Part shown: one piece after another, positions 1-64,000 of the stretch
Numbering within the stretch: the first letter of the stretch is position 1
Layout: every line of letters begins with the position of its first letter
Source of the DNA: a virus
Strand: one strand, 5' to 3'
DNA length: 64,000 nucleotides
Virus record (IMG/VR): IMGVR_UViG_3300037475_000071
Coordinates: 36,156 to 100,155 of that record
The notes under the pieces: model-generated
Told to the model about the DNA's origin: nothing
Database searches by the model: none
The model's input: the letters and a program-made list of their open reading frames with translations, nothing else
Position numbers and translations under genes: made by a program

Positions 1-17
1 TACTAAAGGAGACAAAC

Positions 18-359
18 GTGGTAACAGTAGAGATTAACGTCACTAAGAAAGACATTGCTCAAGGCGTGTGCTCTGACGGCACTAATTGCCCCATAGCGCG
101 TGCTGCTATTCGGGCAGGATTCGACGAAGTAGGTGTTGACAGTTTGGGACTGGTCTTCGGGTACGGGAACCTTGTACGCACAACATTTGGTAGCTATTTT
201 GAGGATGGTGGTTGGGCGAATCTGCCTAAAGTAGCTAAAACCTTTGTTGAAACTTTCGACGGACAAGGCGAAGTTAAACCATTCAAATTTCGAGTCAAAC
301 TTAAGAACTCCGTAGCTAAGCAGTTGAAACTACGCAAATCCGCGATTGTCTCCGCCTAA
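18..359 (+). CDS. Small phage protein of unknown function
   Basis: A 113-residue protein. I chose the GTG at 18 because an AAAGGAG ribosome binding site lies six bases upstream. The N-terminal part (about residues 5-35) holds a Lys-Lys-Asp-Ile-Ala-Gln segment followed by Cys-Ser-Asp-Gly-Thr-Asn-Cys-Pro and an Ala/Arg-rich helix. Short phage early proteins often look like this, but I cannot name the family. The C-terminus is basic (Lys/Arg-rich, residues 85-110). The stop is immediately followed by the ATG of the next gene, so the two are probably co-translated. No membrane segment is visible. Confidence 0.75.
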   Translation: MVTVEINVTKKDIAQGVCSDGTNCPIARAAIRAGFDEVGVDSLGLVFGYGNLVRTTFGSYFEDGGWANLPKVAKTFVETFDGQGEVKPFKFRVKLKNSVAKQLKLRKSAIVSA

Positions 360-360
360 C

Positions 361-990
361 ATGGACTTCACTTTCAACAACATCGCCGCCGAGGTTCAGC
401 AACTCAGTCCTCGTGCCGCCGTGGTTAGAGATAGCCTGAAGAAGTTGCAGGGTCGGATGAACGATTCCACCTTCGAACTGGCCGACTTGCTGGCCGAAGC
501 TCTGGAGAACAACTACCCGACCCAGCTTGGCTTCGCTGACCTCAATGCGTGGCTCGAAGACGCGGAACTGGACATTCGGCAGCGGCAGGCCGAACAACTT
601 GTTCAAATCAAGTATAGGAGCGAGGCTCTTGGCATACCACGCGAGACACTGCGCCACCTAGCGACTGGGAAACTCAAGGCCATCTTCTCCCTCGACGTTG
701 ATCGGCATTTTGGCGGGGATAAGGCCAAGTACGAAGCCGCCGTACGCGGACTGGTAGAAGAAGCCCCGAATACCAAGCTGGATGCGCTGGAATCCAAAGT
801 CCGGCAACAGAAAGGCATCGAGGAGGAAGGCACCGTTCTTCGCTCATACCGTATGAGCGAGGAAGGCTACGAGAACGAAGTCAAGCCAGCCATTGAAAGA
901 GTTAAAGGTTTGGCGGGGCAAGAGATGTCCGACGGGGCGGCACTGATTGAGATTTGCTCAGACTTCAACGCTGGGCCTGACAGTATTTAA
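361..990 (+). CDS. Hypothetical acidic helical protein
   Basis: A 209-residue protein starting at ATG 361, one base after the preceding stop. An in-frame TTG at 346 would add five residues and overlap the upstream gene, so I prefer the ATG. The sequence is mostly predicted helix, rich in Glu, Ala, Leu and Arg, with no Cys cluster or membrane segment. The middle (residues about 75-110) could be a helix-turn-helix, with an Arg-rich helix followed by a Gly-Ile-Pro-Arg-Glu-Thr turn, but this is weak. It is the last gene before a 66-base AT-rich gap. Confidence 0.75.
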   Translation: MDFTFNNIAAEVQQLSPRAAVVRDSLKKLQGRMNDSTFELADLLAEALENNYPTQLGFADLNAWLEDAELDIRQRQAEQLVQIKYRSEALGIPRETLRHLATGKLKAIFSLDVDRHFGGDKAKYEAAVRGLVEEAPNTKLDALESKVRQQKGIEEEGTVLRSYRMSEEGYENEVKPAIERVKGLAGQEMSDGAALIEICSDFNAGPDSI

Positions 991-1056
991 GGTCAACTAT
1001 ATGGTACCTTAAGCCACATAAGCACAATTATAAGACACTTTAAAAGTAAATAAAAA

Positions 1057-1344
1057 ATGGGAATAACCTTCAAAATAGTTGCTTCTGAACGCAAACTGGT
1101 TGACAAGATTGAATGTGACCACTGCGGTAAAGAAATCAAGAAACATTCCGAGGGCAACTGGAATCCCTACGGAGAGCCATACAGCAAATTCCACAAGCCG
1201 TTGTTCGACGACTATTTTCTGCTGCAACACAGTTGGGGGTACAGTTCCCGCAAGGATTTAGAGACTCACGAAGCTGTAATCTGCGAGGACTGCTACGACG
1301 TTATTTTCAAGAACGTAAAGATTCATATTAAGCATTACGCATAA
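1057..1344 (+). CDS. Small protein with a four-Cys zinc site
   Basis: A 95-residue protein from ATG 1057 with no convincing Shine-Dalgarno in the AT-rich gap upstream. Two Cys-X2-Cys knuckles, Cys-Asp-His-Cys near residue 20 and Cys-Glu-Asp-Cys near residue 77, probably bind one zinc ion. The middle is aromatic and rich in Tyr, Phe and Trp. The protein is not recognisable as an enzyme, and a nucleic-acid or protein-binding zinc ribbon is the likely role. Confidence 0.7.
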   Translation: MGITFKIVASERKLVDKIECDHCGKEIKKHSEGNWNPYGEPYSKFHKPLFDDYFLLQHSWGYSSRKDLETHEAVICEDCYDVIFKNVKIHIKHYA

Positions 1345-1354
1345 GGAGAACCCA

Positions 1355-1654
1355 TTGTTTATCTTCAATTCATGCCCCGACCACACGCACATCATCCTCG
1401 AAGGTGACGAACGGGACATCGTTCAGTCACTTCTGGAAGCCTCTGTATTTGGCGGCGATGGTGCTGTTGACTCTGAGCAACTATCCCACTACGTAGCGGA
1501 CGAGACTGGAGCTACGCCGCTAGGGGTTATGGTGACTACTTCAGAGTTGGCCGACCAGCTCATGTACGCACTCTGTAACCCTGACTACAACAACGACGAA
1601 GAGACGGAAGCTAAGCCTTTGACGACGGCTAGCAACACGACGACCATCAACTAA
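1355..1654 (+). CDS. Hypothetical acidic protein
   Basis: A 99-residue protein using a TTG start at 1355. The start is supported by an AAGGAGAA binding site seven bases upstream and by tight packing behind the previous stop. It is acidic, with a Thr/Asn-rich tail. No motif is recognised. It lies in a run of small early genes and directly precedes an HNH endonuclease, whose GTG start abuts its stop. Confidence 0.7.
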   Translation: MFIFNSCPDHTHIILEGDERDIVQSLLEASVFGGDGAVDSEQLSHYVADETGATPLGVMVTTSELADQLMYALCNPDYNNDEETEAKPLTTASNTTTIN

Positions 1655-1936
1655 GTGACGGACGATGAGTACAAGGCACTATGTCGTCGGGTACTTAAAC
1701 GCGACCATTACAAATGTGTGGTTCCTCTCTGTGGCGCACGGTCTGCGCTGCATTGCCACCCCGTACGTTATAGGTCGGCAGGCGGCCCAGACGAAAGCTC
1801 AAACCTGCTGACGGTGTGTAGTCGGTGTCACGACCGCATCCACGTCACTGGCGAAGTTCAAATCGTTGCACTCTGGGAAGGCACGGAGATAAACGCCGAC
1901 CTGAAGCACTACAAATTTGTTATTAGGAGGAAGTGA
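1655..1936 (+). CDS. HNH endonuclease, small
   Basis: A 93-residue protein starting with GTG directly after the preceding TAA. It carries a compact HNH nuclease fold: Cys-Val-Val-Pro-Leu-Cys, then His-Cys-His-Pro, an Asn-Leu-Leu segment and Cys-Ser-Arg-Cys-His-Asp-Arg-Ile-His. This layout fits the McrA/HNH_5 type in which two Cys pairs hold zinc and the His-Asn-His residues cut DNA. Phage copies may be free-standing homing nucleases or packaging-associated nucleases. The position in an early gene string favours the former, but this is not certain. Confidence 0.85.
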   Translation: MTDDEYKALCRRVLKRDHYKCVVPLCGARSALHCHPVRYRSAGGPDESSNLLTVCSRCHDRIHVTGEVQIVALWEGTEINADLKHYKFVIRRK

Positions 1937-2245
1937 TTGTACGAGTTCTTAAAGCCTAGAAACGGCCCAGTAGTTGATGGGATGGAGTCGGAGGAAGTTG
2001 TGTACGCGGAAGACCAGCCTCAGTACATTCCACTGCGTACGCTAGTAAGTTCAGCCCCAGATGGACGTGTGGTATCCCGCTGGACGCCGACGGATGAGCA
2101 GCGAAAGCTAATCGCCGACGGCGCAGACATTTTCTTAGAGTTGCTAACTTTTCACCAACCATTAAACCCCATCCGAGTAGCTGTTTCTGACGGAAAGCTG
2201 GATAACGGGTGGGTACGGGTTTGCTTGCTAGGACGACACGCATAA
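1937..2245 (+). CDS. Hypothetical phage protein
   Basis: A 102-residue protein with a TTG start at 1937 and a good GGAGGAAG binding site overlapping the end of the HNH gene. A central Arg-Trp-Thr-Pro-Thr-Asp-Glu-Gln-Arg segment leads into an amphipathic helix and two short strands. I know no function for it. The stop is followed immediately by the next start. Confidence 0.7.
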   Translation: MYEFLKPRNGPVVDGMESEEVVYAEDQPQYIPLRTLVSSAPDGRVVSRWTPTDEQRKLIADGADIFLELLTFHQPLNPIRVAVSDGKLDNGWVRVCLLGRHA

Positions 2246-2932
2246 ATGAGTAAATATGATAATTCAACTTGCAATTGGTGTGGTGCAATTATACCTAAAC
2301 CAAACAAGACGCAGCGGGCAGGATTACACAGGGCAGGCCATGCTTACTGCTCCACTGAATGCTCATCGGCCAACGCTTCTCATATAAGTTCAATAAGGAT
2401 GGCCGAGACTAACCGCAAGCACTGCTCAGCGCGTATGAAACGTAACAATCCTATGAAGCGCGAGGATGTTAGGCAGAAACAGTTAGCTAGTATACTTAGG
2501 GCTGGCGTAAAACCTCCGATACAGGGAGGTAACGGAAGAGGGCCGACCAAATGGGAAGCTATGTTGGCTGCTGCCACGGGTCTAGCCGTTAATGTAGTGG
2601 TTCCGACTAAAGTACCGCGAGGTACGGGATACCCTACGTGTTACAAGATAGACCTCGGCGATGAGTTTTACAAAGTTGGCGTAGAAGTTGACGGCAACTC
2701 ACATTACGGCGTTCGCAAAGTACAAGACAACAAGAAGGATTTGTTTTTACAGGAGCGAGGTTGGACTATTCTTCGCTTCAAGAATAAAGAAGTGGAAAAT
2801 AACCTACGAGCGTGTGTCGATAGCATAAATAGCACACTGGAGAAAAAACGTGAAGCTGAGACCCTATCAGGAATCTGCCTTGGAAGCAATCAAGCTCCAG
2901 TACCAGAATGGAGTCAATCGGCTACTCCTTAA
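2246..2932 (+). CDS. Vsr/EDxHD-like homing endonuclease with zinc ribbon
   Basis: A 228-residue protein. The N-terminus (residues 8-40) has Cys-Asn-Trp-Cys and Cys-Ser-Thr-Glu-Cys pairs, a zinc ribbon typical of DNA-binding modules in homing nucleases. The C-terminal half (about residues 105-200) resembles the Vsr/DUF559 nuclease fold: an early Glu-Ala-Met helix, then Gly-Val-Glu-Val-Asp-Gly-Asn-Ser-His, a Lys-Lys-Asp segment, and Gly-Trp-Thr-Ile-Leu-Arg-Phe. That arrangement matches the EDxHD homing endonucleases. Its 3' end overlaps the start of the following helicase gene by 83 bases, as expected for an element that landed at the border of a conserved gene. Confidence 0.75.
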   Translation: MSKYDNSTCNWCGAIIPKPNKTQRAGLHRAGHAYCSTECSSANASHISSIRMAETNRKHCSARMKRNNPMKREDVRQKQLASILRAGVKPPIQGGNGRGPTKWEAMLAAATGLAVNVVVPTKVPRGTGYPTCYKIDLGDEFYKVGVEVDGNSHYGVRKVQDNKKDLFLQERGWTILRFKNKEVENNLRACVDSINSTLEKKREAETLSGICLGSNQAPVPEWSQSATP

Positions 2933-4538
2933 TCTTCCCTGCGGAACCGGAAAAACTTGCTGCTTTAGTATGTTGCCACAACGCATGGAGTTGCCCGGAA
3001 AGTGGCTAATCTTGGTGCATCGCACCGAACTAGCGCAGCAGGCGTTCGACAAAATCAGCAAATGGAATCCCGACCTTAAAGTTGAAATTGAAATGGGTAG
3101 CGACCACGCCTGCGCCTCTTCTGACGTTGTTATAGCTTCCGTTCAGACTCTCGGTATGGAAGGCGGCACGCGGATTAACAAGTGGAATCCAGAAGAGTTT
3201 GCTGGCGTCGTAATAGATGAGTGTCATAGAAGTACGGCTGCTACGTACACCCGCGTGCTTGAGCATTTCGGCCTAGATAAACCAGGTGGTAAGCGATTAT
3301 TGCTGGGAGTAACTGCCACAGTCAATCGTGCAGACGGACAGGGGCTGGATAAGGTCTACGACGCCATTGCTTATGAACTGTCGCTTCTGGACGCTGTAAG
3401 GCAGGGCTGGCTGGTGGATTTAAAGGGTATTCGCGTGGTTACGGGCGTTAGCTTGGATGGAGTCAAAATTACGGCCGGGGACTTTAACCCAAAGCAGCTT
3501 GAGGATGCCATTAATACGCCAGCACGTAATAAAGTAATCGTTCAAGAATGGCTGAAACACGCTGAACGTAGACGTACGGTAGCGTTCACCGTTGACATCC
3601 AGCACGCGAAGGACTTGGCAGCAATGTTCCGTGAGCATGACGTTAAGGCGGAAGCAGTATGGGGAACCGACCCTAACCGTAAAGAAAAATTAGCACAGTA
3701 TGCTGCTGGCCAATTCGAAGTGCTGACCAACAGTTTTTTGTTGGTTGAAGGTTGGGACGACCCAGAGACAGCCTGTGTATTACAGGCAAAGCCCACCAGA
3801 AGCCTAGTAATGTATCAACAGCAGATTGGGCGAGGAGATCGTCTCCAAGCAAGTGTAGACAACCTCCTAGAAGCCAGAAAACTTGGCCAGAAACTGGAGA
3901 AGGAAGATTGCCTGATTATCGACGTAGTGGACAACACGACGAAGCACTCGCTCGTGACGGTTCCCTCGTTGATGGGCCTCAATCCTGACCTAGACCTTAA
4001 AGGCGAGAGCGTTGTTTTCGCCAAGGATAGGGCCGACGCACTACAGGCCGCCAATCCGCTGGCCGACATGTCCAAGGTTACGGACATTGAGCAACTACGT
4101 GGCGACACTATTCCGGTGGATTTGTGGAAGGTAGAGTTCGCGCCGGAGGTACTGAAGGAGACGAGGCTACAGTGGCACAAGACTGGAGAGAGCAGCTACC
4201 TGCTGTCTATGAAATCCGGCCAAGGTGCAGTGGTATGGCAGGACTCGCTGAATAAGTGGCATGTAAAAGCCGTGTATGGGCAGAACAAGTTCGACGAGAC
4301 CTTCGATACCCGCAAAGCTACGTTCGGGTTCGCTGAGAGAATGGCGGGTCTATGCAATGGGGACGACGCCAGATGGTTGACCCGTAATAATTCGTGGGGA
4401 GCCAAGCCAGCAACTAAGAACCAACTGGACTACTTACGTCGTCGTGGCGTGGCCGTCAAGGAAGATATTACTTCTGGACAGGCTAATCAAATTATTAACC
4501 GTTTGCAAGCAATTAACAGCGTAGGAGCAGCGCAATGA
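2850..4538 (+). CDS. Superfamily 2 DEAD/DEAH-type helicase
   Basis: A 562-residue ATP-dependent helicase, probably acting in replication or recombination of phage DNA. The Q-like Arg-Pro-Tyr-Gln-Glu segment is at residues 4-8. Walker A is Cys-Gly-Thr-Gly-Lys-Thr (31-36), motif II is Asp-Glu-Cys-His (123-126), motif III is Thr-Ala-Thr (155-157), and the arginine-finger motif is Gln-Ile-Gly-Arg-Gly-Asp-Arg (325-331). The GTG at 2850 gives the family's usual N-terminus. The last ~150 residues are not part of the helicase core. Its stop overlaps the next ATG (ATGA), and the upstream endonuclease overlaps its start. Confidence 0.92.
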   Translation: MKLRPYQESALEAIKLQYQNGVNRLLLNLPCGTGKTCCFSMLPQRMELPGKWLILVHRTELAQQAFDKISKWNPDLKVEIEMGSDHACASSDVVIASVQTLGMEGGTRINKWNPEEFAGVVIDECHRSTAATYTRVLEHFGLDKPGGKRLLLGVTATVNRADGQGLDKVYDAIAYELSLLDAVRQGWLVDLKGIRVVTGVSLDGVKITAGDFNPKQLEDAINTPARNKVIVQEWLKHAERRRTVAFTVDIQHAKDLAAMFREHDVKAEAVWGTDPNRKEKLAQYAAGQFEVLTNSFLLVEGWDDPETACVLQAKPTRSLVMYQQQIGRGDRLQASVDNLLEARKLGQKLEKEDCLIIDVVDNTTKHSLVTVPSLMGLNPDLDLKGESVVFAKDRADALQAANPLADMSKVTDIEQLRGDTIPVDLWKVEFAPEVLKETRLQWHKTGESSYLLSMKSGQGAVVWQDSLNKWHVKAVYGQNKFDETFDTRKATFGFAERMAGLCNGDDARWLTRNNSWGAKPATKNQLDYLRRRGVAVKEDITSGQANQIINRLQAINSVGAAQ

Positions 4539-4780
4539 AGATAGACAAATTCGAAGGGGACATATTCTGGAACGCTGAAGACAGGGAGATGGACGTAGAG
4601 CCCGAAGAGTATATGAACGAGGTTGGCTGCGGCATAGTAATTCAGTTTTCTCAAGCCAAGAGCTTACCTGACTTCTACGGTGTTCAATACTACGAGTCCG
4701 ACAAGGATGAATACGTTGATGTATTCTTCACAACGCTCGAAGAGGCAGAAGACTGGGTTAATGCACACCCAGAGAAATAA
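4535..4780 (+). CDS. Small acidic hypothetical protein
   Basis: An 81-residue acidic protein (many Asp and Glu) translationally coupled to the helicase through an ATGA overlap. No domain is recognised. The coupling suggests a helicase accessory role, or a DNA-mimic style acidic protein, but that is only inference. Confidence 0.75.
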   Translation: MKIDKFEGDIFWNAEDREMDVEPEEYMNEVGCGIVIQFSQAKSLPDFYGVQYYESDKDEYVDVFFTTLEEAEDWVNAHPEK

Positions 4781-4785
4781 CCTAT

Positions 4786-5910
4786 ATGCCGTTTAAGATT
4801 GTTACCCTGTCCAAACGGCCTGAAAACCTCATCCCGTTCGTGGAATCCATCTATCGGCAAGACCCCACCATACCCCGCGAGAACATCGTGGTGGTCAATG
4901 ATGGTGCCCGTGCTGAGGCGGAGATAGCCCTGCCTGGTATTACTTGGGTTGAGGGCGAGAAGCCGTTCGTGTTCTCCCGCAATGCCAACATCGGTATCCT
5001 TGCGGCGGATTCAGATGTAGTAATCCTGTGCAACGACGACATAACCCTGCAAACTCAGGGCGGATTCACCAAGCTGGCTACAGTCTCGGGTAGATTTGGT
5101 CTCACCTCGGCTGCGATACACGGCCCAGTAGGTAATCCAACACAGAGTTGGGTGCGCGGGGATAAGGAGCACGGCCTCCGCGAAGAACATATCCTGCTGT
5201 GCTTTGTCTGCGTGGCTATTCCCCGCTTCGTGTGGGACACTGTTGGCCCTCTGGACGAAAGGTTTGTCGGGTACGGCTATGAGGATGACGACTACAGCAA
5301 GCGGGTACAGGACGCCGGCCAGAAGCTGTACATCTACGATGGCTGCGTAGTCCAACACGGCGGGATACAGAAGTCCACGTTCCGAGACCAATACGATGAG
5401 AGTTTTGTTTCTCTCATGGCTCAAAGCAAGAAAGCATTCAAAGAAAAATGGGGAGAATCCTTGTCACTACGATTAAATCTGGGGTGCTCCGACGCGCATG
5501 TGTCGGGCTATACCAACGTAGATTTAGCTGAACCCGCCGATGTCATTGCCGACCTGTCGAAGCCGTGGCCGTGGGCCGACTCAAGCATAGAGGCTATCCG
5601 CGCTCACGACATCATTGAACACTTGCCTAACAAGATTCAAACCATGAACGAGATGTGGCGGGTGCTGAAGCCAGAGGGTAGGGCGGAAATAGTTGTGCCC
5701 ACCACTGGAGGTACGGGAGCATTCCAAGACCCCACCCATGTGAGTTTCTGGAACCGCCGTAGCTTCCTGTATTACGAGAGCGGCTGCCTGTATCGGGAGC
5801 GTTTCGCCAAAGCCTACGGCATTACGGCGGCGTTCAAGATGGTAGAAGATAGCGAGACACAGACTATGGACGGGCCGAAGCTGCGCATCGTGTTGCAGGC
5901 GGTGAAATAG
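4786..5910 (+). CDS. Glycosyltransferase (GT-A) fused to a SAM methyltransferase
   Basis: A 374-residue two-domain protein. Residues 1 to about 215 are a GT-A glycosyltransferase: an Ile-Val-Val-Val-Asn-Asp-Gly strand, a DXD-like Cys-Asn-Asp-Asp (82-85) for metal and sugar nucleotide, and Gly-Tyr-Glu-Asp-Asp-Asp (164-169) as the catalytic-loop acid cluster. From about residue 228 a class I methyltransferase follows: Leu-Asn-Leu-Gly-Cys (SAM loop), Asn-Val-Asp-Leu, His-Asp-Ile-Ile-Glu-His, and Arg-Val-Leu-Lys-Pro-Glu-Gly. The pair could glycosylate and methylate a glycan or a modified base. No base-hypermodification enzyme is present here, so the acceptor is unknown. Confidence 0.85.
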   Translation: MPFKIVTLSKRPENLIPFVESIYRQDPTIPRENIVVVNDGARAEAEIALPGITWVEGEKPFVFSRNANIGILAADSDVVILCNDDITLQTQGGFTKLATVSGRFGLTSAAIHGPVGNPTQSWVRGDKEHGLREEHILLCFVCVAIPRFVWDTVGPLDERFVGYGYEDDDYSKRVQDAGQKLYIYDGCVVQHGGIQKSTFRDQYDESFVSLMAQSKKAFKEKWGESLSLRLNLGCSDAHVSGYTNVDLAEPADVIADLSKPWPWADSSIEAIRAHDIIEHLPNKIQTMNEMWRVLKPEGRAEIVVPTTGGTGAFQDPTHVSFWNRRSFLYYESGCLYRERFAKAYGITAAFKMVEDSETQTMDGPKLRIVLQAVK

Positions 5911-6632
5911 TGCAGCTAATCGCAGCCATGCGTATCAAGGATGAATCGCGTTGGATAGTGGAAGTGCTGGAGTCCATCCTTCCCGTCTGCGAGAAGGTGT
6001 TTATTCTCGACGATCATTCCACGGACGGCACCGTGGAACTCTGTCGGTCATTCAATCGTGTGACGGTGTTGGAGTCTCCGTTTGAAGGGGTGGACGAGGC
6101 CAGAGACAAAACGTGGCTCATGGCACAAGTGCTATCCGTTCACGACGCGGAATGGGTCTTAATGATAGACGGTGACGAGGTTCTGGAATCAGCAGGCCCA
6201 CAGAAGATACGGCGGCTATTGCAATACCCACTCTACGAGTATTACTCATTCAACATCCTGTATCTGTGGAACGACGCGCACACTGTGCGTAGAGATGGGG
6301 TGTACGGCAGCTTCAAGCGCCCTTCGCTGTTTCGGGTGCAGCCTAATCAGTTGCCGATATGGAAGAGTACCAACTACGGCGGCAACTTTCATTGCAGCAA
6401 TATACCCAGCTACTTGATGAACCTGCCCTACGCCGCGTCAGAGATAAACCTATACCACTACGGCTACATCGACGCCTCCCTACGAGAGCGAAAGTATCGC
6501 TGGTACAACCAAATCGATCCCAACAACCTTGCTGAAGATTGCTACCGCCATACCGTACAAGGTGACCCGTGTGGCCCGCCAGCAGACATGAAGCTATTGC
6601 ACGCTGGGCCACTGAGATTGGAACGCATATGA
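5910..6632 (+). CDS. Family 2 glycosyltransferase
   Basis: A 240-residue GT-A enzyme with a GTG start that shares one base with the preceding TAG. Visible motifs are Leu-Asp-Asp-His-Ser-Thr-Asp-Gly-Thr (33-41), the nucleotide-sugar loop, and Ile-Asp-Gly-Asp-Glu (86-90), the DXD metal site. Trp/Tyr-rich acceptor loops fill the second half. It is co-transcribed and overlapping with the glycosyltransferase-methyltransferase fusion, so the two probably build one product. Phage glycosyltransferases modify either phage DNA or host surface glycans. The sequence does not decide between these. Confidence 0.85.
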   Translation: MQLIAAMRIKDESRWIVEVLESILPVCEKVFILDDHSTDGTVELCRSFNRVTVLESPFEGVDEARDKTWLMAQVLSVHDAEWVLMIDGDEVLESAGPQKIRRLLQYPLYEYYSFNILYLWNDAHTVRRDGVYGSFKRPSLFRVQPNQLPIWKSTNYGGNFHCSNIPSYLMNLPYAASEINLYHYGYIDASLRERKYRWYNQIDPNNLAEDCYRHTVQGDPCGPPADMKLLHAGPLRLERI

Positions 6633-8557
6633 GCATCGAGTCTAAAGCAGTTCAATACTTCGAGAGCAAAGGGTGGATGGAAACAGCTAAGTTCTCTGAC
6701 GACCATGTAATGCTAGAACTCTGCCCCATCTGCGGCAAGGATGGCTGGCATTTCTACGTCAACATTTCTCCTGAGAAGGACGGCCTGTACTCCTGTAAGG
6801 TGGGAGGGTGCGAAGGAAACCTCACAAAACTCCGCCAAGAACTGGGAGACACCCAACAGAAAACGGAAGCACACACAGAGTTAACCTCGACTTCAGACTG
6901 GGCCAAGGACAAGAAGCCGGACGTGTTGCCCAACGTTGCTGCCTGCTACAGCCGACTCATCAACGACGTAGACGCGCTTGACTACCTCATGAATACACGG
7001 GGATGGTCACGTCGTGTTATCGACGAGTTGCAACTGGGTCTCATGGCCCAGCATGGCAAGAAGTACCTCGTCATACCCTACCTAGACCAGACTGGTCAGA
7101 TTGTTTTTTCTAAGTACCGCAGTTTGCCTCCCGCTGAGAAGGCGTTCTTCATTTCCAAAGGCCACCCGACGCGGCTCTACAACGAGACCTGCATTCAGCC
7201 TGAGATGGAAGAGCTCACCCTCCTAGAAGGTGAGGGAGATACTATAACGATGCTCGACTGGGGCATCACGTCGGTGGTCGGAGTTCCCGGTGCTGGAAAC
7301 AAGAAGACAGAATGGATAACCAAGATAGACAAGGCCCGACCGAAGAAAATCTATATCCTCTTCGATAATGACAAAGCTGGCCAACAAGGGGCGGCGGAGT
7401 TAGCCAAGAAGTTGATGCTGAACACGGAGTTGCCTACCCCGCTCAGTATAGTTCTTCCTCCGTTTGAAACCCATGATGGCGACGAAGGCAAGGATATAAG
7501 CGACTTCAAACGCGCTGGACACACTCGTGAAGAGTTTGAAGCACTGAAAGAGAAGGCACTCCCATTTGAAGTCAAGGGAGTGGCTACACTGGGAGACGCG
7601 CTCGATCGGCTGGAACAGGAACTGTTGGGTAAAGAGTTGCTGGCACCGCGGTACGCTACTCAGTTTGCTTCCCTGAATACCAAGCTGGGCGGGTTCGAAC
7701 GAGGAGACATCGTTGATATTATCGCAGGTGAAAAACAGGGTAAGAGCTCCTTCGCGCTTAACCTGATAGAGCACCTCGTATCGACGTACAACGAGTCGGG
7801 CTTATTCGAGTGCCTTGAAATGCCTGACACGCGGCTTGCTAGGAAATGGGTCAGCATGGTCACCAAGACTGACGACTCTCCTGCGAAGACACCAGAAGAA
7901 GCTAGGGCACGTATGCTGGTGATGCGGGAGGCCATTGTTACGGCTAAACAAATTGCAGGCTCACGCGAAGCCGACCTGTTGTTTGGTTTCACGCGGGTCA
8001 AAGACCCCGAAGAGATTTATGACACCATCAGACAGGCTGTGCGCCGATACGGAGTGCGCTTCGTAGTGGTGGACAACATTCAATTACTGGCTGACCAGAC
8101 CCTTAAGAATCAAAACCATCGTACAACCCACCTGAGCCAAATCAGTAAGAAGCTCAAGGCGTTGGCTCTGGAGCTAGAGATTGTGATGTTCCGCATCGTT
8201 CAGCCTAATCGCATCCGTGAAGGTGAAGTTGCCAGCCATTTGAACGCCGATGGAAGCAGTCAGTTGGCCAAGGACTGCGATGCAACCATAGCTCTACACC
8301 GTAACACGAAGATGAAGCTGAGTGCCGACGACCTCAAGCAGATTGGATTCATGGATGAAGACCAATCGTTCGAGCCTCAACTGTACACACGGGTCTCAAT
8401 CACCCGCTACGCTGCTGGCGGGATGTGCACGCTGAAGTTCCAAGGCGAATACAGCTTAGTTTCAGAGTGGACTTCCGACGAGGCCGCAGGGCTAACCAAC
8501 CCAGTGCAAGCAGGGCTGGACATGAAGACCATCGCCGTTCCTGTTGGCGGTTACTAA
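6629..8557 (+). CDS. Bifunctional primase-helicase (T7 gp4 type)
   Basis: A 642-residue replicative primase-helicase. I place the start at ATG 6629, coupled by ATGA to the glycosyltransferase. A zinc-binding domain is visible at Cys32, Cys35, Cys56 and Cys61. The Toprim primase has Glu200 in Leu-Leu-Glu-Gly-Glu and the Asp246-Asn-Asp248 metal site. The RecA-like DnaB-family motor has Walker A Gly-Glu-Lys-Gln-Gly-Lys-Ser-Ser (367-374) and Walker B Val-Val-Val-Asp (to 482). One polypeptide therefore unwinds and primes. Its partner DNA polymerase is not in this window. Confidence 0.93.
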   Translation: MSIESKAVQYFESKGWMETAKFSDDHVMLELCPICGKDGWHFYVNISPEKDGLYSCKVGGCEGNLTKLRQELGDTQQKTEAHTELTSTSDWAKDKKPDVLPNVAACYSRLINDVDALDYLMNTRGWSRRVIDELQLGLMAQHGKKYLVIPYLDQTGQIVFSKYRSLPPAEKAFFISKGHPTRLYNETCIQPEMEELTLLEGEGDTITMLDWGITSVVGVPGAGNKKTEWITKIDKARPKKIYILFDNDKAGQQGAAELAKKLMLNTELPTPLSIVLPPFETHDGDEGKDISDFKRAGHTREEFEALKEKALPFEVKGVATLGDALDRLEQELLGKELLAPRYATQFASLNTKLGGFERGDIVDIIAGEKQGKSSFALNLIEHLVSTYNESGLFECLEMPDTRLARKWVSMVTKTDDSPAKTPEEARARMLVMREAIVTAKQIAGSREADLLFGFTRVKDPEEIYDTIRQAVRRYGVRFVVVDNIQLLADQTLKNQNHRTTHLSQISKKLKALALELEIVMFRIVQPNRIREGEVASHLNADGSSQLAKDCDATIALHRNTKMKLSADDLKQIGFMDEDQSFEPQLYTRVSITRYAAGGMCTLKFQGEYSLVSEWTSDEAAGLTNPVQAGLDMKTIAVPVGGY

Positions 8558-8572
8558 TCACACATGTTTTAG

Positions 8573-8601
8573 TTGACATTACACTCCGTTTCGTGTAGTG
8601 T
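8573..8601 (+). promoter_or_regulatory. Sigma70-like promoter P1
   Basis: TTGACA at 8573-8578 is followed after 17 bases by TAGTGT (8596-8601). The spacer begins TTACAC, resembling the two other TTGAC promoters in this arm (15459 and 19118). A TCACACATGT copy sits just upstream at 8558, and the same 10-mer lies in the spacer of the promoter at 15459. It starts a roughly 200-base untranslated leader before the gene at 8807. Confidence 0.6.
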
Positions 8602-8604
8602 AAT

Positions 8605-8806
8605 AGCAGATGGGGAGAGCGGTATTTGGTCACTGCTCCAACCAATTGTGCGGCGACCGTGGAAGGACACGCACGGCTTGGGAAGTAGCTTATCTGCAAC
8701 GTGTCAGTCTCAGCAGAATCAAGCATCCCTAGACAGCCGGAGTAGTGGAGGGACTGACAAACCCACTGAGTAGGAATCAAGCCCTACCCGCACAAACAAA
8801 ATTCAT
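8605..8806 (+). ncRNA. Candidate structured 5' leader RNA
   Basis: About 200 bases between promoter P1 and the next start codon contain no convincing gene. GACACG (8666-8671) can pair with CGTGTC (8700-8705). GTCAGTC (8703-8709) can pair with GACTGAC (8752-8758). The two stems share bases 8703-8705, so they exclude each other, as in a regulatory switch. It matches no riboswitch class I can recognise. Confidence 0.4.
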
Positions 8807-9235
8807 ATGTTCGAAAACATACGCCGCGCTACACCCAAGGAACGCTCCGACCCACGGCAAACCAGCCTCTATGGTAGCCGACACGAGCAGGAGCTTCAAC
8901 ACTTTTATACAACCACGAGACAACCACAAGGGAGCGGAGACTTGTCAACTGAGTCATTTGCTATACCAGTTCCACTACAGCACGCCGAAGAGTACGACGT
9001 AATAAACGGCATCACCATCCGAGAAGCCAACCGCGCCACACGGTTTGAATACTACGCTTCTGAGATTGTCATCCTAGCGAAAATAGCCAAAGAAAACTAC
9101 CTGGACAAGGGCGTCAACGCGGTTCTCGTCAAGGTTCCCACCAAGCACAGGCCGTTCCACAAGGTTGCTGTCTACGTGGAAGAGGGCTTCCTTGTGCCAG
9201 TCTCACGCAGCTTCTCAGAACGGGACAGCGACTAA
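8807..9235 (+). CDS. Hypothetical protein
   Basis: A 142-residue protein beginning at ATG 8807, with a poor ribosome binding site. The N-terminal 50 residues are polar and look disordered (Arg, Gln, Ser, Thr). The C-terminal 90 form an alternating helix/strand domain containing Glu-Ala-Asn-Arg-Ala-Thr-Arg and Val-Leu-Val-Lys-Val-Pro. No family is recognised. It is the first gene behind the structured leader and is followed by a TAATG overlap. Confidence 0.7.
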   Translation: MFENIRRATPKERSDPRQTSLYGSRHEQELQHFYTTTRQPQGSGDLSTESFAIPVPLQHAEEYDVINGITIREANRATRFEYYASEIVILAKIAKENYLDKGVNAVLVKVPTKHRPFHKVAVYVEEGFLVPVSRSFSERDSD

Positions 9236-9405
9236 TGGGCTGCGGACTGTGTACTGACGGGGTAAAGAAGATTGTGGGCGACAGGGGCTGGGAAGAAATA
9301 CCGTGCTGGTGTCCTGCTGGCCGGGCTATAGCGGAAGCACAACGTCAAGAGAAAGCTACCAACATTGCGGCGGAGCGGGAAATACTTCGCCAATCAAACA
9401 AGTGA
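9235..9405 (+). CDS. Small Cys-rich protein
   Basis: A 56-residue protein in a frame otherwise empty. The ATG at 9235 overlaps the preceding TAA, and the stop overlaps the GTG of the endonuclease VII-like gene (GTGA). It carries Cys-Gly-Leu-Cys near the start and Cys-Trp-Cys-Pro near residue 24, a likely zinc knuckle, followed by a charged helix. Coupling on both sides supports it as a real gene. Confidence 0.65.
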   Translation: MGCGLCTDGVKKIVGDRGWEEIPCWCPAGRAIAEAQRQEKATNIAAEREILRQSNK

Positions 9406-9815
9406 CAAAGCAGAGTTCTAAGGACAGGGCAAGGGCAAGAAACCTCTGGTTATTTTACCGGATAACACCCGAAGAACACGCACTCATAAAGAAGTATCAG
9501 CAAGACCATTCAATTTACCGCCTACTGCTGGGTAAACGAAACTCCTGTGACCACGACCACACTAGCGGGGAAATCCGGGGCTTACTCGAATGGCGATTGA
9601 ATAAAGCATACGGCCTGTTTGAGAAGGTAGCTGGCGACAACCTACCAGACGTACTAAGAGCGTTGGCAACATATCACGAACACCCTCCAGCAGAACTCGC
9701 CTTGGGTGAAAAGAAATTCGGACTCATCGGCCTCGCTAAAAGGAAAAAAGTAATGACGTACGGCCCACCAGTCATAAAGAAAGGGAAAGAACCACGCACT
9801 AATAAACCTCAATGA
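9402..9815 (+). CDS. Recombination endonuclease VII-like nuclease
   Basis: A 137-residue protein from GTG 9402, coupled by GTGA to the gene before it. An upstream in-frame start would overlap that gene and lacks similarity. The core Cys-Asp-His-Asp-His-Thr-Ser-Gly-Glu-Ile-Arg-Gly-Leu-Leu (49-62) is the His-Me finger hallmark of the T4 gp49/endonuclease VII family, which resolves branched DNA. The second zinc Cys normally following Arg-Gly-Leu-Leu is absent, so the zinc site may be degenerate. A position beside RecA and helicases fits a recombination role. A homing nuclease of this fold is the alternative. Confidence 0.75.
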   Translation: MTKQSSKDRARARNLWLFYRITPEEHALIKKYQQDHSIYRLLLGKRNSCDHDHTSGEIRGLLEWRLNKAYGLFEKVAGDNLPDVLRALATYHEHPPAELALGEKKFGLIGLAKRKKVMTYGPPVIKKGKEPRTNKPQ

Positions 9816-10216
9816 CCGATTCGGTTTCACAGATGTCAGAAAAGAAATCAGTAGAGTTTAGAACGGCGTTCTCCCGGGTAATGGAGACGTACGAGGAGGC
9901 CAGATCAGCACAGGTCAGCCATCCCCGCCGCGTCCTCATGAGCGACTCCGGCCCTGGTCGGGTGGCTCCATCCACGGTGGACTTCATTTGCGACGTTGAG
10001 CTCGCCGCCCTGCGTACCTTGAACTCAGAAGACTTCCGTGTATTCAAGACTGTCTACTGCGACCAAGAAGAAATATCCATGTTCCTACGGCGTACAGAAG
10101 TGTTCAAGCACATCGAGGACAGGATTATGAGAACCGTAGGGCGGGCTTTCAAACAACGTGGCATATCGTCCGCTAACTATTTCAAACCAGTCTATATCAC
10201 AAGGAAAAAGAAATGA
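9812..10216 (+). CDS. Hypothetical basic helical protein
   Basis: A 134-residue protein coupled by ATGA to the nuclease upstream and by ATGA to the gene downstream. It is predicted helical with a basic C-terminus ending in Arg-Lys-Lys-Lys. A short Arg-Arg-Thr-Glu-Val-Phe-Lys-His helix could contact DNA. The overall shape recalls small phage transcription or late-gene regulators, but no specific family can be claimed. Confidence 0.7.
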   Translation: MTDSVSQMSEKKSVEFRTAFSRVMETYEEARSAQVSHPRRVLMSDSGPGRVAPSTVDFICDVELAALRTLNSEDFRVFKTVYCDQEEISMFLRRTEVFKHIEDRIMRTVGRAFKQRGISSANYFKPVYITRKKK

Positions 10217-10545
10217 TCGAATTACCCGATAACGACAAAGTACAACAAGCACCTCCGCCCCCGAAGCATATTAAAGACGTGCGCTTCGTTGTTGTTCACT
10301 CAGACGGCCAAGTCGAAGCTCATTGGAAGATTGGCTACAACGAACTGCCGCAGTTACATGGAAAGGTTCAGCAGCTTCTTCAGCAGTTCTCCATCACGGG
10401 CATTACAGACATGAGCGGACTTGAAAGCAAGAGCGAGATTTCACACATCCCCGCTCACCGCATCAAGCGCATCCACGCCCACATCGACACCAACGTTATT
10501 GAGGTTGTATCGCCGGCACAGATACAAGGAAAGCTCCATGTCTAA
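10213..10545 (+). CDS. Hypothetical protein
   Basis: A 110-residue protein from ATG 10213, overlapping the previous stop. It has a Pro-rich N-terminal stretch, then a beta-rich region (Val-Arg-Phe-Val-Val-Val-His-Ser-Asp-Gly) and a Gln/Leu-rich helix. Its 3' end overlaps the start of the following small zinc-finger gene by eight bases. No function is recognised. Confidence 0.7.
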   Translation: MIELPDNDKVQQAPPPPKHIKDVRFVVVHSDGQVEAHWKIGYNELPQLHGKVQQLLQQFSITGITDMSGLESKSEISHIPAHRIKRIHAHIDTNVIEVVSPAQIQGKLHV

Positions 10546-10729
10546 GATTCACTTCGCCGTTCGTACGATTAACGGCAAGCTGGTAGCGCGGGAGGGCAAG
10601 TTCGGAACTGGTAAGCGGCTGCATTTCTACTGCGGCTTCTGCAAGGGGTGGTTTGTGTCTCGTCGGCAGCGCAACGACCACGTTAGCGGCTGCGTGGAAT
10701 ACCAGCCACGCCAGAGGAGAACACGTTGA
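10538..10729 (+). CDS. Small zinc-finger protein
   Basis: A 63-residue basic protein from ATG 10538 with an AAGGAAAG binding site. It holds Cys-Gly-Phe-Cys, then a His and a Cys about 15 residues later (Asn-Asp-His-Val-Ser-Gly-Cys), consistent with a C2HC zinc finger. The tail is Arg-rich. Its stop overlaps the TTG start of recA (TTGA), so it may be a nucleic-acid-binding partner of RecA. Confidence 0.7.
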   Translation: MSKIHFAVRTINGKLVAREGKFGTGKRLHFYCGFCKGWFVSRRQRNDHVSGCVEYQPRQRRTR

Positions 10730-12570
10730 GCACAAAGAAAGAGAAGCTGAAAGCCTTGGAGAACGCCGCCGAAGCACTGGAGAAGACCCACGGAGAAGGT
10801 TCAATCATGCGAGTTGGTTCGCGCAAGATTGTCCCCATCGACGTTATCCCTACCCAGATATTCGAGCTTGACCACTACGTCATCGGGGCTGGTGGGTTTC
10901 CACGGGGGCGCATCGTGGAGGTGTACGGCCCAGAAGCGTGCTTGGACGGGGATTCGTTCATACAATACAGTATAAGAACCAAGGAAGGACGCCGCCAGAA
11001 TCAAAAGGGGGGAACAATACGGCGGCTGTTCCAACGCTTCAATAGTATTCCCACCAAGGGAAAAGGCTATTACCAGAGAGCTTGCACAAAAGACGCAGTA
11101 TTTTTCGCTACCTCTATAAATGAAGAAGGCAGGGTCTTTCAGAACAGGGTATTGGGTGTATTTTATGCTGGCGACAAGCCTTGTTTTAAGTTAACAACAC
11201 AATCAGGCAGGGCAATATTAGCGAGTGCAGATCACAAATTCTTTGTGGGGAACAAATACGTTGAACTAGGGTCGCTGCAAGTGGGAGACACACTATACAT
11301 ACACAACAACACTCGCTTTAAGTGTGGCGACAATACAGAACGCCCCTATAGAAAAGACTTACTCGTTAAACATCACCCCGTTGCTGGTACCAAAGTAATT
11401 GAAGGTAAGTACACTTACCATCGTATAGCTCAGTCCAGAGCCACAGTTGAAGCAGAAATGAATGGCATGTCCCTAGATGCCTACGTCGCTCTGCTCAATG
11501 CAGGAGACATCGAGGGAATACGGGTGCTCTCCCGTGAAGACCATGTACATCACATTGATGAGAACCCCTCAAATGATGCGTTGTCTAATCTGGTTGTAAT
11601 TATAGGAGAGGAACATAATAGGTTACACGCTACATTAAATCACAACTATTTGCGTTTCACAGCCGTACCCGATTCCGTTGCCTCCGTGGAATATGCGGGC
11701 GTTCGGGACACATATGACATCCGTATGGCTGCCCCCTTTAACAATTACGTAGCTAACGAATTCATAGTTCACAACTCAGGAAAAACCACCATCGCCCTTC
11801 AAGTGGTTGCCAACGTTCAACAGGGCGGAGGCACGGCTGCCTACATCGACGCTGAACACGCTCTCGACCTCAACTACGCACAGTCTCTCGGGGTAGAGAC
11901 CAACGATGTCTTCCTAAGCCAGCCTGATAACGGCGAACAGGCTCTGGAGATCGCAGACGGTCTCATCGAGACAGGAATGGTAGACATTGTTGTAGTTGAC
12001 TCCGTTGCTGCGCTGATTCCAGCGGCGGAATTGAATGGAGAAATGACCGACCAATTCATGGGACTGCAAGCACGTCTCATGGGTAAAGCCATGCGCAAGC
12101 TGGCTGGCAAGGTGCGCAGAACTGGTACCTGTCTCGTGTTCATTAACCAGATACGCGAGAAGATTGGCGTTCAATTTGGCTCACCAGAAACGACACCCGG
12201 TGGACGTGCACTGAAGTTTGCAGCGTCGTTGCGACTGGATGTACGCCGTACTGAGCAAGTGAAAGATGGAGAAGCTATTGTCGGAGCTAAGACCAAGTTC
12301 AAAGCCGCGAAGAACAAAATAGCTGCACCACTAAGGGAGTGCTCGGTTGACCTGCTGTATGGAACTGGGTTCGATAAGGCTGGCAGCCTGGTTGCGGCGG
12401 GGTTGAAGTACGGCGTAGTAGAGAAGTCAGGCTCTTGGTACAACGTATTCGGAGACCGTATCGGACAGGGAGCACTCAATGCAGCGCAGACTGTGCGTAG
12501 TAGTCCGGAGTTGTTCACCAAGATTGCGGCGGCGATTCTAAAGATTAAGGAAGAGGAGACTAAGAAATGA
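10726..12570 (+). CDS. recA: RecA recombinase interrupted by an intein
   Basis: A 614-residue precursor. Removing residues 72-350 leaves a 335-residue RecA, close to the usual bacterial length. The N-extein ends Tyr-Gly-Pro-Glu-Ala and the C-extein begins Ser-Gly-Lys-Thr-Thr, so splicing restores the P-loop Gly-Pro-Glu-Ala-Ser-Gly-Lys-Thr-Thr. Downstream are Val-Val-Val-Asp-Ser-Val (Walker B), Phe-Ile-Asn-Gln-Ile-Arg (loop 2 region) and Thr-Thr-Pro-Gly-Gly-Arg-Ala. The TTG start at 10726 overlaps the prior stop and has GGAGAA upstream. RecA here would drive strand exchange in phage replication or repair, and it cannot bind ATP until the intein is excised. Confidence 0.95.
   Translation: MSTKKEKLKALENAAEALEKTHGEGSIMRVGSRKIVPIDVIPTQIFELDHYVIGAGGFPRGRIVEVYGPEACLDGDSFIQYSIRTKEGRRQNQKGGTIRRLFQRFNSIPTKGKGYYQRACTKDAVFFATSINEEGRVFQNRVLGVFYAGDKPCFKLTTQSGRAILASADHKFFVGNKYVELGSLQVGDTLYIHNNTRFKCGDNTERPYRKDLLVKHHPVAGTKVIEGKYTYHRIAQSRATVEAEMNGMSLDAYVALLNAGDIEGIRVLSREDHVHHIDENPSNDALSNLVVIIGEEHNRLHATLNHNYLRFTAVPDSVASVEYAGVRDTYDIRMAAPFNNYVANEFIVHNSGKTTIALQVVANVQQGGGTAAYIDAEHALDLNYAQSLGVETNDVFLSQPDNGEQALEIADGLIETGMVDIVVVDSVAALIPAAELNGEMTDQFMGLQARLMGKAMRKLAGKVRRTGTCLVFINQIREKIGVQFGSPETTPGGRALKFAASLRLDVRRTEQVKDGEAIVGAKTKFKAAKNKIAAPLRECSVDLLYGTGFDKAGSLVAAGLKYGVVEKSGSWYNVFGDRIGQGALNAAQTVRSSPELFTKIAAAILKIKEEETKK
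10939..11775 (+). mobile_element. RecA P-loop intein with HNH homing nuclease domain
   Basis: A 279-residue intein. Block A begins Cys-Leu-Asp-Gly-Asp-Ser-Phe. Block B has Ala-Ser-Ala-Asp-His-Lys-Phe-Phe. The C-terminal blocks are Asp-Thr-Tyr-Asp-Ile and Phe-Ile-Val-His-Asn, with Ser as the +1 nucleophile. Between them an HNH nuclease shows Asp-His-Val-His-His-Ile-Asp-Glu-Asn-Pro-Ser-Asn-Asp and Asn-Leu-Val. All residues needed for protein splicing are present, so it should be active. Insertion inside the ATP-binding loop is typical of inteins that target codons the host cannot easily change. Confidence 0.93.
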
Positions 12571-12761
12571 CCTCACAACAATTTTTGAAGTCTGTTTACG
12601 CAGAGTTGCAGGCTGACGGCCATTGCGCAGCAGGGTACGTGGAGCAAGACAATGGCTTAGATGTTTATTACGAGAAGTACAACTATAAGACGTTTAGTTC
12701 TTGTCCATTTGGTAAGGCTATTACCAAAGCGTTCAACAAGCTAAACAGGGCTAAAAAGTAA
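12567..12761 (+). CDS. Small hypothetical protein
   Basis: A 64-residue protein coupled to recA by ATGA and to the dUTPase gene by TAATG. It is Tyr/Phe-rich with a basic C-terminus. No motif is recognised, though its strict coupling on both sides supports expression. Confidence 0.7.
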   Translation: MTSQQFLKSVYAELQADGHCAAGYVEQDNGLDVYYEKYNYKTFSSCPFGKAITKAFNKLNRAKK

Positions 12762-13210
12762 TGCCCTTATTCGTTAAGAAGCTAGACCCGCGAGCAACGG
12801 TGCCCACCTGCGCTCATCCCGGCGAAGACCTTGCGTATGACCTCTATGCGTTGGAGGACATTAGGATTGGCGGCCCAGCCACTAAGGTGCGAACCGGAAT
12901 CGCCATGCAGCATGACCGTCAGTACGAATGCCTCACGCGCTTAGGGTTCCTGTTAAGAGACCGCTCTTCCATGGCGGCCAAGGGAGTGTTTGTTACAGGC
13001 GGAGTTATAGACGCAGGATACACTGGGGAAATAATAGTGTTGATGTCAACTATCTTAACTTCATACCAAATAAAGGCCGGAGATAAGATAGTACAAGCAG
13101 TTCCCTTCCCCGTTTTAACCGCCGAAATTGGCCCTATCACGTTGGTGGAAGGCGGCCAAGAGCTTATAGGCACCCGCGGCGACAAAGGCTTTGGTAGTTC
13201 CGGTAGATAA
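12761..13210 (+). CDS. dut: dUTPase
   Basis: A 149-residue trimeric-type dUTP diphosphatase, which converts dUTP to dUMP and pyrophosphate and so limits uracil in DNA. Conserved motifs occur in order: Asp-Leu-Ala-Tyr-Asp-Leu (motif 1), Arg-Asp-Arg-Ser-Ser-Met-Ala (motif 2), Gly-Gly-Val-Ile-Asp-Ala-Gly-Tyr-Thr-Gly-Glu (motif 3, nucleoside and catalytic Asp), Gly-Asp-Lys-Ile-Val-Gln (motif 4) and a C-terminal Arg-Gly-Asp-Lys-Gly-Phe-Gly-Ser-Ser-Gly (motif 5). It lies with ribonucleotide reductase and dCMP deaminase in the nucleotide supply group. Confidence 0.95.
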   Translation: MPLFVKKLDPRATVPTCAHPGEDLAYDLYALEDIRIGGPATKVRTGIAMQHDRQYECLTRLGFLLRDRSSMAAKGVFVTGGVIDAGYTGEIIVLMSTILTSYQIKAGDKIVQAVPFPVLTAEIGPITLVEGGQELIGTRGDKGFGSSGR

Positions 13211-13251
13211 CCCTTAACAATTTAATACAGATTAGGAAAACTCATAAAGCA

Positions 13252-14922
13252 ATGGGTCAGGACGTAGTTACGCAATCATCGCAAGAAATGTCGGTATTCG
13301 CCCAAACAATCTTAGCTCAGAAGTACGCACATGATTTGAAAGATGGAGGTAAAGAGACGTGGCACGATGTAGCCACGAGAGTGGGGCGCACGGTGTTGCG
13401 TTCAGTGAACGCGCCGAAGTCTCTCATCGACCAAGCCGTTGAATTCATAGCTCTGCGTAAGTTCATTCCCGGTGGTCGCTACTTGTATGCAACTGGTCGC
13501 CCGTTCCACCAAGTTCAGAACTGTCTGCTCCTCAAAGCAGAGGACAGCCGCGAGGGTTGGTCTGAACTGATGCAAAAAATAACAATGGCTTTGATGACTG
13601 GGGCTGGTATCGGAGTGGACTACTCTGACATTCGCGCCGAGGGTAAAGCCATCCGTAAGACAGGAGGAGTAGCTACTGGGCCGATCGCCCTGGCTTGCAT
13701 GATTAACGAGGCGGGTAGGGGAATCATGCAAGGAGGCTCACGTCGCTCAGCAATATGGGCCGGGTTGTCTTGGAGCCACCCCGACGTAATGAAGTTTATT
13801 GCCATCAAGAACTGGATTCCGGAAGTCCGCTCATTAAAAGAACGTGACTTCAATTTCCCTGCAACTCTGGACGGCACCAACATCAGCGTCCAGTTGAACG
13901 ACGAGTTCTTCCGCGCCTACAACAATGAGAAGCATTCGCTACACGGCCATGCACACGCAGTTTACTGGGCTGTAGTCGGGCAGATGCTTAAGACCGCAGA
14001 GCCGGGCTTCAGTATTGACACTGGTGAAAACTCGAAAGAGACCCTACGCAATGCCTGTACCGAAGTGACCAGCGCAGATGATAGCGACATTTGCAATCTC
14101 GGCTCCATCAACATGGCGCGGGTCACTAGCCTCGAAGAAATGAAAGCACTGGTAGAAGTTGCCACAGCATTTCTTTTAGCTGGCACCGTGTATAGCGACG
14201 TTCCCTACGCCAAGGTGGACATGGTTCGCACGAAGAACCGCCGTCTCGGGCTGGGTTTAATGGGTGTGCACGAGTGGCTGCTGCTCAACGGCAAACGCTA
14301 CGGAGCGGATGCTGACCTCGATAAATACCTTGAGATATACGCCACTAGCACCGACGTTGCAGCGCAGTACGCAAACAAGTGGGACTTGTCTAAGCCAGTG
14401 AAAACAAGGGCGATAGCTCCTACAGGAACCATCGGAATTTTAGCAGAAACTTCAACCGGCCTTGAGCCCCTGTTCTGCGCGGCGTTCAAACGTCGGTATG
14501 CCAAGGGCAGCGTATGGAATTACCAATACGTATTAGACCCTACTGCTAAACGCTTAATTGAAGAGCAAGGCGTAGCTCCCGAGAGTATCGAAGATGCCTA
14601 CGTTCTGGCGGAAGATGTGGAACGCAGGGTAGCGTTTCAGGCTCACGTTCAGAAGTACGTAGACCATGCTATCTCCTCCACCATAAACCTGCCGCAATGG
14701 GGCAGCGAGCTAAACAATAGCGACACCGTGCAGAAGTTCGGAAAGATGCTTATCAAATATCTTCCACAGCTTCGCGGGATTACTACCTATCCTGATGGAG
14801 CCAGAAACGGGCAGCCACTAACTCCCGTCAAATGGGCCACCGCAATTAAGCACGTTGGGCAGACATTTATTGAATCTACTGACGTGTGCGACTTGACCCG
14901 TGGGGGAAGTTGTGGCTCTTGA
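13252..14922 (+). CDS. nrdJ: Adenosylcobalamin-dependent (class II) ribonucleotide reductase
   Basis: A 556-residue monomeric-type reductase. The reducing pair Cys91 (Val-Gln-Asn-Cys) and Cys281 (Cys-Asn-Leu-Gly-Ser-Ile-Asn), the thiyl-radical Cys269 and the partner Glu271 (Asn-Ala-Cys-Thr-Glu) are all visible. So are Pro-Thr-Gly-Thr-Ile-Gly and Ser-Thr-Gly-Leu-Glu-Pro. A terminal Cys546/Cys554 pair is suited to re-reduction. No small subunit or activase gene is near, which supports class II. The family's Asn-Pro-Cys-Gly-Glu is changed to Asn-Ala-Cys-Thr-Glu, keeping Cys and Glu. The 3' end overlaps a decayed HNH gene. Confidence 0.92.
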   Translation: MGQDVVTQSSQEMSVFAQTILAQKYAHDLKDGGKETWHDVATRVGRTVLRSVNAPKSLIDQAVEFIALRKFIPGGRYLYATGRPFHQVQNCLLLKAEDSREGWSELMQKITMALMTGAGIGVDYSDIRAEGKAIRKTGGVATGPIALACMINEAGRGIMQGGSRRSAIWAGLSWSHPDVMKFIAIKNWIPEVRSLKERDFNFPATLDGTNISVQLNDEFFRAYNNEKHSLHGHAHAVYWAVVGQMLKTAEPGFSIDTGENSKETLRNACTEVTSADDSDICNLGSINMARVTSLEEMKALVEVATAFLLAGTVYSDVPYAKVDMVRTKNRRLGLGLMGVHEWLLLNGKRYGADADLDKYLEIYATSTDVAAQYANKWDLSKPVKTRAIAPTGTIGILAETSTGLEPLFCAAFKRRYAKGSVWNYQYVLDPTAKRLIEEQGVAPESIEDAYVLAEDVERRVAFQAHVQKYVDHAISSTINLPQWGSELNNSDTVQKFGKMLIKYLPQLRGITTYPDGARNGQPLTPVKWATAIKHVGQTFIESTDVCDLTRGGSCGS

Positions 14923-15462
14923 GGAGAGTAATGCTATCAGGGTTGAATTAAGACAACGCGGCACACAGAAAGGGGGAAAATATAAGAGGAGAGAATCTTT
15001 TTATGTCTATCTCTGCTCTGCGTGTGGCAAAGAGATTGCTTTCACATACAGCGAACTGCGTCGTGTATCAGGCAGGTGCAAAACATGCTCGAATAAGGAA
15101 ACTGGAAAGAAAACATCAATTAGGGAGCGCCTTGAACCATACAAGGCGCTCTTCAATAAGTTTATGTATGACCGCGCAAGAGATAATCACGATGTCGATT
15201 TAACGTTTTTAGACTTTTTAGAGTTCACCGCGATAAGGTATGTCATTATTGTGGCAATACCGTTACTTGGGCGACTCACAATCTTCAGAAAAATGGTTAC
15301 CGCTATAATCTCGATCGCAAAGACAACGATGTTGGCTACCTAAAATACAACGTTGTTGTCTGCTGTTGGCGTTGCAACGAAACAAAAGCTGACCGATTTA
15401 CGTACGAGCAGTTCGTTCAGATAGGAGCCGTCATTCGTTCGTGGTCGTTAAATACCAGTTGA
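14900..15462 (+). pseudogene. HNH homing endonuclease split by a frameshift
   Basis: The first part reads in the frame of GTG 14900. It carries Cys-Ser-Ala-Cys and Cys-Lys-Thr-Cys zinc pairs, ending off-frame at 15343. From about 15235 a second frame (codons starting at 15241) continues the protein: Cys-His-Tyr-Cys, Asn-Leu-Asp-Arg-Lys-Asp-Asn and Cys-Trp-Arg-Cys-Asn-Glu-Thr-Lys-Ala, stopping at 15462. That C-terminus is typical of phage HNH homing enzymes. A frameshift between about 15215 and 15240 breaks the gene. A sequencing error is the alternative. Confidence 0.75.
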
Positions 15463-15488
15463 CATCACACATGTCCTTGGTGTATCTT
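15459..15488 (+). promoter_or_regulatory. Sigma70-like promoter P2
   Basis: TTGACA (15459-15464), an 18-base spacer starting TCACACATGT, then TATCTT (15483-15488). The -35 box overlaps the stop codon of the broken HNH gene. The same spacer 10-mer occurs just upstream of promoter P1. Confidence 0.6.
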
Positions 15489-15494
15489 CACTGA

Positions 15495-15600
15495 AGTGGG
15501 GCCACAGTAGTCATATTCATTTCCCTGCTACGCAGTAGGAAATAACACAAGCGACGTAATCCTGTGGCCATCCCGCTTCCCACCTTGAAGGAGACCTTAT
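15495..15600 (+). ncRNA. Candidate structured leader upstream of a 52-residue gene
   Basis: GGCCACAG (15500-15507) pairs perfectly with CTGTGGCC (15562-15569). Inside it ATTTCC (15519-15524) pairs with GGAAAT (15538-15543), and CTGC (15525-15528) with GCAG (15532-15535). The nested hairpins lie between promoter P2 and a TTG-started gene whose AAGGAG site is left free downstream. Confidence 0.4.
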
Positions 15601-15759
15601 TTGTCAGCGAGTGAACACTACAACCGAGTCAACGAACTACTCAAAGAAATCTTCACGGACAAGAAAGAAGATTCAGGCCAGCCGGGGCCACACTACGTCC
15701 CCAACTCAGTAGTCGTCGTTCCACCCAGCCCACGGCCATCTCAGGGCGAGAAATACTAG
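15601..15759 (+). CDS. Small hypothetical protein
   Basis: A 52-residue protein with a TTG start and an AAGGAG site seven bases upstream. The first half is a charged helix. The second half is Pro/Ser/Val-rich and probably unstructured. It follows the structured leader and is the first gene of the P2 transcript. No function is recognised. Confidence 0.6.
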   Translation: MSASEHYNRVNELLKEIFTDKKEDSGQPGPHYVPNSVVVVPPSPRPSQGEKY

Positions 15760-15777
15760 AAAGGCTCAGACAACCAC

Positions 15778-16188
15778 ATGGATTTGTTAGTACAGAGAAA
15801 GATATTTTCAGACAACAGCACCATCGGCGACCTGCTCATCAATGGCGAGAAATTCTGCAACACGCTGGAGCCGCGCAAAGACCAGTCCAAAGGCAAACCA
15901 TACCTCACGCCTGCGGGAACCTACGAAGTCAAAATCTTCTTCTCACCAAAGTTTAATCGCAAGATGCCGCACGTCATGGATGTGCCGGGGTTTGACGCCA
16001 TAGAAATTCATAATGGTTCGCTACCGGCAAATACTCACGGATGCACGATGGTAGGAGTTTATCACCCAGGTACTCCCGACTTCATTAACCACAGCGTGGA
16101 CACCTTCGACAAGTTCTACGACCTGTTGGTTAAGGAAGAGTCCGGCAACAAGAATACATTCATCACCTACGTGGAGGTGACGGCGTGA
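15778..16188 (+). CDS. DUF5675 family protein
   Basis: A 136-residue protein. The sequence has the DUF5675 layout: an N-terminal Gly-Asp-Leu-Leu-Ile-Asn-Gly-Glu strand pair, a Pro-Ala-Gly-Thr-Tyr-Glu-Val segment, then Glu-Ile-His-Asn-Gly-Ser and His-Gly-Cys-Thr-Met-Val-Gly. The spaced His and Cys recall L,D-transpeptidase-type active sites, so an action on peptidoglycan is possible but unproven. The stop overlaps the GTG of the next gene. Confidence 0.75.
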   Translation: MDLLVQRKIFSDNSTIGDLLINGEKFCNTLEPRKDQSKGKPYLTPAGTYEVKIFFSPKFNRKMPHVMDVPGFDAIEIHNGSLPANTHGCTMVGVYHPGTPDFINHSVDTFDKFYDLLVKEESGNKNTFITYVEVTA

Positions 16189-16409
16189 TAGATGATTACG
16201 CTAACGAGTACCGTCAGGACTATTGCCGAGTCATGGTATGGAGCAATGAACCGATACCTGACGATGAAATGAAGAAACTTCAATATGCTCTGGGAGAAAC
16301 CTTAAAGCAATTCCCTTGGGCTAACTTCGGTATAGAAGGATCATCCTCCACGGCTGTAAAGACTACCAAACCCGCAATGCATTGGGCTACAGCAAAGGAC
16401 GACCAATGA
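16185..16409 (+). CDS. Small hypothetical protein
   Basis: A 74-residue acidic protein starting GTG 16185 within a GTGA overlap and ending in an ATGA overlap with the next gene. No motif is recognised. Coupling suggests stoichiometric expression with the DUF5675 protein. Confidence 0.65.
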   Translation: MIDDYANEYRQDYCRVMVWSNEPIPDDEMKKLQYALGETLKQFPWANFGIEGSSSTAVKTTKPAMHWATAKDDQ

Positions 16410-16648
16410 GACTCCGCACAATAGACCCAGAAGCAGAACGCGAACGCCGTCGCCTACTGGCCATCAACAAGGGAGACGAGGTTACCTACGAAGGCGTCAC
16501 CTACATCGTCACCCAGGTCGGCAGCAAGTGGGTGCACATGTACCGCAAGGTTGACCCACAGCGGCGGGACTCGGTGGCCTTCAAGTCAACGTTGAGCAAG
16601 GCCATCCCTATGCCGGTTCAGGAAGCATTGCCGGGACTGCCTAAATAG
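16406..16648 (+). CDS. Small basic hypothetical protein
   Basis: An 80-residue protein from ATG 16406. The N-terminus is a highly charged Glu/Arg helix. The rest looks like a small beta barrel (Gly-Asp-Glu-Val-Thr-Tyr-Glu-Gly-Val-Thr-Tyr-Ile-Val), as in KOW- or SH3-like domains. Function is unknown. Confidence 0.65.
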   Translation: MRLRTIDPEAERERRRLLAINKGDEVTYEGVTYIVTQVGSKWVHMYRKVDPQRRDSVAFKSTLSKAIPMPVQEALPGLPK

Positions 16649-16650
16649 CT

Positions 16651-17007
16651 ATGGAATACGAAGATTTTCCTAGGAGTAACAAAGCACTTCTTTCAGAAAC
16701 ATCCACGCGAGAGCAGTTTCTAATTGAGTTGCTAGACCTACTGAAAGAGCACCACCAAGTCGCGCTAGCTTCTCTGAAGTACAAAGAGGGACTAGCAATG
16801 ACTGAAGTGGAGATCAAATTGAGGCACGCCATTGACATTCTCAATAACGTTTATGACAAGTATGGCGTTGAGGCTTCTGGATCGTTTGGATTTTATCGTG
16901 ATGAGGTGGATGCCTCACACAGGTACCGTACTAGCGATATGGATAGGGAGCGTATTGCTGGGGATACTGACAAGCCATCTGTGGACGATGCTACGGGGCA
17001 ATCGTGA
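16651..17007 (+). CDS. Hypothetical helical protein
   Basis: A 118-residue protein. The first 80 residues are helical and rich in Leu, Glu and Lys (Glu-Gln-Phe-Leu-Ile-Glu-Leu-Leu-Asp-Leu-Leu). The C-terminal third is polar and acidic. Its stop overlaps the GTG of the dCMP deaminase gene. No family is recognised. Confidence 0.65.
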   Translation: MEYEDFPRSNKALLSETSTREQFLIELLDLLKEHHQVALASLKYKEGLAMTEVEIKLRHAIDILNNVYDKYGVEASGSFGFYRDEVDASHRYRTSDMDRERIAGDTDKPSVDDATGQS

Positions 17008-17450
17008 GTGAACTGTGGGATAGGCGGTTTTTAGCTATGGCCAAGCTTGTGTCCACGTTCAGCAAAGACCCCTCGACGCAAACAGGGGCAGTCATTGTTC
17101 GCCCCGACAAATCCGTGGCGTCTGTTGGGTACAACGGGTTCCCTCGTGGTATGTCTGATTATCCAGAGTTGCTAGAAAACCGTGAGGAAAAGTATTCACG
17201 CATCGTGCACTGCGAAATCAACGCATTGATACACGCGAACGAACGTGTCGTAGGACACACCCTATATACGGTTCCTTTTCTCTCATGCGAGCGGTGCTGT
17301 GTTCAGATGCTTCAAGCTGGTATTGCCAGATTCGTAGCTCCCAAGGCAACACCAGAGCAGTTAACTAGGTGGGGAGCTGCCTTCGATAGGACAAAACGCT
17401 ACTGCCAAGAAGTCGGCGTACCCGTAGAGGAGATTGATGCAAACCTATAA
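17004..17450 (+). CDS. dCMP deaminase-like zinc enzyme
   Basis: A 148-residue cytidine deaminase superfamily protein with a GTG start in a GTGA overlap. The catalytic His-Cys-Glu (69-71) and the zinc pair Pro-Phe-Leu-Ser-Cys-Glu-Arg-Cys (91-98) match deoxycytidylate deaminases, as does the early Ser-Lys-Asp-Pro-Ser-Thr-Gln-Thr-Gly segment. It should convert dCMP to dUMP for dTTP synthesis. It belongs with dUTPase, the reductase and the dNMP kinase on the other arm. A thymidylate synthase is not seen here. Confidence 0.9.
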   Translation: MSELWDRRFLAMAKLVSTFSKDPSTQTGAVIVRPDKSVASVGYNGFPRGMSDYPELLENREEKYSRIVHCEINALIHANERVVGHTLYTVPFLSCERCCVQMLQAGIARFVAPKATPEQLTRWGAAFDRTKRYCQEVGVPVEEIDANL

Positions 17451-17664
17451 CCCCGCAACAAAGTGCCCCAAGTGCGGCCACGACAAAGTTGAAACGTCAT
17501 ACCGCGACACACTTGACCTCTTACGGCGTACTTGTGAGAGGTGCAGCTACAACTGGCAGGAGTTGCCGCTGGACAGCGTAGGGCAGGTACTGCCTATCAG
17601 TCCGGTGCCGGTAATTGCCCTGAACGACCCTGTTACGGACAAAAATAATGACCTGCCGTTCTAA
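17437..17664 (+). CDS. Zinc ribbon protein
   Basis: A 75-residue protein from ATG 17437 (an adjacent TTG at 17434 is possible), overlapping the deaminase end by 14 bases. Cys-Pro-Lys-Cys-Gly and Cys-Glu-Arg-Cys-Ser pairs form a classical zinc ribbon, followed by a Pro/Val-rich tail. A nucleic-acid-binding or transcription-related role is plausible. Confidence 0.7.
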   Translation: MQTYNPATKCPKCGHDKVETSYRDTLDLLRRTCERCSYNWQELPLDSVGQVLPISPVPVIALNDPVTDKNNDLPF

Positions 17665-18049
17665 AAACAAATGGTTCATTCAGGAATGGGGAACGCTTCC
17701 CAACGAGACCTTGGTTATCGTCGGCATGACGCAGAAGCAAATCGTTGCGCGGATGAAGCGCAGCAAGTTCCACAAGGATGTAGTAGATGCGTTCAAGCGT
17801 AGTGAACCACTGGAAGACGCCAGCGCATGGGTGTGGTTGAGGCAGGGCAGAACTGTGTTGTGGTTTCCAGACTGGAAGGACGATTGGAGTCACTACAACA
17901 CCCTGCTCCACGAGACCAACCATCTGGTCTACCACATCATCCGCGACAAGGGCATGACGGACGAGATAGAAGCGCAGGCATACCAGCACGAGTACCTGTT
18001 CGACAACATCCGGCGCAGACTGTGCGCCAAACCAAAGAGGAAAAAGTAA
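17648..18049 (+). CDS. HExxH putative metallopeptidase
   Basis: A 133-residue protein with Leu-Leu-His-Glu-Thr-Asn-His (86-92), an HExxH zinc-protease motif, inside a helix, and a Glu-rich helix about 15 residues later that may give the third ligand. It has no signal peptide. The start overlaps the zinc-ribbon gene by 17 bases, and its stop forms TAATG with the papain-fold gene. Both may act on cell-wall peptides or host proteins, but neither substrate is visible. Confidence 0.7.
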   Translation: MTCRSKNKWFIQEWGTLPNETLVIVGMTQKQIVARMKRSKFHKDVVDAFKRSEPLEDASAWVWLRQGRTVLWFPDWKDDWSHYNTLLHETNHLVYHIIRDKGMTDEIEAQAYQHEYLFDNIRRRLCAKPKRKK

Positions 18050-18552
18050 TGGTCACAGTAATCTTCAGCACTGAGAAAGATTTAGTCAGCGGCACCATCC
18101 GCGCTTTTACTTGGTCGTCAGTGTCGCACGTCGATATTCGCCTTCCGGCCGGATTGAAGTACGGCAATGGCCGCGTCACCGAGAATGGAGACCTCGTTGG
18201 AGCGCGGTTCGCCCAAGACAAAGGGCTCAACAAGGGCGTCAGCGTCCGGCCTTGGAACTACCACAAGACCTCGAAGGAAATCTGGACGGTTAGCGACACC
18301 ACGCCAGAGACCGACGCCAAGATTTACGAAGCGGCTCTGTCGCAGGTGGGGAAGCCATACGACTTGAGCGGCATTGCAAACTTCGCTTTACACCGCGATT
18401 GGCGCGAGGAAGATAGCTTTTTTTGCAGCGAGCTGGTTGCGTGGGCGTTTGAACAGGCTGGAGCACCTCTGCTTAACGGCAACTGCAATCGCATTACACC
18501 GGGAATGCTGCTGATGTCTCCCCTCTTAAAGGTAGTCGCAGAAAAGCGGTAG
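18049..18552 (+). CDS. NlpC/P60-like papain-fold hydrolase
   Basis: A 167-residue protein from ATG 18049. Ser-His-Val-Asp (His27) early and Phe-Phe-Cys-Ser-Glu-Leu-Val-Ala-Trp-Ala-Phe (Cys126) late give the circularly permuted order of YiiX/YebB-type papain-like enzymes, with a Val-Gly-Lys-Pro-Tyr-Asp turn before the Cys. These cut peptidoglycan stem peptides or amide bonds. It is the best endolysin-type candidate in this arm, but it lacks a signal peptide and a wall-binding domain. Confidence 0.75.
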   Translation: MVTVIFSTEKDLVSGTIRAFTWSSVSHVDIRLPAGLKYGNGRVTENGDLVGARFAQDKGLNKGVSVRPWNYHKTSKEIWTVSDTTPETDAKIYEAALSQVGKPYDLSGIANFALHRDWREEDSFFCSELVAWAFEQAGAPLLNGNCNRITPGMLLMSPLLKVVAEKR

Positions 18553-18558
18553 AACTCA

Positions 18559-19146
18559 ATGACAAAACAGTGCTCCATGTGCAGAGAGGTGAAACCTGTC
18601 TCTGAGTTTAATAAAACCAATTCCAAGCACCCTAGCCATAGGTATTGTCGTTACTGTAGAGAATGTCAGAAATTCGCCTACTCTGAATGGGTAGCCAAGA
18701 ACAAAGAAAGAAAACTCAAAGCCGTTAAAGAGTATCAAAGAGCCAATGTATCTTGGATAGCCATCCAGGACAAACGCCGATACGACAACGGGGGAAAGGA
18801 AAGACAACAAGCACATATCAGTGCAAACAGAGACCAATACAACAGTTACAACAACGCGGCCAGAGCACGCAAGAAAAATGCTGAAGGAGCCTATACCGCC
18901 GAAGATGTTCAACGTATGCTGCTCGCCCAATCAGGTCTCTGTAACGGCTGCGGAAAACCCATGATGCCCTACTGCGTAGACCACATAATCCCTCTCAACG
19001 ACCACGGCACCAACTGGCCGGACAATCTCCAGTTGCTGTGCCGGAGTTGCAACTGCAAGAAGAGCGACTTGGACTGGGAAGAATTCCTCTCACGATTGTC
19101 AGCGGAAAAAATTTTGCTTGACGCTACACATGAGTTGTGTGTATAG
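18559..19146 (+). CDS. HNH homing endonuclease
   Basis: A 195-residue protein. An N-terminal Cys-Ser-Met-Cys, Cys-Arg-Tyr-Cys-Arg-Glu-Cys zinc cluster is followed by a long basic helix. The C-terminal HNH domain reads Cys-Asn-Gly-Cys, Cys-Val-Asp-His-Ile-Ile-Pro-Leu, Asn-Leu-Gln-Leu-Leu-Cys-Arg-Ser-Cys-Asn. It looks intact. Its 3' end contains the -35 box of promoter P3, and its stop falls in the -10 box, so it may have inserted at a promoter-gene junction. Confidence 0.88.
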   Translation: MTKQCSMCREVKPVSEFNKTNSKHPSHRYCRYCRECQKFAYSEWVAKNKERKLKAVKEYQRANVSWIAIQDKRRYDNGGKERQQAHISANRDQYNSYNNAARARKKNAEGAYTAEDVQRMLLAQSGLCNGCGKPMMPYCVDHIIPLNDHGTNWPDNLQLLCRSCNCKKSDLDWEEFLSRLSAEKILLDATHELCV

Positions 19147-19147
19147 T
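19118..19147 (+). promoter_or_regulatory. Sigma70-like promoter P3
   Basis: TTGACG (19118-19123), an 18-base spacer beginning CTACACATG, then TATAGT (19142-19147), a near-consensus -10. It lies in the end of the HNH gene and would drive the zinc-ribbon gene and the genes beyond it. Confidence 0.65.
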
Positions 19148-19172
19148 CACATCATCAGGTCAGGAGGTTTGT

Positions 19173-19418
19173 ACGCCAATAATACAGTTCACTTGCTCAT
19201 GCGGAAACGAGTTTGAAAAGATACTGCCCTTCCGCAAAGTCCACGACAAAATGAAACACGCTTGCCCTTCCTGTGGCAAGAGCGCACCCAGAATCTTATT
19301 CTCCCGTGTGCTAGAGCCCCATTTTTATGGGAGTCCAGAAGGCTATCACAAGCCAAGCGCAGCGCGTAGATACAGCTACAAACTTGCAGCGGCCAACGGA
19401 AATGGAAACGCTATATGA
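19173..19418 (+). CDS. FmdB-like zinc ribbon protein, probable ACG start
   Basis: An 81-residue protein. Pro-Ile-Ile-Gln-Phe-Thr-Cys-Ser-Cys-Gly-Asn-Glu-Phe-Glu, then Cys-Pro-Ser-Cys-Gly, matches FmdB-type putative regulatory zinc ribbons, whose N-termini normally read Met-Pro-x-Tyr-x-Phe-x-Cys. At the expected Met the codon is ACG (19173), five bases behind a CAGGAGG site. No ATG, GTG or TTG lies at a usable place in frame. The only in-frame GTG (19137) is inside promoter P3. The ORF stays open and the family match is good. Confidence 0.7.
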   Translation, partial: TPIIQFTCSCGNEFEKILPFRKVHDKMKHACPSCGKSAPRILFSRVLEPHFYGSPEGYHKPSAARRYSYKLAAANGNGNAI

Positions 19419-19600
19419 GACTACTAAGAATTTGGTTATGGACGTTAGGACTTGCCGGCATTCTGTCATTCCTATTCTCGGTGTGCATGGTAATCGGCAA
19501 CATCATCTACGACGCGGCCCCGTTTACCTCGGTGGCCGTTGCTTTCGTCAGCTTCACGCTGTTAATAGCCTACCTCATCAAGGAAGCTACAACACTGTAA
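19415..19600 (+). CDS. Small two-helix membrane protein
   Basis: A 61-residue hydrophobic protein with two predicted membrane helices (about residues 5-27 and 37-57), coupled by ATGA upstream and TAATG downstream. It could be a holin-like or inner-membrane accessory protein. Nothing in the sequence settles the role. Confidence 0.7.
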   Translation: MRLLRIWLWTLGLAGILSFLFSVCMVIGNIIYDAAPFTSVAVAFVSFTLLIAYLIKEATTL

Positions 19601-20199
19601 TGACTATACACGCTCCTAAGATCGTACCTGAAATCTCAGTACCAAATGCTGAGTGCCCCTTCCCCCAGCGTTACAGCATGTATGAGGGCATGAGCAGTGA
19701 ACTGGAAGTTTTGGAATTCCTCCATTCGTTGGTGCGCCTACTCAAACCTGAAGTAGCTATAGAGACGGGTACCTACGTCGGCTGGTCGGCGTTGAACATG
19801 GTTCAGGCCATGCACAAGAACGGCTTCGGCGTTCTCCACACAGCAGAACCCTGCCGGGAACTATGGGAGGCCGCCGCCCAGCGCCTAGTAGGATACGAAG
19901 ACCACGTACAGTTTCACCATTGCACGGGAGAAGAAATGATTGACCGCATTCCCGACATCATTGACTTCGCGTTCTTGGATTCCAACATCGACACACGCAT
20001 TAGAGAGATGCGAGCTCTGATGCCGCGGCTAAAGGAGAACGGCGTCGTTGCGGTGCACGATTGTAGTAGTTTCCACCAGCAGAATAGCAATGGGCCGAGA
20101 AAAACCTTCATGGCCTTTGCCGCCACCCACAGAATGCAGATCATAAATCTAGATTCACCAAGAGGCGTTGCAGTTCTAAGGAGATGGCCTACCGTATGA
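19600..20199 (+). CDS. Class I SAM-dependent methyltransferase
   Basis: A 199-residue protein from ATG 19600. Ala-Ile-Glu-Thr-Gly-Thr-Tyr-Val-Gly-Trp-Ser (motif I SAM loop), a His-Thr-Ala-Glu-Pro strand end (motif II), Phe-Ala-Phe-Leu-Asp-Ser (motif IV) and Gly-Val-Val-Ala-Val-His-Asp place it with small O-methyltransferases (Methyltransf_24 type). The substrate is unknown. With the methyltransferase-glycosyltransferase fusion at 4786 it gives a second possible glycan- or metabolite-methylating enzyme. Confidence 0.82.
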   Translation: MTIHAPKIVPEISVPNAECPFPQRYSMYEGMSSELEVLEFLHSLVRLLKPEVAIETGTYVGWSALNMVQAMHKNGFGVLHTAEPCRELWEAAAQRLVGYEDHVQFHHCTGEEMIDRIPDIIDFAFLDSNIDTRIREMRALMPRLKENGVVAVHDCSSFHQQNSNGPRKTFMAFAATHRMQIINLDSPRGVAVLRRWPTV

Positions 20200-20321
20200 C
20201 CGCAGCAATGCTTTACGAGGACTGGGAGAGCACTGGCCCTGGTCAGGAAGGCCCAGACGTAATTCTAATTCTACTTGTCTTGCTGCTGGTGGGACTTCTG
20301 GCAAAGGCGGTGTTCGGATGA
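20196..20321 (+). CDS. Small single-pass membrane protein
   Basis: A 41-residue protein bounded by ATGA overlaps on both sides. After a 20-residue acidic N-terminus there is one membrane helix of Ile, Leu and Val (residues 22-38). Too small for family assignment. Its position between two coupled genes supports it. Confidence 0.6.
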   Translation: MTAAMLYEDWESTGPGQEGPDVILILLVLLLVGLLAKAVFG

Positions 20322-20668
20322 AGGGTAAACGCGGCAGTCCAACCCAGTTAGAACTCAATCAAAAGCTGAAGGACAAGGTTGCAAAGCTGGAAGAGGAAGT
20401 CAAGACACTCCGGCGCAAGCTGAAGTCAAGCGAGTTCTGGTCGAAGTTCGTTTACCCAGAAGGGGCCAAGGCTACCGACATCCAGAACGAATTGATGGAT
20501 TACCACGAGATGTTGGGCGAGGTGGACAAGGTTTACGACCACATTACGTGCGGCCGGATTTCAAAGCCCAACACCAAAGCATCGTCGGTAATAGCTGTAG
20601 CCAATGAAGTGGCGCAACGGGACATACAGAACGCTATAGAAGATCACCACGAGGTCTATTCAGAGTAA
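20318..20668 (+). CDS. Coiled-coil hypothetical protein
   Basis: A 116-residue protein. Residues 10-40 form a Lys/Glu/Leu heptad coiled coil, and the rest is an acidic helical domain containing Tyr-His-Glu-Met and His-His-Glu. The MazG-like composition is tempting, but the ExxE plus ExxD metal pattern is not clear. I leave it unassigned. The next gene begins directly after its stop. Confidence 0.65.
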   Translation: MKGKRGSPTQLELNQKLKDKVAKLEEEVKTLRRKLKSSEFWSKFVYPEGAKATDIQNELMDYHEMLGEVDKVYDHITCGRISKPNTKASSVIAVANEVAQRDIQNAIEDHHEVYSE

Positions 20669-21103
20669 ATGCCAACCAAATACTCATTGGGTCTATCGTT
20701 CAACAAGACTGGCAGCCGAGTGGTGCTCATTCGTAAAAAGCGTCCCAAGTGGCAGCTAGGCAGGTTGAACGGCGTCGGAGGCCATGTGGAACCCAGCGAG
20801 AGCTTCCGTCAGTGCATGGTGAGGGAGTTCAAGGAAGAGACTGGGGTAGCGACTGACCCTTATTCGTGGCAGGACTTTGGTCACTTGAAGAACCCCGCCG
20901 CGACCGTAGCCATGTTCATGCGCTTTGACGACGACGTGTACGACGTTCAAACCATGACCGACGAAGCTGTGGAGTTATGGGAGGTGAGTGATCTGCATAA
21001 AGAGCCGGACTCTGGACTCATGACAAACCTGCGATGGATTATTCCGTCAGCCGTGGACAAGTGGGAGCACAACAGTGGGTTGTACATTGAGGCTACGCTG
21101 TGA
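20669..21103 (+). CDS. Nudix hydrolase
   Basis: A 144-residue protein with a perfect Nudix box at residues 38-60: Gly, five residues, Glu44, seven residues, Arg-Glu-Phe-Lys-Glu-Glu-Thr-Gly-Val. It hydrolyses a nucleoside diphosphate linked to another moiety. The resemblance to MutT-like sanitising enzymes (Lys-Trp-Gln-Leu-Gly-Arg-Leu-Asn-Gly-Val-Gly-Gly) suggests an 8-oxo-dGTP or related dNTP substrate, which would fit the nucleotide-pool genes nearby. Confidence 0.9.
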   Translation: MPTKYSLGLSFNKTGSRVVLIRKKRPKWQLGRLNGVGGHVEPSESFRQCMVREFKEETGVATDPYSWQDFGHLKNPAATVAMFMRFDDDVYDVQTMTDEAVELWEVSDLHKEPDSGLMTNLRWIIPSAVDKWEHNSGLYIEATL

Positions 21104-21121
21104 GCGACATGGAGAGAACTG

Positions 21122-21496
21122 GTGACAATCGAAGAACTGGCTAAGACCTACAAGCTCAAAACCAAGAAGGTCTGCGAGGGTGAGTACGTCATTCCCGGCA
21201 AGCTGGGGGAAATCTACATGTACGACGAGGACGAAGGTCTGGTCGGGGCGATGTTCCTGTCAGAGACTCCGACTAAAGGATGGGCGTTCCGCAAGAAAGA
21301 GTTCACTAAGGCGGGGGCCAGCATCGTTCAAAACGGTGAATACGAAGGAGCGGTATCATTCCCCGCCACCGACAAGGCACTAATGAAGCTAGCCATCAAG
21401 CTACTCGGCGTTAGAACCAAGAGAACGGTGTCGGAAACAGAGCGCAAGAAGCTGACAGACAGGCTTACTAAGGCGCGGCAGGCTAAAGGACGATAG
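21122..21496 (+). CDS. Hypothetical basic protein
   Basis: A 124-residue protein from GTG 21122 behind a GAGAGA sequence. The first two thirds are beta-rich with Tyr-Val-Ile-Pro-Gly-Lys and Gly-Glu-Ile-Tyr-Met-Tyr. The C-terminus is Lys/Arg-rich helix and may bind nucleic acid. No family is recognised. Confidence 0.65.
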   Translation: MTIEELAKTYKLKTKKVCEGEYVIPGKLGEIYMYDEDEGLVGAMFLSETPTKGWAFRKKEFTKAGASIVQNGEYEGAVSFPATDKALMKLAIKLLGVRTKRTVSETERKKLTDRLTKARQAKGR

Positions 21497-21556
21497 CAAC
21501 CTCTGCGACGTTTTTAAAAGGGTACAGAAAACAGGGGGAATTCGTCCTAGAAACGA

Positions 21557-21585
21557 TTGATACTGTACTGCCCACGTCGTACTGT
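21557..21585 (+). promoter_or_regulatory. Candidate promoter P4
   Basis: TTGATA (21557-21562), exactly 17 bases, TACTGT (21580-21585), in a 150-base gap with no gene. It would drive the short genes from 21648. It lacks the YACACATG spacer block of P1-P3. Confidence 0.45.
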
Positions 21586-21647
21586 CTAGCGATAAATTGT
21601 CATTACGGTTCATTAACCACGTAACCTATTAAGACACAAGGAGATAC

Positions 21648-21740
21648 ATGGCAAACGCAAAGATACTTAACAAAACTAACCTTAAACTTAGCACCAAAGA
21701 ACTAAAACTCCTTGTGGCTTTGCTTTGGAAAGGAATATAA
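21648..21740 (+). CDS. Very short hypothetical protein
   Basis: A 30-residue Lys/Leu-rich peptide from ATG 21648 with a good AAGGAG site. Its stop abuts the GTG of the next gene. It could be a real micro-protein or a leader peptide coupling translation to the next gene. Confidence 0.45.
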   Translation: MANAKILNKTNLKLSTKELKLLVALLWKGI

Positions 21741-22106
21741 GTGAGCACAGCAGCCATCGCAGTTACCAACGCCAGCATCCAGCAATCCGGCGACAACGCA
21801 TCCGATGAACTCAAACGTCAACTGGCGGGTGCCATACTGGGCGTTGCCAAAACCAAGAGCGAGTTCACGACCGACGATGTTTGGACGGAGTTTGAACGTC
21901 GTGGAGGTACGTCCTACCTGTCCGCGGCTGAGCGATCAGTGCTTGGTTACGTCGTTAGGCAGGGTGTGCGGCTGGGCTATATCAATGCCAGCCAGAAGTC
22001 GCGGCGGTCAAAGCGGCCCTCATCACACAGTCGGCTTCTAACCGTGTTCGTATCCAACCAGAACAAGCTGAGTGACATTCAGGAAGGGCGGAACTATGTC
22101 TCCTAA
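21741..22106 (+). CDS. Hypothetical protein, possible winged-helix
   Basis: A 121-residue protein with GTG start. The middle (residues 40-85) alternates helix-helix-strand with Thr-Thr-Asp-Asp-Val-Trp and Ser-Val-Leu-Gly-Tyr-Val-Val-Arg-Gln-Gly, as in small winged-helix domains. The C-terminus is basic and Ser-rich. DNA binding is a guess from this pattern. Confidence 0.65.
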   Translation: MSTAAIAVTNASIQQSGDNASDELKRQLAGAILGVAKTKSEFTTDDVWTEFERRGGTSYLSAAERSVLGYVVRQGVRLGYINASQKSRRSKRPSSHSRLLTVFVSNQNKLSDIQEGRNYVS

Positions 22107-22335
22107 GAAGAGAGCAAAGCGCAAGGCGGCCGCAGCAAAGCCAATGAGGTTTAGATTTGTGAAAGATAATGATGGGCATACCTATCTTATAGAAGCAGAC
22201 CAGATAGGGCAGTTCGAAACATGGTTGGAAGCTGGGCCATACTGGGACTGGAATGGATACGAGGGAGAAGACTTCAACATCTACCGAGTAGACGGCACAG
22301 GGCAATACACCTTCACCGACCCACAGCAAGACTAG
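22096..22335 (+). CDS. Small hypothetical protein
   Basis: A 79-residue protein from ATG 22096, where an AGGAAGGGCGG sequence gives a binding site. A Lys/Arg/Ala N-terminal tail precedes an acidic, aromatic domain (Trp, Tyr, Asp). It is the last gene before a strong intrinsic terminator. Confidence 0.65.
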   Translation: MSPKKRAKRKAAAAKPMRFRFVKDNDGHTYLIEADQIGQFETWLEAGPYWDWNGYEGEDFNIYRVDGTGQYTFTDPQQD

Positions 22336-22355
22336 CTCCTTTACAAACACAAATA

Positions 22356-22406
22356 GACCCAAAGCCGCCTACCTGTACCTTGGTAGATGACTTTGGGTCT
22401 TTTTTA
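22356..22406 (+). terminator. Rho-independent terminator
   Basis: GACCCAAAG (22356-22364) pairs with CTTTGGGTC (22391-22399) and is followed by a run of six T (22400-22405). It ends the early + strand transcript. Confidence 0.9.
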
Positions 22407-22435
22407 TTGTATGCTATAAAGCCTTGGAGGTAGCA

Positions 22436-22648
22436 ATGAACCTTGAACCAATCAAGCAACAACTGAAGGCGGAATTAGAGCGGATACAAACTGCACTGAC
22501 TGCGCTCGATGAACTAGACGGCGCAAAGCCAGCACAAGAGTACCGTTCAGTCAAAACAAACAAACGCCACATGAGCGAAGCAGCGCGTAAGCGCATTTCT
22601 ATGGCACAGAAAGCACGCTGGGCCAAACAACGTAAGGAAGCCGCATAA
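22436..22648 (+). CDS. Small basic DNA-binding-like protein
   Basis: A 70-residue protein from ATG 22436 with a TTGGAGG site, lying alone between a terminator and the convergent hairpin. A TATGCTATAAA box just upstream may be its own -10. A Glu/Leu helix is followed by Met-Ser-Glu-Ala-Ala-Arg-Lys-Arg-Ile-Ser-Met-Ala-Gln-Lys-Ala-Arg-Trp, a basic repeat also seen in AT-hook-like or NUMOD-type DNA-binding segments. A small regulator is plausible. Confidence 0.65.
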   Translation: MNLEPIKQQLKAELERIQTALTALDELDGAKPAQEYRSVKTNKRHMSEAARKRISMAQKARWAKQRKEAA

Positions 22649-22654
22649 CGAATC

Positions 22655-22685
22655 GGGCCGCGGAAGGAGACAGCAACCGCGGCCC
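22655..22685. terminator. Hairpin between convergent arms
   Basis: GGGCCGCGG (22655-22663) pairs perfectly with CCGCGGCCC (22677-22685) across a 13-base loop, exactly where + and - transcripts meet. It lacks a strong T run on either side, so it may act bidirectionally with help or block read-through. Confidence 0.65.
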
Positions 22686-22703
22686 AACCTCGTTCCCTCA
22701 ACT

Positions 22704-23528
22704 CTAAAAAATCTTCTGCACCGGAATCGGATACGGCCCTGTCAGCGTGTTTATCTTGTTGGTAGCACTCTGGCTTGTAGGGGTCGCGGGGTACACGCCG
22801 TTCACCGCATCGTATTCAAACCAAGCAATCGGCCCATAGCCACGCCGGAACTGCTTGGTCTCTTTGGCTGTGTATTGAACCACACCATTAACCAGCGCCC
22901 CACCGCGCTCGTAATCCGCAAACCAGTCCTCACCTGCCGGAAGGTCGCCAATCGCAGCCGAGTTCAGGTACGGCCCACGAACCGTGCAACGGCACAGCTT
23001 ATTGGAGTATCTAACCGCGTCTGGAACCCCACCCGTTTCGTAGGTAAGGTAGTCGGTTTCTGGAGGGGCTAAAGTAAACGACCACGAACCAGGTTCTGGC
23101 AATAATGTCACTGTCGGCATCACTGGATCAGGGGCGGCCATATACGCCACAGCCACGCCGGGGATGTCCGACGACGCACTGCCGGCCGTGTAGACCGGAG
23201 GTGGAACTACCAACGTTGAAGGAGTGTAGTCTAAATAACGTGGGAAACGACGTGCGCCGTTTTGGAAGAACATCTTCCCTGTTGACGGGTCTGTCCATAC
23301 CTTTTCCGTCAGGAGCTGGCGAATCCACGGGCCAGAGGCTCTGCACCAGTCCCACGGATACGTAGTGTTGTTCGTGGTGTTTATCCCTTTGGAGAACACA
23401 ACATCAATCGAACCATCTGCTGCGGCTGGGAAAGCGTAGACGTAGCTGGGCGTGCTGCCTGACAAGTATTTACCAGCCATCAGCGTCGGCGACGGCATCA
23501 TAATGTCGTTCAAAAAATCTATCCGCAT
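22704..23528 (-). CDS. Hypothetical phage protein
   Basis: A 274-residue protein, last of the - strand transcript, with a GGAGT site before its ATG. It is Pro, Tyr, Trp and Thr-rich and mostly beta, with a Cys-Arg-Cys near residue 180 and no membrane or signal segment. Composition resembles virion or tail-associated proteins, but no domain is recognised. Confidence 0.7.
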   Translation of the reverse strand: MRIDFLNDIMMPSPTLMAGKYLSGSTPSYVYAFPAAADGSIDVVFSKGINTTNNTTYPWDWCRASGPWIRQLLTEKVWTDPSTGKMFFQNGARRFPRYLDYTPSTLVVPPPVYTAGSASSDIPGVAVAYMAAPDPVMPTVTLLPEPGSWSFTLAPPETDYLTYETGGVPDAVRYSNKLCRCTVRGPYLNSAAIGDLPAGEDWFADYERGGALVNGVVQYTAKETKQFRRGYGPIAWFEYDAVNGVYPATPTSQSATNKINTLTGPYPIPVQKIF

Positions 23529-23552
23529 TGGTACTCCATACTTAAAATTTGA

Positions 23553-23813
23553 CTAGCAGGGGCGCATGTTGGAATCGAAGTGGCTGCCGCCCCACGCGGC
23601 TATATAACGATAGTCGGCGTACAGGCATGAAGCGCAGAGGAGCACCTCGCCGGGATTAGCGAACTGCCCCCAGTAAATAGAAGACATCTCGAACGTCGCT
23701 GGCGCAGGCGGTAAGAACACGAATTTATCACACCGACTACACGCAGAGACAATCTCATCCGTGGCCATGCTACTGGTAACGTTTAGGCCAATTGAGGCAT
23801 CGTAGTCAGCCAT
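23553..23813 (-). CDS. Small Cys-rich protein
   Basis: An 86-residue protein whose ATG overlaps the preceding TAA. Cys-Ser-Arg-Cys-Asp and Cys-Ala-Ser-Cys form a probable zinc site about 35 residues apart. The rest is hydrophobic/aromatic. No known family. Confidence 0.65.
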   Translation of the reverse strand: MADYDASIGLNVTSSMATDEIVSACSRCDKFVFLPPAPATFEMSSIYWGQFANPGEVLLCASCLYADYRYIAAWGGSHFDSNMRPC

Positions 23814-24169
23814 TAGCTAGGATCGGGGAGGCCCTCTCGGTCACCCTGCTTCCCGTCTCCTGCTTTGGTGAAGTATCTGCCTATAGAATTACCAACGCCG
23901 TTGGCTCCCAGAACGGTGAGCATAGTAGGAAAGTCCGTTCGGTCTTTAGCAAACATGAATGCCACAGTTACGGCTATAATTCCGAACGCCGTCGCAATTC
24001 CGTGGAGCAGGTAAACCATTCTCGACATTTCCTCTGGTTTCTCAAGACACCCGGTAAGGATGGTTTTCAGGAAATCAATCACCCTAGAGCGCATCTTAAC
24101 CCCAGCAATGAACGCCAGAGACGATGACGATAAAACAATAATGAGAACTTTCAGTACAGTGATAATCAT
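23813..24169 (-). CDS. Membrane protein, holin-like candidate
   Basis: A 118-residue protein with an N-terminal membrane helix (2-24) and a second hydrophobic span (about 52-72). The C-terminal tail is charged. It is coupled by ATGA to the coiled-coil membrane protein upstream. Size and topology fit a holin or antiholin beside a spanin-like gene, but there is no endolysin immediately adjacent. Confidence 0.6.
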   Translation of the reverse strand: MIITVLKVLIIVLSSSSLAFIAGVKMRSRVIDFLKTILTGCLEKPEEMSRMVYLLHGIATAFGIIAVTVAFMFAKDRTDFPTMLTVLGANGVGNSIGRYFTKAGDGKQGDREGLPDPS

Positions 24170-24918
24170 AGATGCCCTATCTCATAACCGACAGCAGCGC
24201 CGAGAGCGATCTCTCCAACCTTTGTCACGCCGTCGAAGATGCGCCGTATCTTGGATTTCTTAGCAACCTTCTCGAAGGCGGCAACGGTGTCATTGCACTT
24301 GTCTAGTGTCTTGGTCACCGTCAGCAGTTCCCCAGTCAATGCCTGCGTCTTTCCCTGCTCGATCTGGTAGAGATTGGTCGTATCTTTCAGGTCGGATACA
24401 GCGGTGTCGCCCTTAATCTTGTCCTGAATGGCTCCTTGCACCTGTGCCGGCGTGAAGGCCAGCTTCTGGTCTGGGGTAATCTGTGCTTGCGCGTCGTAAT
24501 ACTGCTTTACGGCCTTGGCAACATCGTCTGGAGTGACCAGTGCTTGAACCGCCTGCGTCTGTTGCGCAGACTGTGCGTCACGTTGTACGACCGTGCGCGT
24601 TACTACTTGCTGCTGGGCCGTAGCGTTCTTTAGTTGCTGCTCAACCTGCGCCTTCTCGACCTGCATCTGCTTTAACTGCGCTTGATACCCAGCCTGAACC
24701 TGCTCGGCTGCGGCGAGTGCCTTATCATACCCAGTAATCTCGTGTTTCACCACGAAACCCAGTACGAGCAAAGCAGCCAGCAACACTGCTACGAGCAGTC
24801 CACTGACTTGGAGGTGCTTATTGCTTAGGATTTTGGCTTGGTTCTCGAAGCTGGTGAGGATTAACGAAAGGTCACTTTCTATCTTTTGTCCGGTCGTTGG
24901 TAAAGTCGGGGAAGCCAT
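24166..24918 (-). CDS. Membrane-anchored coiled-coil protein (spanin-like?)
   Basis: A 250-residue protein. A cytoplasmic N-terminus of about 38 residues leads to one membrane helix (about 39-58), then a long Gln/Ala/Glu coiled coil with repeated Gln pairs. A C-terminal hydrophobic patch has Ala-Leu-Gly-Ala-Ala-Val-Gly-Tyr. This resembles i-spanins or other periplasm-crossing phage proteins, although it is longer than most. It overlaps the protease gene by 47 bases. Confidence 0.65.
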   Translation of the reverse strand: MASPTLPTTGQKIESDLSLILTSFENQAKILSNKHLQVSGLLVAVLLAALLVLGFVVKHEITGYDKALAAAEQVQAGYQAQLKQMQVEKAQVEQQLKNATAQQQVVTRTVVQRDAQSAQQTQAVQALVTPDDVAKAVKQYYDAQAQITPDQKLAFTPAQVQGAIQDKIKGDTAVSDLKDTTNLYQIEQGKTQALTGELLTVTKTLDKCNDTVAAFEKVAKKSKIRRIFDGVTKVGEIALGAAVGYEIGHL

Positions 24919-25615
24919 CGAAGTCCTCCTTCTTTTGTTCCTCTTTCGGCGTAGGTGGAACGAAGGTCTTGGCGCGTTTCCACTGAAACTCAGTCAGCTC
25001 TACCGGCAAAGATTCCATGTATTTATTGTTAATCGCTGCATGGACTTGGTTGCTAACGAAGCTGAGAACACCTACAATCTTTCCTTTATCGTTGAAAACC
25101 CCTGACCCAGAATCGCCGAAGAACCCGTTGAGGTCATACATCGTTATGCTCTCGGAGTCGGTATCCTCGTCGTCTTTTTTATCGAAGCTGGGACTGTCAT
25201 CGTCGTCAGTTGTTTCGTAGCCGCTAACGTATCCGCGGCGAAACACATCGTTGTTAGCGCCAGGATTACCGAAGATAAAAACCCCGTCACCTTGTTCTGG
25301 GGGCTTTACACTCATCTCTGCTATGTCGGTGAACGTAATACCATCCAGCAAATAGATGGCGTGGTCTAGCCCGTCTTCCATCACTTCGACAACTTTGACA
25401 GACTCCCCGTCTATCTCTATCGTGCGCGTGATTCCCACACAGTGGGCCGCCGTCAATAAAGCATTGGGGCCGACCGCCGTGCCGGAGCATTTCCCTCTAC
25501 CCTCGTTGATGCTACTAACGCGCAAGCGGTGAGTGGACTTGTGGGCGGTGCTCACAACCGAGTCCGCACCGAAGCCGAGGACGGAGCACATCAATATCAT
25601 TAAAAACGTTTTCAC
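24872..25615 (-). CDS. Secreted trypsin-like serine protease
   Basis: A 247-residue protein with a Sec signal peptide (Lys-Thr, hydrophobic 4-14, Gly-Phe-Gly-Ala). The S1 catalytic triad is complete: Thr-Ala-Ala-His-Cys (His58), Asp-His-Ala-Ile (Asp84) and Gly-Asp-Ser-Gly-Ser-Gly (Ser169). An acidic Asp-rich insert occupies residues 136-155, and the C-terminus is Lys/Glu-rich. The start is GTG, overlapping the preceding small gene (GTGA). Exported trypsin-like proteases are unusual in phages. Possible roles are envelope damage at lysis, superinfection defence, or release of host surface proteins. The family call is firm, the role is inference. Confidence 0.9.
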   Translation of the reverse strand: MKTFLMILMCSVLGFGADSVVSTAHKSTHRLRVSSINEGRGKCSGTAVGPNALLTAAHCVGITRTIEIDGESVKVVEVMEDGLDHAIYLLDGITFTDIAEMSVKPPEQGDGVFIFGNPGANNDVFRRGYVSGYETTDDDDSPSFDKKDDEDTDSESITMYDLNGFFGDSGSGVFNDKGKIVGVLSFVSNQVHAAINNKYMESLPVELTEFQWKRAKTFVPPTPKEEQKKEDFDGFPDFTNDRTKDRK

Positions 25616-25761
25616 TTCTGGTTCTCCTTGTCCTTCTTGGCGGCATCTAGTTTGTCTTTTACAGCTTGGCGGTATCGCGGATCGCGTTTATATCTATCGC
25701 GGGAATATTGCCACAGGATTTCTCGGAAGGTGCCTTCCTTATACGTTGGCGGTTTCGGCAT
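25612..25761 (-). CDS. Small basic protein
   Basis: A 49-residue Lys/Arg-rich protein from ATG 25761 with a GAGGAGAGG sequence upstream. Its TGA overlaps the GTG of the protease gene, and its start overlaps the end of the gene before by 23 bases. Tyr-Arg and Lys-Asp repeats make it strongly basic. Function is unknown. Confidence 0.6.
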   Translation of the reverse strand: MPKPPTYKEGTFREILWQYSRDRYKRDPRYRQAVKDKLDAAKKDKENQK

Positions 25762-25984
25762 TGTCTAACCTCTCCTCAACAACTCTGACCGCCGAGCGAA
25801 TGGTGACTTCGGCATCTTTCATTTCGTACCCAGTGGACTGAATATCCATATGTGGAACGCTGGCAGGAGCCAGTCCCCTCTTGGCTAGGTCTTTTTTGTA
25901 CTCGTCAAACAACGCCTTAATGTCGATGTTCAGTGAGCCAACGGTCTTTGGTTTGGAGCAGTGGAAATAGAGAACTTCACCCAT
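25739..25984 (-). CDS. Small hypothetical protein
   Basis: An 81-residue mixed helix/strand protein with no motif, overlapping the dNMP kinase gene by eight bases at its start. Position in a tightly packed operon supports expression. Confidence 0.65.
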   Translation of the reverse strand: MGEVLYFHCSKPKTVGSLNIDIKALFDEYKKDLAKRGLAPASVPHMDIQSTGYEMKDAEVTIRSAVRVVEERLDNAETANV

Positions 25985-26711
25985 TCACTTCCTCCGTGGA
26001 AAGCAGCACAGTGTGCGCCCAGCTATTCAACTCTTCGGCGGTAGGGCCGGGAACGGAGTCAGCAACAATGGTGTCGAACAAAACTACTGCGTCTTTTTTA
26101 AGTTCTTCAAGACTGTTGTCGGGGCATACTATCTCATAATCGAATTTGTATCCGTCTAGCTTTGATTCGGAAGGATGAGTCAAACCGTTGTCGAAGCCGT
26201 AACGTTCAACCTTAACGGTAACGCCGTCCATGCGATTACGAATGAACCAGTACTCGTTAGGAAATCTTAAATCTGTCACGAGTGCTACTTGAGGCCGTTC
26301 TTTGTCCACCGTTGCCTGTAGGCGTCCTATCCAATAAAAGGGATTTTGAAACCTACGGTACTCAGTTCCCCAAAATTGTAAAAGCAGCCGTTGCTTACCG
26401 TAAGGGCAAAGGGGGTCAGCCATGTCTGGTGCTGGGTCGTAAGAGATACGAAGAGGTTGCCCTACGGCATCCTTGTACCCGTTCTGCACACAGAGCTTAT
26501 CCGCCCAATGGCAAAGGTGAGCAACAGCGTCTTGCGCAGACAAGTTGTGCTGCACCATCGTAAACTCTATGGCTTGGGTGTACTCTTTTTTCAATTCGTC
26601 AGCGAAGGCGTACTTGCGTATGTCGTACTGCCCACCGCGAGCCTTGATGATCTCAGCGGCAACCGTGTCCTTCCCGTTTCTTGCGCGAAACCCAATTCCT
26701 ATAAGCAACAT
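25977..26711 (-). CDS. Deoxynucleoside monophosphate kinase
   Basis: A 244-residue P-loop enzyme. The N-terminal Gly-Phe-Arg-Ala-Arg-Asn-Gly-Lys-Asp-Thr is the loop of the T4 gp1/phage dNMP kinase family (Gly-Lys-Asp-Thr replacing Gly-Lys-Ser/Thr). The later Val-Thr-Asp-Leu-Arg-Phe-Pro-Asn-Glu is also characteristic. It phosphorylates dNMPs to dNDPs, completing the nucleotide supply route with the reductase, dUTPase and deaminase of the opposite arm. It is odd that this metabolic gene sits at the end of the late operon. Confidence 0.9.
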   Translation of the reverse strand: MLLIGIGFRARNGKDTVAAEIIKARGGQYDIRKYAFADELKKEYTQAIEFTMVQHNLSAQDAVAHLCHWADKLCVQNGYKDAVGQPLRISYDPAPDMADPLCPYGKQRLLLQFWGTEYRRFQNPFYWIGRLQATVDKERPQVALVTDLRFPNEYWFIRNRMDGVTVKVERYGFDNGLTHPSESKLDGYKFDYEIVCPDNSLEELKKDAVVLFDTIVADSVPGPTAEELNSWAHTVLLSTEEVNG

Positions 26712-27040
26712 TATCCCCTCCTCAGTTTGTCGAACTCTTGTACAAAGACATGGCGGACTGCTCGCTGTAGAACAACGAGAGCAACCTCGACTGCCATAGC
26801 CAAAAGGTAGGTTCGAACAACGCCGAGCACAGGGACGTGCAGTGCGAAATGAAGTAGAACATTAACGACGAACACTGCAACCGCAGTCAGAACATTTCCT
26901 AGTCCAAACAACAAAGCAATCACAGGGACTGCTACCGCATACCGTGCGGTGATCGTCTTTAGGGTTGTGTCTTCCTTCTTGATGGGCACGAGCAACTTAC
27001 CCAACCAAGCGTTTAATTTCTGCGATAGTCTCACCAACAT
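26711..27040 (-). CDS. Integral membrane protein
   Basis: A 109-residue protein with a basic, amphipathic N-terminus and two or three hydrophobic spans between residues 33 and 95. AAGGAGACAACCAACTG gives a good binding site. It could be a holin, but it has no diagnostic sequence. Confidence 0.65.
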   Translation of the reverse strand: MLVRLSQKLNAWLGKLLVPIKKEDTTLKTITARYAVAVPVIALLFGLGNVLTAVAVFVVNVLLHFALHVPVLGVVRTYLLAMAVEVALVVLQRAVRHVFVQEFDKLRRG

Positions 27041-27080
27041 CAGTTGGTTGTCTCCTTGTTTATGGGGTTAGAGGTTGACC

Positions 27081-27113
27081 ACAAGGTCTGCCAGTTTCCC
27101 CAGCAGACCTTGT
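27081..27113 (-). terminator. Strong hairpin after the 1138-residue gene
   Basis: ACAAGGTCTGC (27081-27091) pairs with GCAGACCTTGT (27103-27113), 11 bp with an 11-base loop, directly after the 1138-residue gene on the - strand. No T run follows, so it may be a weak terminator or a transcript-stabilising hairpin. Confidence 0.6.
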
Positions 27114-27121
27114 AGCGAAGT

Positions 27122-30100
27122 TTACGGGGTTCTTGTTCCTACGAGTACAGCAGAAACTGCGGCATTAACCGTGGTTACATCAGCACCTAAGTCAGTTCCG
27201 TCACTAGCTTGGTCGGCCTGTCCAGCAGCAAACACGCTATTAGTAGCGCATCCCCTAACTGTAGTGCACAACCTGTAGTCGCCACCGCTAGCATTGTTGT
27301 AGTTAACAAACCCTACCGCCGTATGCGATAACTGCCAGATTGGTGAACTCGAAAACACGGTAGGACTAGCCGTAGAGTCCATTAAGTTGTTGTGATCGAA
27401 TACGTACGGAGAGACAAGAACAAATCCGGGAGGAGTTGCCACGGGAGCATATGCTCCTCCGTTGCTTGATAGCTCCCACCCCGTACCAGACACGTTGCAG
27501 TAGAAGGTGTTGCCTGATGCCGGATGTTTGCAACTAGCTAGCGCGACTGCATTCCAGCCTGTGCCTTGGAAAGCCAGCGCCTCGGTATCTGTTGCACCTG
27601 TGCCCTGCGCTTGGTCGGCATCATTGTTCTCCCCGTTCGCATTGATAAACGTAGAAGACCCTGCTGCTGCAATGATGTTGTCCTGAATCTTGAAGTTTAT
27701 AAGCTGGTACTGAGCGATATAGTTATTCAGCCAGAACGGATTGACAGCATCGCCTATCAGAGTGTTGTGGGTAACAAAGATGTTGGCGGCCAGCGGCGTA
27801 GTCGGCGATGTCCAGCTTAGGACATTTATACTGGCCGTTCCACCCAACTGGAACTGCGCTGTAAGTTTTGCAAACCCATTACTCCATCGGTTAAAGCTGC
27901 AATCATCACACACGTTGTTAGTAAACAACACATTGTGAGTGCCTTTAGCGACGTTCAAAGGAACAATAGCAAATCCGGCACCAAAATGCCTGAACATGTT
28001 ATAACGAAGAGTAAAGTCTTGATTATAAGAAGGCCCATACCCAACGGTCACACCATTTCCGTCGGTGACCTGACTGGCTTGGTTAATCGCTTGTACAAGA
28101 CCTGCACTTCCCGTCTGTCCGCCGCCGTTACCCTGCGATCCCCACGCTAACTCAATGAGGTTTTTCTCCAAGAGCAGACGGTTACCGCATTTAGCTTCCC
28201 AGCCATTCTTACTGGTGAACGGCTTGAAATCATAAGCAACAATCGGGGCTGAGGTGCTAACATTGATAGCACTGGAGCCCGTTGTAGTTCCGTCCGTCGC
28301 AAACACAGTGTGTGTGCCGACGCCGGTACCTGAACAATAGATAGCCTCGCCAGCCGCAACGCCTGTAGGGGTAGTGACTGTACCGATAGTGCTATTGCCG
28401 CTGCCATTTCCGGGTGCATCTACGTACCACGTAATACTGCTTGGGGTAAAGTTAGCAAACTCAAATATCGTGTAGCAGAATTGCCGGATGTTCCCCCGAG
28501 CATCTGAATACGATGGCTGTATTTGTAAATCAGATGCCTTGGGACTAACCGCAATCACGTGTGTGGGGCTTGAGCTAACAACCGTCACGGTAGAAGATGC
28601 AGACAGTGTTCGGTTATTCCCTAAATTACCTGCCCTAGAATCGCTAGTTAGAGCGTTCGCTGTAACCACATGGTCACCTAACGTCGTTGCCACGGTGCAC
28701 ACAATGAGTGGAGCCCCTGAGCCAGTACAAACCGTATAGGTGTAGGTTATTTGGTTTGCACTAGCGTAAGGCGTAGTGCCCACATTGTGCTCTCCGTTTT
28801 TAGTTATCACCCCTAGACTAGAACTACCGCCCACCATGCAGGTAAGACTTGTAAATACACAGGTACTTCCGTCAATCGAGAATGATCCCCCTCCAATGGT
28901 GTTGGCATTGCTCATGCGGTTTAAGCCGCCAAAAGAGTCATTGCCCCAATACAATTGCAACTGAAGAGACTGTCCGGGAGTCAACTGCACAGCCGTCGGC
29001 GTTATCGTTAATTCTTGGTCATTAGCTGGCGGGTACGTAGCACCTTCTATTGTTTCTGATTCAAGCAGCGTCTGGCCGTTCTGCGTATTCCAGAGCGGGT
29101 TCTTAAAGAAATGATTTTGCGCCCACCACACATCGTGGGGAACTCCGTCGAACCCTGTTACTGGATTTAATGCTTCGGTGAAAGCACCGCAGAACAGAGA
29201 ACCCATCGTAGAAGACACGGTAAAATTGTTTACAAACTTACCGAAGCCGACGTTGGTATAACCATGACCGCCTCCCCAGAAATAAAACTGTGCGTCTCCT
29301 GAGCCGCCTGCCGCAGTTAAACCAATATCATCCCCGTAGCTATCAAGCAGCGCGACATGTCGTATGCCCGCAAAGTTAAAAGCTCTGCTGGTTTGTCGCT
29401 GAGCATCGCCATGCACGTACACTTGGTCGAAAATAATGTCATTTGGCTGCACATTCATACACGCTGTGGGAGTAACCATAAGCGCGGTGTCCCCTACCGT
29501 CTGGTTGGGATACGGAGCCAATGGATTAGTGGCGCAGTCCTGACCCACAGCAGCAGGTGAGTAGGTCAAATCAACCACCACCGTCAACAAATCGGTCGTC
29601 TGGTCTCGGGTTAATTCAAGCCCAATAAATCGCCAGAATGAAGGCGCAGTTATGCCTGTGCCGCTGCTTGGTACCTTGAGAGAAATAGTAGGAGTGCCTA
29701 ACGATGCTTTGCCAATTAGCACGGGCATGTGCCGTGTTGTGGCGTTAGGCGAGGTGTTCCACGTCGGGTATGGATACTCCGTCAACACCGAATGAGGCAG
29801 GCCAGCAAAAGATGGATCAACCCTTTGTCCCTCGGCCGGAAACGTGGTATCGGTAAAGTCTCGCGTCACCCAAATCCAATTAGAATTGGTGCATACTACG
29901 TCAGGAATAGTGAGATTAGTTTGGCTATATACAGTGTTCTGCATCACCAAAATGTTGCCGCAGACAAGACTGTTGATTGCAGTTTGTAATTGGGCCGTAG
30001 TAAACGAAGCGGAACAGCCCCCAGACAACGCAGCTACGTTAGCCAACGTACCGACACAGACGTAAGGCCCACTGGCAGGAGTCGCAGACCGTGCGGTATT

Positions 30101-30538
30101 CCACGCCAATAAAGTTGAATCAGGAAGAAGGGGAGCCCCTCCTGTGGGAGCCGCCACAATACTAAGGCCGGCATCAAAGATGTCTGTATTAAAAAGACTG
30201 TCCACTACACCAACACGGAATGAACTAGTTCCTGAACTTGTAGGAGTTCCGGTGATTGCACCAGTCGTAGCGTTAAGCGAGAGACCAGCAGGCAACGCCC
30301 CAGAAGTAACAGACCACGTTAGAGTCCCTATGCAATTTACCTGCGCAAGCGTAGCTGAGTAAGCAACACCTTGAGTGCCGGAAGGCAGAGTAGAAGTAGT
30401 GATGTTGCACGTAGCCCCTTGCGAGGCCACGCTGCTACCCACGGACGTACTGGAACCTACGGATGAAGATTGTGCGTAAACACTCGCTGGGCAAAGAATG
30501 CCAATAGCTAGCCCCAGAAGCAAACAAAGTTTTCTCAT
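27122..30538 (-). CDS. Large exported Ig-like / beta-helix protein
   Basis: An 1138-residue protein with a clear Sec signal peptide (hydrophobic 5-18, cleavage after Val-Tyr-Ala). Residues about 38-130 hold an Ig-like putative-adhesin domain of the He_PIG type (Leu-Pro-Ala-Gly-Leu-Ser-Leu-Asn-Ala-Thr-Thr-Gly-Ala-Ile-Thr-Gly-Thr-Pro). The rest is Ser/Thr/Asn-rich beta structure with repeated Asn-Asn/His-Asn turns typical of parallel beta-helices. This architecture is usual in secreted Acidobacteriota proteins. It may bind or act on host exopolysaccharide. A virion fibre is possible, but export before assembly would be unusual. Confidence 0.8.
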   Translation of the reverse strand: MRKLCLLLGLAIGILCPASVYAQSSSVGSSTSVGSSVASQGATCNITTSTLPSGTQGVAYSATLAQVNCIGTLTWSVTSGALPAGLSLNATTGAITGTPTSSGTSSFRVGVVDSLFNTDIFDAGLSIVAAPTGGAPLLPDSTLLAWNTARSATPASGPYVCVGTLANVAALSGGCSASFTTAQLQTAINSLVCGNILVMQNTVYSQTNLTIPDVVCTNSNWIWVTRDFTDTTFPAEGQRVDPSFAGLPHSVLTEYPYPTWNTSPNATTRHMPVLIGKASLGTPTISLKVPSSGTGITAPSFWRFIGLELTRDQTTDLLTVVVDLTYSPAAVGQDCATNPLAPYPNQTVGDTALMVTPTACMNVQPNDIIFDQVYVHGDAQRQTSRAFNFAGIRHVALLDSYGDDIGLTAAGGSGDAQFYFWGGGHGYTNVGFGKFVNNFTVSSTMGSLFCGAFTEALNPVTGFDGVPHDVWWAQNHFFKNPLWNTQNGQTLLESETIEGATYPPANDQELTITPTAVQLTPGQSLQLQLYWGNDSFGGLNRMSNANTIGGGSFSIDGSTCVFTSLTCMVGGSSSLGVITKNGEHNVGTTPYASANQITYTYTVCTGSGAPLIVCTVATTLGDHVVTANALTSDSRAGNLGNNRTLSASSTVTVVSSSPTHVIAVSPKASDLQIQPSYSDARGNIRQFCYTIFEFANFTPSSITWYVDAPGNGSGNSTIGTVTTPTGVAAGEAIYCSGTGVGTHTVFATDGTTTGSSAINVSTSAPIVAYDFKPFTSKNGWEAKCGNRLLLEKNLIELAWGSQGNGGGQTGSAGLVQAINQASQVTDGNGVTVGYGPSYNQDFTLRYNMFRHFGAGFAIVPLNVAKGTHNVLFTNNVCDDCSFNRWSNGFAKLTAQFQLGGTASINVLSWTSPTTPLAANIFVTHNTLIGDAVNPFWLNNYIAQYQLINFKIQDNIIAAAGSSTFINANGENNDADQAQGTGATDTEALAFQGTGWNAVALASCKHPASGNTFYCNVSGTGWELSSNGGAYAPVATPPGFVLVSPYVFDHNNLMDSTASPTVFSSSPIWQLSHTAVGFVNYNNASGGDYRLCTTVRGCATNSVFAAGQADQASDGTDLGADVTTVNAAVSAVLVGTRTP

Positions 30539-30595
30539 TTTAGAATAAAGTCCCTAATAGAATTGATTGCGCAGCGATACGCACGACTTGGTTGT

Positions 30596-30625
30596 CTCGT
30601 CCTTCTACGTGGGTAAAAGGACGAG
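30596..30625 (-). terminator. Hairpin between two exported-protein genes
   Basis: CTCGTCCTT (30596-30604) pairs with AAGGACGAG (30617-30625). It lies between the Gly-rich protein gene and the 1138-residue gene. No T run is present, so its role as terminator is uncertain. Confidence 0.5.
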
Positions 30626-30633
30626 CACCTGTT

Positions 30634-32319
30634 TTATGTCAGTTGAAGGTTGTAAATTAAACCGGTTGTACCCGTGGTTCCATTACTACCTGCGGTGCCG
30701 TTAGCACCAGTTCCAACGCCGCTTCCAGCAGCACCACCTGTGCCGCCTGTGCCACCACTAACATTGTCAGTGCCGCTGTTAGTAAGGGTGTTATAGATGC
30801 GCACGATGATTCCAGCATTTCCGCCATCACCGCCAGCACCGCCTCCGCCACCACCACAACTACCTGCAGTGGGAGTCCCGCCAGCACCGCCAGCACCGCC
30901 TCCGCCTCCGGAAACGTTGATAACTGAGCCAGTATTGAAAGTCATGGCCGGCGAAATTAAAACTATGAATCCGCCTTGACCGCCTCCGCCGCCAGAACCG
31001 CCGCCACCGCCACCTGTGTTAGTTAAATCACCCGCACCAGCCGCTCCTGAACCTCCAGAGCCATTACCACCTGTAACTTGAAAGCCATTGGCTGAAGTGT
31101 CGAACAGCTTGGAAGCTAAAGCCACCTCATGGGGAGAGGCTTTGTCCAATGTAGTGGGGCCGGCACTTCCACCTGCTCCACCAGTGGCACCAGCCTGACT
31201 ACCGCCTGATGCTCCAGAGCCGCCGCCATTGCCCCCTGCGGTGCCAGCATTGGCTCCGAATATAAGATTGAAGGCTACAGAGCCGCCTGTGCTACCCGCC
31301 GTACCAGATACGCCCACCCCAGTAGTACCCGTGGCTCCGGTTTTACCGGCCAACGACACAATCGGGGCGGCCAACGAACCCGAAGCTAAAACACTGCTAT
31401 TACCGCCGTTCGTACCTCCAGTAGACTTATTGGTGCCTGTAGCCGCTCCACCGACTCCACCACCAGTGCCGGCGTTCTGAATGGTGCCGGAATTGGTGAT
31501 GCTGGTAGAAGCTAAAATGCGGTTTGAAACTGTCTTGATAGTTACGCCAGTATTGTTTATGAACGTGGTGAAATAGCAATCCCGCGTCATGGTGTAGACG
31601 CTGGCCACAGGTGCACCTAAGCACGCAACAGTGCTCGTACCGTCCGCAGTAACCGCACCGTCTGAGCCGTCTCCTGCCCAGCTTTCTACGGGCGCACTGC
31701 CGCCAGATGCACTGATAACATTGTTAGACTGAGCAGTAGCCCGGCCCTTAGCGTCGAATGTTATAGAACAAGAGTGTGTTGCGTCTCCGCATGAACCAGG
31801 AGTGACTCCACTCGCGGCTAGGGTGGGAGCGGGGTAGTTTCCAGCTAAATCACCTAAAGCTGGCCCGTTTGGGGCCGGGTCGCAATTGATGCCAAATCCG
31901 CGGCATCGCATACGACCAACTGTGCTGTCACCCCACCACCTAAAATTACCGCTTGATGGGTCTGCCGGAGCAGCTTGAGACTGGAAGGTAAAAGTATAGC
32001 CGGTACCAATAGTCGTGATGCTGCTGAATGTCGCCCCGGTACCCGTGATGTTTACTAGGTTAAGGCTGCCGTCAGAACTCCAGGTTGCGTTTTGGTTGCA
32101 AAAATTCAATGATCCATTAAAGTAAATTACTGCGGGAGTTCCCGCTGCGCACGGCGACAAACCTTTAAGAAGGCTGTCCAGAGTATTGAAGTTGTTGTTT
32201 ACATTTGAGTCCCAATTGGATAATCCATGTGGAGGCAAGTCAAGACCCACGTTCGGCGTCTTAGGTACCTGTGCACCAGCAAGGCAACACGCCAGCAGTA
32301 CAAATAATATTTTCTTCAT
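30634..32319 (-). CDS. Exported Gly-rich fibre-like protein
   Basis: A 561-residue protein with a Sec signal peptide (cleavage near Ala-Gly-Ala). After it comes Trp-Asp-Ser-Asn-Val-Asn-Asn-Asn-Phe-Asn-Thr-Leu, a motif common at the N-terminus of phage tail and fibre proteins. The C-terminal half is poly-Gly blocks (Gly4-Gly6 with Ala/Ser) separated by short beta strands. This resembles the polyglycine-II sandwich of T-even gp38-type adhesins. It starts in a TAATG overlap with the HNH gene. A receptor-binding or surface adhesin role is inferred. Confidence 0.75.
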   Translation of the reverse strand: MKKILFVLLACCLAGAQVPKTPNVGLDLPPHGLSNWDSNVNNNFNTLDSLLKGLSPCAAGTPAVIYFNGSLNFCNQNATWSSDGSLNLVNITGTGATFSSITTIGTGYTFTFQSQAAPADPSSGNFRWWGDSTVGRMRCRGFGINCDPAPNGPALGDLAGNYPAPTLAASGVTPGSCGDATHSCSITFDAKGRATAQSNNVISASGGSAPVESWAGDGSDGAVTADGTSTVACLGAPVASVYTMTRDCYFTTFINNTGVTIKTVSNRILASTSITNSGTIQNAGTGGGVGGAATGTNKSTGGTNGGNSSVLASGSLAAPIVSLAGKTGATGTTGVGVSGTAGSTGGSVAFNLIFGANAGTAGGNGGGSGASGGSQAGATGGAGGSAGPTTLDKASPHEVALASKLFDTSANGFQVTGGNGSGGSGAAGAGDLTNTGGGGGGSGGGGGQGGFIVLISPAMTFNTGSVINVSGGGGGAGGAGGTPTAGSCGGGGGGAGGDGGNAGIIVRIYNTLTNSGTDNVSGGTGGTGGAAGSGVGTGANGTAGSNGTTGTTGLIYNLQLT

Positions 32320-32999
32320 TACACATCCTTTATCTGGTTGTCTTGTTGTTCTCGATGAGGACAGACACCATAAATAAATTTCGCCATATTGCAGTTATGG
32401 CACAGCACTTGAAAACCTTCAGGGAAGTTGTGAGTTTTTAGCCACTGGTACATAGATGGAAACTTTCCCTCACGTCTATGTTTGCTACCGCCGCCGTTTA
32501 TATGGTCGATGCAAAGAAAATGCAACATACTTTCCCCGCAACACGCACATTGTGGTGTACCGTTGCTATAGTGTGTCAATACACTGAGACGTAGTTTTCT
32601 TCGTCTTGACCGTTTGGCTTCCGCAAGCTCAACGGAGTACACTTTATGCCTGCGATTACAGTTTTTCCTATGAGCTTGTCTGCATTTAACACACATCGTA
32701 GCTCCCTCATCCGGAGGAAACTTACCACACGTCTGACATAAGCCCTTGCTTTTCCACTCAGAACGCTGCTGTTTGCTTTTATCGTTCTTACAGCGCTTGC
32801 ACTTACCTCTTTTGTCTCTGTTTTCTTCTGTGAGCGCGTGACCCCGCTTGCAGTGCGTCTTCTTGTGGTATGTCTTAGGTGTGAACTTATTATGATGGCC
32901 TTTAAGGAACCGTTTGGGTTGACCCTTCACCATCCCTCGCGGTCGATTAGTGCTGCCGTACACACCTGCATCCTGCCCACAACCGCACTCACAGAGCAT
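32319..32999 (-). CDS. HNH homing endonuclease
   Basis: A 226-residue protein. A Cys-Glu-Cys-Gly-Cys start, several Cys pairs (Cys-Lys-Arg-Cys, Cys-Gln-Thr-Cys, Cys-Val-Lys-Cys) and basic linkers form the DNA-binding part. The C-terminal HNH reads Cys-Ala-Cys-Cys-Gly, Cys-Ile-Asp-His-Ile-Asn-Gly-Gly-Gly and Cys-His-Asn-Cys-Asn-Met-Ala-Lys. It overlaps the metallophosphoesterase by 11 bases and the Gly-rich fibre gene by one, so it looks inserted without disturbing either. Confidence 0.9.
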   Translation of the reverse strand: MLCECGCGQDAGVYGSTNRPRGMVKGQPKRFLKGHHNKFTPKTYHKKTHCKRGHALTEENRDKRGKCKRCKNDKSKQQRSEWKSKGLCQTCGKFPPDEGATMCVKCRQAHRKNCNRRHKVYSVELAEAKRSRRRKLRLSVLTHYSNGTPQCACCGESMLHFLCIDHINGGGSKHRREGKFPSMYQWLKTHNFPEGFQVLCHNCNMAKFIYGVCPHREQQDNQIKDV

Positions 33000-34443
33000 T
33001 TGCCAACACTCGCTTGGTTATAATTGGCTCAAACGCTTGATCGGTATAGGTAAACTGTGCAATCAGTCCCTCGGTTTTAGACCAAACAAAGGACTCAGCC
33101 GTACGCAGATTTCCTACGTAACCGTGGGCCGCGTGATACTCGTCGGCAGTGCTAAGAGAGCTGAGAATACGTACACGTACGCCGTGGAACTCCTGAGTAC
33201 GAGTGGAATGATTATGTCCAGTGTGAATCTCCCTAAACTTTGTTGCACCAAATAGGCTAGGGTTCTCAGTTGCAAAGAGCAAGGGCATATCTTCACGATT
33301 ACCTAAGTCGCCGTGAACAAAGAGCAAGCCAACTTCTCCCCACTGACAATACTTTCTCAACGTCGGACTGTTATCTACCTGCACCAGTGGGTCATTGTGG
33401 AAGAAGCACTCCAGTGAATCTCCAAGAGCCCAGCTTGAGAAGCGATCATGGTTACCCACGCATACAATTACCTTCACTGGAGCAATCTCTTTCAACATCT
33501 CTATCGCCGCACACATCGCCTTACGCGCTGTCCAGAATGCCTTTTGAAAGCGCCCATCTGAGTCCACAACTGTGTCGTTGGCCGTGCGGGATTCAAGGTC
33601 ATTGCTGTGAAGCAAGTCGTTGCCAACGATGAACACCACCTGCTCATATTCAAATCCACGCGAACGCTCAATGAGACGTTCCAGAGCGCGGAAAAACATA
33701 GCCTCCGTAATCTTTACATCGTACGGGCGGTCACCTGTCTCGTTAGGCCACGCATTCTTGCCGAAGTGTAGGTCGAACAGGTCTACTTCCAACATCAGGC
33801 CCGTCTGCTTTACAGGTTTGTTCTTAAGGAGGGGGCGCTTGATTACCGTCTTCGCGTGCTGCTTGAGGTCATCAATTTCCTCTAGCACTTCGCGGGTACG
33901 ATCTAATTTATCGGTTTCATCTTTGCGTTTCAGCTTGGTTATGCGTCTCTGGAGACGTACATTCTCGCGGAGCACATGGGAAATCAGAGACCCAGACGTA
34001 TCACCTAGCGCGTACTGCACAGTGGCTTTGGTCTCAGCACGCACAGGCTGCGCTTCTAAACTATTAGCAATCTTAGCCACGTCATTGCTGACTACGTACT
34101 TGAGAATGTTTTGAGCGGTATCCTTACTACATTCCAGTAGGCGTGTAAGTGTTTCAACTGAGGGGTATTCGTAGGTCTCTGATTTGGTTTCTTGGATTGT
34201 CGGGAGGGCCAGTTTCAATAACTCCATCTCCACAGGGGAGAGAGTCACTTTACCCAACCCAGCCGCGGCCAGGAAGTCATTGAATTTGGGGAAGAATTTT
34301 TGCCAGTCGGCTTCGGAATACTGACTGTTCTCGCGGTAGAAATTGCGGGTAACGCTGGAATTGGATTTCGACGCTAGTTCCTGTAGTTCTTTCAGCACGG
34401 CCGATTTAGTCGGCGAGGCTTGTTTTTTTGATGATGAAGCCAA
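32989..34443 (-). CDS. Calcineurin-like metallophosphoesterase
   Basis: A 484-residue protein. I start at TTG 34443, seven bases behind AAAGGG, because a terminator-like hairpin occupies 34475-34517. An ATG at 34557 would read through it. The N-terminal 190 residues contain helical DNA-binding-like and coiled-coil segments. The C-terminal half holds the phosphoesterase core in order: Asp-Leu-His, Gly-Asn-Asp (GDxxH position), Val-Gly-Asn-His-Asp, His-Gly-Asp and Thr-Gly-His-Asn-His. Related proteins are DNA repair nucleases or phosphodiesterases. The substrate is unknown. Confidence 0.85.
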   Translation of the reverse strand: MASSSKKQASPTKSAVLKELQELASKSNSSVTRNFYRENSQYSEADWQKFFPKFNDFLAAAGLGKVTLSPVEMELLKLALPTIQETKSETYEYPSVETLTRLLECSKDTAQNILKYVVSNDVAKIANSLEAQPVRAETKATVQYALGDTSGSLISHVLRENVRLQRRITKLKRKDETDKLDRTREVLEEIDDLKQHAKTVIKRPLLKNKPVKQTGLMLEVDLFDLHFGKNAWPNETGDRPYDVKITEAMFFRALERLIERSRGFEYEQVVFIVGNDLLHSNDLESRTANDTVVDSDGRFQKAFWTARKAMCAAIEMLKEIAPVKVIVCVGNHDRFSSWALGDSLECFFHNDPLVQVDNSPTLRKYCQWGEVGLLFVHGDLGNREDMPLLFATENPSLFGATKFREIHTGHNHSTRTQEFHGVRVRILSSLSTADEYHAAHGYVGNLRTAESFVWSKTEGLIAQFTYTDQAFEPIITKRVLANAL

Positions 34444-34474
34444 GTGTATAGCCCTTTCTGAACTGAAATGAAAA

Positions 34475-34517
34475 TTAAGGGATGCAGCCAAGGTAGGAAA
34501 TGAAAAAGCCGCATCCC
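34475..34517 (-). terminator. Terminator-like hairpin
   Basis: On the - strand GGGATGC (34517-34511) pairs with GCATCCC (34485-34479) and is followed by TTAATTTT. It would end the transcript of the coiled-coil membrane protein gene upstream and lies before the TTG of the metallophosphoesterase. Confidence 0.55.
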
Positions 34518-34579
34518 TAAGCAGAACGAACTGCGGGATGATTTGATTGTTGCACACTTCCAGTGCGTTGTCAACTGCT

Positions 34580-34987
34580 TTATGTGTGTTTGCCGTTGCT
34601 GTCGGTGCTTTGAAAATTAGGGGTTAAAAACCGGCTGATGTCAGTACGCAATTGAGCGATGTCCGACCTCAGTTCCCCCTTCATGGAATTGACCAATGAC
34701 GTTACGCGATCTACCATCTCGGTACGACGCCGCTCTTCATGCTCGAACATCGTCTTAACCTCGGTGTGATGGGCTAATGATTGAGCCTCGGCTTTTTCTA
34801 TCTTTCGTTCCAACTCCATCTTGTTTTCCTTGGCGGCATTCTCGGCTTTTTCAACCCGCGTTTCCATCTCCGATTTGTTCTGTTTCAGAGTCTGGTAAGC
34901 ATCCTTGATGAAGTACCCTACGATGGCAAAAATGCCAGCGATTATAGCACCTACTACTTTAAGAATTTCAACTATGAGTTGTTCCAT
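34580..34987 (-). CDS. Membrane-anchored coiled-coil protein
   Basis: A 135-residue protein with one N-terminal membrane helix (about 5-27, Val-Val-Gly-Ala-Ile-Ile-Ala-Gly) followed by a long Glu/Lys coiled coil. It resembles XhlA/holin-accessory or spanin-like proteins in topology. It sits directly after tail and fibre genes, a common place for lysis functions, but no diagnostic sequence is present. Confidence 0.65.
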   Translation of the reverse strand: MEQLIVEILKVVGAIIAGIFAIVGYFIKDAYQTLKQNKSEMETRVEKAENAAKENKMELERKIEKAEAQSLAHHTEVKTMFEHEERRRTEMVDRVTSLVNSMKGELRSDIAQLRTDISRFLTPNFQSTDSNGKHT

Positions 34988-35013
34988 TGCTCTCGCGTTC
35001 TTGACCCCAGTAT

Positions 35014-37440
35014 TTATGCCGAATACAACCCAACGCAGTACACCTTGACATGAGTGCTGTCTGAAACGTTTCCATTGGTGTCTACGCCTTCTATATAAAT
35101 CTCGTGGGTTGCTTTAGTGCTCAGTGGTACATACTTGTCTATCGCGTACGTGCTTACATTTTCAGGAACATCGAACACGATCGCACCATCTACGAAAATC
35201 CGCACATGGGCGAATGTTGCCGTGGTTCCGGTAACAAGCGTGCCTTGAATACGTATAGGAGAGTAAACGTACGCTCCATCAAACAGCGACAAAACAGAGC
35301 CGCCAAAGAAGTCTCCGCCGCCGTAGCCATCAGTCCCATAACCAACAGTTCCGTAGCCGGTCTGACCTCCTGTGACTGTAACCAAGCCTGCCGTCATAGC
35401 CTGAAGGCCAGTGGTATCGGAAACCGCCAAACTAACGGTAAATTGTCCTGCCGTTCCAAAGATATGACTGCTCGTCCAAGGCGGAGACAACGCTACTGGC
35501 GAACTTCCATCTCCCCACGTTAACTGCTGGGAAGATATAGTACCGTTGGAAGAACTGCTCCCTGAAGCATCAGCAGATACCGTGAGCGGAGCAGTGCCGG
35601 ATGTAGGCGTGAGCACAAGAGAGGCTACGGGAGGATTTGAAATCAACGCATATTTCTGGGCCGTTGATATGGAGTTCTTCATCGACGACTTAGCAACCAT
35701 TTGTACGTACAGGTAGTACGTTCCCGAGCCCAAATTGTAATTTGCCAAATTGAGGCTACTTGAACCAGCCGCGATGTTGTCTTGCAGCACAGCCAGATTA
35801 TTCTGGTCTGTGCTGATATAAACGGTGAAATGGTCGATATTATTCGCAGACCCTGCGCCGGAGGTTGACCAGCTCAATACCGCCGAAGCCAGAGACGACG
35901 ATATGGTAAGGCAACTGTCGATTCCGGATTCAATCTCAGTACCCTCTTCGTAGTCGCTCCACGTCACAGGCTGCAAGTATGGAAGCTGATGGCCAGAACT
36001 GAAATACCCGCTCACACCCCACTCAGAGAAGGTGTCCAACCAGGTTTTACCGCACTGCTGTGCTATGAGCCTGCCGGAGCCCCAACTGGCTATAGAGTCG
36101 TTGAAACCTTTCCAAGAACCCGCCCAAGGAATAAGGGTCGCATGGTTTTTGGCGGCATTGACGAAGGCATCAATAACCAATAGCCCTTCGTCCGTAGAGA
36201 AAGAAGCACTCATGGAATGCGAATTACCTGCCCACTGATAGGCACCCGCCGTATCCGACTTAGTGAATCCGGGGCTGTTCTCGAAGATCAGTTCAATATG
36301 AGTGGCGTAAGTATTGGTGTGCGCGATTACCGCGTCCCACACTGTCTGCCAGCAAGTCTGCGAAGTCGTAGTACAGCCAGCGTTGAACTCAGGGGCCGTG
36401 CTGGTAATGAACGGTACCACTGGAATCTTGCTGGTCGCTGGGTTGATATACTGCGCTGCCCCACCGAAGTAGTGAGTATGAAGATAATCCAAATCGGCGT
36501 TGATTTCACCTGTCATACAGGCAGTCATGCTCGCGTAGCCCATCGTTGTCCAGCCGGGCGTACCACTAGAGCCGGGAGCGTTGTTCACGCCGCAGGTGTA
36601 CGAATAGGAGTGGTCTAACATCCACGTGTATTTCAACGGAGTGCCACTACGACCGTTCATGTCATTAACGAAGTTAGCCGCGTGTGAATCTTGATTGGCG
36701 AAGTTGGCAATCGTGTTGCCACGGCCATACCAGTCCAACAGCATACCGTCTATGTGCCGCCCGATTGCATCGGTATCGACGCGAGCAATGTCGTTAACGT
36801 CGTCGTAGTTATTTGCGTTCTCAACGTGGCTGCGGCAGGCAGTGAACGAAGTAGACACGACGTGCTTGCCGATGCCTCCAGCTTGGCACCACCACAGAAT
36901 TACGGTTGGAAATATCTTGGTGGTGTTCCCGCTGTACAGTAGATTGTGCATGTCCACGTGGCTGATGTTGGTAGCCGCGAGGTCGCCATTTGAGAAACCA
37001 GTGAAGAACGGAGACGCGCCGGAGTTGTTTCCCTGCTGCAAGGCCAACGTAGTAGTAGGATTGATGGTGAATGTTCCGCCCCCACCCGTACCGCCTGTAC
37101 AAGAAGAACTAACAGTGACCGGATTGACAGCCGTGCTATTACTAAACCCACCGGAGTCGAACGCTTTAACGATTAAGTTATACGTCCCCACCGCTAGCGT
37201 CAGATTTTGCGACAGCGTAGCGGAATTGGTAGTAGCGTTCCACAAAAGAGTGTTGCCGTTATTGATTTGCCATCCCGTAACTGTGGCACCTAACGTAGTA
37301 GTCGTTGCAGACGCATTGACAGTCAGCGGTGAGCACACTGTGCTGCTCGCAACTGGCGAGGATACCGTGACCGTCACTCCTGCGGATGCGACCATAGACG
37401 ATAGCAACAGAATCGCCAATGCGTAAAAACGTTTAAGCAT
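35014..37440 (-). CDS. Exported glycosidase-like protein with Fn3 and PKD-like domains
   Basis: An 808-residue protein with a Sec signal peptide (Leu-Ala-Ile-Leu-Leu-Leu, cleavage at Ala-Ser-Ala). Residues about 20-115 are an Ig-like domain. Residues 125-520 look like a TIM-barrel glycoside hydrolase: His-Ile-Asp-Gly-Met-Leu-Leu-Asp-Trp-Tyr, Ile-Glu-Leu-Ile-Phe-Glu-Asn, and Val-Thr-Trp-Ser-Asp-Tyr-Glu-Glu-Gly-Thr-Glu-Ile. The last recalls the Trp-Asn-Asp motif of GH71-type enzymes. Fn3-like and PKD-like (Leu-Thr-Trp-Gly-Asp-Gly) modules follow. Polysaccharide degradation at the cell surface or by virions is likely. Confidence 0.7.
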   Translation of the reverse strand: MLKRFYALAILLLSSMVASAGVTVTVSSPVASSTVCSPLTVNASATTTTLGATVTGWQINNGNTLLWNATTNSATLSQNLTLAVGTYNLIVKAFDSGGFSNSTAVNPVTVSSSCTGGTGGGGTFTINPTTTLALQQGNNSGASPFFTGFSNGDLAATNISHVDMHNLLYSGNTTKIFPTVILWWCQAGGIGKHVVSTSFTACRSHVENANNYDDVNDIARVDTDAIGRHIDGMLLDWYGRGNTIANFANQDSHAANFVNDMNGRSGTPLKYTWMLDHSYSYTCGVNNAPGSSGTPGWTTMGYASMTACMTGEINADLDYLHTHYFGGAAQYINPATSKIPVVPFITSTAPEFNAGCTTTSQTCWQTVWDAVIAHTNTYATHIELIFENSPGFTKSDTAGAYQWAGNSHSMSASFSTDEGLLVIDAFVNAAKNHATLIPWAGSWKGFNDSIASWGSGRLIAQQCGKTWLDTFSEWGVSGYFSSGHQLPYLQPVTWSDYEEGTEIESGIDSCLTISSSLASAVLSWSTSGAGSANNIDHFTVYISTDQNNLAVLQDNIAAGSSSLNLANYNLGSGTYYLYVQMVAKSSMKNSISTAQKYALISNPPVASLVLTPTSGTAPLTVSADASGSSSSNGTISSQQLTWGDGSSPVALSPPWTSSHIFGTAGQFTVSLAVSDTTGLQAMTAGLVTVTGGQTGYGTVGYGTDGYGGGDFFGGSVLSLFDGAYVYSPIRIQGTLVTGTTATFAHVRIFVDGAIVFDVPENVSTYAIDKYVPLSTKATHEIYIEGVDTNGNVSDSTHVKVYCVGLYSA

Positions 37441-37462
37441 TTGATACTCCGAAAGGTTTTAA

Positions 37463-37807
37463 TTACAGTACGGTCGGGCGGAAGGATGGCCGACTCTTAC
37501 CGACCTTCAACATGAAGGTGAAAACAGGTTCGCGCTCTACATGGCCGTAGCGACGCTTCATAATGTCTAAGTGCTGCTGGGTTAACCCGTGTTCCAGATG
37601 CAGTGATGGGCCATTGGTCAGTAAATGGGGATAAGCCAACACACCCGGCGTATTTTCCGACCATTTTAATTCGTGTACTTCGTGGGCAAACCTAGCCACA
37701 AGCAACACATGGTCTAGGTCGTCTTCCAGATGCTCAGCGTGCCAATCGGCAAAATTCTGGGCGAACGAATGCACAAGTTTTTTAGGAGCTAAGTAATATA
37801 GTTTCAT
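37463..37807 (-). CDS. Small hypothetical protein
   Basis: A 114-residue His-rich protein (14 His), mixed charge, with no recognisable domain. Its ATG lies one base after the stop of the Hint-tailed tail protein. The His content suggests metal binding but no fixed motif is seen. Confidence 0.65.
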   Translation of the reverse strand: MKLYYLAPKKLVHSFAQNFADWHAEHLEDDLDHVLLVARFAHEVHELKWSENTPGVLAYPHLLTNGPSLHLEHGLTQQHLDIMKRRYGHVEREPVFTFMLKVGKSRPSFRPTVL

Positions 37808-37808
37808 A

Positions 37809-39413
37809 TCAGCACGGTAGAATAACGTTGTGGGCCAAGATTAGCGGTGCCTTCTCCCCGGCCCAAAACTCGTGCTCTGGCTCGCAGGTGATTTTAGCTT
37901 TGTAATCCGCAATGGGATTGCCCTCACTGTTACACGCAATAGCTAATGAAGTTATTTGGTCTAGTTTGTTTACCGCGTGCTGCACAAACAAACAGTCCGA
38001 TAAAGTTAAGTCGGCGCATTGTTTTGTACCTTCACCTTGGGAAGAAGGCACTGTGAATGGGTGTGTTGGAGTTGCTTGGATATACCCTGACTCGCGCAGC
38101 CCTATACGAACAAATCCGTTCGTCCACCATATAAGGTCTAGCGCAATTATTTGCGTCCAGTCCGTACGCCCCATAATCCATTCACCGACTTTACAAGACC
38201 CTAACTGAACGATGCCGCGCTCCAAGGAGCGTACATACATCGTATAACGCAAACAATTACCTAAGCCACCGCCCCCACCCCCACCACCCCCAGAACCAGT
38301 GGAAGAAGGTGCAGGGGTAGATATAGTTATGCTTCCGTTAGTCAAAGGAATATGCGATTTAAGCCCTTGCTCCTGAGCGGCAGGGTAATTTGGGGCAGGA
38401 TAAGCAAACGGGCCTATAGGCAATCCGCTGCCTAGCCCTGTACCCCCAGCCGTTGAGAACCACACATTTTGTAGAACCTCTTGAAAATACGGGTAAAAAT
38501 AGTAAGGCTTAGATGCAACAAGAGAAAAGCATTGAATATAAGCAGGTACAACCGCCGTAGTTGTCCCGTCGTTGCGGTAAATTGTGAGTGGCGTAGAACC
38601 AGCATCACCGTTCCAGTGAAAAGTAATAGTCGCTACCCCATTAGCGTCCGTACTAGCGGAGTATGTCATGTTCCCCGGATTTTGCCACATAGGGCCAATT
38701 GAGCCCTTTTGCAACACCCCCTGCTGCATCAAGTCCACGTTGCCGCTTGTTATAGCGGTACCGAGAACTTTGCTATACGTAGGCCCATCAGCTACGTTGT
38801 CAAGCGTTCCTCCCGTCATCGGGCCGCCCGTTAGGAGAAGCCACGACGATGCTTGCTGAGCCCCGTTGACAGTGCGTACATACACCCACACTTGCTGCCC
38901 TGAAGCAGTCGGAACCGTCACCCAGATATTGTTGTTGGAGTCAGCTTGCCCCTTCCACATCGGGATCGAAGAATCACTTGGTGCCGAACCATCATACGTC
39001 CAGCTTACCTCGTAGTGGTCATTGTCCAGCCCAACGTTTGTGGGCTGTAGAGGCAGTATTATTCCCGCCGCCGTAAACCCAATAATCAACCCCGGAGTAA
39101 ACTGCCAAGTGTTGGTAGGAGGGGAATCCGTCCCAGCGATTTCAGCAAAAGGCGTAGACCAATCTATCTGCCCCGTGATGGGTGTTACCGCTCCAGCACG
39201 AAGGTAATATGTATTTCCGAGAACCAACCCACCGAACACAATCAAATCGTGCTGCACACTGTACGCTGTGCCGTCCCACACCGCAGAAGAGGTACCGCGG
39301 CTGACCAAAGTAGTCAGGGCTTGATCGGCGTAGCATTCAACCACGAAGTGGTCTAACCACTTGGTAGCCACTTGTAATCCCGCAACAATGATGCTCGCTA
39401 CCTTAGTTGACAT
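37809..39413 (-). CDS. Tail protein with Fn3-like repeats and C-terminal Hint domain
   Basis: A 534-residue protein in the tail-fibre region. Residues 1 to about 370 are Fn3-like beta modules. A Ser-Thr-Gly-Ser linker plus nine consecutive Gly precedes a Hint (Hedgehog/intein) domain from Cys387 to Asn529. Block A is Cys-Leu-Arg-Tyr-Thr with Lys-Val-Gly-Glu-Trp-Ile. Block B is Thr-His-Pro-Phe-Thr-Val, then Ala-Asp-Leu. The end reads His-Glu-Phe-Trp-Ala-Gly and Leu-Ala-His-Asn-Val, leaving five residues ending in Cys. This is a bacterial intein-like arrangement and suggests autocleavage or thioester chemistry during tail maturation. Confidence 0.8.
   Translation of the reverse strand: MSTKVASIIVAGLQVATKWLDHFVVECYADQALTTLVSRGTSSAVWDGTAYSVQHDLIVFGGLVLGNTYYLRAGAVTPITGQIDWSTPFAEIAGTDSPPTNTWQFTPGLIIGFTAAGIILPLQPTNVGLDNDHYEVSWTYDGSAPSDSSIPMWKGQADSNNNIWVTVPTASGQQVWVYVRTVNGAQQASSWLLLTGGPMTGGTLDNVADGPTYSKVLGTAITSGNVDLMQQGVLQKGSIGPMWQNPGNMTYSASTDANGVATITFHWNGDAGSTPLTIYRNDGTTTAVVPAYIQCFSLVASKPYYFYPYFQEVLQNVWFSTAGGTGLGSGLPIGPFAYPAPNYPAAQEQGLKSHIPLTNGSITISTPAPSSTGSGGGGGGGGGLGNCLRYTMYVRSLERGIVQLGSCKVGEWIMGRTDWTQIIALDLIWWTNGFVRIGLRESGYIQATPTHPFTVPSSQGEGTKQCADLTLSDCLFVQHAVNKLDQITSLAIACNSEGNPIADYKAKITCEPEHEFWAGEKAPLILAHNVILPC
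37827..38255 (-). other. Hint (bacterial intein-like) domain
   Basis: The 143-residue segment Cys387-Asn529 of the tail protein. It has the N-terminal Cys nucleophile, a block B Thr-x-x-His equivalent (Thr-Pro-Thr-His-Pro-Phe), a penultimate His and terminal Asn, and Val at +1. With Val instead of Cys/Ser/Thr at +1, full splicing is unlikely. Cleavage at either junction is more probable, as known for BIL domains. No homing nuclease is inside it. Confidence 0.78.
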
Positions 39414-39419
39414 GAAACC

Positions 39420-40379
39420 TCACCCGTATCGGCCATTGTTGCTGGCGTAATTTTTCCAACTCTCGGCTATAATCTCTGACGAGAACTGAGCAAAGAAAGA
39501 CCCTGTTGGTATGGTCGGGTCGGTTTTACCATTGAGCGGAGCCGGAACATCCTGACACTCATTGGCCCCGAACTCTAGCAGACTCGGAGCTTCGAACTGA
39601 TGACTTGTTTGGCCAGATAGACCAGAACCAATGTCGTCAATCGCTGTCACCCTGATGTACCGAGTTGGAAAGAAATCAGAATCATCCAGCACGTAGAAGT
39701 TGTCCGGCGTGTTAACGGAGCGAATGATGTTCGCCATGTTTGCACTGGTGGCGTCGATTTCCACCAAGTACATAGAGGAGTTAACTCCCGTCCAGGTCAG
39801 CTTCTTGGTGCTATCATCCACAGCCAAGTTTGAAATCTGAGGCGTCGGGATAACAGTTGCGTTAGTGGTCGTGTCCCACGCCGTGCTGAACTCACCTAGC
39901 AAGTTATAGGTGTACACGAAGTACGCTGGGTTCCTTGCGGAATTTCCGTTGTTCGTGAACTGGTACTGGCCTGCAATGATGTCCGTCGATTGCCCGTCAA
40001 TGATGTCCTGATGCAGTAGCACTGTCTTATTGTCAGCAGCCCTAATTTCGTAGCCCCACACATTGTCCTGCACAGCAGGCAGCGTGACCGTAATCACTGG
40101 CGCGGTGATGGTAGTGGTGTCCACGGTCGCTGTGGGAGCATTGGGAATTAGAGGCAGCGCAATGTGGAGTCCAGCGGCGTAGCGGGACAACGCTCCGTAA
40201 GGAACACTGGCTGTCTTCGCATACAGAGTTTCTGTCAGTGTGCCCACCTCCAGGGAGGCTCGCGTTATTTTTACCCCGATGTTCAAAGACAGGTCATAGT
40301 TTTCAAGAAGTATGAAACTAGACCCGTCTTCTTCAACGAGGAAATCTACGCCGTTTTCCAACAGAAATGCGGTATCCAT
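39420..40379 (-). CDS. Tail protein, Fn3-like
   Basis: A 319-residue beta-rich protein. It starts with a short hydrophobic Phe-Leu-Leu-Glu-Asn repeat (two copies within 30 residues), followed by two Fn3-like modules of about 90 residues each. Located between the tailspike and the Hint-tailed protein, it is probably a tail-tip or fibre-connecting component. Confidence 0.7.
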   Translation of the reverse strand: MDTAFLLENGVDFLVEEDGSSFILLENYDLSLNIGVKITRASLEVGTLTETLYAKTASVPYGALSRYAAGLHIALPLIPNAPTATVDTTTITAPVITVTLPAVQDNVWGYEIRAADNKTVLLHQDIIDGQSTDIIAGQYQFTNNGNSARNPAYFVYTYNLLGEFSTAWDTTTNATVIPTPQISNLAVDDSTKKLTWTGVNSSMYLVEIDATSANMANIIRSVNTPDNFYVLDDSDFFPTRYIRVTAIDDIGSGLSGQTSHQFEAPSLLEFGANECQDVPAPLNGKTDPTIPTGSFFAQFSSEIIAESWKNYASNNGRYG

Positions 40380-40398
40380 GTATGCCCCTTAACTGTGG

Positions 40399-42519
40399 TT
40401 ACTGCATTTTGTATTGCACAATTACATTGAGGTTAGTTGGAGGGGTGCCCCCAACAGATGCGGTATTTAATCTTATAAGCAGAGTTGCCCCAGCAGCAAT
40501 GTTGAGTGAAATTGCTCCGGAATCAAAGTTACCGGTGGAGTTGGCAATAGTTGTGTCTTGGTTATTTGTACCGTCTCCTACTCTCACGATTGCCGCGGTA
40601 GTCTGCCCAGTTGCACTAGACCCTGCTACAATTTGCACACGAGTTATCGTGATAGCTTTGTCAAGAGTAGTATTAGCCCATGTTCCTACTCCAGTAGTTG
40701 ATGGAATAAATCCCGAAAGATACGAACGCGGGTTGGCACTCATAGCCGTATCTCCACCAACACTTAATGACTTAGGAACTTGTACGGCTGTTGTGCCCCC
40801 AAATGATACCGTTCCGGAACCATCGCTTTTACCTCCAATCACTAAAGCGTGAGTCCCATCACCGAATACATCAGGAAATGCAGTATTGCCGGCCGACCGT
40901 ACGAATGCCGCGTCATATAGTGTTACTGGGAGGTATGTATTCGTAGGCATACTCGTCACGGAGCCTGAGTCGAATACTGATACGTTTGGACTGGTAAAAC
41001 TACCTCCCGCAAAGCTTACCCCCACTGTGCTCTTTACCCTGTTGTTCCTAATGGACACCACTGCGGCCGACACAGCAGCGGTAGTTGAAAAAAGAATACC
41101 GGAATCAGAACCCCCACCACTAGTAATGAAATTATTGCTGATATGAATTTCATCAGTGTAAGTAGCGGTACCGGACGTTTCATTAAGTGCGTTTATATAG
41201 ATATTGCCAGATACCGACGTTGTGCAACTAAGATGATTTCCTCTTATGGAAATCTGCTTTCCCCATTGAATACCTATCAATGCGTTTGCAGATGAAATTG
41301 ACGCCATCAGAATTGAGTTATTGGCTATAATCAAACCAGTAACCACGTTGGTAGGAGGGGTCGCATCTGACGACACGTCTATGCAGTTCCATCCAGCTTG
41401 CTGCCCAAATATTACGTTGTTAGAGACTACAATATTCTGCGTTAACGCAAATGCAAGGGTGGTGGTATCCGCAGAAAACACCTGAATGGATACGTTTTTT
41501 GCACCATCAATTATATTTCCTATGATAACTGAATCAGAACCCCTCCCATACTCAATGGCAGCACCGCCAGCGGAAGTTTGCGTTCCTCCGTGATTACGGA
41601 TATAATTTCCTGCGCAGTAATAACCTCCGCCTGTAGCCATATAAATGCTATGCCGTTGGCAATCTTCAATGTGGTTATTTACTATCTTGGTGCCGGAAGG
41701 GCCACTAGCGTTCAGTGCCATACCATAGCCACTACCGGGAGCAGTTCCCGTAATACCGCTTATCCAGTTATTCTCAATAGTGTTATTAAACGACGGATCA
41801 GTGAAATCAGTGCCTATGTATATTCCCGCACCAAACATGTTAGACAACTTGCATCGTCTAATGGTTACATGAGTAATATGATCTTCCAGTTCTATTCCAA
41901 ACTGGTTTGCACTATTTGTGGTTAAAGAGTCTCCATTAATAGTTACGTCGTCAAGCAGTACATTGTTAATCGGGGTACCACTATTGTTAATAAAAATTCC
42001 GATACAGTTGATACCATTCATTTGCAGGCTTCCACCATTGATTACCACATTGCTGGACTTAACCTGAATTGCATGGAGACTGCTAAACGTGAAAGTAGCT
42101 GCGGAGGGGGCTGGCAAAAGCAGCACGCACGGCTTGGTGATAACAATGGCTGCTGAGAAAGACTGGCTGCCAACCAAACCTTTTGCGTTTATAACTCCTC
42201 CCGTGGAAGGCAAAGCAGCAAGAGCCGCATTAATCTTAGCGTCTGCTGTAGCTCCCGGAAAAGCGTCCGCAAATAGCGTGGTGTTGCAAGAATATAGCTC
42301 GGCTATCCAAGGTGCAGAAACACTGCCTAGGGATTGCGTGGTATTCCCGCTAGCAGGAAGAATATGGTGGGCACTAACACTCTGGTCTGCTCCGGGAGCT
42401 TTAAGAAGAAAATCCGAAACAGGCAACTTGACGTTACTTCCAGAACGCGCCGCTGGGATAGCGTCTGTAGGTTGCGCGGGTGACCCAGAAGGTAGTGTTG
42501 AAATCGTGGAATTACTCAT
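40399..42519 (-). CDS. Parallel beta-helix tailspike-like protein
   Basis: A 706-residue protein without a signal peptide. The N-terminal 75 residues (Ser/Pro-rich, with Gln-Pro-Thr-Asp and Pro-Ala-Ala-Arg motifs) resemble phage fibre attachment segments. An Asp-Ala-Lys-Ile-Asn-Ala-Ala-Leu-Ala-Ala-Leu-Pro motif then starts a pectate-lyase-type beta-helix with many Asn-Asn/Ile-x-Asn-Asn coils (about 100-540). The C-terminal domain is beta-rich. It is the best candidate for the virion's polysaccharide-binding or depolymerising tailspike. Confidence 0.85.
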   Translation of the reverse strand: MSNSTISTLPSGSPAQPTDAIPAARSGSNVKLPVSDFLLKAPGADQSVSAHHILPASGNTTQSLGSVSAPWIAELYSCNTTLFADAFPGATADAKINAALAALPSTGGVINAKGLVGSQSFSAAIVITKPCVLLLPAPSAATFTFSSLHAIQVKSSNVVINGGSLQMNGINCIGIFINNSGTPINNVLLDDVTINGDSLTTNSANQFGIELEDHITHVTIRRCKLSNMFGAGIYIGTDFTDPSFNNTIENNWISGITGTAPGSGYGMALNASGPSGTKIVNNHIEDCQRHSIYMATGGGYYCAGNYIRNHGGTQTSAGGAAIEYGRGSDSVIIGNIIDGAKNVSIQVFSADTTTLAFALTQNIVVSNNVIFGQQAGWNCIDVSSDATPPTNVVTGLIIANNSILMASISSANALIGIQWGKQISIRGNHLSCTTSVSGNIYINALNETSGTATYTDEIHISNNFITSGGGSDSGILFSTTAAVSAAVVSIRNNRVKSTVGVSFAGGSFTSPNVSVFDSGSVTSMPTNTYLPVTLYDAAFVRSAGNTAFPDVFGDGTHALVIGGKSDGSGTVSFGGTTAVQVPKSLSVGGDTAMSANPRSYLSGFIPSTTGVGTWANTTLDKAITITRVQIVAGSSATGQTTAAIVRVGDGTNNQDTTIANSTGNFDSGAISLNIAAGATLLIRLNTASVGGTPPTNLNVIVQYKMQ

Positions 42520-42535
42520 TACGGGTTATCCTCAA

Positions 42536-45517
42536 TTAGGTGCCTGAAATAAATACAGCGTAATCTGAGCCATTAACCGTGCTCGCGGCTGTGTAAGAAA
42601 CCGATACACGTTGCCAGTCCGTTGTCAGCACCACGCTTTGGCTAGCGTACACAGTGTTCGTTGACGAACTGCGTATGCCCACCACTACGGTCTTACCTAT
42701 GTCGGTGAGTGTATCCGCCTTGACATCCACGGAGTAGGTCAACAGCGTACCCACGACTTCCGGAACCGCTGTCGTCTGGAAACACTTGCCTGACGGCACT
42801 ATCGTCACCTTACTGATTAGCGACTTGGTTCCGTCGGGGTTTATATCCATCTTGTTGACTGTCGGCGTTATGCCTCCAGTAAGCAGTTGCCACGCGGAAG
42901 CAGTGAAGTCTTCCGAAAACAGCACTTGGTTTCTACCATCCTGCGCTTTGACCCACACGGCTTGGCCGCGTAATGTGCGAGGAACTTGGAAGGCTCTACC
43001 AAGCGAGCGCATCACAAGGTTCTTAGCGTCGTCACATCCCCATGACTCGTTGGTGTAGCGGATTTCAAATCCACCACCACCGGGCGGGTCTTGGTTGGTG
43101 GTAAGGTAGTAGTTGCCACTGTCCCACGAGAGCAACGAAGGCCCGATTACGTCATCTGCAAACGTAGTGCCTACGGTACTGATGCTGATTGCATTAGGAA
43201 TTTCGGCATCGTCTTGCGGCTGCCACGGAGTATTAGGCTTGGTGAACTTAGCGAGGAACTTCTGTTCCATGCTCTGCCGGCCAAACGTAATCTGTAGGTC
43301 AAACACTTCCTTGGGGATCAAGGAACTAAACGTAGTTGCCACCTGTGTAATAGACTCGGCTGTGAGCGTTGGCGGAAACTGCGTAGGCATGTTCTGAAAC
43401 TTCAGAACCGTACCCGACAGAATTTCCCCAGTAGCCTCGAACAGATTAGTCAGGGAATATGTCCCGTCCCAGTGCTGTCTGCCTTGGTCTCCCACTATTG
43501 CTTGGGCGGCCACCTCGCACTCGCCAGATGTTCTCGGCAAAGGCGACAGGTTGGAAGTCACTGCCGAACGCAGGCCGTTATCCCCCCACGCCGCCGACTC
43601 CGTAGCAACAGAGCCCTTATCCTGAACACGTCCAATAGACGCTCCGGCTCGTCGGTAGGTAAACCAAATAAGGTCACCCACATTCGGCATAGTCTGCGTT
43701 TGATTCACCGTGTCAACGAAAAACTCCAGAGCAGCGTTGCCGGGGTTGTACTGAATTCTGCCCAGCAGAGACGACCGCGTAGTAGCGCCTTGGTTAGAAT
43801 CCACCACAGTGGCTACAGGAGTGTTGCCGTCATAAGAATCAATCTCATTAGGCCCAATCAGCTTGGTACTAAACACCGTGCTGCCCTTTGGCCTAACCTT
43901 CAAGCCAGCGTGCAGCGGGGTTGATATGGTCAGCCCTGTAAAGCTACAATGCAGATCATTCAAAACCACAGGGATGTAAAAAGCGAAACCCAAATCTGCA
44001 CTTATAGGCACAGTGTTGGTGCATTCCATGAATGCTGTCGAACCGTTAGCCTGTGTAATAACCGTGCCCGTCTCTGGGTCGATGGCTATAATCTTTGTCT
44101 CTGCCGTCATCGTGTCGGGCAGCATTGGCTGGCCAACAGTTTGCACGGCACCGTTCGCGTCAAGGTACGAATAGTTCTGGGTAAAACGCTTGCTGCGTTG
44201 GAATGTATAATTGGTACGAACCACGTAGCGAAGATTGTAGTTACCCAGCAACACGCCTTGAGTGGTGTCCACAAGCCCGTTAACAATCGGGTTAACCAGC
44301 ATGGCCGCTACGCCATTTTGTATAGTCGTAGTCTTAGTGAGCTTCAGTCCGTAAAGAACTTTGGCCAGAGTATTCGTCGGCTCCCCAGTCCAAAGACCAC
44401 AAATCACTCCGTCTGAGGATTGAACAAAGTCATACTCCCCGTGGGTGATTCGCATACTGCCTTCCAGCGGAAACTGGAACTGGGTCTGCATCCACACGTC
44501 GTACTGGCCGTTGTTGTTGCCCCCAAGGGCATTACAAAATCCGTTGGAGACCTGGATGAACTGAGTGGGAGTGTCGAACACATCCCACTTCTGCTGGGTG
44601 TCTATCGAAGAGCCAGAGAAGGTCTCGTCGAATAGTAAATTTGTATCAGCTCCGTAGCACGAAGCAATAAGCGGGAATTTACCGTTCCAGCCATCGCCAA
44701 CGAAATATTCGCTCATGTAGTCCTGCGGCTCAATGTCACCGAGAACAACAGCGTCGTTTACGATAGGGTCGTTGCTAGGAGTAAGGCTAAGGTTCGCAGG
44801 CGTAAAATCCACAACTTCGCCGTCGATGATGAGCGGAGCGATGCGGCTGTCGATTGGCTCGAAATACAGCTTGCCCTGCCGTGCCGCAAAACGGTAATTG
44901 GCCGCCTTGCAAAAAGCGTCAACCACGTCCTTCCACTTTTGCGTGGGGTCAACGATGTACCGCGCCATCATCAGGCCGTCCTGAATGTTGGAAACATCGA
45001 AGTTCCACTCAGGTGCCATCACCCCAGCCAAGGTCTTGAGTATCTGGCCTTGGGTAATGTTCATGAACGGAGACAGCAGAGGCAGCGGGTTGAGATTGAG
45101 AAGATAATCTTCCCCAGATGCCTCGTACACATAACCGAAGACAGGCTGGCCGCTTCTCGAACCTAAATAAGTAAGGTTTGGATCGCTGGTAATGAAACCC
45201 GTGAACCAAGGGCCGTATGAAGCTGTATCTAGCTGAATGTACGCCCCGCGCTGTAGCTTTACGAACGCAGAGTCTGCGGGGAATACTGAGAAATCCAACA
45301 CATCGGGTGTATTGAGTACGTCCTTCTTTATCGGCGCATTAAAAAGATAAGGCAAATAATCATAGCTAGAACCGGCCAAGGTGCTCCACAACCTAGCAAC
45401 CATCGGCGATACAGCAGGCTGGGTATTAGGCCATGCAGTATTGGGCCAGAACATGCCTCCCGCCGCTCTAGGGGCAGGAGACGGAGTAGGAGAAACATCT
45501 TGCCCTAAAATACTCAT
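42536..45517 (-). CDS. Tail tip / baseplate hub protein
   Basis: A 993-residue protein downstream of the tape measure, where siphovirus tip proteins lie. The N-terminus is Pro-rich. Residues about 90-260 (Ile-Leu-Lys-Thr-Leu, Trp-Lys-Asp-Val-Val-Asp-Ala-Phe-Cys-Lys-Ala) resemble a hub-like or receptor-binding-tail domain. The last 130 residues look like a carbohydrate-binding module (Asp-Phe-Thr-Ala-Ser-Ala-Trp and Asp-Trp-Gln-Arg-Val-Ser-Val-Ser-Tyr). It has no signal peptide. Confidence 0.75.
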   Translation of the reverse strand: MSILGQDVSPTPSPAPRAAGGMFWPNTAWPNTQPAVSPMVARLWSTLAGSSYDYLPYLFNAPIKKDVLNTPDVLDFSVFPADSAFVKLQRGAYIQLDTASYGPWFTGFITSDPNLTYLGSRSGQPVFGYVYEASGEDYLLNLNPLPLLSPFMNITQGQILKTLAGVMAPEWNFDVSNIQDGLMMARYIVDPTQKWKDVVDAFCKAANYRFAARQGKLYFEPIDSRIAPLIIDGEVVDFTPANLSLTPSNDPIVNDAVVLGDIEPQDYMSEYFVGDGWNGKFPLIASCYGADTNLLFDETFSGSSIDTQQKWDVFDTPTQFIQVSNGFCNALGGNNNGQYDVWMQTQFQFPLEGSMRITHGEYDFVQSSDGVICGLWTGEPTNTLAKVLYGLKLTKTTTIQNGVAAMLVNPIVNGLVDTTQGVLLGNYNLRYVVRTNYTFQRSKRFTQNYSYLDANGAVQTVGQPMLPDTMTAETKIIAIDPETGTVITQANGSTAFMECTNTVPISADLGFAFYIPVVLNDLHCSFTGLTISTPLHAGLKVRPKGSTVFSTKLIGPNEIDSYDGNTPVATVVDSNQGATTRSSLLGRIQYNPGNAALEFFVDTVNQTQTMPNVGDLIWFTYRRAGASIGRVQDKGSVATESAAWGDNGLRSAVTSNLSPLPRTSGECEVAAQAIVGDQGRQHWDGTYSLTNLFEATGEILSGTVLKFQNMPTQFPPTLTAESITQVATTFSSLIPKEVFDLQITFGRQSMEQKFLAKFTKPNTPWQPQDDAEIPNAISISTVGTTFADDVIGPSLLSWDSGNYYLTTNQDPPGGGGFEIRYTNESWGCDDAKNLVMRSLGRAFQVPRTLRGQAVWVKAQDGRNQVLFSEDFTASAWQLLTGGITPTVNKMDINPDGTKSLISKVTIVPSGKCFQTTAVPEVVGTLLTYSVDVKADTLTDIGKTVVVGIRSSSTNTVYASQSVVLTTDWQRVSVSYTAASTVNGSDYAVFISGT

Positions 45518-45771
45518 TCCATGTGCCCCTGTAAGCGATTAGTTACCAAGTCAATTAACGACTGCACAGTGGTGAGAGCGGCGACATCTTTACCGCCGAG
45601 ACTAGCTTTCGTTCCCAGTGCGTCTTCTAAATCAACGCTGACAAGTAGTAAGTCCAAAGAGTCTAGTTCCAGAGATTCAAACGTATCCCACGGATGAACA
45701 CAAGTAGGGTCTACCTCTTGTACACGAGCTATTGATGCGGTTACTACTTCTTCTACGCTTGGGGAGCTCAT
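45514..45771 (-). CDS. Acyl carrier protein-like protein
   Basis: An 85-residue protein. I start at ATG 45771, with GAGG six bases upstream. The GTG at 45783 overlaps the previous stop. It matches acyl and peptidyl carrier proteins: a helix 1 with Val-Glu-Glu-Val-Val, then Leu-Glu-Leu-Asp-Ser38-Leu-Asp, where the Ser would take a 4'-phosphopantetheine arm, helix 2 Leu-Val-Ser-Val-Asp-Leu-Glu, and Thr-Val-Gln-Ser-Leu-Ile-Asp-Leu-Val. No acyltransferase or synthase gene is nearby. The family call is good; what it carries in a tail operon is unknown. Confidence 0.8.
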   Translation of the reverse strand: MSSPSVEEVVTASIARVQEVDPTCVHPWDTFESLELDSLDLLLVSVDLEDALGTKASLGGKDVAALTTVQSLIDLVTNRLQGHME

Positions 45772-45779
45772 GATTTTCC

Positions 45780-46175
45780 TCACTCATTTCCGGGATAGTA
45801 AGCATTCAATAAATCTGATACTCGACGTTTGCCACCCAGTGCATCTATTAGCTTCAGGCGTTTATTAGTATTGCCTTTGCTTCTAATCAAGAGAAGGGTA
45901 AGGTAATCAAACACCTGCTCAGATAGCTCAACATTGGCAAAGCTAGCGCAGTCCAGCGTCATTGTGAATCCAAGCATCTCTTCGATATTAGTAATGTCAA
46001 ACTTGGAATCGGTGAGGCAGCAGTTTATGAGAGTTGCGCCACTACACTTGGTAATGACGCACTCCCTAAACAGTGCATCCCTGTATATGCGGGGTTCGAG
46101 CTTCACATTATTTTCGCGGATGTGAATCTCAGTCCACGAACGCAATGAGGGTCTTCCGTTGGCTAATACAGGCAT
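45780..46175 (-). CDS. Small tail-region protein, pentapeptide-like
   Basis: A 131-residue protein between the tape measure and the carrier protein. Residues 25-80 contain repeated five-residue steps (Ala-Leu-Phe-Arg-Glu, Ala-Thr-Leu-Ile-Asn, Cys-Leu-Thr-Asp-Ser, Cys-Ala-Ser-Phe-Ala) like a short pentapeptide-repeat coil. Position suggests a tail-tip component, and the repeat suggests a scaffold or DNA-mimic fold. Neither is certain. Confidence 0.65.
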   Translation of the reverse strand: MPVLANGRPSLRSWTEIHIRENNVKLEPRIYRDALFRECVITKCSGATLINCCLTDSKFDITNIEEMLGFTMTLDCASFANVELSEQVFDYLTLLLIRSKGNTNKRLKLIDALGGKRRVSDLLNAYYPGNE

Positions 46176-46186
46176 GGCTTTTATTC

Positions 46187-49100
46187 CTATAAAGTGACGC
46201 CGAATCTGCGCCAGTTGTCTAACTCGTTAGCAATCCCGCGTGCCACATCGGAACCGCCTTTCATTCCCGGCAAGTTAACATGGATAGGCCCATTGATAAC
46301 AATCGAAGACGGGGGCGGAGTAGATGAACCCGTAGCACCGAATCCTGGCAAACCTCCGGGCAACTGTGCAGGATTAAACGGAGATGTGCCGTTAAAATAG
46401 CCAGTATTAGGGTTGGCCTGCAACCCGCTTATGGCTTGTATAATGGCATACATCTCTTTGTAATTTGCCAACTGCTCGTTCAAAGAATAAGCCTGTAAAG
46501 CAGCGTCTTCTTTGTGCAAAGCATTGATGTCGGTAGTCAACCCAAATAGTGCATTCTCTTGGCTGACCTTGTTCTGTTCAATGCTTATCTGGTTGTCGGT
46601 GTCACTCAACTGTTGCTTCAACTGCTCTAGTTGCAGCTTGGTCTGTTGCGCGGCCAACCCCATAGCAGGAGCCTGTCGGCGCTCGATTGAGTCTGACATC
46701 TGATTCTCAAGCTGAAGAATAGACAACTGAATAGACTGTCTACTCAACATCAAGCCGTTCAACGTGTAGTTGTCCTGAACTGCCTGCTGAAGCCCTTGGT
46801 TATATTGGTCTTGTAGCTTCCTAGCTTGGTCAGCTAACTCAACGTCTTGATAGCGTGTGGCAAGAGCGGTATTGCCTCCGTCTTTATCAATGTACTGCTT
46901 AACTTGTTGCTCAATTGTCGCCCAAGTCTGCATCCACTGTTGCCCAACCTGAGTAGATTGAGTCATCGTAGCCGCTAGAATGCCCATCTGGTCACGGCCA
47001 GCTAATGCCTGAGCATTTAACGCATCCTCAGTTTGTTTAACCTGTAACAGAATTTGGCTGAGATAGCCTTCCCCACCTTTTACACCGGAGAGTTGCGAAA
47101 TCGCCAGTTGCTGCTCTTGTTGCAAAGCCGCCATTGTTTGCGCGAACGTAGCAGTGTTGTTCTGGAAGTTCTGAAGAATACCGTCAAACTTCTTTTGAAT
47201 ATCATCAGCTATGTTTTTTGCTTGTTTAGCAAACATGCCGCCTATCATTCCGATGATAGAACCAACTGCTCCAACGGCTGCGCCAATTCCAGGAAGAGCT
47301 GAGCCGATGGAACCCATCATGCCGCCCATCTTAGATAAAACATCCCCACCCTGCTGCGCGACACCGCTAATACCCCCCGCTACTGCACCTATCTGCTCAT
47401 AGCGATTGCCTTGGGCTTGCAGCAATTTCTGAGTAGTTTGCTCTAGGAGGGCGAACGCTTGAGATACTTTGTCAGAACCTTGTTTAAGGTCGTCAAAGAA
47501 CCCAGCACTCTGCATAGTGCCGCTGCTATCCAACTGCTTTTGGAATACGTGAGACGAATTGTATTCAGACAACTGTGCTTGCTGATCTTGCGTTACATTA
47601 GATTGAGCGGCTCTCTTCTGCTCCATAGTAGAAGAGGCGTTCGCATTGACGGCTGCCAGATATTCTTGGTCGGCCTTCAAACGCTGAGCCAGCAACGCAT
47701 TTAATTGCTGCTGCTTCTCTGCCCCGTCCTTTACGGTTGAGGCATAAGCAATCTGCGCGTTGATGAGAGCGGTATCGTTTTCGTGTTTTTCAGAAGAGTC
47801 CTTAAGACTGCCAGTAGCCAGCGTATGTGAATCCTGTGAGCGTTGACCAGCCTGACTGGAATCCAGCACACTTAGTTTATCCGTGTACCCTTGGTATTCT
47901 TTCGTACCGGGAACCGCTCCAGAGGCATCTCGTTGCTTGACTATAGCCGCTCGTGCTTCGTTGTAGAGGCTAATCTGCAGGGCAATCTCTGCTTTAGCCG
48001 CATCCTCATACGACATCAAACCTTCCTGTGCGGAACGTTTGAATAGCATGTTCATAATGCTATAATGCTCCTCAGCCATTTTCTGCTGAGTCTGGTACTT
48101 CATTTGGTCGATGCTGACCGTGGTTTTGAAATCTTCGGTGGAGTCGGCAGTACCCTGCTTTTTGGCATCCGCTTTTAGCTTGTCTACGGTGTCGCCCATC
48201 CCGCTGAGTTTGTCAGGAGCACCCTTTATGCTGCCATACTTGGCCCGCATTTGGTCTAGCAGTTGCTGAGCTTCAACCAACTCCCCGCGGCGCAAAGCCA
48301 TGCGGTGTTCGGTACCAGCGTGGACGGTCTCCGTTGATTCAGCTTCCATCTGCTTCTGAGAATCTAGGAGTTCTCCGTATTTGGATTTAATCTCCTCCAA
48401 ACCGTGAGACCACTCTTCGCGCATTTTAGCGATGGCGTCTTTGCTCTTGTCGGTCGGGAGAGGAACTCGTCCTCCACTGAATGCGTTATTCTTGCCGCCG
48501 CTCTCTGCGTCGGTTGCTTTGCTAGCAAACCTGTCAGCATCTACGCTCTCAACCATAAGAGCAAGGCGCTGGCGTTCTGCCTCAAGCTCCGCTGACTGCT
48601 TCTCTTGCGAAGCCTTAACAGCCGCTGAAGCAGACTCCATCGCGGCTTTGACGTTTCCGCCTAGCGGGGTCTTTAGTACGTTCCACAACTGTCGTGCCGC
48701 TTCCGCCGTAGTAGCGAGAGTGCCTCGGAACGTCTCCACTATCAGCGTTACTTGCGCGAAACCTTCCGCCAAGAACGCTAGAACAGGATGGCCCTCTCCG
48801 CCTGCGGCGGTGAGTGCCGGGCCAAGTTTCAATATCTCAGCAACTAACTGCCCCGCGGCATTAGCCAGCAACTCAATGCTGTTTTTATTTGAATTGATAT
48901 AATCCAGAGTTCCCTTGATAATCTCGGAGAACTCTTTTACTACTGGAGCAGCAAAAGCACTTTCAATCTTTTCTTTTTGACGGCCCAGTTGCTTTTCTAA
49001 CACTTCTTGGTTATCTTGCGCCGTTTTAACCTGAGCATTGTAGGGAGCAAAGGCGGGAGCCAAAAGCTCCAGCAAGTTCTTGTGCTCTAATGCCTCTTGC

Positions 49101-50107
49101 CTAATGGCTTCCCATTGTACTTTAGTGAGATTTAAGGTCTGAAGTAGTTTCGAGCTAGGAGCTTCTGTGCCTTCCAATAACTTAGGAATTTCGCTCACCA
49201 AAGCGCGGGTGCCTTCGCTGCTTTTGCCAGCAGCTTTCATTGCCAGCGCGAACTCCGTGGTCAACTGAACAAGCTGATCCACGTCTTTGGTCATAGCTCC
49301 GCCACCGCTGTCAACGATGGACTTGAAAGAATTCTCCAATTGCTTTGGGTCTAGGTTAGCTGCGGCGGCGTTATCACGGAGATGCGACACCGCATACTGT
49401 GCGCTCTCGCCAGCCATCTTGAAGTTGGTAGCAAAGTCGCTGCTGAACTTCAGATTGGAAGCCATCACGCCTTGTAGGTCGGAGGCTTCCTGCTGAAACT
49501 TTTCCATGTAAGTAATGCCGTCCATAAGCGCGTGCGGAATCGCCATGAACAATTCAGTAATACCGTTAATAACCGCATACAATGCGGTACCAACTGTTGC
49601 CATAGTGGTAAGATAGCCCGCCATAGCCGCAATACCAGCCGCACCTTGGCCCCCCATCGTAAGGCCACTCATGAAGTTGCTAACCACGCCTGCTTCTGGG
49701 TCTACGCCAAACATTGAGGCGCGTTTGCCACCACGCTTGGTAGGAGCGAAGCCTCCGCCTGCCCCAGCTTGTGTTTCTTTTAACTTAGTTAAGTTCTCCT
49801 CAGTGCGTGCAACTGCGGAATCAATCTGGCTGAGTTCTTTAACAACAGCGTTGCCCATCAGCGTGAAGTCTTCCTTCACCTGTGAACTAAGGCCATCTAC
49901 TTGAGCACCCAGTTCGGCCAATGTGTCTTGAAGACCTTGCGTAGATATAATCTGGGAAGGGTCAATCCCGGCCTTTTTAGCGGACTCTGACATGCGCCCC
50001 AAGGACTCATTCCACATCTTTTCTATCGACGATAAATCCGCAGCAAACGCATCGGTGTCGATACAAAGTGAGAGTACATCCTTAAACGCGGACTGATCTT
50101 CTGCCAT
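46187..50107 (-). CDS. Tape measure protein
   Basis: A 1306-residue protein, the longest gene of the window, lying downstream of the tail chaperones. It has long Gln/Glu/Lys/Ala coiled coils and hydrophobic Gly/Ala spans (about 155-200 and 985-1020). The latter are expected to insert in the host membrane during DNA delivery. Family rule of thumb gives a tail of about 200 nm. It shows no lysozyme or peptidase domain. It sets tail length and is ejected first. Confidence 0.9.
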   Translation of the reverse strand: MAEDQSAFKDVLSLCIDTDAFAADLSSIEKMWNESLGRMSESAKKAGIDPSQIISTQGLQDTLAELGAQVDGLSSQVKEDFTLMGNAVVKELSQIDSAVARTEENLTKLKETQAGAGGGFAPTKRGGKRASMFGVDPEAGVVSNFMSGLTMGGQGAAGIAAMAGYLTTMATVGTALYAVINGITELFMAIPHALMDGITYMEKFQQEASDLQGVMASNLKFSSDFATNFKMAGESAQYAVSHLRDNAAAANLDPKQLENSFKSIVDSGGGAMTKDVDQLVQLTTEFALAMKAAGKSSEGTRALVSEIPKLLEGTEAPSSKLLQTLNLTKVQWEAIRQEALEHKNLLELLAPAFAPYNAQVKTAQDNQEVLEKQLGRQKEKIESAFAAPVVKEFSEIIKGTLDYINSNKNSIELLANAAGQLVAEILKLGPALTAAGGEGHPVLAFLAEGFAQVTLIVETFRGTLATTAEAARQLWNVLKTPLGGNVKAAMESASAAVKASQEKQSAELEAERQRLALMVESVDADRFASKATDAESGGKNNAFSGGRVPLPTDKSKDAIAKMREEWSHGLEEIKSKYGELLDSQKQMEAESTETVHAGTEHRMALRRGELVEAQQLLDQMRAKYGSIKGAPDKLSGMGDTVDKLKADAKKQGTADSTEDFKTTVSIDQMKYQTQQKMAEEHYSIMNMLFKRSAQEGLMSYEDAAKAEIALQISLYNEARAAIVKQRDASGAVPGTKEYQGYTDKLSVLDSSQAGQRSQDSHTLATGSLKDSSEKHENDTALINAQIAYASTVKDGAEKQQQLNALLAQRLKADQEYLAAVNANASSTMEQKRAAQSNVTQDQQAQLSEYNSSHVFQKQLDSSGTMQSAGFFDDLKQGSDKVSQAFALLEQTTQKLLQAQGNRYEQIGAVAGGISGVAQQGGDVLSKMGGMMGSIGSALPGIGAAVGAVGSIIGMIGGMFAKQAKNIADDIQKKFDGILQNFQNNTATFAQTMAALQQEQQLAISQLSGVKGGEGYLSQILLQVKQTEDALNAQALAGRDQMGILAATMTQSTQVGQQWMQTWATIEQQVKQYIDKDGGNTALATRYQDVELADQARKLQDQYNQGLQQAVQDNYTLNGLMLSRQSIQLSILQLENQMSDSIERRQAPAMGLAAQQTKLQLEQLKQQLSDTDNQISIEQNKVSQENALFGLTTDINALHKEDAALQAYSLNEQLANYKEMYAIIQAISGLQANPNTGYFNGTSPFNPAQLPGGLPGFGATGSSTPPPSSIVINGPIHVNLPGMKGGSDVARGIANELDNWRRFGVTL

Positions 50108-50133
50108 TGAGTTTATTCCTTGGGTAAATGAGG

Positions 50134-50658
50134 CTAGAGTTCTTCTATGCGAACGTTGGCGGCAAACGCTTCAGCGGCGGATTCGCCCTGAAGTCTGCCC
50201 TCGACACTAGTTCCGGGAAGTTGCTCTGCAAAACTAGTGGTAATGCGGTCTACAGCGTAAGGCAGCACATTAGACATGAGAGCTTCGTGCGCAGCCTCTG
50301 GGTCTAGGTTGCCTTGAAGAGCTATGCCTATTGTCTGTGCCGCGTATTTAAGTATGTCATCTACTACTTTACCAACCATGTGACGAGCAGCGATGGGCGG
50401 GTGCATCTCGGTGTATGGAGGGCCGACTCTAGGTACGTATGTGGCCTCTGGGAATTGGGCGGTTTCAGGCAGCCTAAGGTCTTTGGCAAAAACTACGTCG
50501 ATAGGGTATGCCGTGGCCGTTCCGAACTCGTGGTAATACCACCAACGAAGTTCATCGGGCACCGTCAGCTTTCCAGCTATCTTGGTGCCTTGGAACTTAC
50601 TACGCATACTCTGCAACTTGCTGGCGAGGGCTCCATTGGACTTCAATTCGAAACCCAT
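50134..50658 (-). CDS. HK97 gp10-like / minor tail protein
   Basis: A 174-residue protein starting at ATG 50658 with GAGGAG upstream. Tyr-Tyr-His-Glu-Phe-Gly-Thr (near residue 40) is the characteristic Glu-Phe-Gly-Thr loop of HK97-gp10-type connector and tail-completion proteins. His-Pro-Pro and Ala-Arg-His-Met follow. Its place between the chaperones and the tape measure is unusual for that family, so a minor tail protein is also possible. Confidence 0.65.
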   Translation of the reverse strand: MGFELKSNGALASKLQSMRSKFQGTKIAGKLTVPDELRWWYYHEFGTATAYPIDVVFAKDLRLPETAQFPEATYVPRVGPPYTEMHPPIAARHMVGKVVDDILKYAAQTIGIALQGNLDPEAAHEALMSNVLPYAVDRITTSFAEQLPGTSVEGRLQGESAAEAFAANVRIEEL

Positions 50659-50669
50659 TGGAAAGCTCC

Positions 50670-51014
50670 TCAGTTCAGAAAGTCCTTGTAATAATGCTTC
50701 CACTGCTTAGAGTCCATATTCTTCAACTCAGGTGAACCAGCATCCTGCACCGATTTAGGCGTAGGCTCTTGGCCCTCTTCCTGTTTCTCCCGCTCACGCT
50801 TTGCGTCGAATCGGCGTTGACTCCGCTCACGATTGACCCACGCAGCATGGTTCAAAAGAACAAGCTGAGGAACGGTGAGCTTCATGGCATCTGCGTACGA
50901 CCAGTGATAAGCCTCACACAGGGACGCGACTACCAAAAGCGGGTTCCCTTTGTCCTCTATTCCGAAGGTTGGGTCTTCAATCCAAGCATCTTCATCAGCG
51001 GAAGAATCTGTCCG
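50670..51014 (-). CDS. Tail assembly chaperone GT extension (-1 frame)
   Basis: Entering this frame from gpG by a -1 slip at 51014-51020 gives an open frame of about 114 residues to TGA 50670. It contains Asp-Glu-Asp-Ala-Trp-Ile-Glu and a Lys/Arg/Glu C-terminal tail. An internal start (TTG 50936) gives only 88 residues and has no good binding site. The frame is open from the slip site on, so the fused gpGT, about 264 residues, is the expected product. Confidence 0.8.
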   Translation of the reverse strand, partial: RTDSSADEDAWIEDPTFGIEDKGNPLLVVASLCEAYHWSYADAMKLTVPQLVLLNHAAWVNRERSQRRFDAKREREKQEEGQEPTPKSVQDAGSPELKNMDSKQWKHYYKDFLN

Positions 51015-51463
51015 AAAAAACTTGTAAACTGTGCCACTACGTTGTTCCGCACCAGTTGTTTAACCACAATGGCGGCGAGCACAAACGGGGTTTTACCGTT
51101 GGTCTTAACTTCCTCAACAGTGATGTCGGGAACGGTCTGAGCACAAATTAGGCGCACCATCTCTGGCAAGTCGGCGATGCAAAAGTCAATCAGGCGAGTT
51201 GCGGAGAGGGAACTTTCAGGCAGTTCAATGCTGGGGATGGAGATGCCTTGGCGTTGAGCCATGCCGGAGGCAACTGCATTGATGAGGGGCCTGAGATACG
51301 CGAAGAAACGAATGTAGGAATCATAGTCAAGGTCAATCACCTTGAACACACGGTCACCGAGTTTGAACTCGTCCGTAGCTAATTGAGGGTTATTAGTAGC
51401 AGCCTGTACGATGGCTTCGGGGGTTGGAGGAGTGACGGGGGTGGTTTGTTTTCTCTTGGGCAT
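50957..51463 (-). CDS. Tail assembly chaperone gpG-like
   Basis: A 168-residue protein after the tail tube and before the tape measure, the canonical place of the tape-measure chaperone. It has a Pro/Thr N-terminus and a helical body with Phe-Lys-Leu-Gly-Asp-Arg-Val-Phe. It ends shortly after a slippery heptamer, so a fraction of ribosomes make the longer gpGT form. Confidence 0.85.
   Translation of the reverse strand: MPKRKQTTPVTPPTPEAIVQAATNNPQLATDEFKLGDRVFKVIDLDYDSYIRFFAYLRPLINAVASGMAQRQGISIPSIELPESSLSATRLIDFCIADLPEMVRLICAQTVPDITVEEVKTNGKTPFVLAAIVVKQLVRNNVVAQFTSFFGQILPLMKMLGLKTQPSE
51014..51020 (-). other. Programmed -1 frameshift site
   Basis: T TTT TTC in the gpG reading frame is a classic X XXY YYZ slippery heptamer. 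The -1 frame is open for 114 codons afterwards, while the zero frame stops 19 codons on. Confidence 0.85.
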
Positions 51464-51524
51464 AATTTAATAAAATGACGGGCCCAGGCTAAACCCTGAC
51501 CCGTCATAGTTGTGTGTCTTATCC

Positions 51525-52184
51525 TTATTCGAACAAGGTGGCGCGAAGAACTTCTTGGTTGCTCTGTCCAGAGCAGGTGAACCACGGACAGGTAGCGGTC
51601 AGCTTCAGGTTAATCTGGTCGGACTTCTGTTCCAGTTCAAAGTTAACGTAGGCAGCAGGGTTGATGAACTGCCATTCCACGCCGTCCAGTTTGTTCTGGG
51701 TAACGAACAGCAATCCGACGATGTTCAAATCTTCCTGACCAAAGCCGTAGCTGATAATCGAACCAGACTGCAACACTGAAGCGGTAAGACCAGTTGCCTT
51801 TTCCAGAACGTAGTCACTGAACTGAGTGAACGAACCTTCGAGGACGCAGGTCTTTTCGTTGACGTACTGCGCACGCAGAACCTGGTCAATTCCAGTGCGT
51901 ACGTCTTTGGTTTTCTTCTGATAGGTAATCTTAAGCTGGCCGTCGATTATACCTAGGTCTAGCCAAGTATTACCATTTCCCGGCGTGGGAGTAGTTCCGT
52001 TTGATTTCGTAGCGTACATCGACACCGGAAATGCCGTCAATGACTCCGCAATCGTCACTCCGGTATTGTTAGCCAGAATGTACACACGAGGTGCCTCAAT
52101 ATGCTTAATCGACTGCTGGGCGATTCTGCCCACACCCGCTGCTAACGGGGTTTGTTGAGTATTCCTATTATTTTGGATTGCCAC
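51525..52184 (-). CDS. Major tail tube protein
   Basis: A 219-residue beta-rich protein immediately upstream of the chaperones. Its position, size and strand-rich composition fit the siphovirus tail tube subunit. A flexible Gln/Asn/Thr N-terminus and alternating hydrophobic strands match the family. No specific motif exists for this group. Confidence 0.8.
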   Translation of the reverse strand: MAIQNNRNTQQTPLAAGVGRIAQQSIKHIEAPRVYILANNTGVTIAESLTAFPVSMYATKSNGTTPTPGNGNTWLDLGIIDGQLKITYQKKTKDVRTGIDQVLRAQYVNEKTCVLEGSFTQFSDYVLEKATGLTASVLQSGSIISYGFGQEDLNIVGLLFVTQNKLDGVEWQFINPAAYVNFELEQKSDQINLKLTATCPWFTCSGQSNQEVLRATLFE

Positions 52185-52234
52185 TTAGTTATGATTCCTT
52201 TCCTTCTAACGAAGGTATGATTATTGCGAGAGGA

Positions 52235-52687
52235 CTACAAATTACTGGTATGGAGGGTTATCTTGCAGGTGTAGTGAGCGTAGAAGTCGCTGTGCACCTT
52301 GAGGAACTTTACAGACTTGTTCCAAAATATGTTAGAGCTTTGATACACGGGAGTGCCCGTTTTGTACGACTCTTTAGGGGTCATCAACGCGGCGTTAAGC
52401 AATCCCCAAATCTGATCTACCCAGTCCACCGCGGAGAGTTCATCATCATTCACCACGTCCAACGACAACTGCAATATACTTACGTGGATGTCGGGGTCTA
52501 ACGCCATTATAGAAACGTTGAATGCGTTCATTTCCAGACGGTCGGCATTGGCATCGGTGGATTGCCGGCGCACTGGGTGCACTGGGATACCGACTAGGTT
52601 GTCAGCTAAGAAATGGAGGAAGGTGTCGTAGCAATTCCTGATCGAGCCGCCATCCGAAGGAGAAGGTAGTTGCCCGAGGATGCCCAT
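52235..52687 (-). CDS. Tail completion / terminator protein
   Basis: A 150-residue protein between the exported cassette and the tail tube gene. An N-terminal helical Cys-Tyr-Asp-Thr-Phe-Leu-His-Phe-Leu segment is followed by strands (Phe-Asn-Val-Ser-Ile-Met). This order fits tail terminators such as lambda gpU-type proteins, inferred mainly from context. Confidence 0.65.
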   Translation of the reverse strand: MGILGQLPSPSDGGSIRNCYDTFLHFLADNLVGIPVHPVRRQSTDANADRLEMNAFNVSIMALDPDIHVSILQLSLDVVNDDELSAVDWVDQIWGLLNAALMTPKESYKTGTPVYQSSNIFWNKSVKFLKVHSDFYAHYTCKITLHTSNL

Positions 52688-52705
52688 ATTTTCAAATCTC
52701 CATTT

Positions 52706-54508
52706 CTAATGCACAAACCTTGAGACAAACCATTTGGTCAGCATCACTGAGGGAGCAATAGCTGGCGTGACACCGGAAGAAAACTGATAAGCGCCGATGT
52801 CCCATGCTGTGCTTCCCGTTGGCCGTGAATTAGAAGTTCTCTGCGAACACACGGACTGAACTACTCCGCTGACGGTTTGCTCGGTACACGCATAAGTCGT
52901 ATCGCTGGTCGAGAATCCGCCGCCGGGCAGCCATGCGGAAGTCAGATTCGTGCCCGTACCGACCGTAGCCGCCGATCCGTTAGGCGGGAAATATACATAG
53001 GGACTCTGGGCACTGGTATATCCCTGCGATGTGCCTGTAGCCTGACTTTCCACTAAATTATTGGAGAAGGTGATGGTGGTTGCGCCCGTGATGGATGCGC
53101 CTCCCGACAACAGGTTTCCACTCTGCGCTGTGCCGCTTGGCGTACCGCTGGTTAGGCACATATTGTTTTGGAAGATGGCGAAGCTGGTCCAGTTAGCCCC
53201 AGAGCATCCGCTATAGGACAGGCATGAATTGCGGCCATCGACGTTCGTATTGTTCACATACCAAATGCCAGTTACGCCGGTCGAGCAACTTTGCGGGATG
53301 TTTGGGCCGTTTGTGCCATTGTCGTTATAGAAAAGGTTGTTCCATACATAGTCGGTTTCGCTGGGATTTCCGACCTGCAAACTCTCGCAGGTTACATTGT
53401 CGTGAATGCGGTTGTCGTGAATATAGTACGGGGTAGCGGTTCCCCCAAGTGTCTCGATGCAGTTGGCATGTACCCCGGCTATACCTTGGCCTAACTGAGT
53501 GATGTCATTGTACGCATACTCTCCGCCAGTTGCGGGCTTGATGCAGTTCGAAAGATAAGAACAGATCGAATGTTGCAAAGGGAACTGTATCCCACCTGCG
53601 GTGAAATGTGTACCGTCGGAGTTGTCGATTACGCTGAACGTTACCGCGCAGTTCGGGCAGGTGTTCGCACCTTCGGCGGAAATCATGCCATCATTGTCGA
53701 GAGACGATGCGCCATTCACTGTAGAGTGGATGTAAAAATCATTGAATGTCTGGTGATCCCCGGTTGTGCCAGGAATGATCCAACCGTCGCGAGTAAAGCA
53801 TCCTGTCCCTGAGCCGTTATTGCTGAAGTAATTTGCAAGCTCAATCCAGTTCCAATCGACAAAGCTGGTTGAGCCGGTGCGGATAAAGATATTATGATTC
53901 GATGTTCCGCATTCAGGTGGGTTGATTACTGAGCCTCCACCATCGAATATCGGTCGGTTCCACGTTAATAAGCCGGAGTTGTACCATGTGCAATTATTGT
54001 CGGTGGTTGTCCCGCCTATGGTTTGATTCCATGTTGCTGGCTGGGTTCCGCCGCTGGTACAGGACGCATGTGTCGGAATCTGCGGACTGTAGGCAAATCC
54101 CCCGGCATTGCCGGTGGTCGGGATGATGACTGTATTAGTGAAGTAACTGGTAGCCGCCGCCCATGCTGGCGCTGTGCAGGTGGAAGACCATGTTTGATCT
54201 ACCCCGATAGTAATGTGCGATCCGCTCGTTCCACTCCATGCCCACGTAATCGGGAAATTCGCGTTCCCCCAATCATCGCAGCCCTTTAGGACGAAGGTAT
54301 CTCCCGCGACCGGAGTGTAAGCGGCAACGTTTCCCGATGCAGACAACATTCCGGGAAGATGCGCCCAGGGCGTCGTCTTTGACTGCGCCTGCGTCGAGGT
54401 ATTTGTATCTGACCCAGAAGTGGAGATGAAATAGGTATGCTGCGCAAACGCAGGCGAAAAGCATACCGCGACAAATATCCACAACGCATATCGTCGTAAG
54501 TGGTTCAT
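52706..54508 (-). CDS. Exported parallel beta-helix protein
   Basis: A 600-residue protein with a Sec signal peptide (Trp-Ile-Phe-Val-Ala-Val, cleavage at Ala-Phe-Ala). Tyr-Phe-Ile-Ser-Thr-Ser-Gly-Ser-Asp then opens a beta-helix of the type in secreted polysaccharide-active proteins. Asn/Thr-rich coils run to about residue 520. A longer reading from 54697 would include a 75-base tandem duplication and no signal peptide at its start, so I prefer ATG 54508. It lies in the head-to-tail junction of the operon, an odd place for an exported protein. Confidence 0.75.
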   Translation of the reverse strand: MNHLRRYALWIFVAVCFSPAFAQHTYFISTSGSDTNTSTQAQSKTTPWAHLPGMLSASGNVAAYTPVAGDTFVLKGCDDWGNANFPITWAWSGTSGSHITIGVDQTWSSTCTAPAWAAATSYFTNTVIIPTTGNAGGFAYSPQIPTHASCTSGGTQPATWNQTIGGTTTDNNCTWYNSGLLTWNRPIFDGGGSVINPPECGTSNHNIFIRTGSTSFVDWNWIELANYFSNNGSGTGCFTRDGWIIPGTTGDHQTFNDFYIHSTVNGASSLDNDGMISAEGANTCPNCAVTFSVIDNSDGTHFTAGGIQFPLQHSICSYLSNCIKPATGGEYAYNDITQLGQGIAGVHANCIETLGGTATPYYIHDNRIHDNVTCESLQVGNPSETDYVWNNLFYNDNGTNGPNIPQSCSTGVTGIWYVNNTNVDGRNSCLSYSGCSGANWTSFAIFQNNMCLTSGTPSGTAQSGNLLSGGASITGATTITFSNNLVESQATGTSQGYTSAQSPYVYFPPNGSAATVGTGTNLTSAWLPGGGFSTSDTTYACTEQTVSGVVQSVCSQRTSNSRPTGSTAWDIGAYQFSSGVTPAIAPSVMLTKWFVSRFVH

Positions 54509-54642
54509 AATTTTATGGGTACTCGAAGGTGTAGACCCCAGCTTCCTGAGAAGCTGCGGCGGTAGTTGTCGTAAGTGGTTCATAATTTTATGGGTACTCG
54601 AAGGTGTAGACCCCAGCTTCCTGAGAAGCTGCGGCGGTAGTT
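54493..54642. repeat. Perfect 75-bp tandem duplication
   Basis: Copies at 54493-54567 and 54568-54642 are identical. Each contains the end of one exported-protein gene and the first codons of the next. The second copy supplies the actual stop, and the first supplies the actual downstream start. Confidence 0.9.
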
Positions 54643-55343
54643 GCTGTACCGGAGACTGTGTAACTACCAACGGATGTTTCAACTGCATAGCATCCAATCA
54701 GGGCCGACGAAGTTCCGTTGCCTAGAACGGCTTGCGTAAATCCGCCGCCGCAGGAATATCCGGGATTCGCAGTGAACTGCGAAATCCATCCAAAGACGAG
54801 TTCGTGGCCTTGGGCTGTGGTTCCACTTGCATTCGTGGCCCAAGTGGTCGTGTTTTGGGCCAGCATTGCAGGGTTTTTGTCTAAGCAAGCACTGGTATTG
54901 ACGCCGGAAAATTCTAAGACCGCATCATTTTGCGAGAAGCCGCCAAAATCAATCGCAGTGAAGGCTACCGATGAGCACGTGTACCATGCCTGATCCTGTA
55001 CGCCAGCGCCAGACAACTGCGTCCAGGTCGCTGAAGGAGTTGAGACTGGGCCAGTAGACACGCAATTGTCGTTTGAATCCGCTCCGCACAAGGCAATGAC
55101 CAGGTGCCCGGTTCCAGTCGTGGCCAATGTTGGAGTGTTGTTGCACTGCGGACTTCCTGAGGTATTGATTACGCAGTGCGTGGCTGTGTTTTTGCAGTCG
55201 CAGTTGAGGTTTTGGATTAGGGCGACGCTCCCGCCGCCCCCACCCGTCACTTGGAAATCCCCGGTACCGGGATCGCCAGCCACCCCTTGGCCAAAGCAAA
55301 CAACGGAGCATAACAACATTACACTAAGAATTATTGATCGCAT
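54588..55343 (-). CDS. Exported beta-sandwich protein
   Basis: A 251-residue protein with a Sec signal peptide (Ile-Leu-Ser-Val-Met-Leu-Leu, cleavage near Cys-Phe-Gly). The mature part has strands with Gly-His-Leu-Val-Ile-Ala-Leu, Ser-Ala-Thr-Trp-Thr-Gln-Leu and Val-Leu-Glu-Phe-Ser-Gly, a concanavalin-like beta sandwich common in secreted soil-bacterial proteins. It has paired Cys residues suited to the periplasm or exterior. The start overlaps the upstream gene by 13 bases. Confidence 0.7.
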   Translation of the reverse strand: MRSIILSVMLLCSVVCFGQGVAGDPGTGDFQVTGGGGGSVALIQNLNCDCKNTATHCVINTSGSPQCNNTPTLATTGTGHLVIALCGADSNDNCVSTGPVSTPSATWTQLSGAGVQDQAWYTCSSVAFTAIDFGGFSQNDAVLEFSGVNTSACLDKNPAMLAQNTTTWATNASGTTAQGHELVFGWISQFTANPGYSCGGGFTQAVLGNGTSSALIGCYAVETSVGSYTVSGTATTAAASQEAGVYTFEYP

Positions 55344-57346
55344 TCGAGTTGTACCTGTACCATTTTGGAGGTTGCAACAGCGGTGATGTTTGCCGCCACA
55401 ATATCATTCGGCGTCACCGTCGTAGTAGTGAAATCCGTAAGCGTAGTTGAATGGAGTGCCGTACCTGTTGCCAAAGAAACGCCACTGGTAGAAATTGAGT
55501 TAGATACAGTGGGAATTGCCGTACCGCTGGCAATCTTCCAGAACTTTACAGTGAACGTTCCAGCGTCAGCTAGTAGATTGTAGGCCGACACTGTACAGCC
55601 GAACGGAACTGTCACATACCGAGTAATGCTGCTTGATAGTGCCGAGCCTTCCGCCGCGCCAAATGTAAAGGTAATGGTGCGAATCTTGATGCGGTCTACA
55701 TAGGCGGTCGTTGCCACTTTGGTGGAATTGTCATCCGCGGACTGCGTAGTTGCCGTTATGCCACTCGGCAAAGCCGTGGCTGGAGTAACTCCTCCATTAG
55801 CATCACCAACAGCTATTTTCGTGGCATCGAAGGTTCCCGTACCTGTCTGCACATTAGCGTCGGTGCCGTTCAGGGCCTTAGAGGACGTAATTGTCGTTGC
55901 ACTGCCGGCCACTGCAACCTGTCCTACAGTCATCCCAGAAAGAGAACCGGAAGATGGCGCAACAAGCCTTGCATTCCAAATAGTGCTTTCGCCGTTACTG
56001 ACGGTCGCGCTGCCAGAATCAACGATTGTGAAGCTAGTCTGTGCAGTAGCTTTAGCCACCGTGCCAGTGAGGTTGATTGTGTCGCTTCCACCGCGATTGA
56101 CTGTGAGGGTAGAACCACTCTCATTGATGAGAGCGAATACCATACTGCTACCGCAGCCAGTTGCCGTGTGATCTGGTAGAGTCACTACGCTGGCACCGGA
56201 ATCAAATACAATCGTCGTATTGCGGTCTATAAGTGCCGTTGAACTATCGCACTGAACTACATAAGGCGTGGTAGTAACGTGTGCTCCGCTGTTCCCATCC
56301 TTTAAGCCGGGAGAAGCAAACGCCATCGCTGAGCCATTGGTCGCGGTTGGAACCTGGCCAGTCTTCGCAGCGGTATCATTGATAGGGGTATCCCAAGATG
56401 TATTGGAGCCAGTGTGATGAGCAATTCCAGTGCCGGATGGCCAAGTCATTGAACCAGCACCGGTAGCCAGAGCCGTCCATGTATTAGTCGCCGAGCAAAA
56501 CTTCATCGCTACACCGACCGAGTTAAACTCAATCTGCCCAGCCGTACAAGTAGCGGGGTCAGACGAATGAATCGGCTGCAACACATCCATAGCGCTGAAG
56601 TCCTGTAACCCCCCGCCTGAATAGGTGTTTGCCTGGTTCTTAAAAATAATGTTCGCAACGTCAGACAAATCCGCAGACGCAGGCTGTGCTTTTGTGAACG
56701 CGCCTGTTGTACTGTTATACGCACTAAAGAACTGGTGCGTAGTAGCAGTGGTATTAGCAGCAAGAGTCGGCGTACCAGTCAGACTGGAATAGGCCGTACC
56801 ATTGCAAAATGCACTAGCGTCTGATAGGTCAGCGCAGGCCGGGCGGAAATATGCAGGCGTTCCTAATACCCCAGTGTTATTACCAAAGAAAGTATGTGCC
56901 GCCGCTTGCGACAGAGAAAAAGCAGGTGTAGTAGTTGGATTAGCTACAGTAAATAACGGAGCCAAGCCGCTCACAGTGGTTACGGTTCCTGAGCCACCAC
57001 CGACACCTGTAGTGGCGCTTATCTGGCACCGAGTAATGGATGTTGCAAACCCTACTGCCGATTCCTGACACCAGTAAATGCCGGGTGTAGCGAAGAATAT
57101 ATAATTAGCATTCAAATCTGCTACGGTGGTGGTTCCTAAAGATTGGGTGAGGGCTGCATCGCTGTACAGAGTAATAGGACTGGCGCACGCTTGGTCAGTG
57201 CATACCTTAATAGTTGCGCCGGGAATAGCAATCAATGCGTTGCTGTTTATCAGCTTACCTTCGGCCTTGTCTTTATACAGACCACCTTGGGCAAACGCAC
57301 CACACGAGGACAGAAGCAAAAATACAACAAAATGTCTCAATGACAC
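55331..57346 (-). CDS. Exported fibre-like protein
   Basis: A 671-residue protein with a Sec signal peptide (Phe-Val-Val-Phe-Leu-Leu-Leu, cleavage at Ala-Phe-Ala). The early Ala-Thr-Ile-Lys-Val-Cys and Asp-Leu-Asn-Ala-Asn-Tyr segments are a beta fold. Later there are repeats with Tyr-Ser-Ser-Leu-Thr-Gly-Thr-Pro and Phe-Ser-Leu-Ser-Gln-Ala-Ala, which are typical of phage fibre shafts. The mix of a phage-fibre body and an export signal is notable. Confidence 0.75.
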   Translation of the reverse strand: MSLRHFVVFLLLSSCGAFAQGGLYKDKAEGKLINSNALIAIPGATIKVCTDQACASPITLYSDAALTQSLGTTTVADLNANYIFFATPGIYWCQESAVGFATSITRCQISATTGVGGGSGTVTTVSGLAPLFTVANPTTTPAFSLSQAAAHTFFGNNTGVLGTPAYFRPACADLSDASAFCNGTAYSSLTGTPTLAANTTATTHQFFSAYNSTTGAFTKAQPASADLSDVANIIFKNQANTYSGGGLQDFSAMDVLQPIHSSDPATCTAGQIEFNSVGVAMKFCSATNTWTALATGAGSMTWPSGTGIAHHTGSNTSWDTPINDTAAKTGQVPTATNGSAMAFASPGLKDGNSGAHVTTTPYVVQCDSSTALIDRNTTIVFDSGASVVTLPDHTATGCGSSMVFALINESGSTLTVNRGGSDTINLTGTVAKATAQTSFTIVDSGSATVSNGESTIWNARLVAPSSGSLSGMTVGQVAVAGSATTITSSKALNGTDANVQTGTGTFDATKIAVGDANGGVTPATALPSGITATTQSADDNSTKVATTAYVDRIKIRTITFTFGAAEGSALSSSITRYVTVPFGCTVSAYNLLADAGTFTVKFWKIASGTAIPTVSNSISTSGVSLATGTALHSTTLTDFTTTTVTPNDIVAANITAVATSKMVQVQLECDQ

Positions 57347-57375
57347 AGTGATTCCTTCTTTGTGTAGGAGTTTAC

Positions 57376-57819
57376 TTACGGGCGGGAAATGCTTTTCGCA
57401 TAGACCATGAACATGATGTCCACACCACCCATTGCCACGGGGTCGTAATCCGTTATCTCAAATATCTCTTTGTTGCTTGAAGCATCAACGAGGACAAGAT
57501 ATGTTAAGCCACCATCTAACTCAGCCAGAGACATAGCCGTGGGCGAGCAGATAAAGGCATACATGTTTGCCACTTCCTGCTTTGACCCTTGGGCGAGCAT
57601 TTCTGAACGCGAACCAGGCCCAACATCGTATCTAGCCAAGCGCGTATATGTCGGTTGTGGGCTGAGAATAGTATCCACAGTGCTAGAAGTCGCACGTCCT
57701 ATAAGGGCGTCCCCACTTCCGGTCGTCACTGCTCTCTTGTAAACTATGCGGTCTCCGGGGCCGAACTTCTTAAGCGCATTGTCGAGTCTGTTGCGAATAC
57801 TGAGGGCTCTGCTGGCCAT
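57376..57819 (-). CDS. Head-tail connector / neck protein
   Basis: A 147-residue protein coupled by TAATG to the adaptor gene. It has a basic N-terminal helix, Gly-Pro-Gly-Asp-Arg-Ile-Val-Tyr and mixed strands. Size and position after the adaptor fit a head-closure or stopper protein. The assignment is contextual. Confidence 0.65.
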   Translation of the reverse strand: MASRALSIRNRLDNALKKFGPGDRIVYKRAVTTGSGDALIGRATSSTVDTILSPQPTYTRLARYDVGPGSRSEMLAQGSKQEVANMYAFICSPTAMSLAELDGGLTYLVLVDASSNKEIFEITDYDPVAMGGVDIMFMVYAKSISRP

Positions 57820-58418
57820 TAACCCCTCCGCAACTTAGGCCCGCGCATCAGATAAGGCTTAACCATTTCATAAGCCACTGGCGCGAACATGCTTCCTTCG
57901 AATCCATACTGCTGGCTGACGTGAATCTGGCCGCGGCCAATGGACACGGAGTCAGTCACAATGCCTTGCATACGATTGGCGAGGGCCGTCTGGTCGAACG
58001 TCAGCATATAGACGGCCTGCTCACACTGCGCCATCATGATAGGTTCAGGAATAAAGTTGGCACCGGTAACGGGGTCGATGTCCAGATTGCGAGGAAACTG
58101 AAGAAACTGGTAGTAATAGAACTTAACCGGCTCCCGCAGAAGCTGGAAGTTCATAATCAACCCAGTTTGGCGGTTGTAGTAACTCTTCCAAACTGACGCA
58201 TCCCGTATTATCGGCGTCGTGAACCGCGCCGACTCTATCGTCCGGCACGCGCTTATCAGCAACAGCGGCTTAGCCGCCACAGAAACCGCAGACCATGCGG
58301 AACTGAGAGACGCGCTCCAGTGATTGGCGAAGTAGTTGTCCGCGTATGGCACGTCAACGTAGCTATTGGTACCGTCATCGACAGTACCCATTATCGTGTT
58401 GTCTAACGCGATTGCCAT
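57819..58418 (-). CDS. Head-tail adaptor protein
   Basis: A 199-residue protein from ATG 58418, overlapping the preceding TGA, with GAGGAGTTCTG upstream. A Tyr-Ala-Asp-Asn-Tyr-Phe motif, Ala-Cys-Arg-Thr-Ile-Glu and a helical core (Met-Ala-Gln-Cys-Glu-Gln-Ala-Val) resemble DnaT-like/gp6-type adaptors that bind the portal. Position supports this. Confidence 0.7.
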   Translation of the reverse strand: MAIALDNTIMGTVDDGTNSYVDVPYADNYFANHWSASLSSAWSAVSVAAKPLLLISACRTIESARFTTPIIRDASVWKSYYNRQTGLIMNFQLLREPVKFYYYQFLQFPRNLDIDPVTGANFIPEPIMMAQCEQAVYMLTFDQTALANRMQGIVTDSVSIGRGQIHVSQQYGFEGSMFAPVAYEMVKPYLMRGPKLRRG

Positions 58419-58768
58419 CAGAACTCCTCTAACTCCACGGTCTTGCCGGCCAACTCGTGCGTGCAATCAGCTAGGTAAATAATTTTGCCGTCGTTAACGT
58501 GTGAATGACAGCGGTAGCAGACAAATGGCGCAGGGTCTGCGGGATGTTCCTTGTTATAGGTACACCAACAGTAGTCGCCGGGCTTGTGTTGTGGGCAGTA
58601 GTGACCTGACGTAACGAGAACGGAAGGCATAAACGTAGGCCGTTCCCTGTCACCGTTCCAAGTCCATTTACCGATTGTTACCGCGTGGGCTTCTTTACAG
58701 CCCGGACACCAAAACGCTATGCGCCCGTCATCTGTTGTCCGCGTCTTCTTGCCGACATGCGGCTCCAA
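58418..58768 (-). CDS. DUF6527-like Cys-rich protein
   Basis: A 116-residue protein with Phe-Trp-Cys-Pro-Gly-Cys, Trp-Thr-Trp-Asn-Gly, Arg-Pro-Thr-Phe-Met-Pro-Ser and Cys-His-Ser, the layout of the phage family DUF6527, with four Cys pairs that likely bind zinc. These are common in phage head modules, but their role is unknown. It is coupled to the adaptor gene. Confidence 0.8.
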   Translation of the reverse strand: MEPHVGKKTRTTDDGRIAFWCPGCKEAHAVTIGKWTWNGDRERPTFMPSVLVTSGHYCPQHKPGDYCWCTYNKEHPADPAPFVCYRCHSHVNDGKIIYLADCTHELAGKTVELEEF

Positions 58769-58773
58769 ATGAG

Positions 58774-58986
58774 TTACTGCTTTCCCTTTTCAGCTTCTTC
58801 TGCGAGCCTGAGTTCTTCTTGGTAGGCGGCTTCGAACTTGGGGTCTTTTCTCAAGTCGGCGAGCAAACTGGAAGTAACGTTAGTTGGCGGAACGGACTCA
58901 GTTGATGGTGTAGCCGGCTTCGGAGCTTCCGGAGTTGGCGTATTCTGGCGAAGGTGGTAATGACGGCGAAGCGCTCCTAATCCCAT
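58774..58986 (-). CDS. Small capsid-region protein
   Basis: A 70-residue protein with a strong GGAG site before ATG 58986. A His-Tyr-His-Leu-Arg basic start, a Pro/Thr-rich linker and an acidic C-terminal helix are seen. The HNH gene ends inside its first third. It may be a decoration or head-assembly factor; there is no recognised family. Confidence 0.7.
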   Translation of the reverse strand: MGLGALRRHYHLRQNTPTPEAPKPATPSTESVPPTNVTSSLLADLRKDPKFEAAYQEELRLAEEAEKGKQ

Positions 58987-59527
58987 CTTGGTTGGTCTCC
59001 TTTAATTCTGCGGGAAGTTCTATTCCCATGTCGTTACAACGTTGTTGCAGTCGTTCTAAATCAATTTTGCGTTCTCGTCGGCGGTGGCAGTTTGAGCACA
59101 ACAAGGTACACTTCTTTAACTCTGAAAGTATTTTGTCCCACCCCGATCTGAGAAGGTCTCCTACTCCATTTTCTTTAATAGTAGGATCAGTGTGGTGGAA
59201 ATCATACACATCAATGTCTTCGGTGCGTAAACCGCAATCAACACACTCACCACCGCAGAACTTTACCGCAGTTCTTTTGTTTTCCCTGTTTCTAACGGCA
59301 ATATTGAGCCTCAGTTTCAAAGCACACGTAGGGCAGCGTTTCTGGCCGCTATCTCTCGGGCCTCCACACGACATACAACTATTGTCCGCGTCTCTCTTTA
59401 CGCGCTGCTCTTTAGCCAGCACAGCAGTGCAGTCCGAACAGTAAGAAGAAACGTAGGGCTTACCCGACTTCCTCTTGCCCTGTTCTCTGGGGTTAATATT
59501 GCAGCGTTTACACAACGAATACACCAT
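58898..59527 (-). CDS. HNH homing endonuclease
   Basis: A 209-residue protein from ATG 59527. Two Cys-X2-Cys pairs at the N-terminus and a basic middle precede an HNH domain (Cys-Val-Asp-Cys, His-His-Thr-Asp-Pro, Cys-Ser-Asn-Cys-His-Arg-Arg). Its last 89 bases overlap the small capsid-region gene. It sits directly downstream of the major capsid gene, a known target region for homing elements. An upstream reading to 59617 is possible but has no good start. Confidence 0.88.
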   Translation of the reverse strand: MVYSLCKRCNINPREQGKRKSGKPYVSSYCSDCTAVLAKEQRVKRDADNSCMSCGGPRDSGQKRCPTCALKLRLNIAVRNRENKRTAVKFCGGECVDCGLRTEDIDVYDFHHTDPTIKENGVGDLLRSGWDKILSELKKCTLLCSNCHRRRERKIDLERLQQRCNDMGIELPAELKETNQDGIRSASPSLPPSPEYANSGSSEAGYTIN

Positions 59528-59593
59528 GTAATCAGTATACCTTAACGTGGGCGACTTCACAACTGTTTTATGTGGCTTCGGGTACATGCTAAA

Positions 59594-59631
59594 GTCGGGA
59601 GAACCCGCGAACAACAAGGTATTCTCCCGAC
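59594..59631 (-). terminator. Hairpin downstream of the capsid gene
   Basis: TTCTCCCGAC (59622-59631) pairs with GTCGGGAGAA (59594-59603), a 10-bp stem. On the - strand it is followed by TTTAGC. It may trim read-through from the very highly expressed capsid gene. Confidence 0.6.
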
Positions 59632-59654
59632 CCAGCGTTTAAATTGCTCTAATC

Positions 59655-59674
59655 TGTCAGAAATGTTTCTGACA
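59655..59674 (-). repeat. Short inverted repeat after the capsid gene
   Basis: TGTCAGAAA and TTTCTGACA are perfect inverted copies separated by two bases, lying nine bases beyond the capsid stop. As RNA only about eight pairs could form. As DNA it could be a protein-binding palindrome. Confidence 0.5.
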
Positions 59675-59683
59675 CCGTTGTCA

Positions 59684-60598
59684 TTAGTAGCTTGTGACCT
59701 TCACAACGTGAATTGATTTTGCCTGCTCAGCGACAACTGCGGTCGTCTGATCGTCGTATCCCCACAAATGTGGCGCAAAATGTACGTTGCTGGAAACAAT
59801 GTCAGCCAACAGCAAAATATCACGGTCGAACTCAACCATGACCTGTCTCTGATAGAACAGAGCCAGTGCCGCAGGCCCAACGATGTACGAGGTGTACAAA
59901 GTCTTAGCAGACTGAGTGGCAGTGGTCACCAAGTCCGAAATCATGATAGGCAAGCCCATCACGGTCGGAATGACGCCTTTCTGCAACACGTCGCCGCCGA
60001 ACTGGTATTGGTTCTGGATAGCCGCGGTCTGGAGTAAGTCTCCATAGACCTTGGAGTGGCAGATTAGTGCGCCGCCACCTTGCATCAGCTTACCGAAGTT
60101 GTCTCCGAGAGTTGAAGTGCACGCTACTGGAATCACGTTCTGATCCCACGTACCGTTAGCGTTGGTCTTGGTGGCACCGATTGACTGGTCGAACGTATTC
60201 GGAGTCAGGTTAGCCTTCAGAACCAATTTACCGTCGATGTATTCAGCCGCACGCCGTGCGATCTGGTCAGCGATTTCGCCAACCGGATCAGCCTTGGACA
60301 CCAACTCGGCGGTATCCAAAACTTCGAAAGCCGCTCCGCCGCGTAGGACGGTAGCGAATTCCGAACCAGAAGTGATTTTGCCGGGGGTCATCGCGGTGCC
60401 TTCAGTTAAGTCGGCGAACGCTCCAACGCGCTTCCAGAACGGCATTTTGAACTGCGTGCCGGGCGCACCCAGCGGAAAATCTCCGTCGAGCTGTACCAAG
60501 CTGGAGTTCCCGAAAACCAACATATCGGGAAACTTCGCAGCGATCTGATCCCCGAGCACTTCTGGATTGATAATGTCTGCAATTGCTGTATTAGCCAT
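59684..60598 (-). CDS. Major capsid protein (HK97-fold)
   Basis: A 304-residue protein with a good AAGGAG site. An N-terminal Ile-Ala-Asp-Ile-Ile-Asn-Pro-Glu segment, Arg-Val-Gly-Ala-Phe-Ala-Asp-Leu-Thr-Glu-Gly, an Ile-Asp-Gly-Lys-Leu spine helix region and Val-Glu-Phe-Asp-Arg-Asp-Ile-Leu near the end match major capsid proteins of the HK97 fold. It lies after the scaffold. No separate protease is seen in this window. Confidence 0.9.
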   Translation of the reverse strand: MANTAIADIINPEVLGDQIAAKFPDMLVFGNSSLVQLDGDFPLGAPGTQFKMPFWKRVGAFADLTEGTAMTPGKITSGSEFATVLRGGAAFEVLDTAELVSKADPVGEIADQIARRAAEYIDGKLVLKANLTPNTFDQSIGATKTNANGTWDQNVIPVACTSTLGDNFGKLMQGGGALICHSKVYGDLLQTAAIQNQYQFGGDVLQKGVIPTVMGLPIMISDLVTTATQSAKTLYTSYIVGPAALALFYQRQVMVEFDRDILLLADIVSSNVHFAPHLWGYDDQTTAVVAEQAKSIHVVKVTSY

Positions 60599-60669
60599 TT
60601 ATTTCTAAATACTCCTTATGAGTGCCGTGCCGGTTTTAAGGGCACAGTATGAAAATCTGTTCCACAGAG

Positions 60670-61524
60670 CTAGCCGATTAGTCGCCTCTGCTTAGCTTCC
60701 GTTTTGAGGCGTTTGTACTCGTCAGGACTCTTTTTCATCAAGTCGTTGGCGAGTCTAGGATTTGAACCTTTGCCAAAAATTTCCTCAACCTTATAGACCT
60801 GTCGGCCAGTAGAAAGACCTGTTCGCGTAGAACCCTCAGAGCCAGAACCAGTACGAGCATCGCTCTTGACCATGTAAGGCTTCTTTGTGGCGAAGTCTTT
60901 GAAGAATTCTTCCGGACTCATTGGATCGTAAGACGCATTGAGCTTCGGAGTTCCGTCATCGTTAACCACGACGAAACGTCCTTCTTCGTCTTTCCACTTA
61001 AAGTTCTTATCAGTCAAGGCAGCAATCGCGTCTGTATCGACGAACTGCTCCTGTGCCGCCACGCTGGTAATCAAGTTACGTTTGCGTTCAGCAATAAGCT
61101 GTTCCTGGATAGCCTTGGTGCTTTTTTCTTGGTCGGTCAGCTTCCGCTTTACGTTCTCAAAGTCAGTATCCTTGTTGACGCGAGCTCTCTGCATTTCAGC
61201 AATCTCGGCCTTCAACTTTTCAACGTCGTCTTTGGCGTCTTTCTTGTCGCCGGGAGTGGCCGTTTTAAGAGCTTCCTGAGCAGCCTTTAGGTCGGCTTCA
61301 AGCTGGGTAGCTCTCTGCCTATCCGCTTCAGCCTGTGTTTTAGCTTCAGCACCTGCGCGACCCATCGCTTTCTTAACGATGTCGTCAATTTTGGCTTGCT
61401 GTTCCGGGGTAAACGTTACTTCCTTGTCGTCGGCGGCTTGGTCACCACCAGAAACGGTGCGACCTTCAGCGATGTACTTGTCAACGGTTTCCGACCACTT
61501 TTGATTGAGGTAATTCTTAGACAT
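60670..61524 (-). CDS. Scaffolding protein
   Basis: A 284-residue, strongly charged protein with a central Ala/Glu/Lys/Gln coiled coil (about 55-150) and a C-terminal Lys/Arg-rich tail for capsid contact. Phe-Lys-Asp-Phe-Ala and Pro-Glu-Glu-Phe-Phe near residues 210-225 resemble scaffold domains. It lies directly before the capsid gene. Confidence 0.85.
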   Translation of the reverse strand: MSKNYLNQKWSETVDKYIAEGRTVSGGDQAADDKEVTFTPEQQAKIDDIVKKAMGRAGAEAKTQAEADRQRATQLEADLKAAQEALKTATPGDKKDAKDDVEKLKAEIAEMQRARVNKDTDFENVKRKLTDQEKSTKAIQEQLIAERKRNLITSVAAQEQFVDTDAIAALTDKNFKWKDEEGRFVVVNDDGTPKLNASYDPMSPEEFFKDFATKKPYMVKSDARTGSGSEGSTRTGLSTGRQVYKVEEIFGKGSNPRLANDLMKKSPDEYKRLKTEAKQRRLIG

Positions 61525-61544
61525 TTGTTTCTTTCTGCGTCCAA

Positions 61545-61585
61545 TAAAAAAGACCCGTTCAGCGGTGGACTAAGCCGCAGGGTCT
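61545..61585 (-). terminator. Rho-independent terminator
   Basis: On the - strand AGACCC (61585-61580) pairs with GGGTCT (61556-61551), with an inner CCGC/GCGG stem, followed by a T run (61550-61545). It attenuates transcription between the gene at 61649-62023 and the scaffold gene. Confidence 0.85.
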
Positions 61586-61648
61586 GCCTCACGATGTCTG
61601 CCCCCGATTGGTGAGTTCTCTCGGGTGTAGGTTTCTTACAAACTTGGT

Positions 61649-62023
61649 TTAGAGCGAGCCGCCCGTAGGTGGGCGTCGGCCAGGAGCCTTGTTGACTCCA
61701 CTGCGATTCTTGATTGGATCGGGGTTCTGAACAGCCGGATAAATCTTTGAACGATAAGCATTCAAAGGGTCTTTCAGGTCAGAAGTTCCCTTTTCGTTTT
61801 TGGCGAGTTGCACTTGGTTACCAGATTCACGGGTAACATCGGTATAGCGCTTTCCAAGGCCACCTGAAGTAGAAGGAGCAACGGTGCGCGTACCTTTTCC
61901 AGTAAATTGCTCCTGGTTAGATTCTTTCCCGCTTACCTTCGCGTCGGACTGCAAATCACTTTTCGGATTAGTCAGGTCGGCAAGGCTGTCGCGGCCGGGA
62001 GCTTTCTTCGATGAATATGCCAT
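61649..62023 (-). CDS. Small Lys/Gly-rich protein
   Basis: A 124-residue hydrophilic, basic protein, largely unstructured by composition (Lys, Ser, Gly, Pro), with an AGGAGA site. It lies between portal and scaffold. It may be a packaged or head-assembly accessory protein. No known family. Confidence 0.65.
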   Translation of the reverse strand: MAYSSKKAPGRDSLADLTNPKSDLQSDAKVSGKESNQEQFTGKGTRTVAPSTSGGLGKRYTDVTRESGNQVQLAKNEKGTSDLKDPLNAYRSKIYPAVQNPDPIKNRSGVNKAPGRRPPTGGSL

Positions 62024-62064
62024 TGTTTATTAGTTCTCCTAAAATATTGCGATATGAAATGTTG

Positions 62065-62126
62065 AGCAGGGGCCGGTTATGTTTCCCGGCGCACTTCGGG
62101 GATGCGATTCAGGAACCGGCCCCCTG
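62065..62126 (-). terminator. Long structured hairpin after portal
   Basis: GCAGGGGCCGGTT (62065-62077) pairs with AACCGGCCCCCTGC (62113-62126) with one bulged C, and TCCCG/CGGGG pairs inside the loop. It separates the portal gene from the next. No T run follows. Confidence 0.55.
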
Positions 62127-62177
62127 CCTATCCCGGTCTTTGTAGGTAGCGAGTTACTTGGACAGGCATATCTTTTT

Positions 62178-63860
62178 CTACGACTTTACTTTCTTCGTTG
62201 CGGCGGTACTGCTAGTGCCTGACTCAGCGGCAGCTTCTGCCATCGTGCCACTGCTCTTTGGCTTCTGCTGGGCACCGGGAGAACTGCCTTCCGGCTTGTT
62301 CTGGCCTATCAGAGCCTGCTTCTGTACGTCCTGCCACTCAGCGAACTTGGCCGGAGCATCGAAGAAGTTGCCGATTTCCTTGAGAACGGTTTCCCGTTGC
62401 TCAGTCGTCAGCTTTCCGTCGTATTGCGCAACTAACTGTTCCAACTCAATCTTCACGAACGTCGGTGAAGGCATTTGCAGGTCTCTTGCGAGAGTCAGCA
62501 ACTGCGTCATAGCGTCGGTAAGATTTGTAAGTTCGTAACGGTCTTTGTATTTAACGGTTCCGTCCCATTTTTTATTCATGAACTTCATCGTAAGCACCAT
62601 CAACCGATACTCTGTTCTTTGCAGAACGTCGGCGCGGGAAGCGATGAATGGAACCGTTTTAGAAAAAGATTGTGCCTGACTAAAACCACTAGCCTTTTCG
62701 CCATTGAAGAGTTCGTTCAGCGTGTCTTGTGCGGCACGTCGGAACATCTCCTGCTTGATCCTCTCGCGTTCATCCTGAATGAACTTAGCTGGGTCTGCTG
62801 GCGGGGTAATGTAGGAAGGGGGTTTTGCTCCCTTCGGATATTCAAGTACGTTGGCCGTACCAATCACGCCGTCTTCTTGGCTATTGGTTGGTATGGACAT
62901 CTCAGTCTCTTTGGCAAGAATGTTAAACGCCTGTCGATACAGGAACTCTTGCAGGAGACTGGTTAAATTCATAATCTCGCGGTTGTTGTACGCGAGGTCT
63001 CGCAGGAAGCTGTTACCCATATAAGAGTAACGCTTGCTGCGTTGGAAACGGGTCACTTCCAGAGGAATTAGGCCAAGTGAGTTGCCGACTTTTTCCCGAC
63101 TTTTAATTAGCTTGGGATTACGTGCATCGGTAATATCAACTTCGCTGATCTCATAGTTATCGGCGTAATACTCAGTGAATTTCTCAATGGACTTCTTGCC
63201 CCCATTTTCCATTACGTCGATGAGTTGTCGTCGCTTGGCATAGGTGAACGAATCAAAGCTGTCCACCACCCAGTCCAGAATCTCTTCTGGCGGTATCTGC
63301 ACCCAATAAGGTTGAAGTTTGTAGTCCTTCTCAATTTGCTTGGTCAGAGGGCGGTCTGCTATGTCAGGGCGTTGCGGAGCCGTGACCTCGGTGTAACGCA
63401 TCCCATAAATCTGCATGTCGTCGCAGACTTGTTCCATGAACTCGTCAATGGTTTCCTGCTTACGGTTCACATCTTTAACGAACTCGTCGTAGAAGGCTTT
63501 GTTTGAGCCTCCGTCCCGCTGAATGGTATCCGCGAAAATGAAGTTGGAAAAGAAGTCCACCAAGGGTGCACAATAATTCAAATAGTGCAGCCGCTTTACA
63601 CGCTGGTAATAATCGTCGTCGGTCTCACGCACATGCTTGAATAGGTTGGACGTGTGTGTGAAACTAGGGCCGCCCTCATAAGCGGATAGATACAAAGCCC
63701 ATTCTGGGAGATACTCTTCGTACAGAAGATGTTGGCTTCGTAGGCGCTCTATTTCTTTCTTATCTTTTTCTTCTTGGGACGTGTCTCCGTCGGACAATAC
63801 CATCTGCCCTGGAGCAAAGCCCGGTGCCCCAGTGACGGGTACGCTTGCTACCTTTGCCAT
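62178..63860 (-). CDS. Portal protein
   Basis: A 560-residue protein starting at ATG 63860. A tyrosine/aspartate-rich early section (Tyr-Leu-Pro-Glu-Trp, His-Val-Arg-Glu-Thr-Asp-Asp-Asp-Tyr-Tyr-Gln-Arg) precedes wing and stem segments. The C-terminus is Pro/Gly/Ser-rich and ends in Lys-Lys-Val-Lys-Ser. The position before scaffold and capsid and the Asn-Arg-Glu-Ile-Met-Asn-Leu segment fit dodecameric portals that form the DNA entry channel. Confidence 0.85.
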   Translation of the reverse strand: MAKVASVPVTGAPGFAPGQMVLSDGDTSQEEKDKKEIERLRSQHLLYEEYLPEWALYLSAYEGGPSFTHTSNLFKHVRETDDDYYQRVKRLHYLNYCAPLVDFFSNFIFADTIQRDGGSNKAFYDEFVKDVNRKQETIDEFMEQVCDDMQIYGMRYTEVTAPQRPDIADRPLTKQIEKDYKLQPYWVQIPPEEILDWVVDSFDSFTYAKRRQLIDVMENGGKKSIEKFTEYYADNYEISEVDITDARNPKLIKSREKVGNSLGLIPLEVTRFQRSKRYSYMGNSFLRDLAYNNREIMNLTSLLQEFLYRQAFNILAKETEMSIPTNSQEDGVIGTANVLEYPKGAKPPSYITPPADPAKFIQDERERIKQEMFRRAAQDTLNELFNGEKASGFSQAQSFSKTVPFIASRADVLQRTEYRLMVLTMKFMNKKWDGTVKYKDRYELTNLTDAMTQLLTLARDLQMPSPTFVKIELEQLVAQYDGKLTTEQRETVLKEIGNFFDAPAKFAEWQDVQKQALIGQNKPEGSSPGAQQKPKSSGTMAEAAAESGTSSTAATKKVKS

Positions 63861-63873
63861 GTCAAGCCCTTCT

Positions 63874-63999
63874 TCAGTCCCATGCAACCTGCTGCGTAAC
63901 AAACAGCTTTAGTTGCTCGTCCAATGTTCTCTTGCGGATTAAGGCCAATTCAGCGGCGTGGTCTTTACTGCGATCGAACGCCTCCGTCATGAGCTCGTA
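63874..63999 (-). CDS. C-terminal part of a gene cut by the window edge
   Basis: An open frame on the - strand reaches the window edge and ends at TGA 63876-63874, 14 bases before the portal start. The visible 41 residues are helical and charged. A small gene starting at an ATG near 63988 is also possible. Terminase should lie farther upstream. Confidence 0.5.
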   Translation of the reverse strand, partial: YELMTEAFDRSKDHAAELALIRKRTLDEQLKLFVTQQVAWD

Positions 64000-64000
64000 C

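Follow-up and report, generated by a model that had tools for sequence, protein, structure and literature searches.

The 534-amino-acid tail protein of a soil phage, of a tail-tip or adhesin type and adjoining the tail hub, probably ends in a self-processing Hint module that, by analogy with known systems, would act like an A-type BIL domain. The window, here meaning the whole 64,000-nucleotide stretch of DNA analyzed, is part of a virus record of 100,155 bases. The elements of the tail protein are as follows (window positions).

37809..39413, minus strand: open reading frame of the 534-aa tail protein with the Hint module, the second gene after the split tail hub
38799..39413, minus strand: conserved N-terminal domains, residues 1–205 (alignment), also present in both Hint-bearing and Hint-less tail proteins of related phages
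38265..38291, minus strand: nine-Gly linker, residues 375–383 (sequence); Gly linkers occupy the same place in L142 and L003/L004
37827..38255, minus strand: Hint domain, Cys387–Asn529, 143 aa (profile, hhalign, AlphaFold2, Foldseek)
38253..38255, minus strand: Cys387, the predicted N-terminal nucleophile (block A), which falls on Cys1 in the alignment with phage C-terminal Hints
38061..38072, minus strand: T448-P-T-H451, block B, aligned to TxxH
37866..37883, minus strand: EPEHEF (511–516), block F-like strand with His, aligned to the 'VEDDHTYFAN' block
37827..37838, minus strand: L526-A-H-N529, block G, with Asn529 predicted to cyclize (sequence and alignment)
37812..37826, minus strand: C-terminal flank VILPC (530–534), 5 aa, with Val at +1 and the stop next (sequence)

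The C-terminal order is STGSGGGGGGGGGLGNC(387)LRYTMYV...KVGEWIMG...YIQATPTHPFTV...KITCEPEHEFWAGEKAPLILAHN(529)VILPC-stop. The nine-Gly linker, Cys387, TPTHPF (residues 448–453) and LAHN followed by Val are all located where the preliminary description had placed them; its interval 37827–38255 is exactly Cys387–Asn529, and the five residues that it counted beyond Asn529 are VILPC, followed by the stop. Cys387 at the start of the domain and block-B T448xxH451 are features of Hint membership, and the terminal H528-N529 and the lack of a nucleophile at +1 (Val530) are features of A-type BILs, of which the domain retains Cys1, the block-B Thr and His, the block-F His, the penultimate His and the terminal Asn. 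The +1 residue of inteins is nearly always Cys, Ser or Thr, whereas here it is Val, and only VILPC lies beyond Asn529. A Hog-type region for recognition of a sterol or adduct is likewise absent from these 5 aa. The −1 residue is Asn386 in place of the usual Gly, the G-T that usually follows the Cys is absent, and six Cys lie downstream of Cys387.

The preliminary description had looked to profile searches and structure prediction for confirmation. Among curated models, Intein_splicing was the sole Pfam family reported for the domain, below its cut-off (14.9 bits, E 0.024; cut-off 35.8), and NCBIfam gave no match; a PHROGs search yielded nothing useful. In contrast, a profile of 28 other viral C-terminal Hints, with the window sequence left out, scored the domain at 16.2 bits, a value reached by none of 20,000 shuffles (best, 14.4), and ranked the tail protein top among 375 frames of the window, the 64 kb that these profile controls cover. 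With a smaller, earlier Hint profile the score was 10.4 bits, and 1 of 5,000 shuffles exceeded it. The hhalign alignment of the domain with the phage Hint family spans 131 columns, from the Cys to the His-Asn (P = 9e-4; 'probability' 23%). When the domain was shuffled 200,000 times, the crude order C...TxxH...HN near the end arose 137 times, and no other of the 141 window frames of at least 100 aa has it. Searches of IMG/VR, phages, plasmids and GTDB genomes with the Hint or the whole protein found no close relative of the Hint, and a filtered search of its own genome with the family profile missed it. The case from sequence alone is weak, because the domain is very divergent.

AlphaFold2 supplied with a Hint alignment predicts a Hint fold for the domain (pLDDT 86.9, pTM 0.79), whereas its single-sequence model is uninformative (pLDDT 35); the confident model rests on the supplied alignment and so is not independent proof of the fold. 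Foldseek found 55 PDB matches with E ≤ 0.001, those listed being inteins, BILs and Hedgehog (1at0, E 8e-5). The best is the gp41-1 intein (E 7e-8, TM 0.73/0.88), and the BIL domain of C. thermocellum ranks third (2lwy, E 5e-7, TM 0.75/0.84); class 3 inteins and Tetrahymena BIL2 are also among the best, and several viral matches bear the name Hint.

The strongest evidence for Hint identity is context. As no close relative of the Hint was found, relatives were reached via the tail hub and via a DNA pattern of Gly linker plus Hint. Residues 5–183 match the 'tail protein' ORF16 of Tunturi_4 (37.6%), a Tunturiibacter phage classed as an Acidobacteriota siphovirus (PMC11924767); there ORF16 comes after the large virion protein ORF15 (the hub), and gene order in the window is alike. 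The nearest orthologue found, in L142 (42% identity over residues 2–194, 194 aa), ends in a Gly linker, CCVGRTPI...SDDH...LYVADGILCHN and NLKAPP (PPPPPGGGGGGGDPDGGCCVGRTPITTRAG...QCSDDHGIF...VVYHISIPPSCLYVADGILCHN-NLKAPP), and a profile built without L142 gives its Hint 25.5 bits. In L003 and L004, two near-identical contigs of related phages, it is the tail-hub protein that ends in a Gly linker, a Hint, SHN and MIDPSNK (GGGGVGGGGGSGACLVAGTPIRLFNGTEKPVETLTLGDVLM...YRLHLSSPHIYLGGGVWSHN-MIDPSNK; profile score, 38.5 bits), and tblastn with this hub Hint matched phage inteins. The tail-protein orthologues in Tunturi_4, L005 and L008 have no Hint, and hence the Hint is an add-on module; no continuation homologous to a C-extein was found in these three orthologues. 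A GTDB search with the hub profile found no prophage. Within one group, three phages thus have the ending of Gly linker, Hint, HN and 5–7 residues, on two different tail proteins, while sister phages lack it, which indicates an interchangeable C-terminal module.

These orthologues and sister-phage Hints, at the same place and behind the same linker, are hard to reconcile with a chance resemblance in a protein that has no Hint domain. The family scores under cut-off, the missing close homologue and the uninformative single-sequence model are what such a coincidence would leave, but it would also have to account for the shuffle result with the 28-Hint profile and the confident alignment-based fold, and it is scarcely credible. 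The claim of the preliminary description that the tail protein ends in a Hint/BIL module is thus supported and is convincing in context, from the orthologues, the profile, the predicted fold and the recurrence of the layout.

That recurrence is broad. A scan of IMG/VR DNA with the pattern GGGxGxC[LVFIM]xxGTx[IV] found at least 120 stretches, and the matches listed contain 102 complete proteins that form 39 clusters. Since the set was chosen by them, conservation of Cys1, G-T and HN in it is no evidence; [TS]xxH was outside the selection criteria and is present in 38 of the 39 clusters among the matches listed. HN lies near the end in 26 of these 39 listed clusters, of which 24 look on reading like genuine terminal HN. 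In 25 non-redundant HN-ending phage Hints among the matches listed, the flank beyond HN has 1–21 aa, and the +1 residue is Lys (4), Gly, Val, Phe, Ser or Leu (3 each), Tyr (2), or Met, Arg, Thr or Ala (1 each); with Cys in 0/25 and Ser or Thr in 4/25, a nucleophile is not conserved at this position. Four loci (L017, L078, L083 and L092) have tandem Hints: the first ends in LVHNK(G), and a Gly stretch leads on to a second Hint that lacks the terminal HN, which suggests serial modules on a single protein.

Among named phages, the layout is present in Erwinia phage vB_EamM_Y3 gp110 (YP_009794284; annotated as 'putative phage tail protein, contains intein domain'), Yersinia phage fHe-Yen9-02 333c, the tail protein of Alcaligenes phage Afa-NA1 and the NCTB 'large intein domain protein'. 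These are tail or virion proteins that, like the window protein, end in Hint, HN and a short flank; the Y3 and Afa-NA1 proteins differ from it in being collagen-like, and the Hints of these phages are much nearer the family norm. The layout is thus common in environmental viruses and present in named jumbo phages. The same arrangement in related and unrelated phages argues for a real, little-studied trimming or chemical finishing of tail proteins rather than a one-off. Against solved structures, the family profile matches best the BIL domains 6y75 and 6tmm (~6e-21), followed by 2lwy (3e-17), with most inteins lower; by sequence, the phage C-terminal Hints as a family appear closer to BIL domains than to inteins. 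The window Hint has itself diverged too far for such a ranking, its best fold match being an intein and a BIL coming third.

The Hint fold may have been kept while catalysis is dead or nearly so, and the domain would then be a stable tip of the tail protein with a structural or binding role. This is a serious rival because the domain has drifted so far, with the G-T motif lost and six Cys beyond Cys387. Moreover, a subset of the Gly-linker Hints in other viruses, amounting to some of the clusters, lacks the terminal HN, and the C-side reaction is therefore dispensable in some of them. However, despite this great divergence the domain retains the full set of Cys1, TxxH, block-F His and terminal His-Asn, and residues that are not used should drift. 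A dead domain is accordingly rather unlikely, and the self-processing module is the preferred reading.

In A-type BILs, an N-terminal thioester is formed and Asn is cyclized; cleavage products predominate, and the flanks can be ligated even without a nucleophilic side chain (PMC4031507, PMC7664689). If this chemistry applies here, the Hint would fold and Cys387 would attack the Asn386–Cys387 peptide bond (N–S acyl shift). The thioester would be resolved mostly by hydrolysis, releasing a 148-aa module and leaving residues 1–386 as a shorter tail protein with the Gly linker at its end. Asn529 would probably cyclize and VILPC be shed, in a step separate from or concerted with that on the N side, so that residues 1–386, the Hint and the pentapeptide VILPC are the predicted main products, and VILPC joined to Asn386 by BIL-type ligation a minor one. 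With cleavage products as the main outcome, the module is read as a C-terminal cap or maturase that would act once in tail assembly and could be removed, like the removable C-terminal domains of other phage tail proteins. The Val at +1 disfavors splicing without precluding it: cleavage, which the preliminary description expected instead of splicing, is the likelier outcome, but Val does not require it. Maturation of the tail tip by the predicted Hint cleavage is plausible and is the favored reading.

The preliminary description also proposed attachment through the thioester. In a Hedgehog-like reaction, the Cys387 thioester would be attacked by a nucleophile on either a different tail subunit or a molecule of the host surface, and the tail protein would become covalently attached via its Gly linker. 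The position of the module, at the very end of the protein behind a flexible Gly linker, is the Hedgehog layout, the Hog domain (1AT0) being likewise a C-terminal Hint that acts on an N-terminal partner, and the Hedgehog Hint is among the fold matches. However, no substrate-recognition region, such as the sterol-recognition region of Hog, lies beyond the Hint, a terminal His-Asn is seen typically in inteins and A-type BILs rather than in Hedgehog, and no co-occurring partner gene was found among the relatives searched; the downstream 114-aa gene, considered as an attachment partner, had no match in them. Attachment is therefore chemically possible but unsupported, and is distinctly improbable. 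The same low expectation applies to the C-terminal Hint as a ligation device that would pass its thioester to an amine or thiol on a second tail subunit or on the host surface and create a covalent bond in tail assembly or adsorption.

The same phage contains a canonical intein with Ser at +1.

10726–12570, plus strand: RecA gene interrupted by an intein at the Walker A motif (GPEA-C...VHN-SGKTT), with a weak HNH_3 match in the intein

Inteins therefore do visit this genome, and the tail Hint might be the relic of an ordinary intein that has lost its C-terminal extein and persists as a non-functional tail extension, as the Val at +1 and the five residues beyond Asn529 would fit. But the truncated-looking layout is found again in the orthologue and in a second tail protein of the group, as well as in named phages and in 24–26 of the 39 pattern-scan clusters among the matches listed; the next gene begins directly after the stop, so that no leftover extein is seen; and the RecA intein is recognized at 38.6–40.7 bits while the tail Hint is BIL-like. 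A decayed intein is thus highly improbable. The tail Hint differs from the RecA intein in position, flank and motif detail and is therefore not simply another copy of it, although the two may share a distant ancestor. In the L008 record (locus L147), a helicase-like gene has a full intein with an endonuclease-sized insert at a Walker A site (GTGK-C...HN-T).

Compared with characterized systems, the self-processing module favored here is closest in its parts to the A-type BILs (Clostridium thermocellum 2LWY; Tetrahymena BUBL1 BIL2 6Y75, 6TMM), with which it shares the Hint fold, Cys1, TxxH, the C-terminal His-Asn, the lack of a +1 nucleophile and a location in a variable protein region. It differs from them in being far more divergent and in its place at the extreme end of a phage tail protein, with 5 aa as its flank. 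The class 1 mini-intein gp41-1 (6QAZ, 6RIZ), its best fold match, has the same motif order, whereas the window Hint has no Cys, Ser or Thr at +1 and no C-extein and is not in a conserved enzyme site. The S74 intramolecular chaperone autopeptidase of phage tail fibers and spikes, which uses a Ser/Lys mechanism, is alike in the proposed role of a removable C-terminal domain; the mechanism is unrelated and no sequence relation is claimed.

BIL and Hint domains occur in bacterial secreted and variable proteins, and inteins in phage enzymes. Hint domains on phage tail proteins are already known from annotation, as is this class of chemistry; new are the divergent member, its orthologous support, and the finding that the layout of Gly linker and C-terminal Hint is widespread and BIL-like. 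A literature search for Hints of phage tail proteins turned up inteins of terminases and comparable enzymes but no tail Hints, and no experimental study of the role of this layout was found within a literature coverage that leaves out most subscription journals. If active, the module would finish tail proteins by removing or ligating itself, and new tags for cleavage or ligation might be derived from it.

The tail region of the window has further unusual features.

39420–40379, minus strand: hub part, 319 aa
40399–42519, minus strand: beta-helix spike gene, 706 aa, of lower GC, inserted between the hub halves
42536–45517, minus strand: hub part, 993 aa
45514–45783, minus strand: acyl-carrier-protein (ACP) gene (Pfam PP-binding, 28.7 bits, above cut-off; DSL motif)
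35014–37440, minus strand: large protein, 808 aa, with a signal-peptide-like N-terminus and a PKD domain
32319–34557, minus strand: calcineurin-like phosphoesterase, 522 aa, then a small HNH-like gene
30634–32319, minus strand: large protein, 561 aa, with a signal-peptide-like N-terminus
27122–30538, minus strand: large protein, 1138 aa, with a signal-peptide-like N-terminus

In Tunturi_4 the tail hub is a single protein of 1319 aa, whereas in the window it is split into two (39420–45517, minus strand). The ACP gene belongs to the tail operon, two genes upstream of the far side of the hub coding sequence, between the hub and a pentapeptide-repeat-like gene. An ACP is included among the genes of Acidobacteriota viruses (PMC11924767), and in L139 (about 9730–9970) one lies directly upstream of the hub (35.1 bits); it is absent in 10 of 12 relatives. 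As a thiol partner for the Hint, the ACP was rejected as unsupported: L139, the sole other carrier among the 12 relatives, gave no match to the Hint, and those relatives that do bear a Hint lack an ACP. The 1138-, 561- and 808-aa proteins come after the tail genes and, if secreted or surface-displayed, would be unusual for a phage. The 522-aa phosphoesterase has HTH_36 and a homing-endonuclease-associated repeat at its N-terminus, and L005, L007 and other relatives encode related phosphoesterases downstream of their tail genes.
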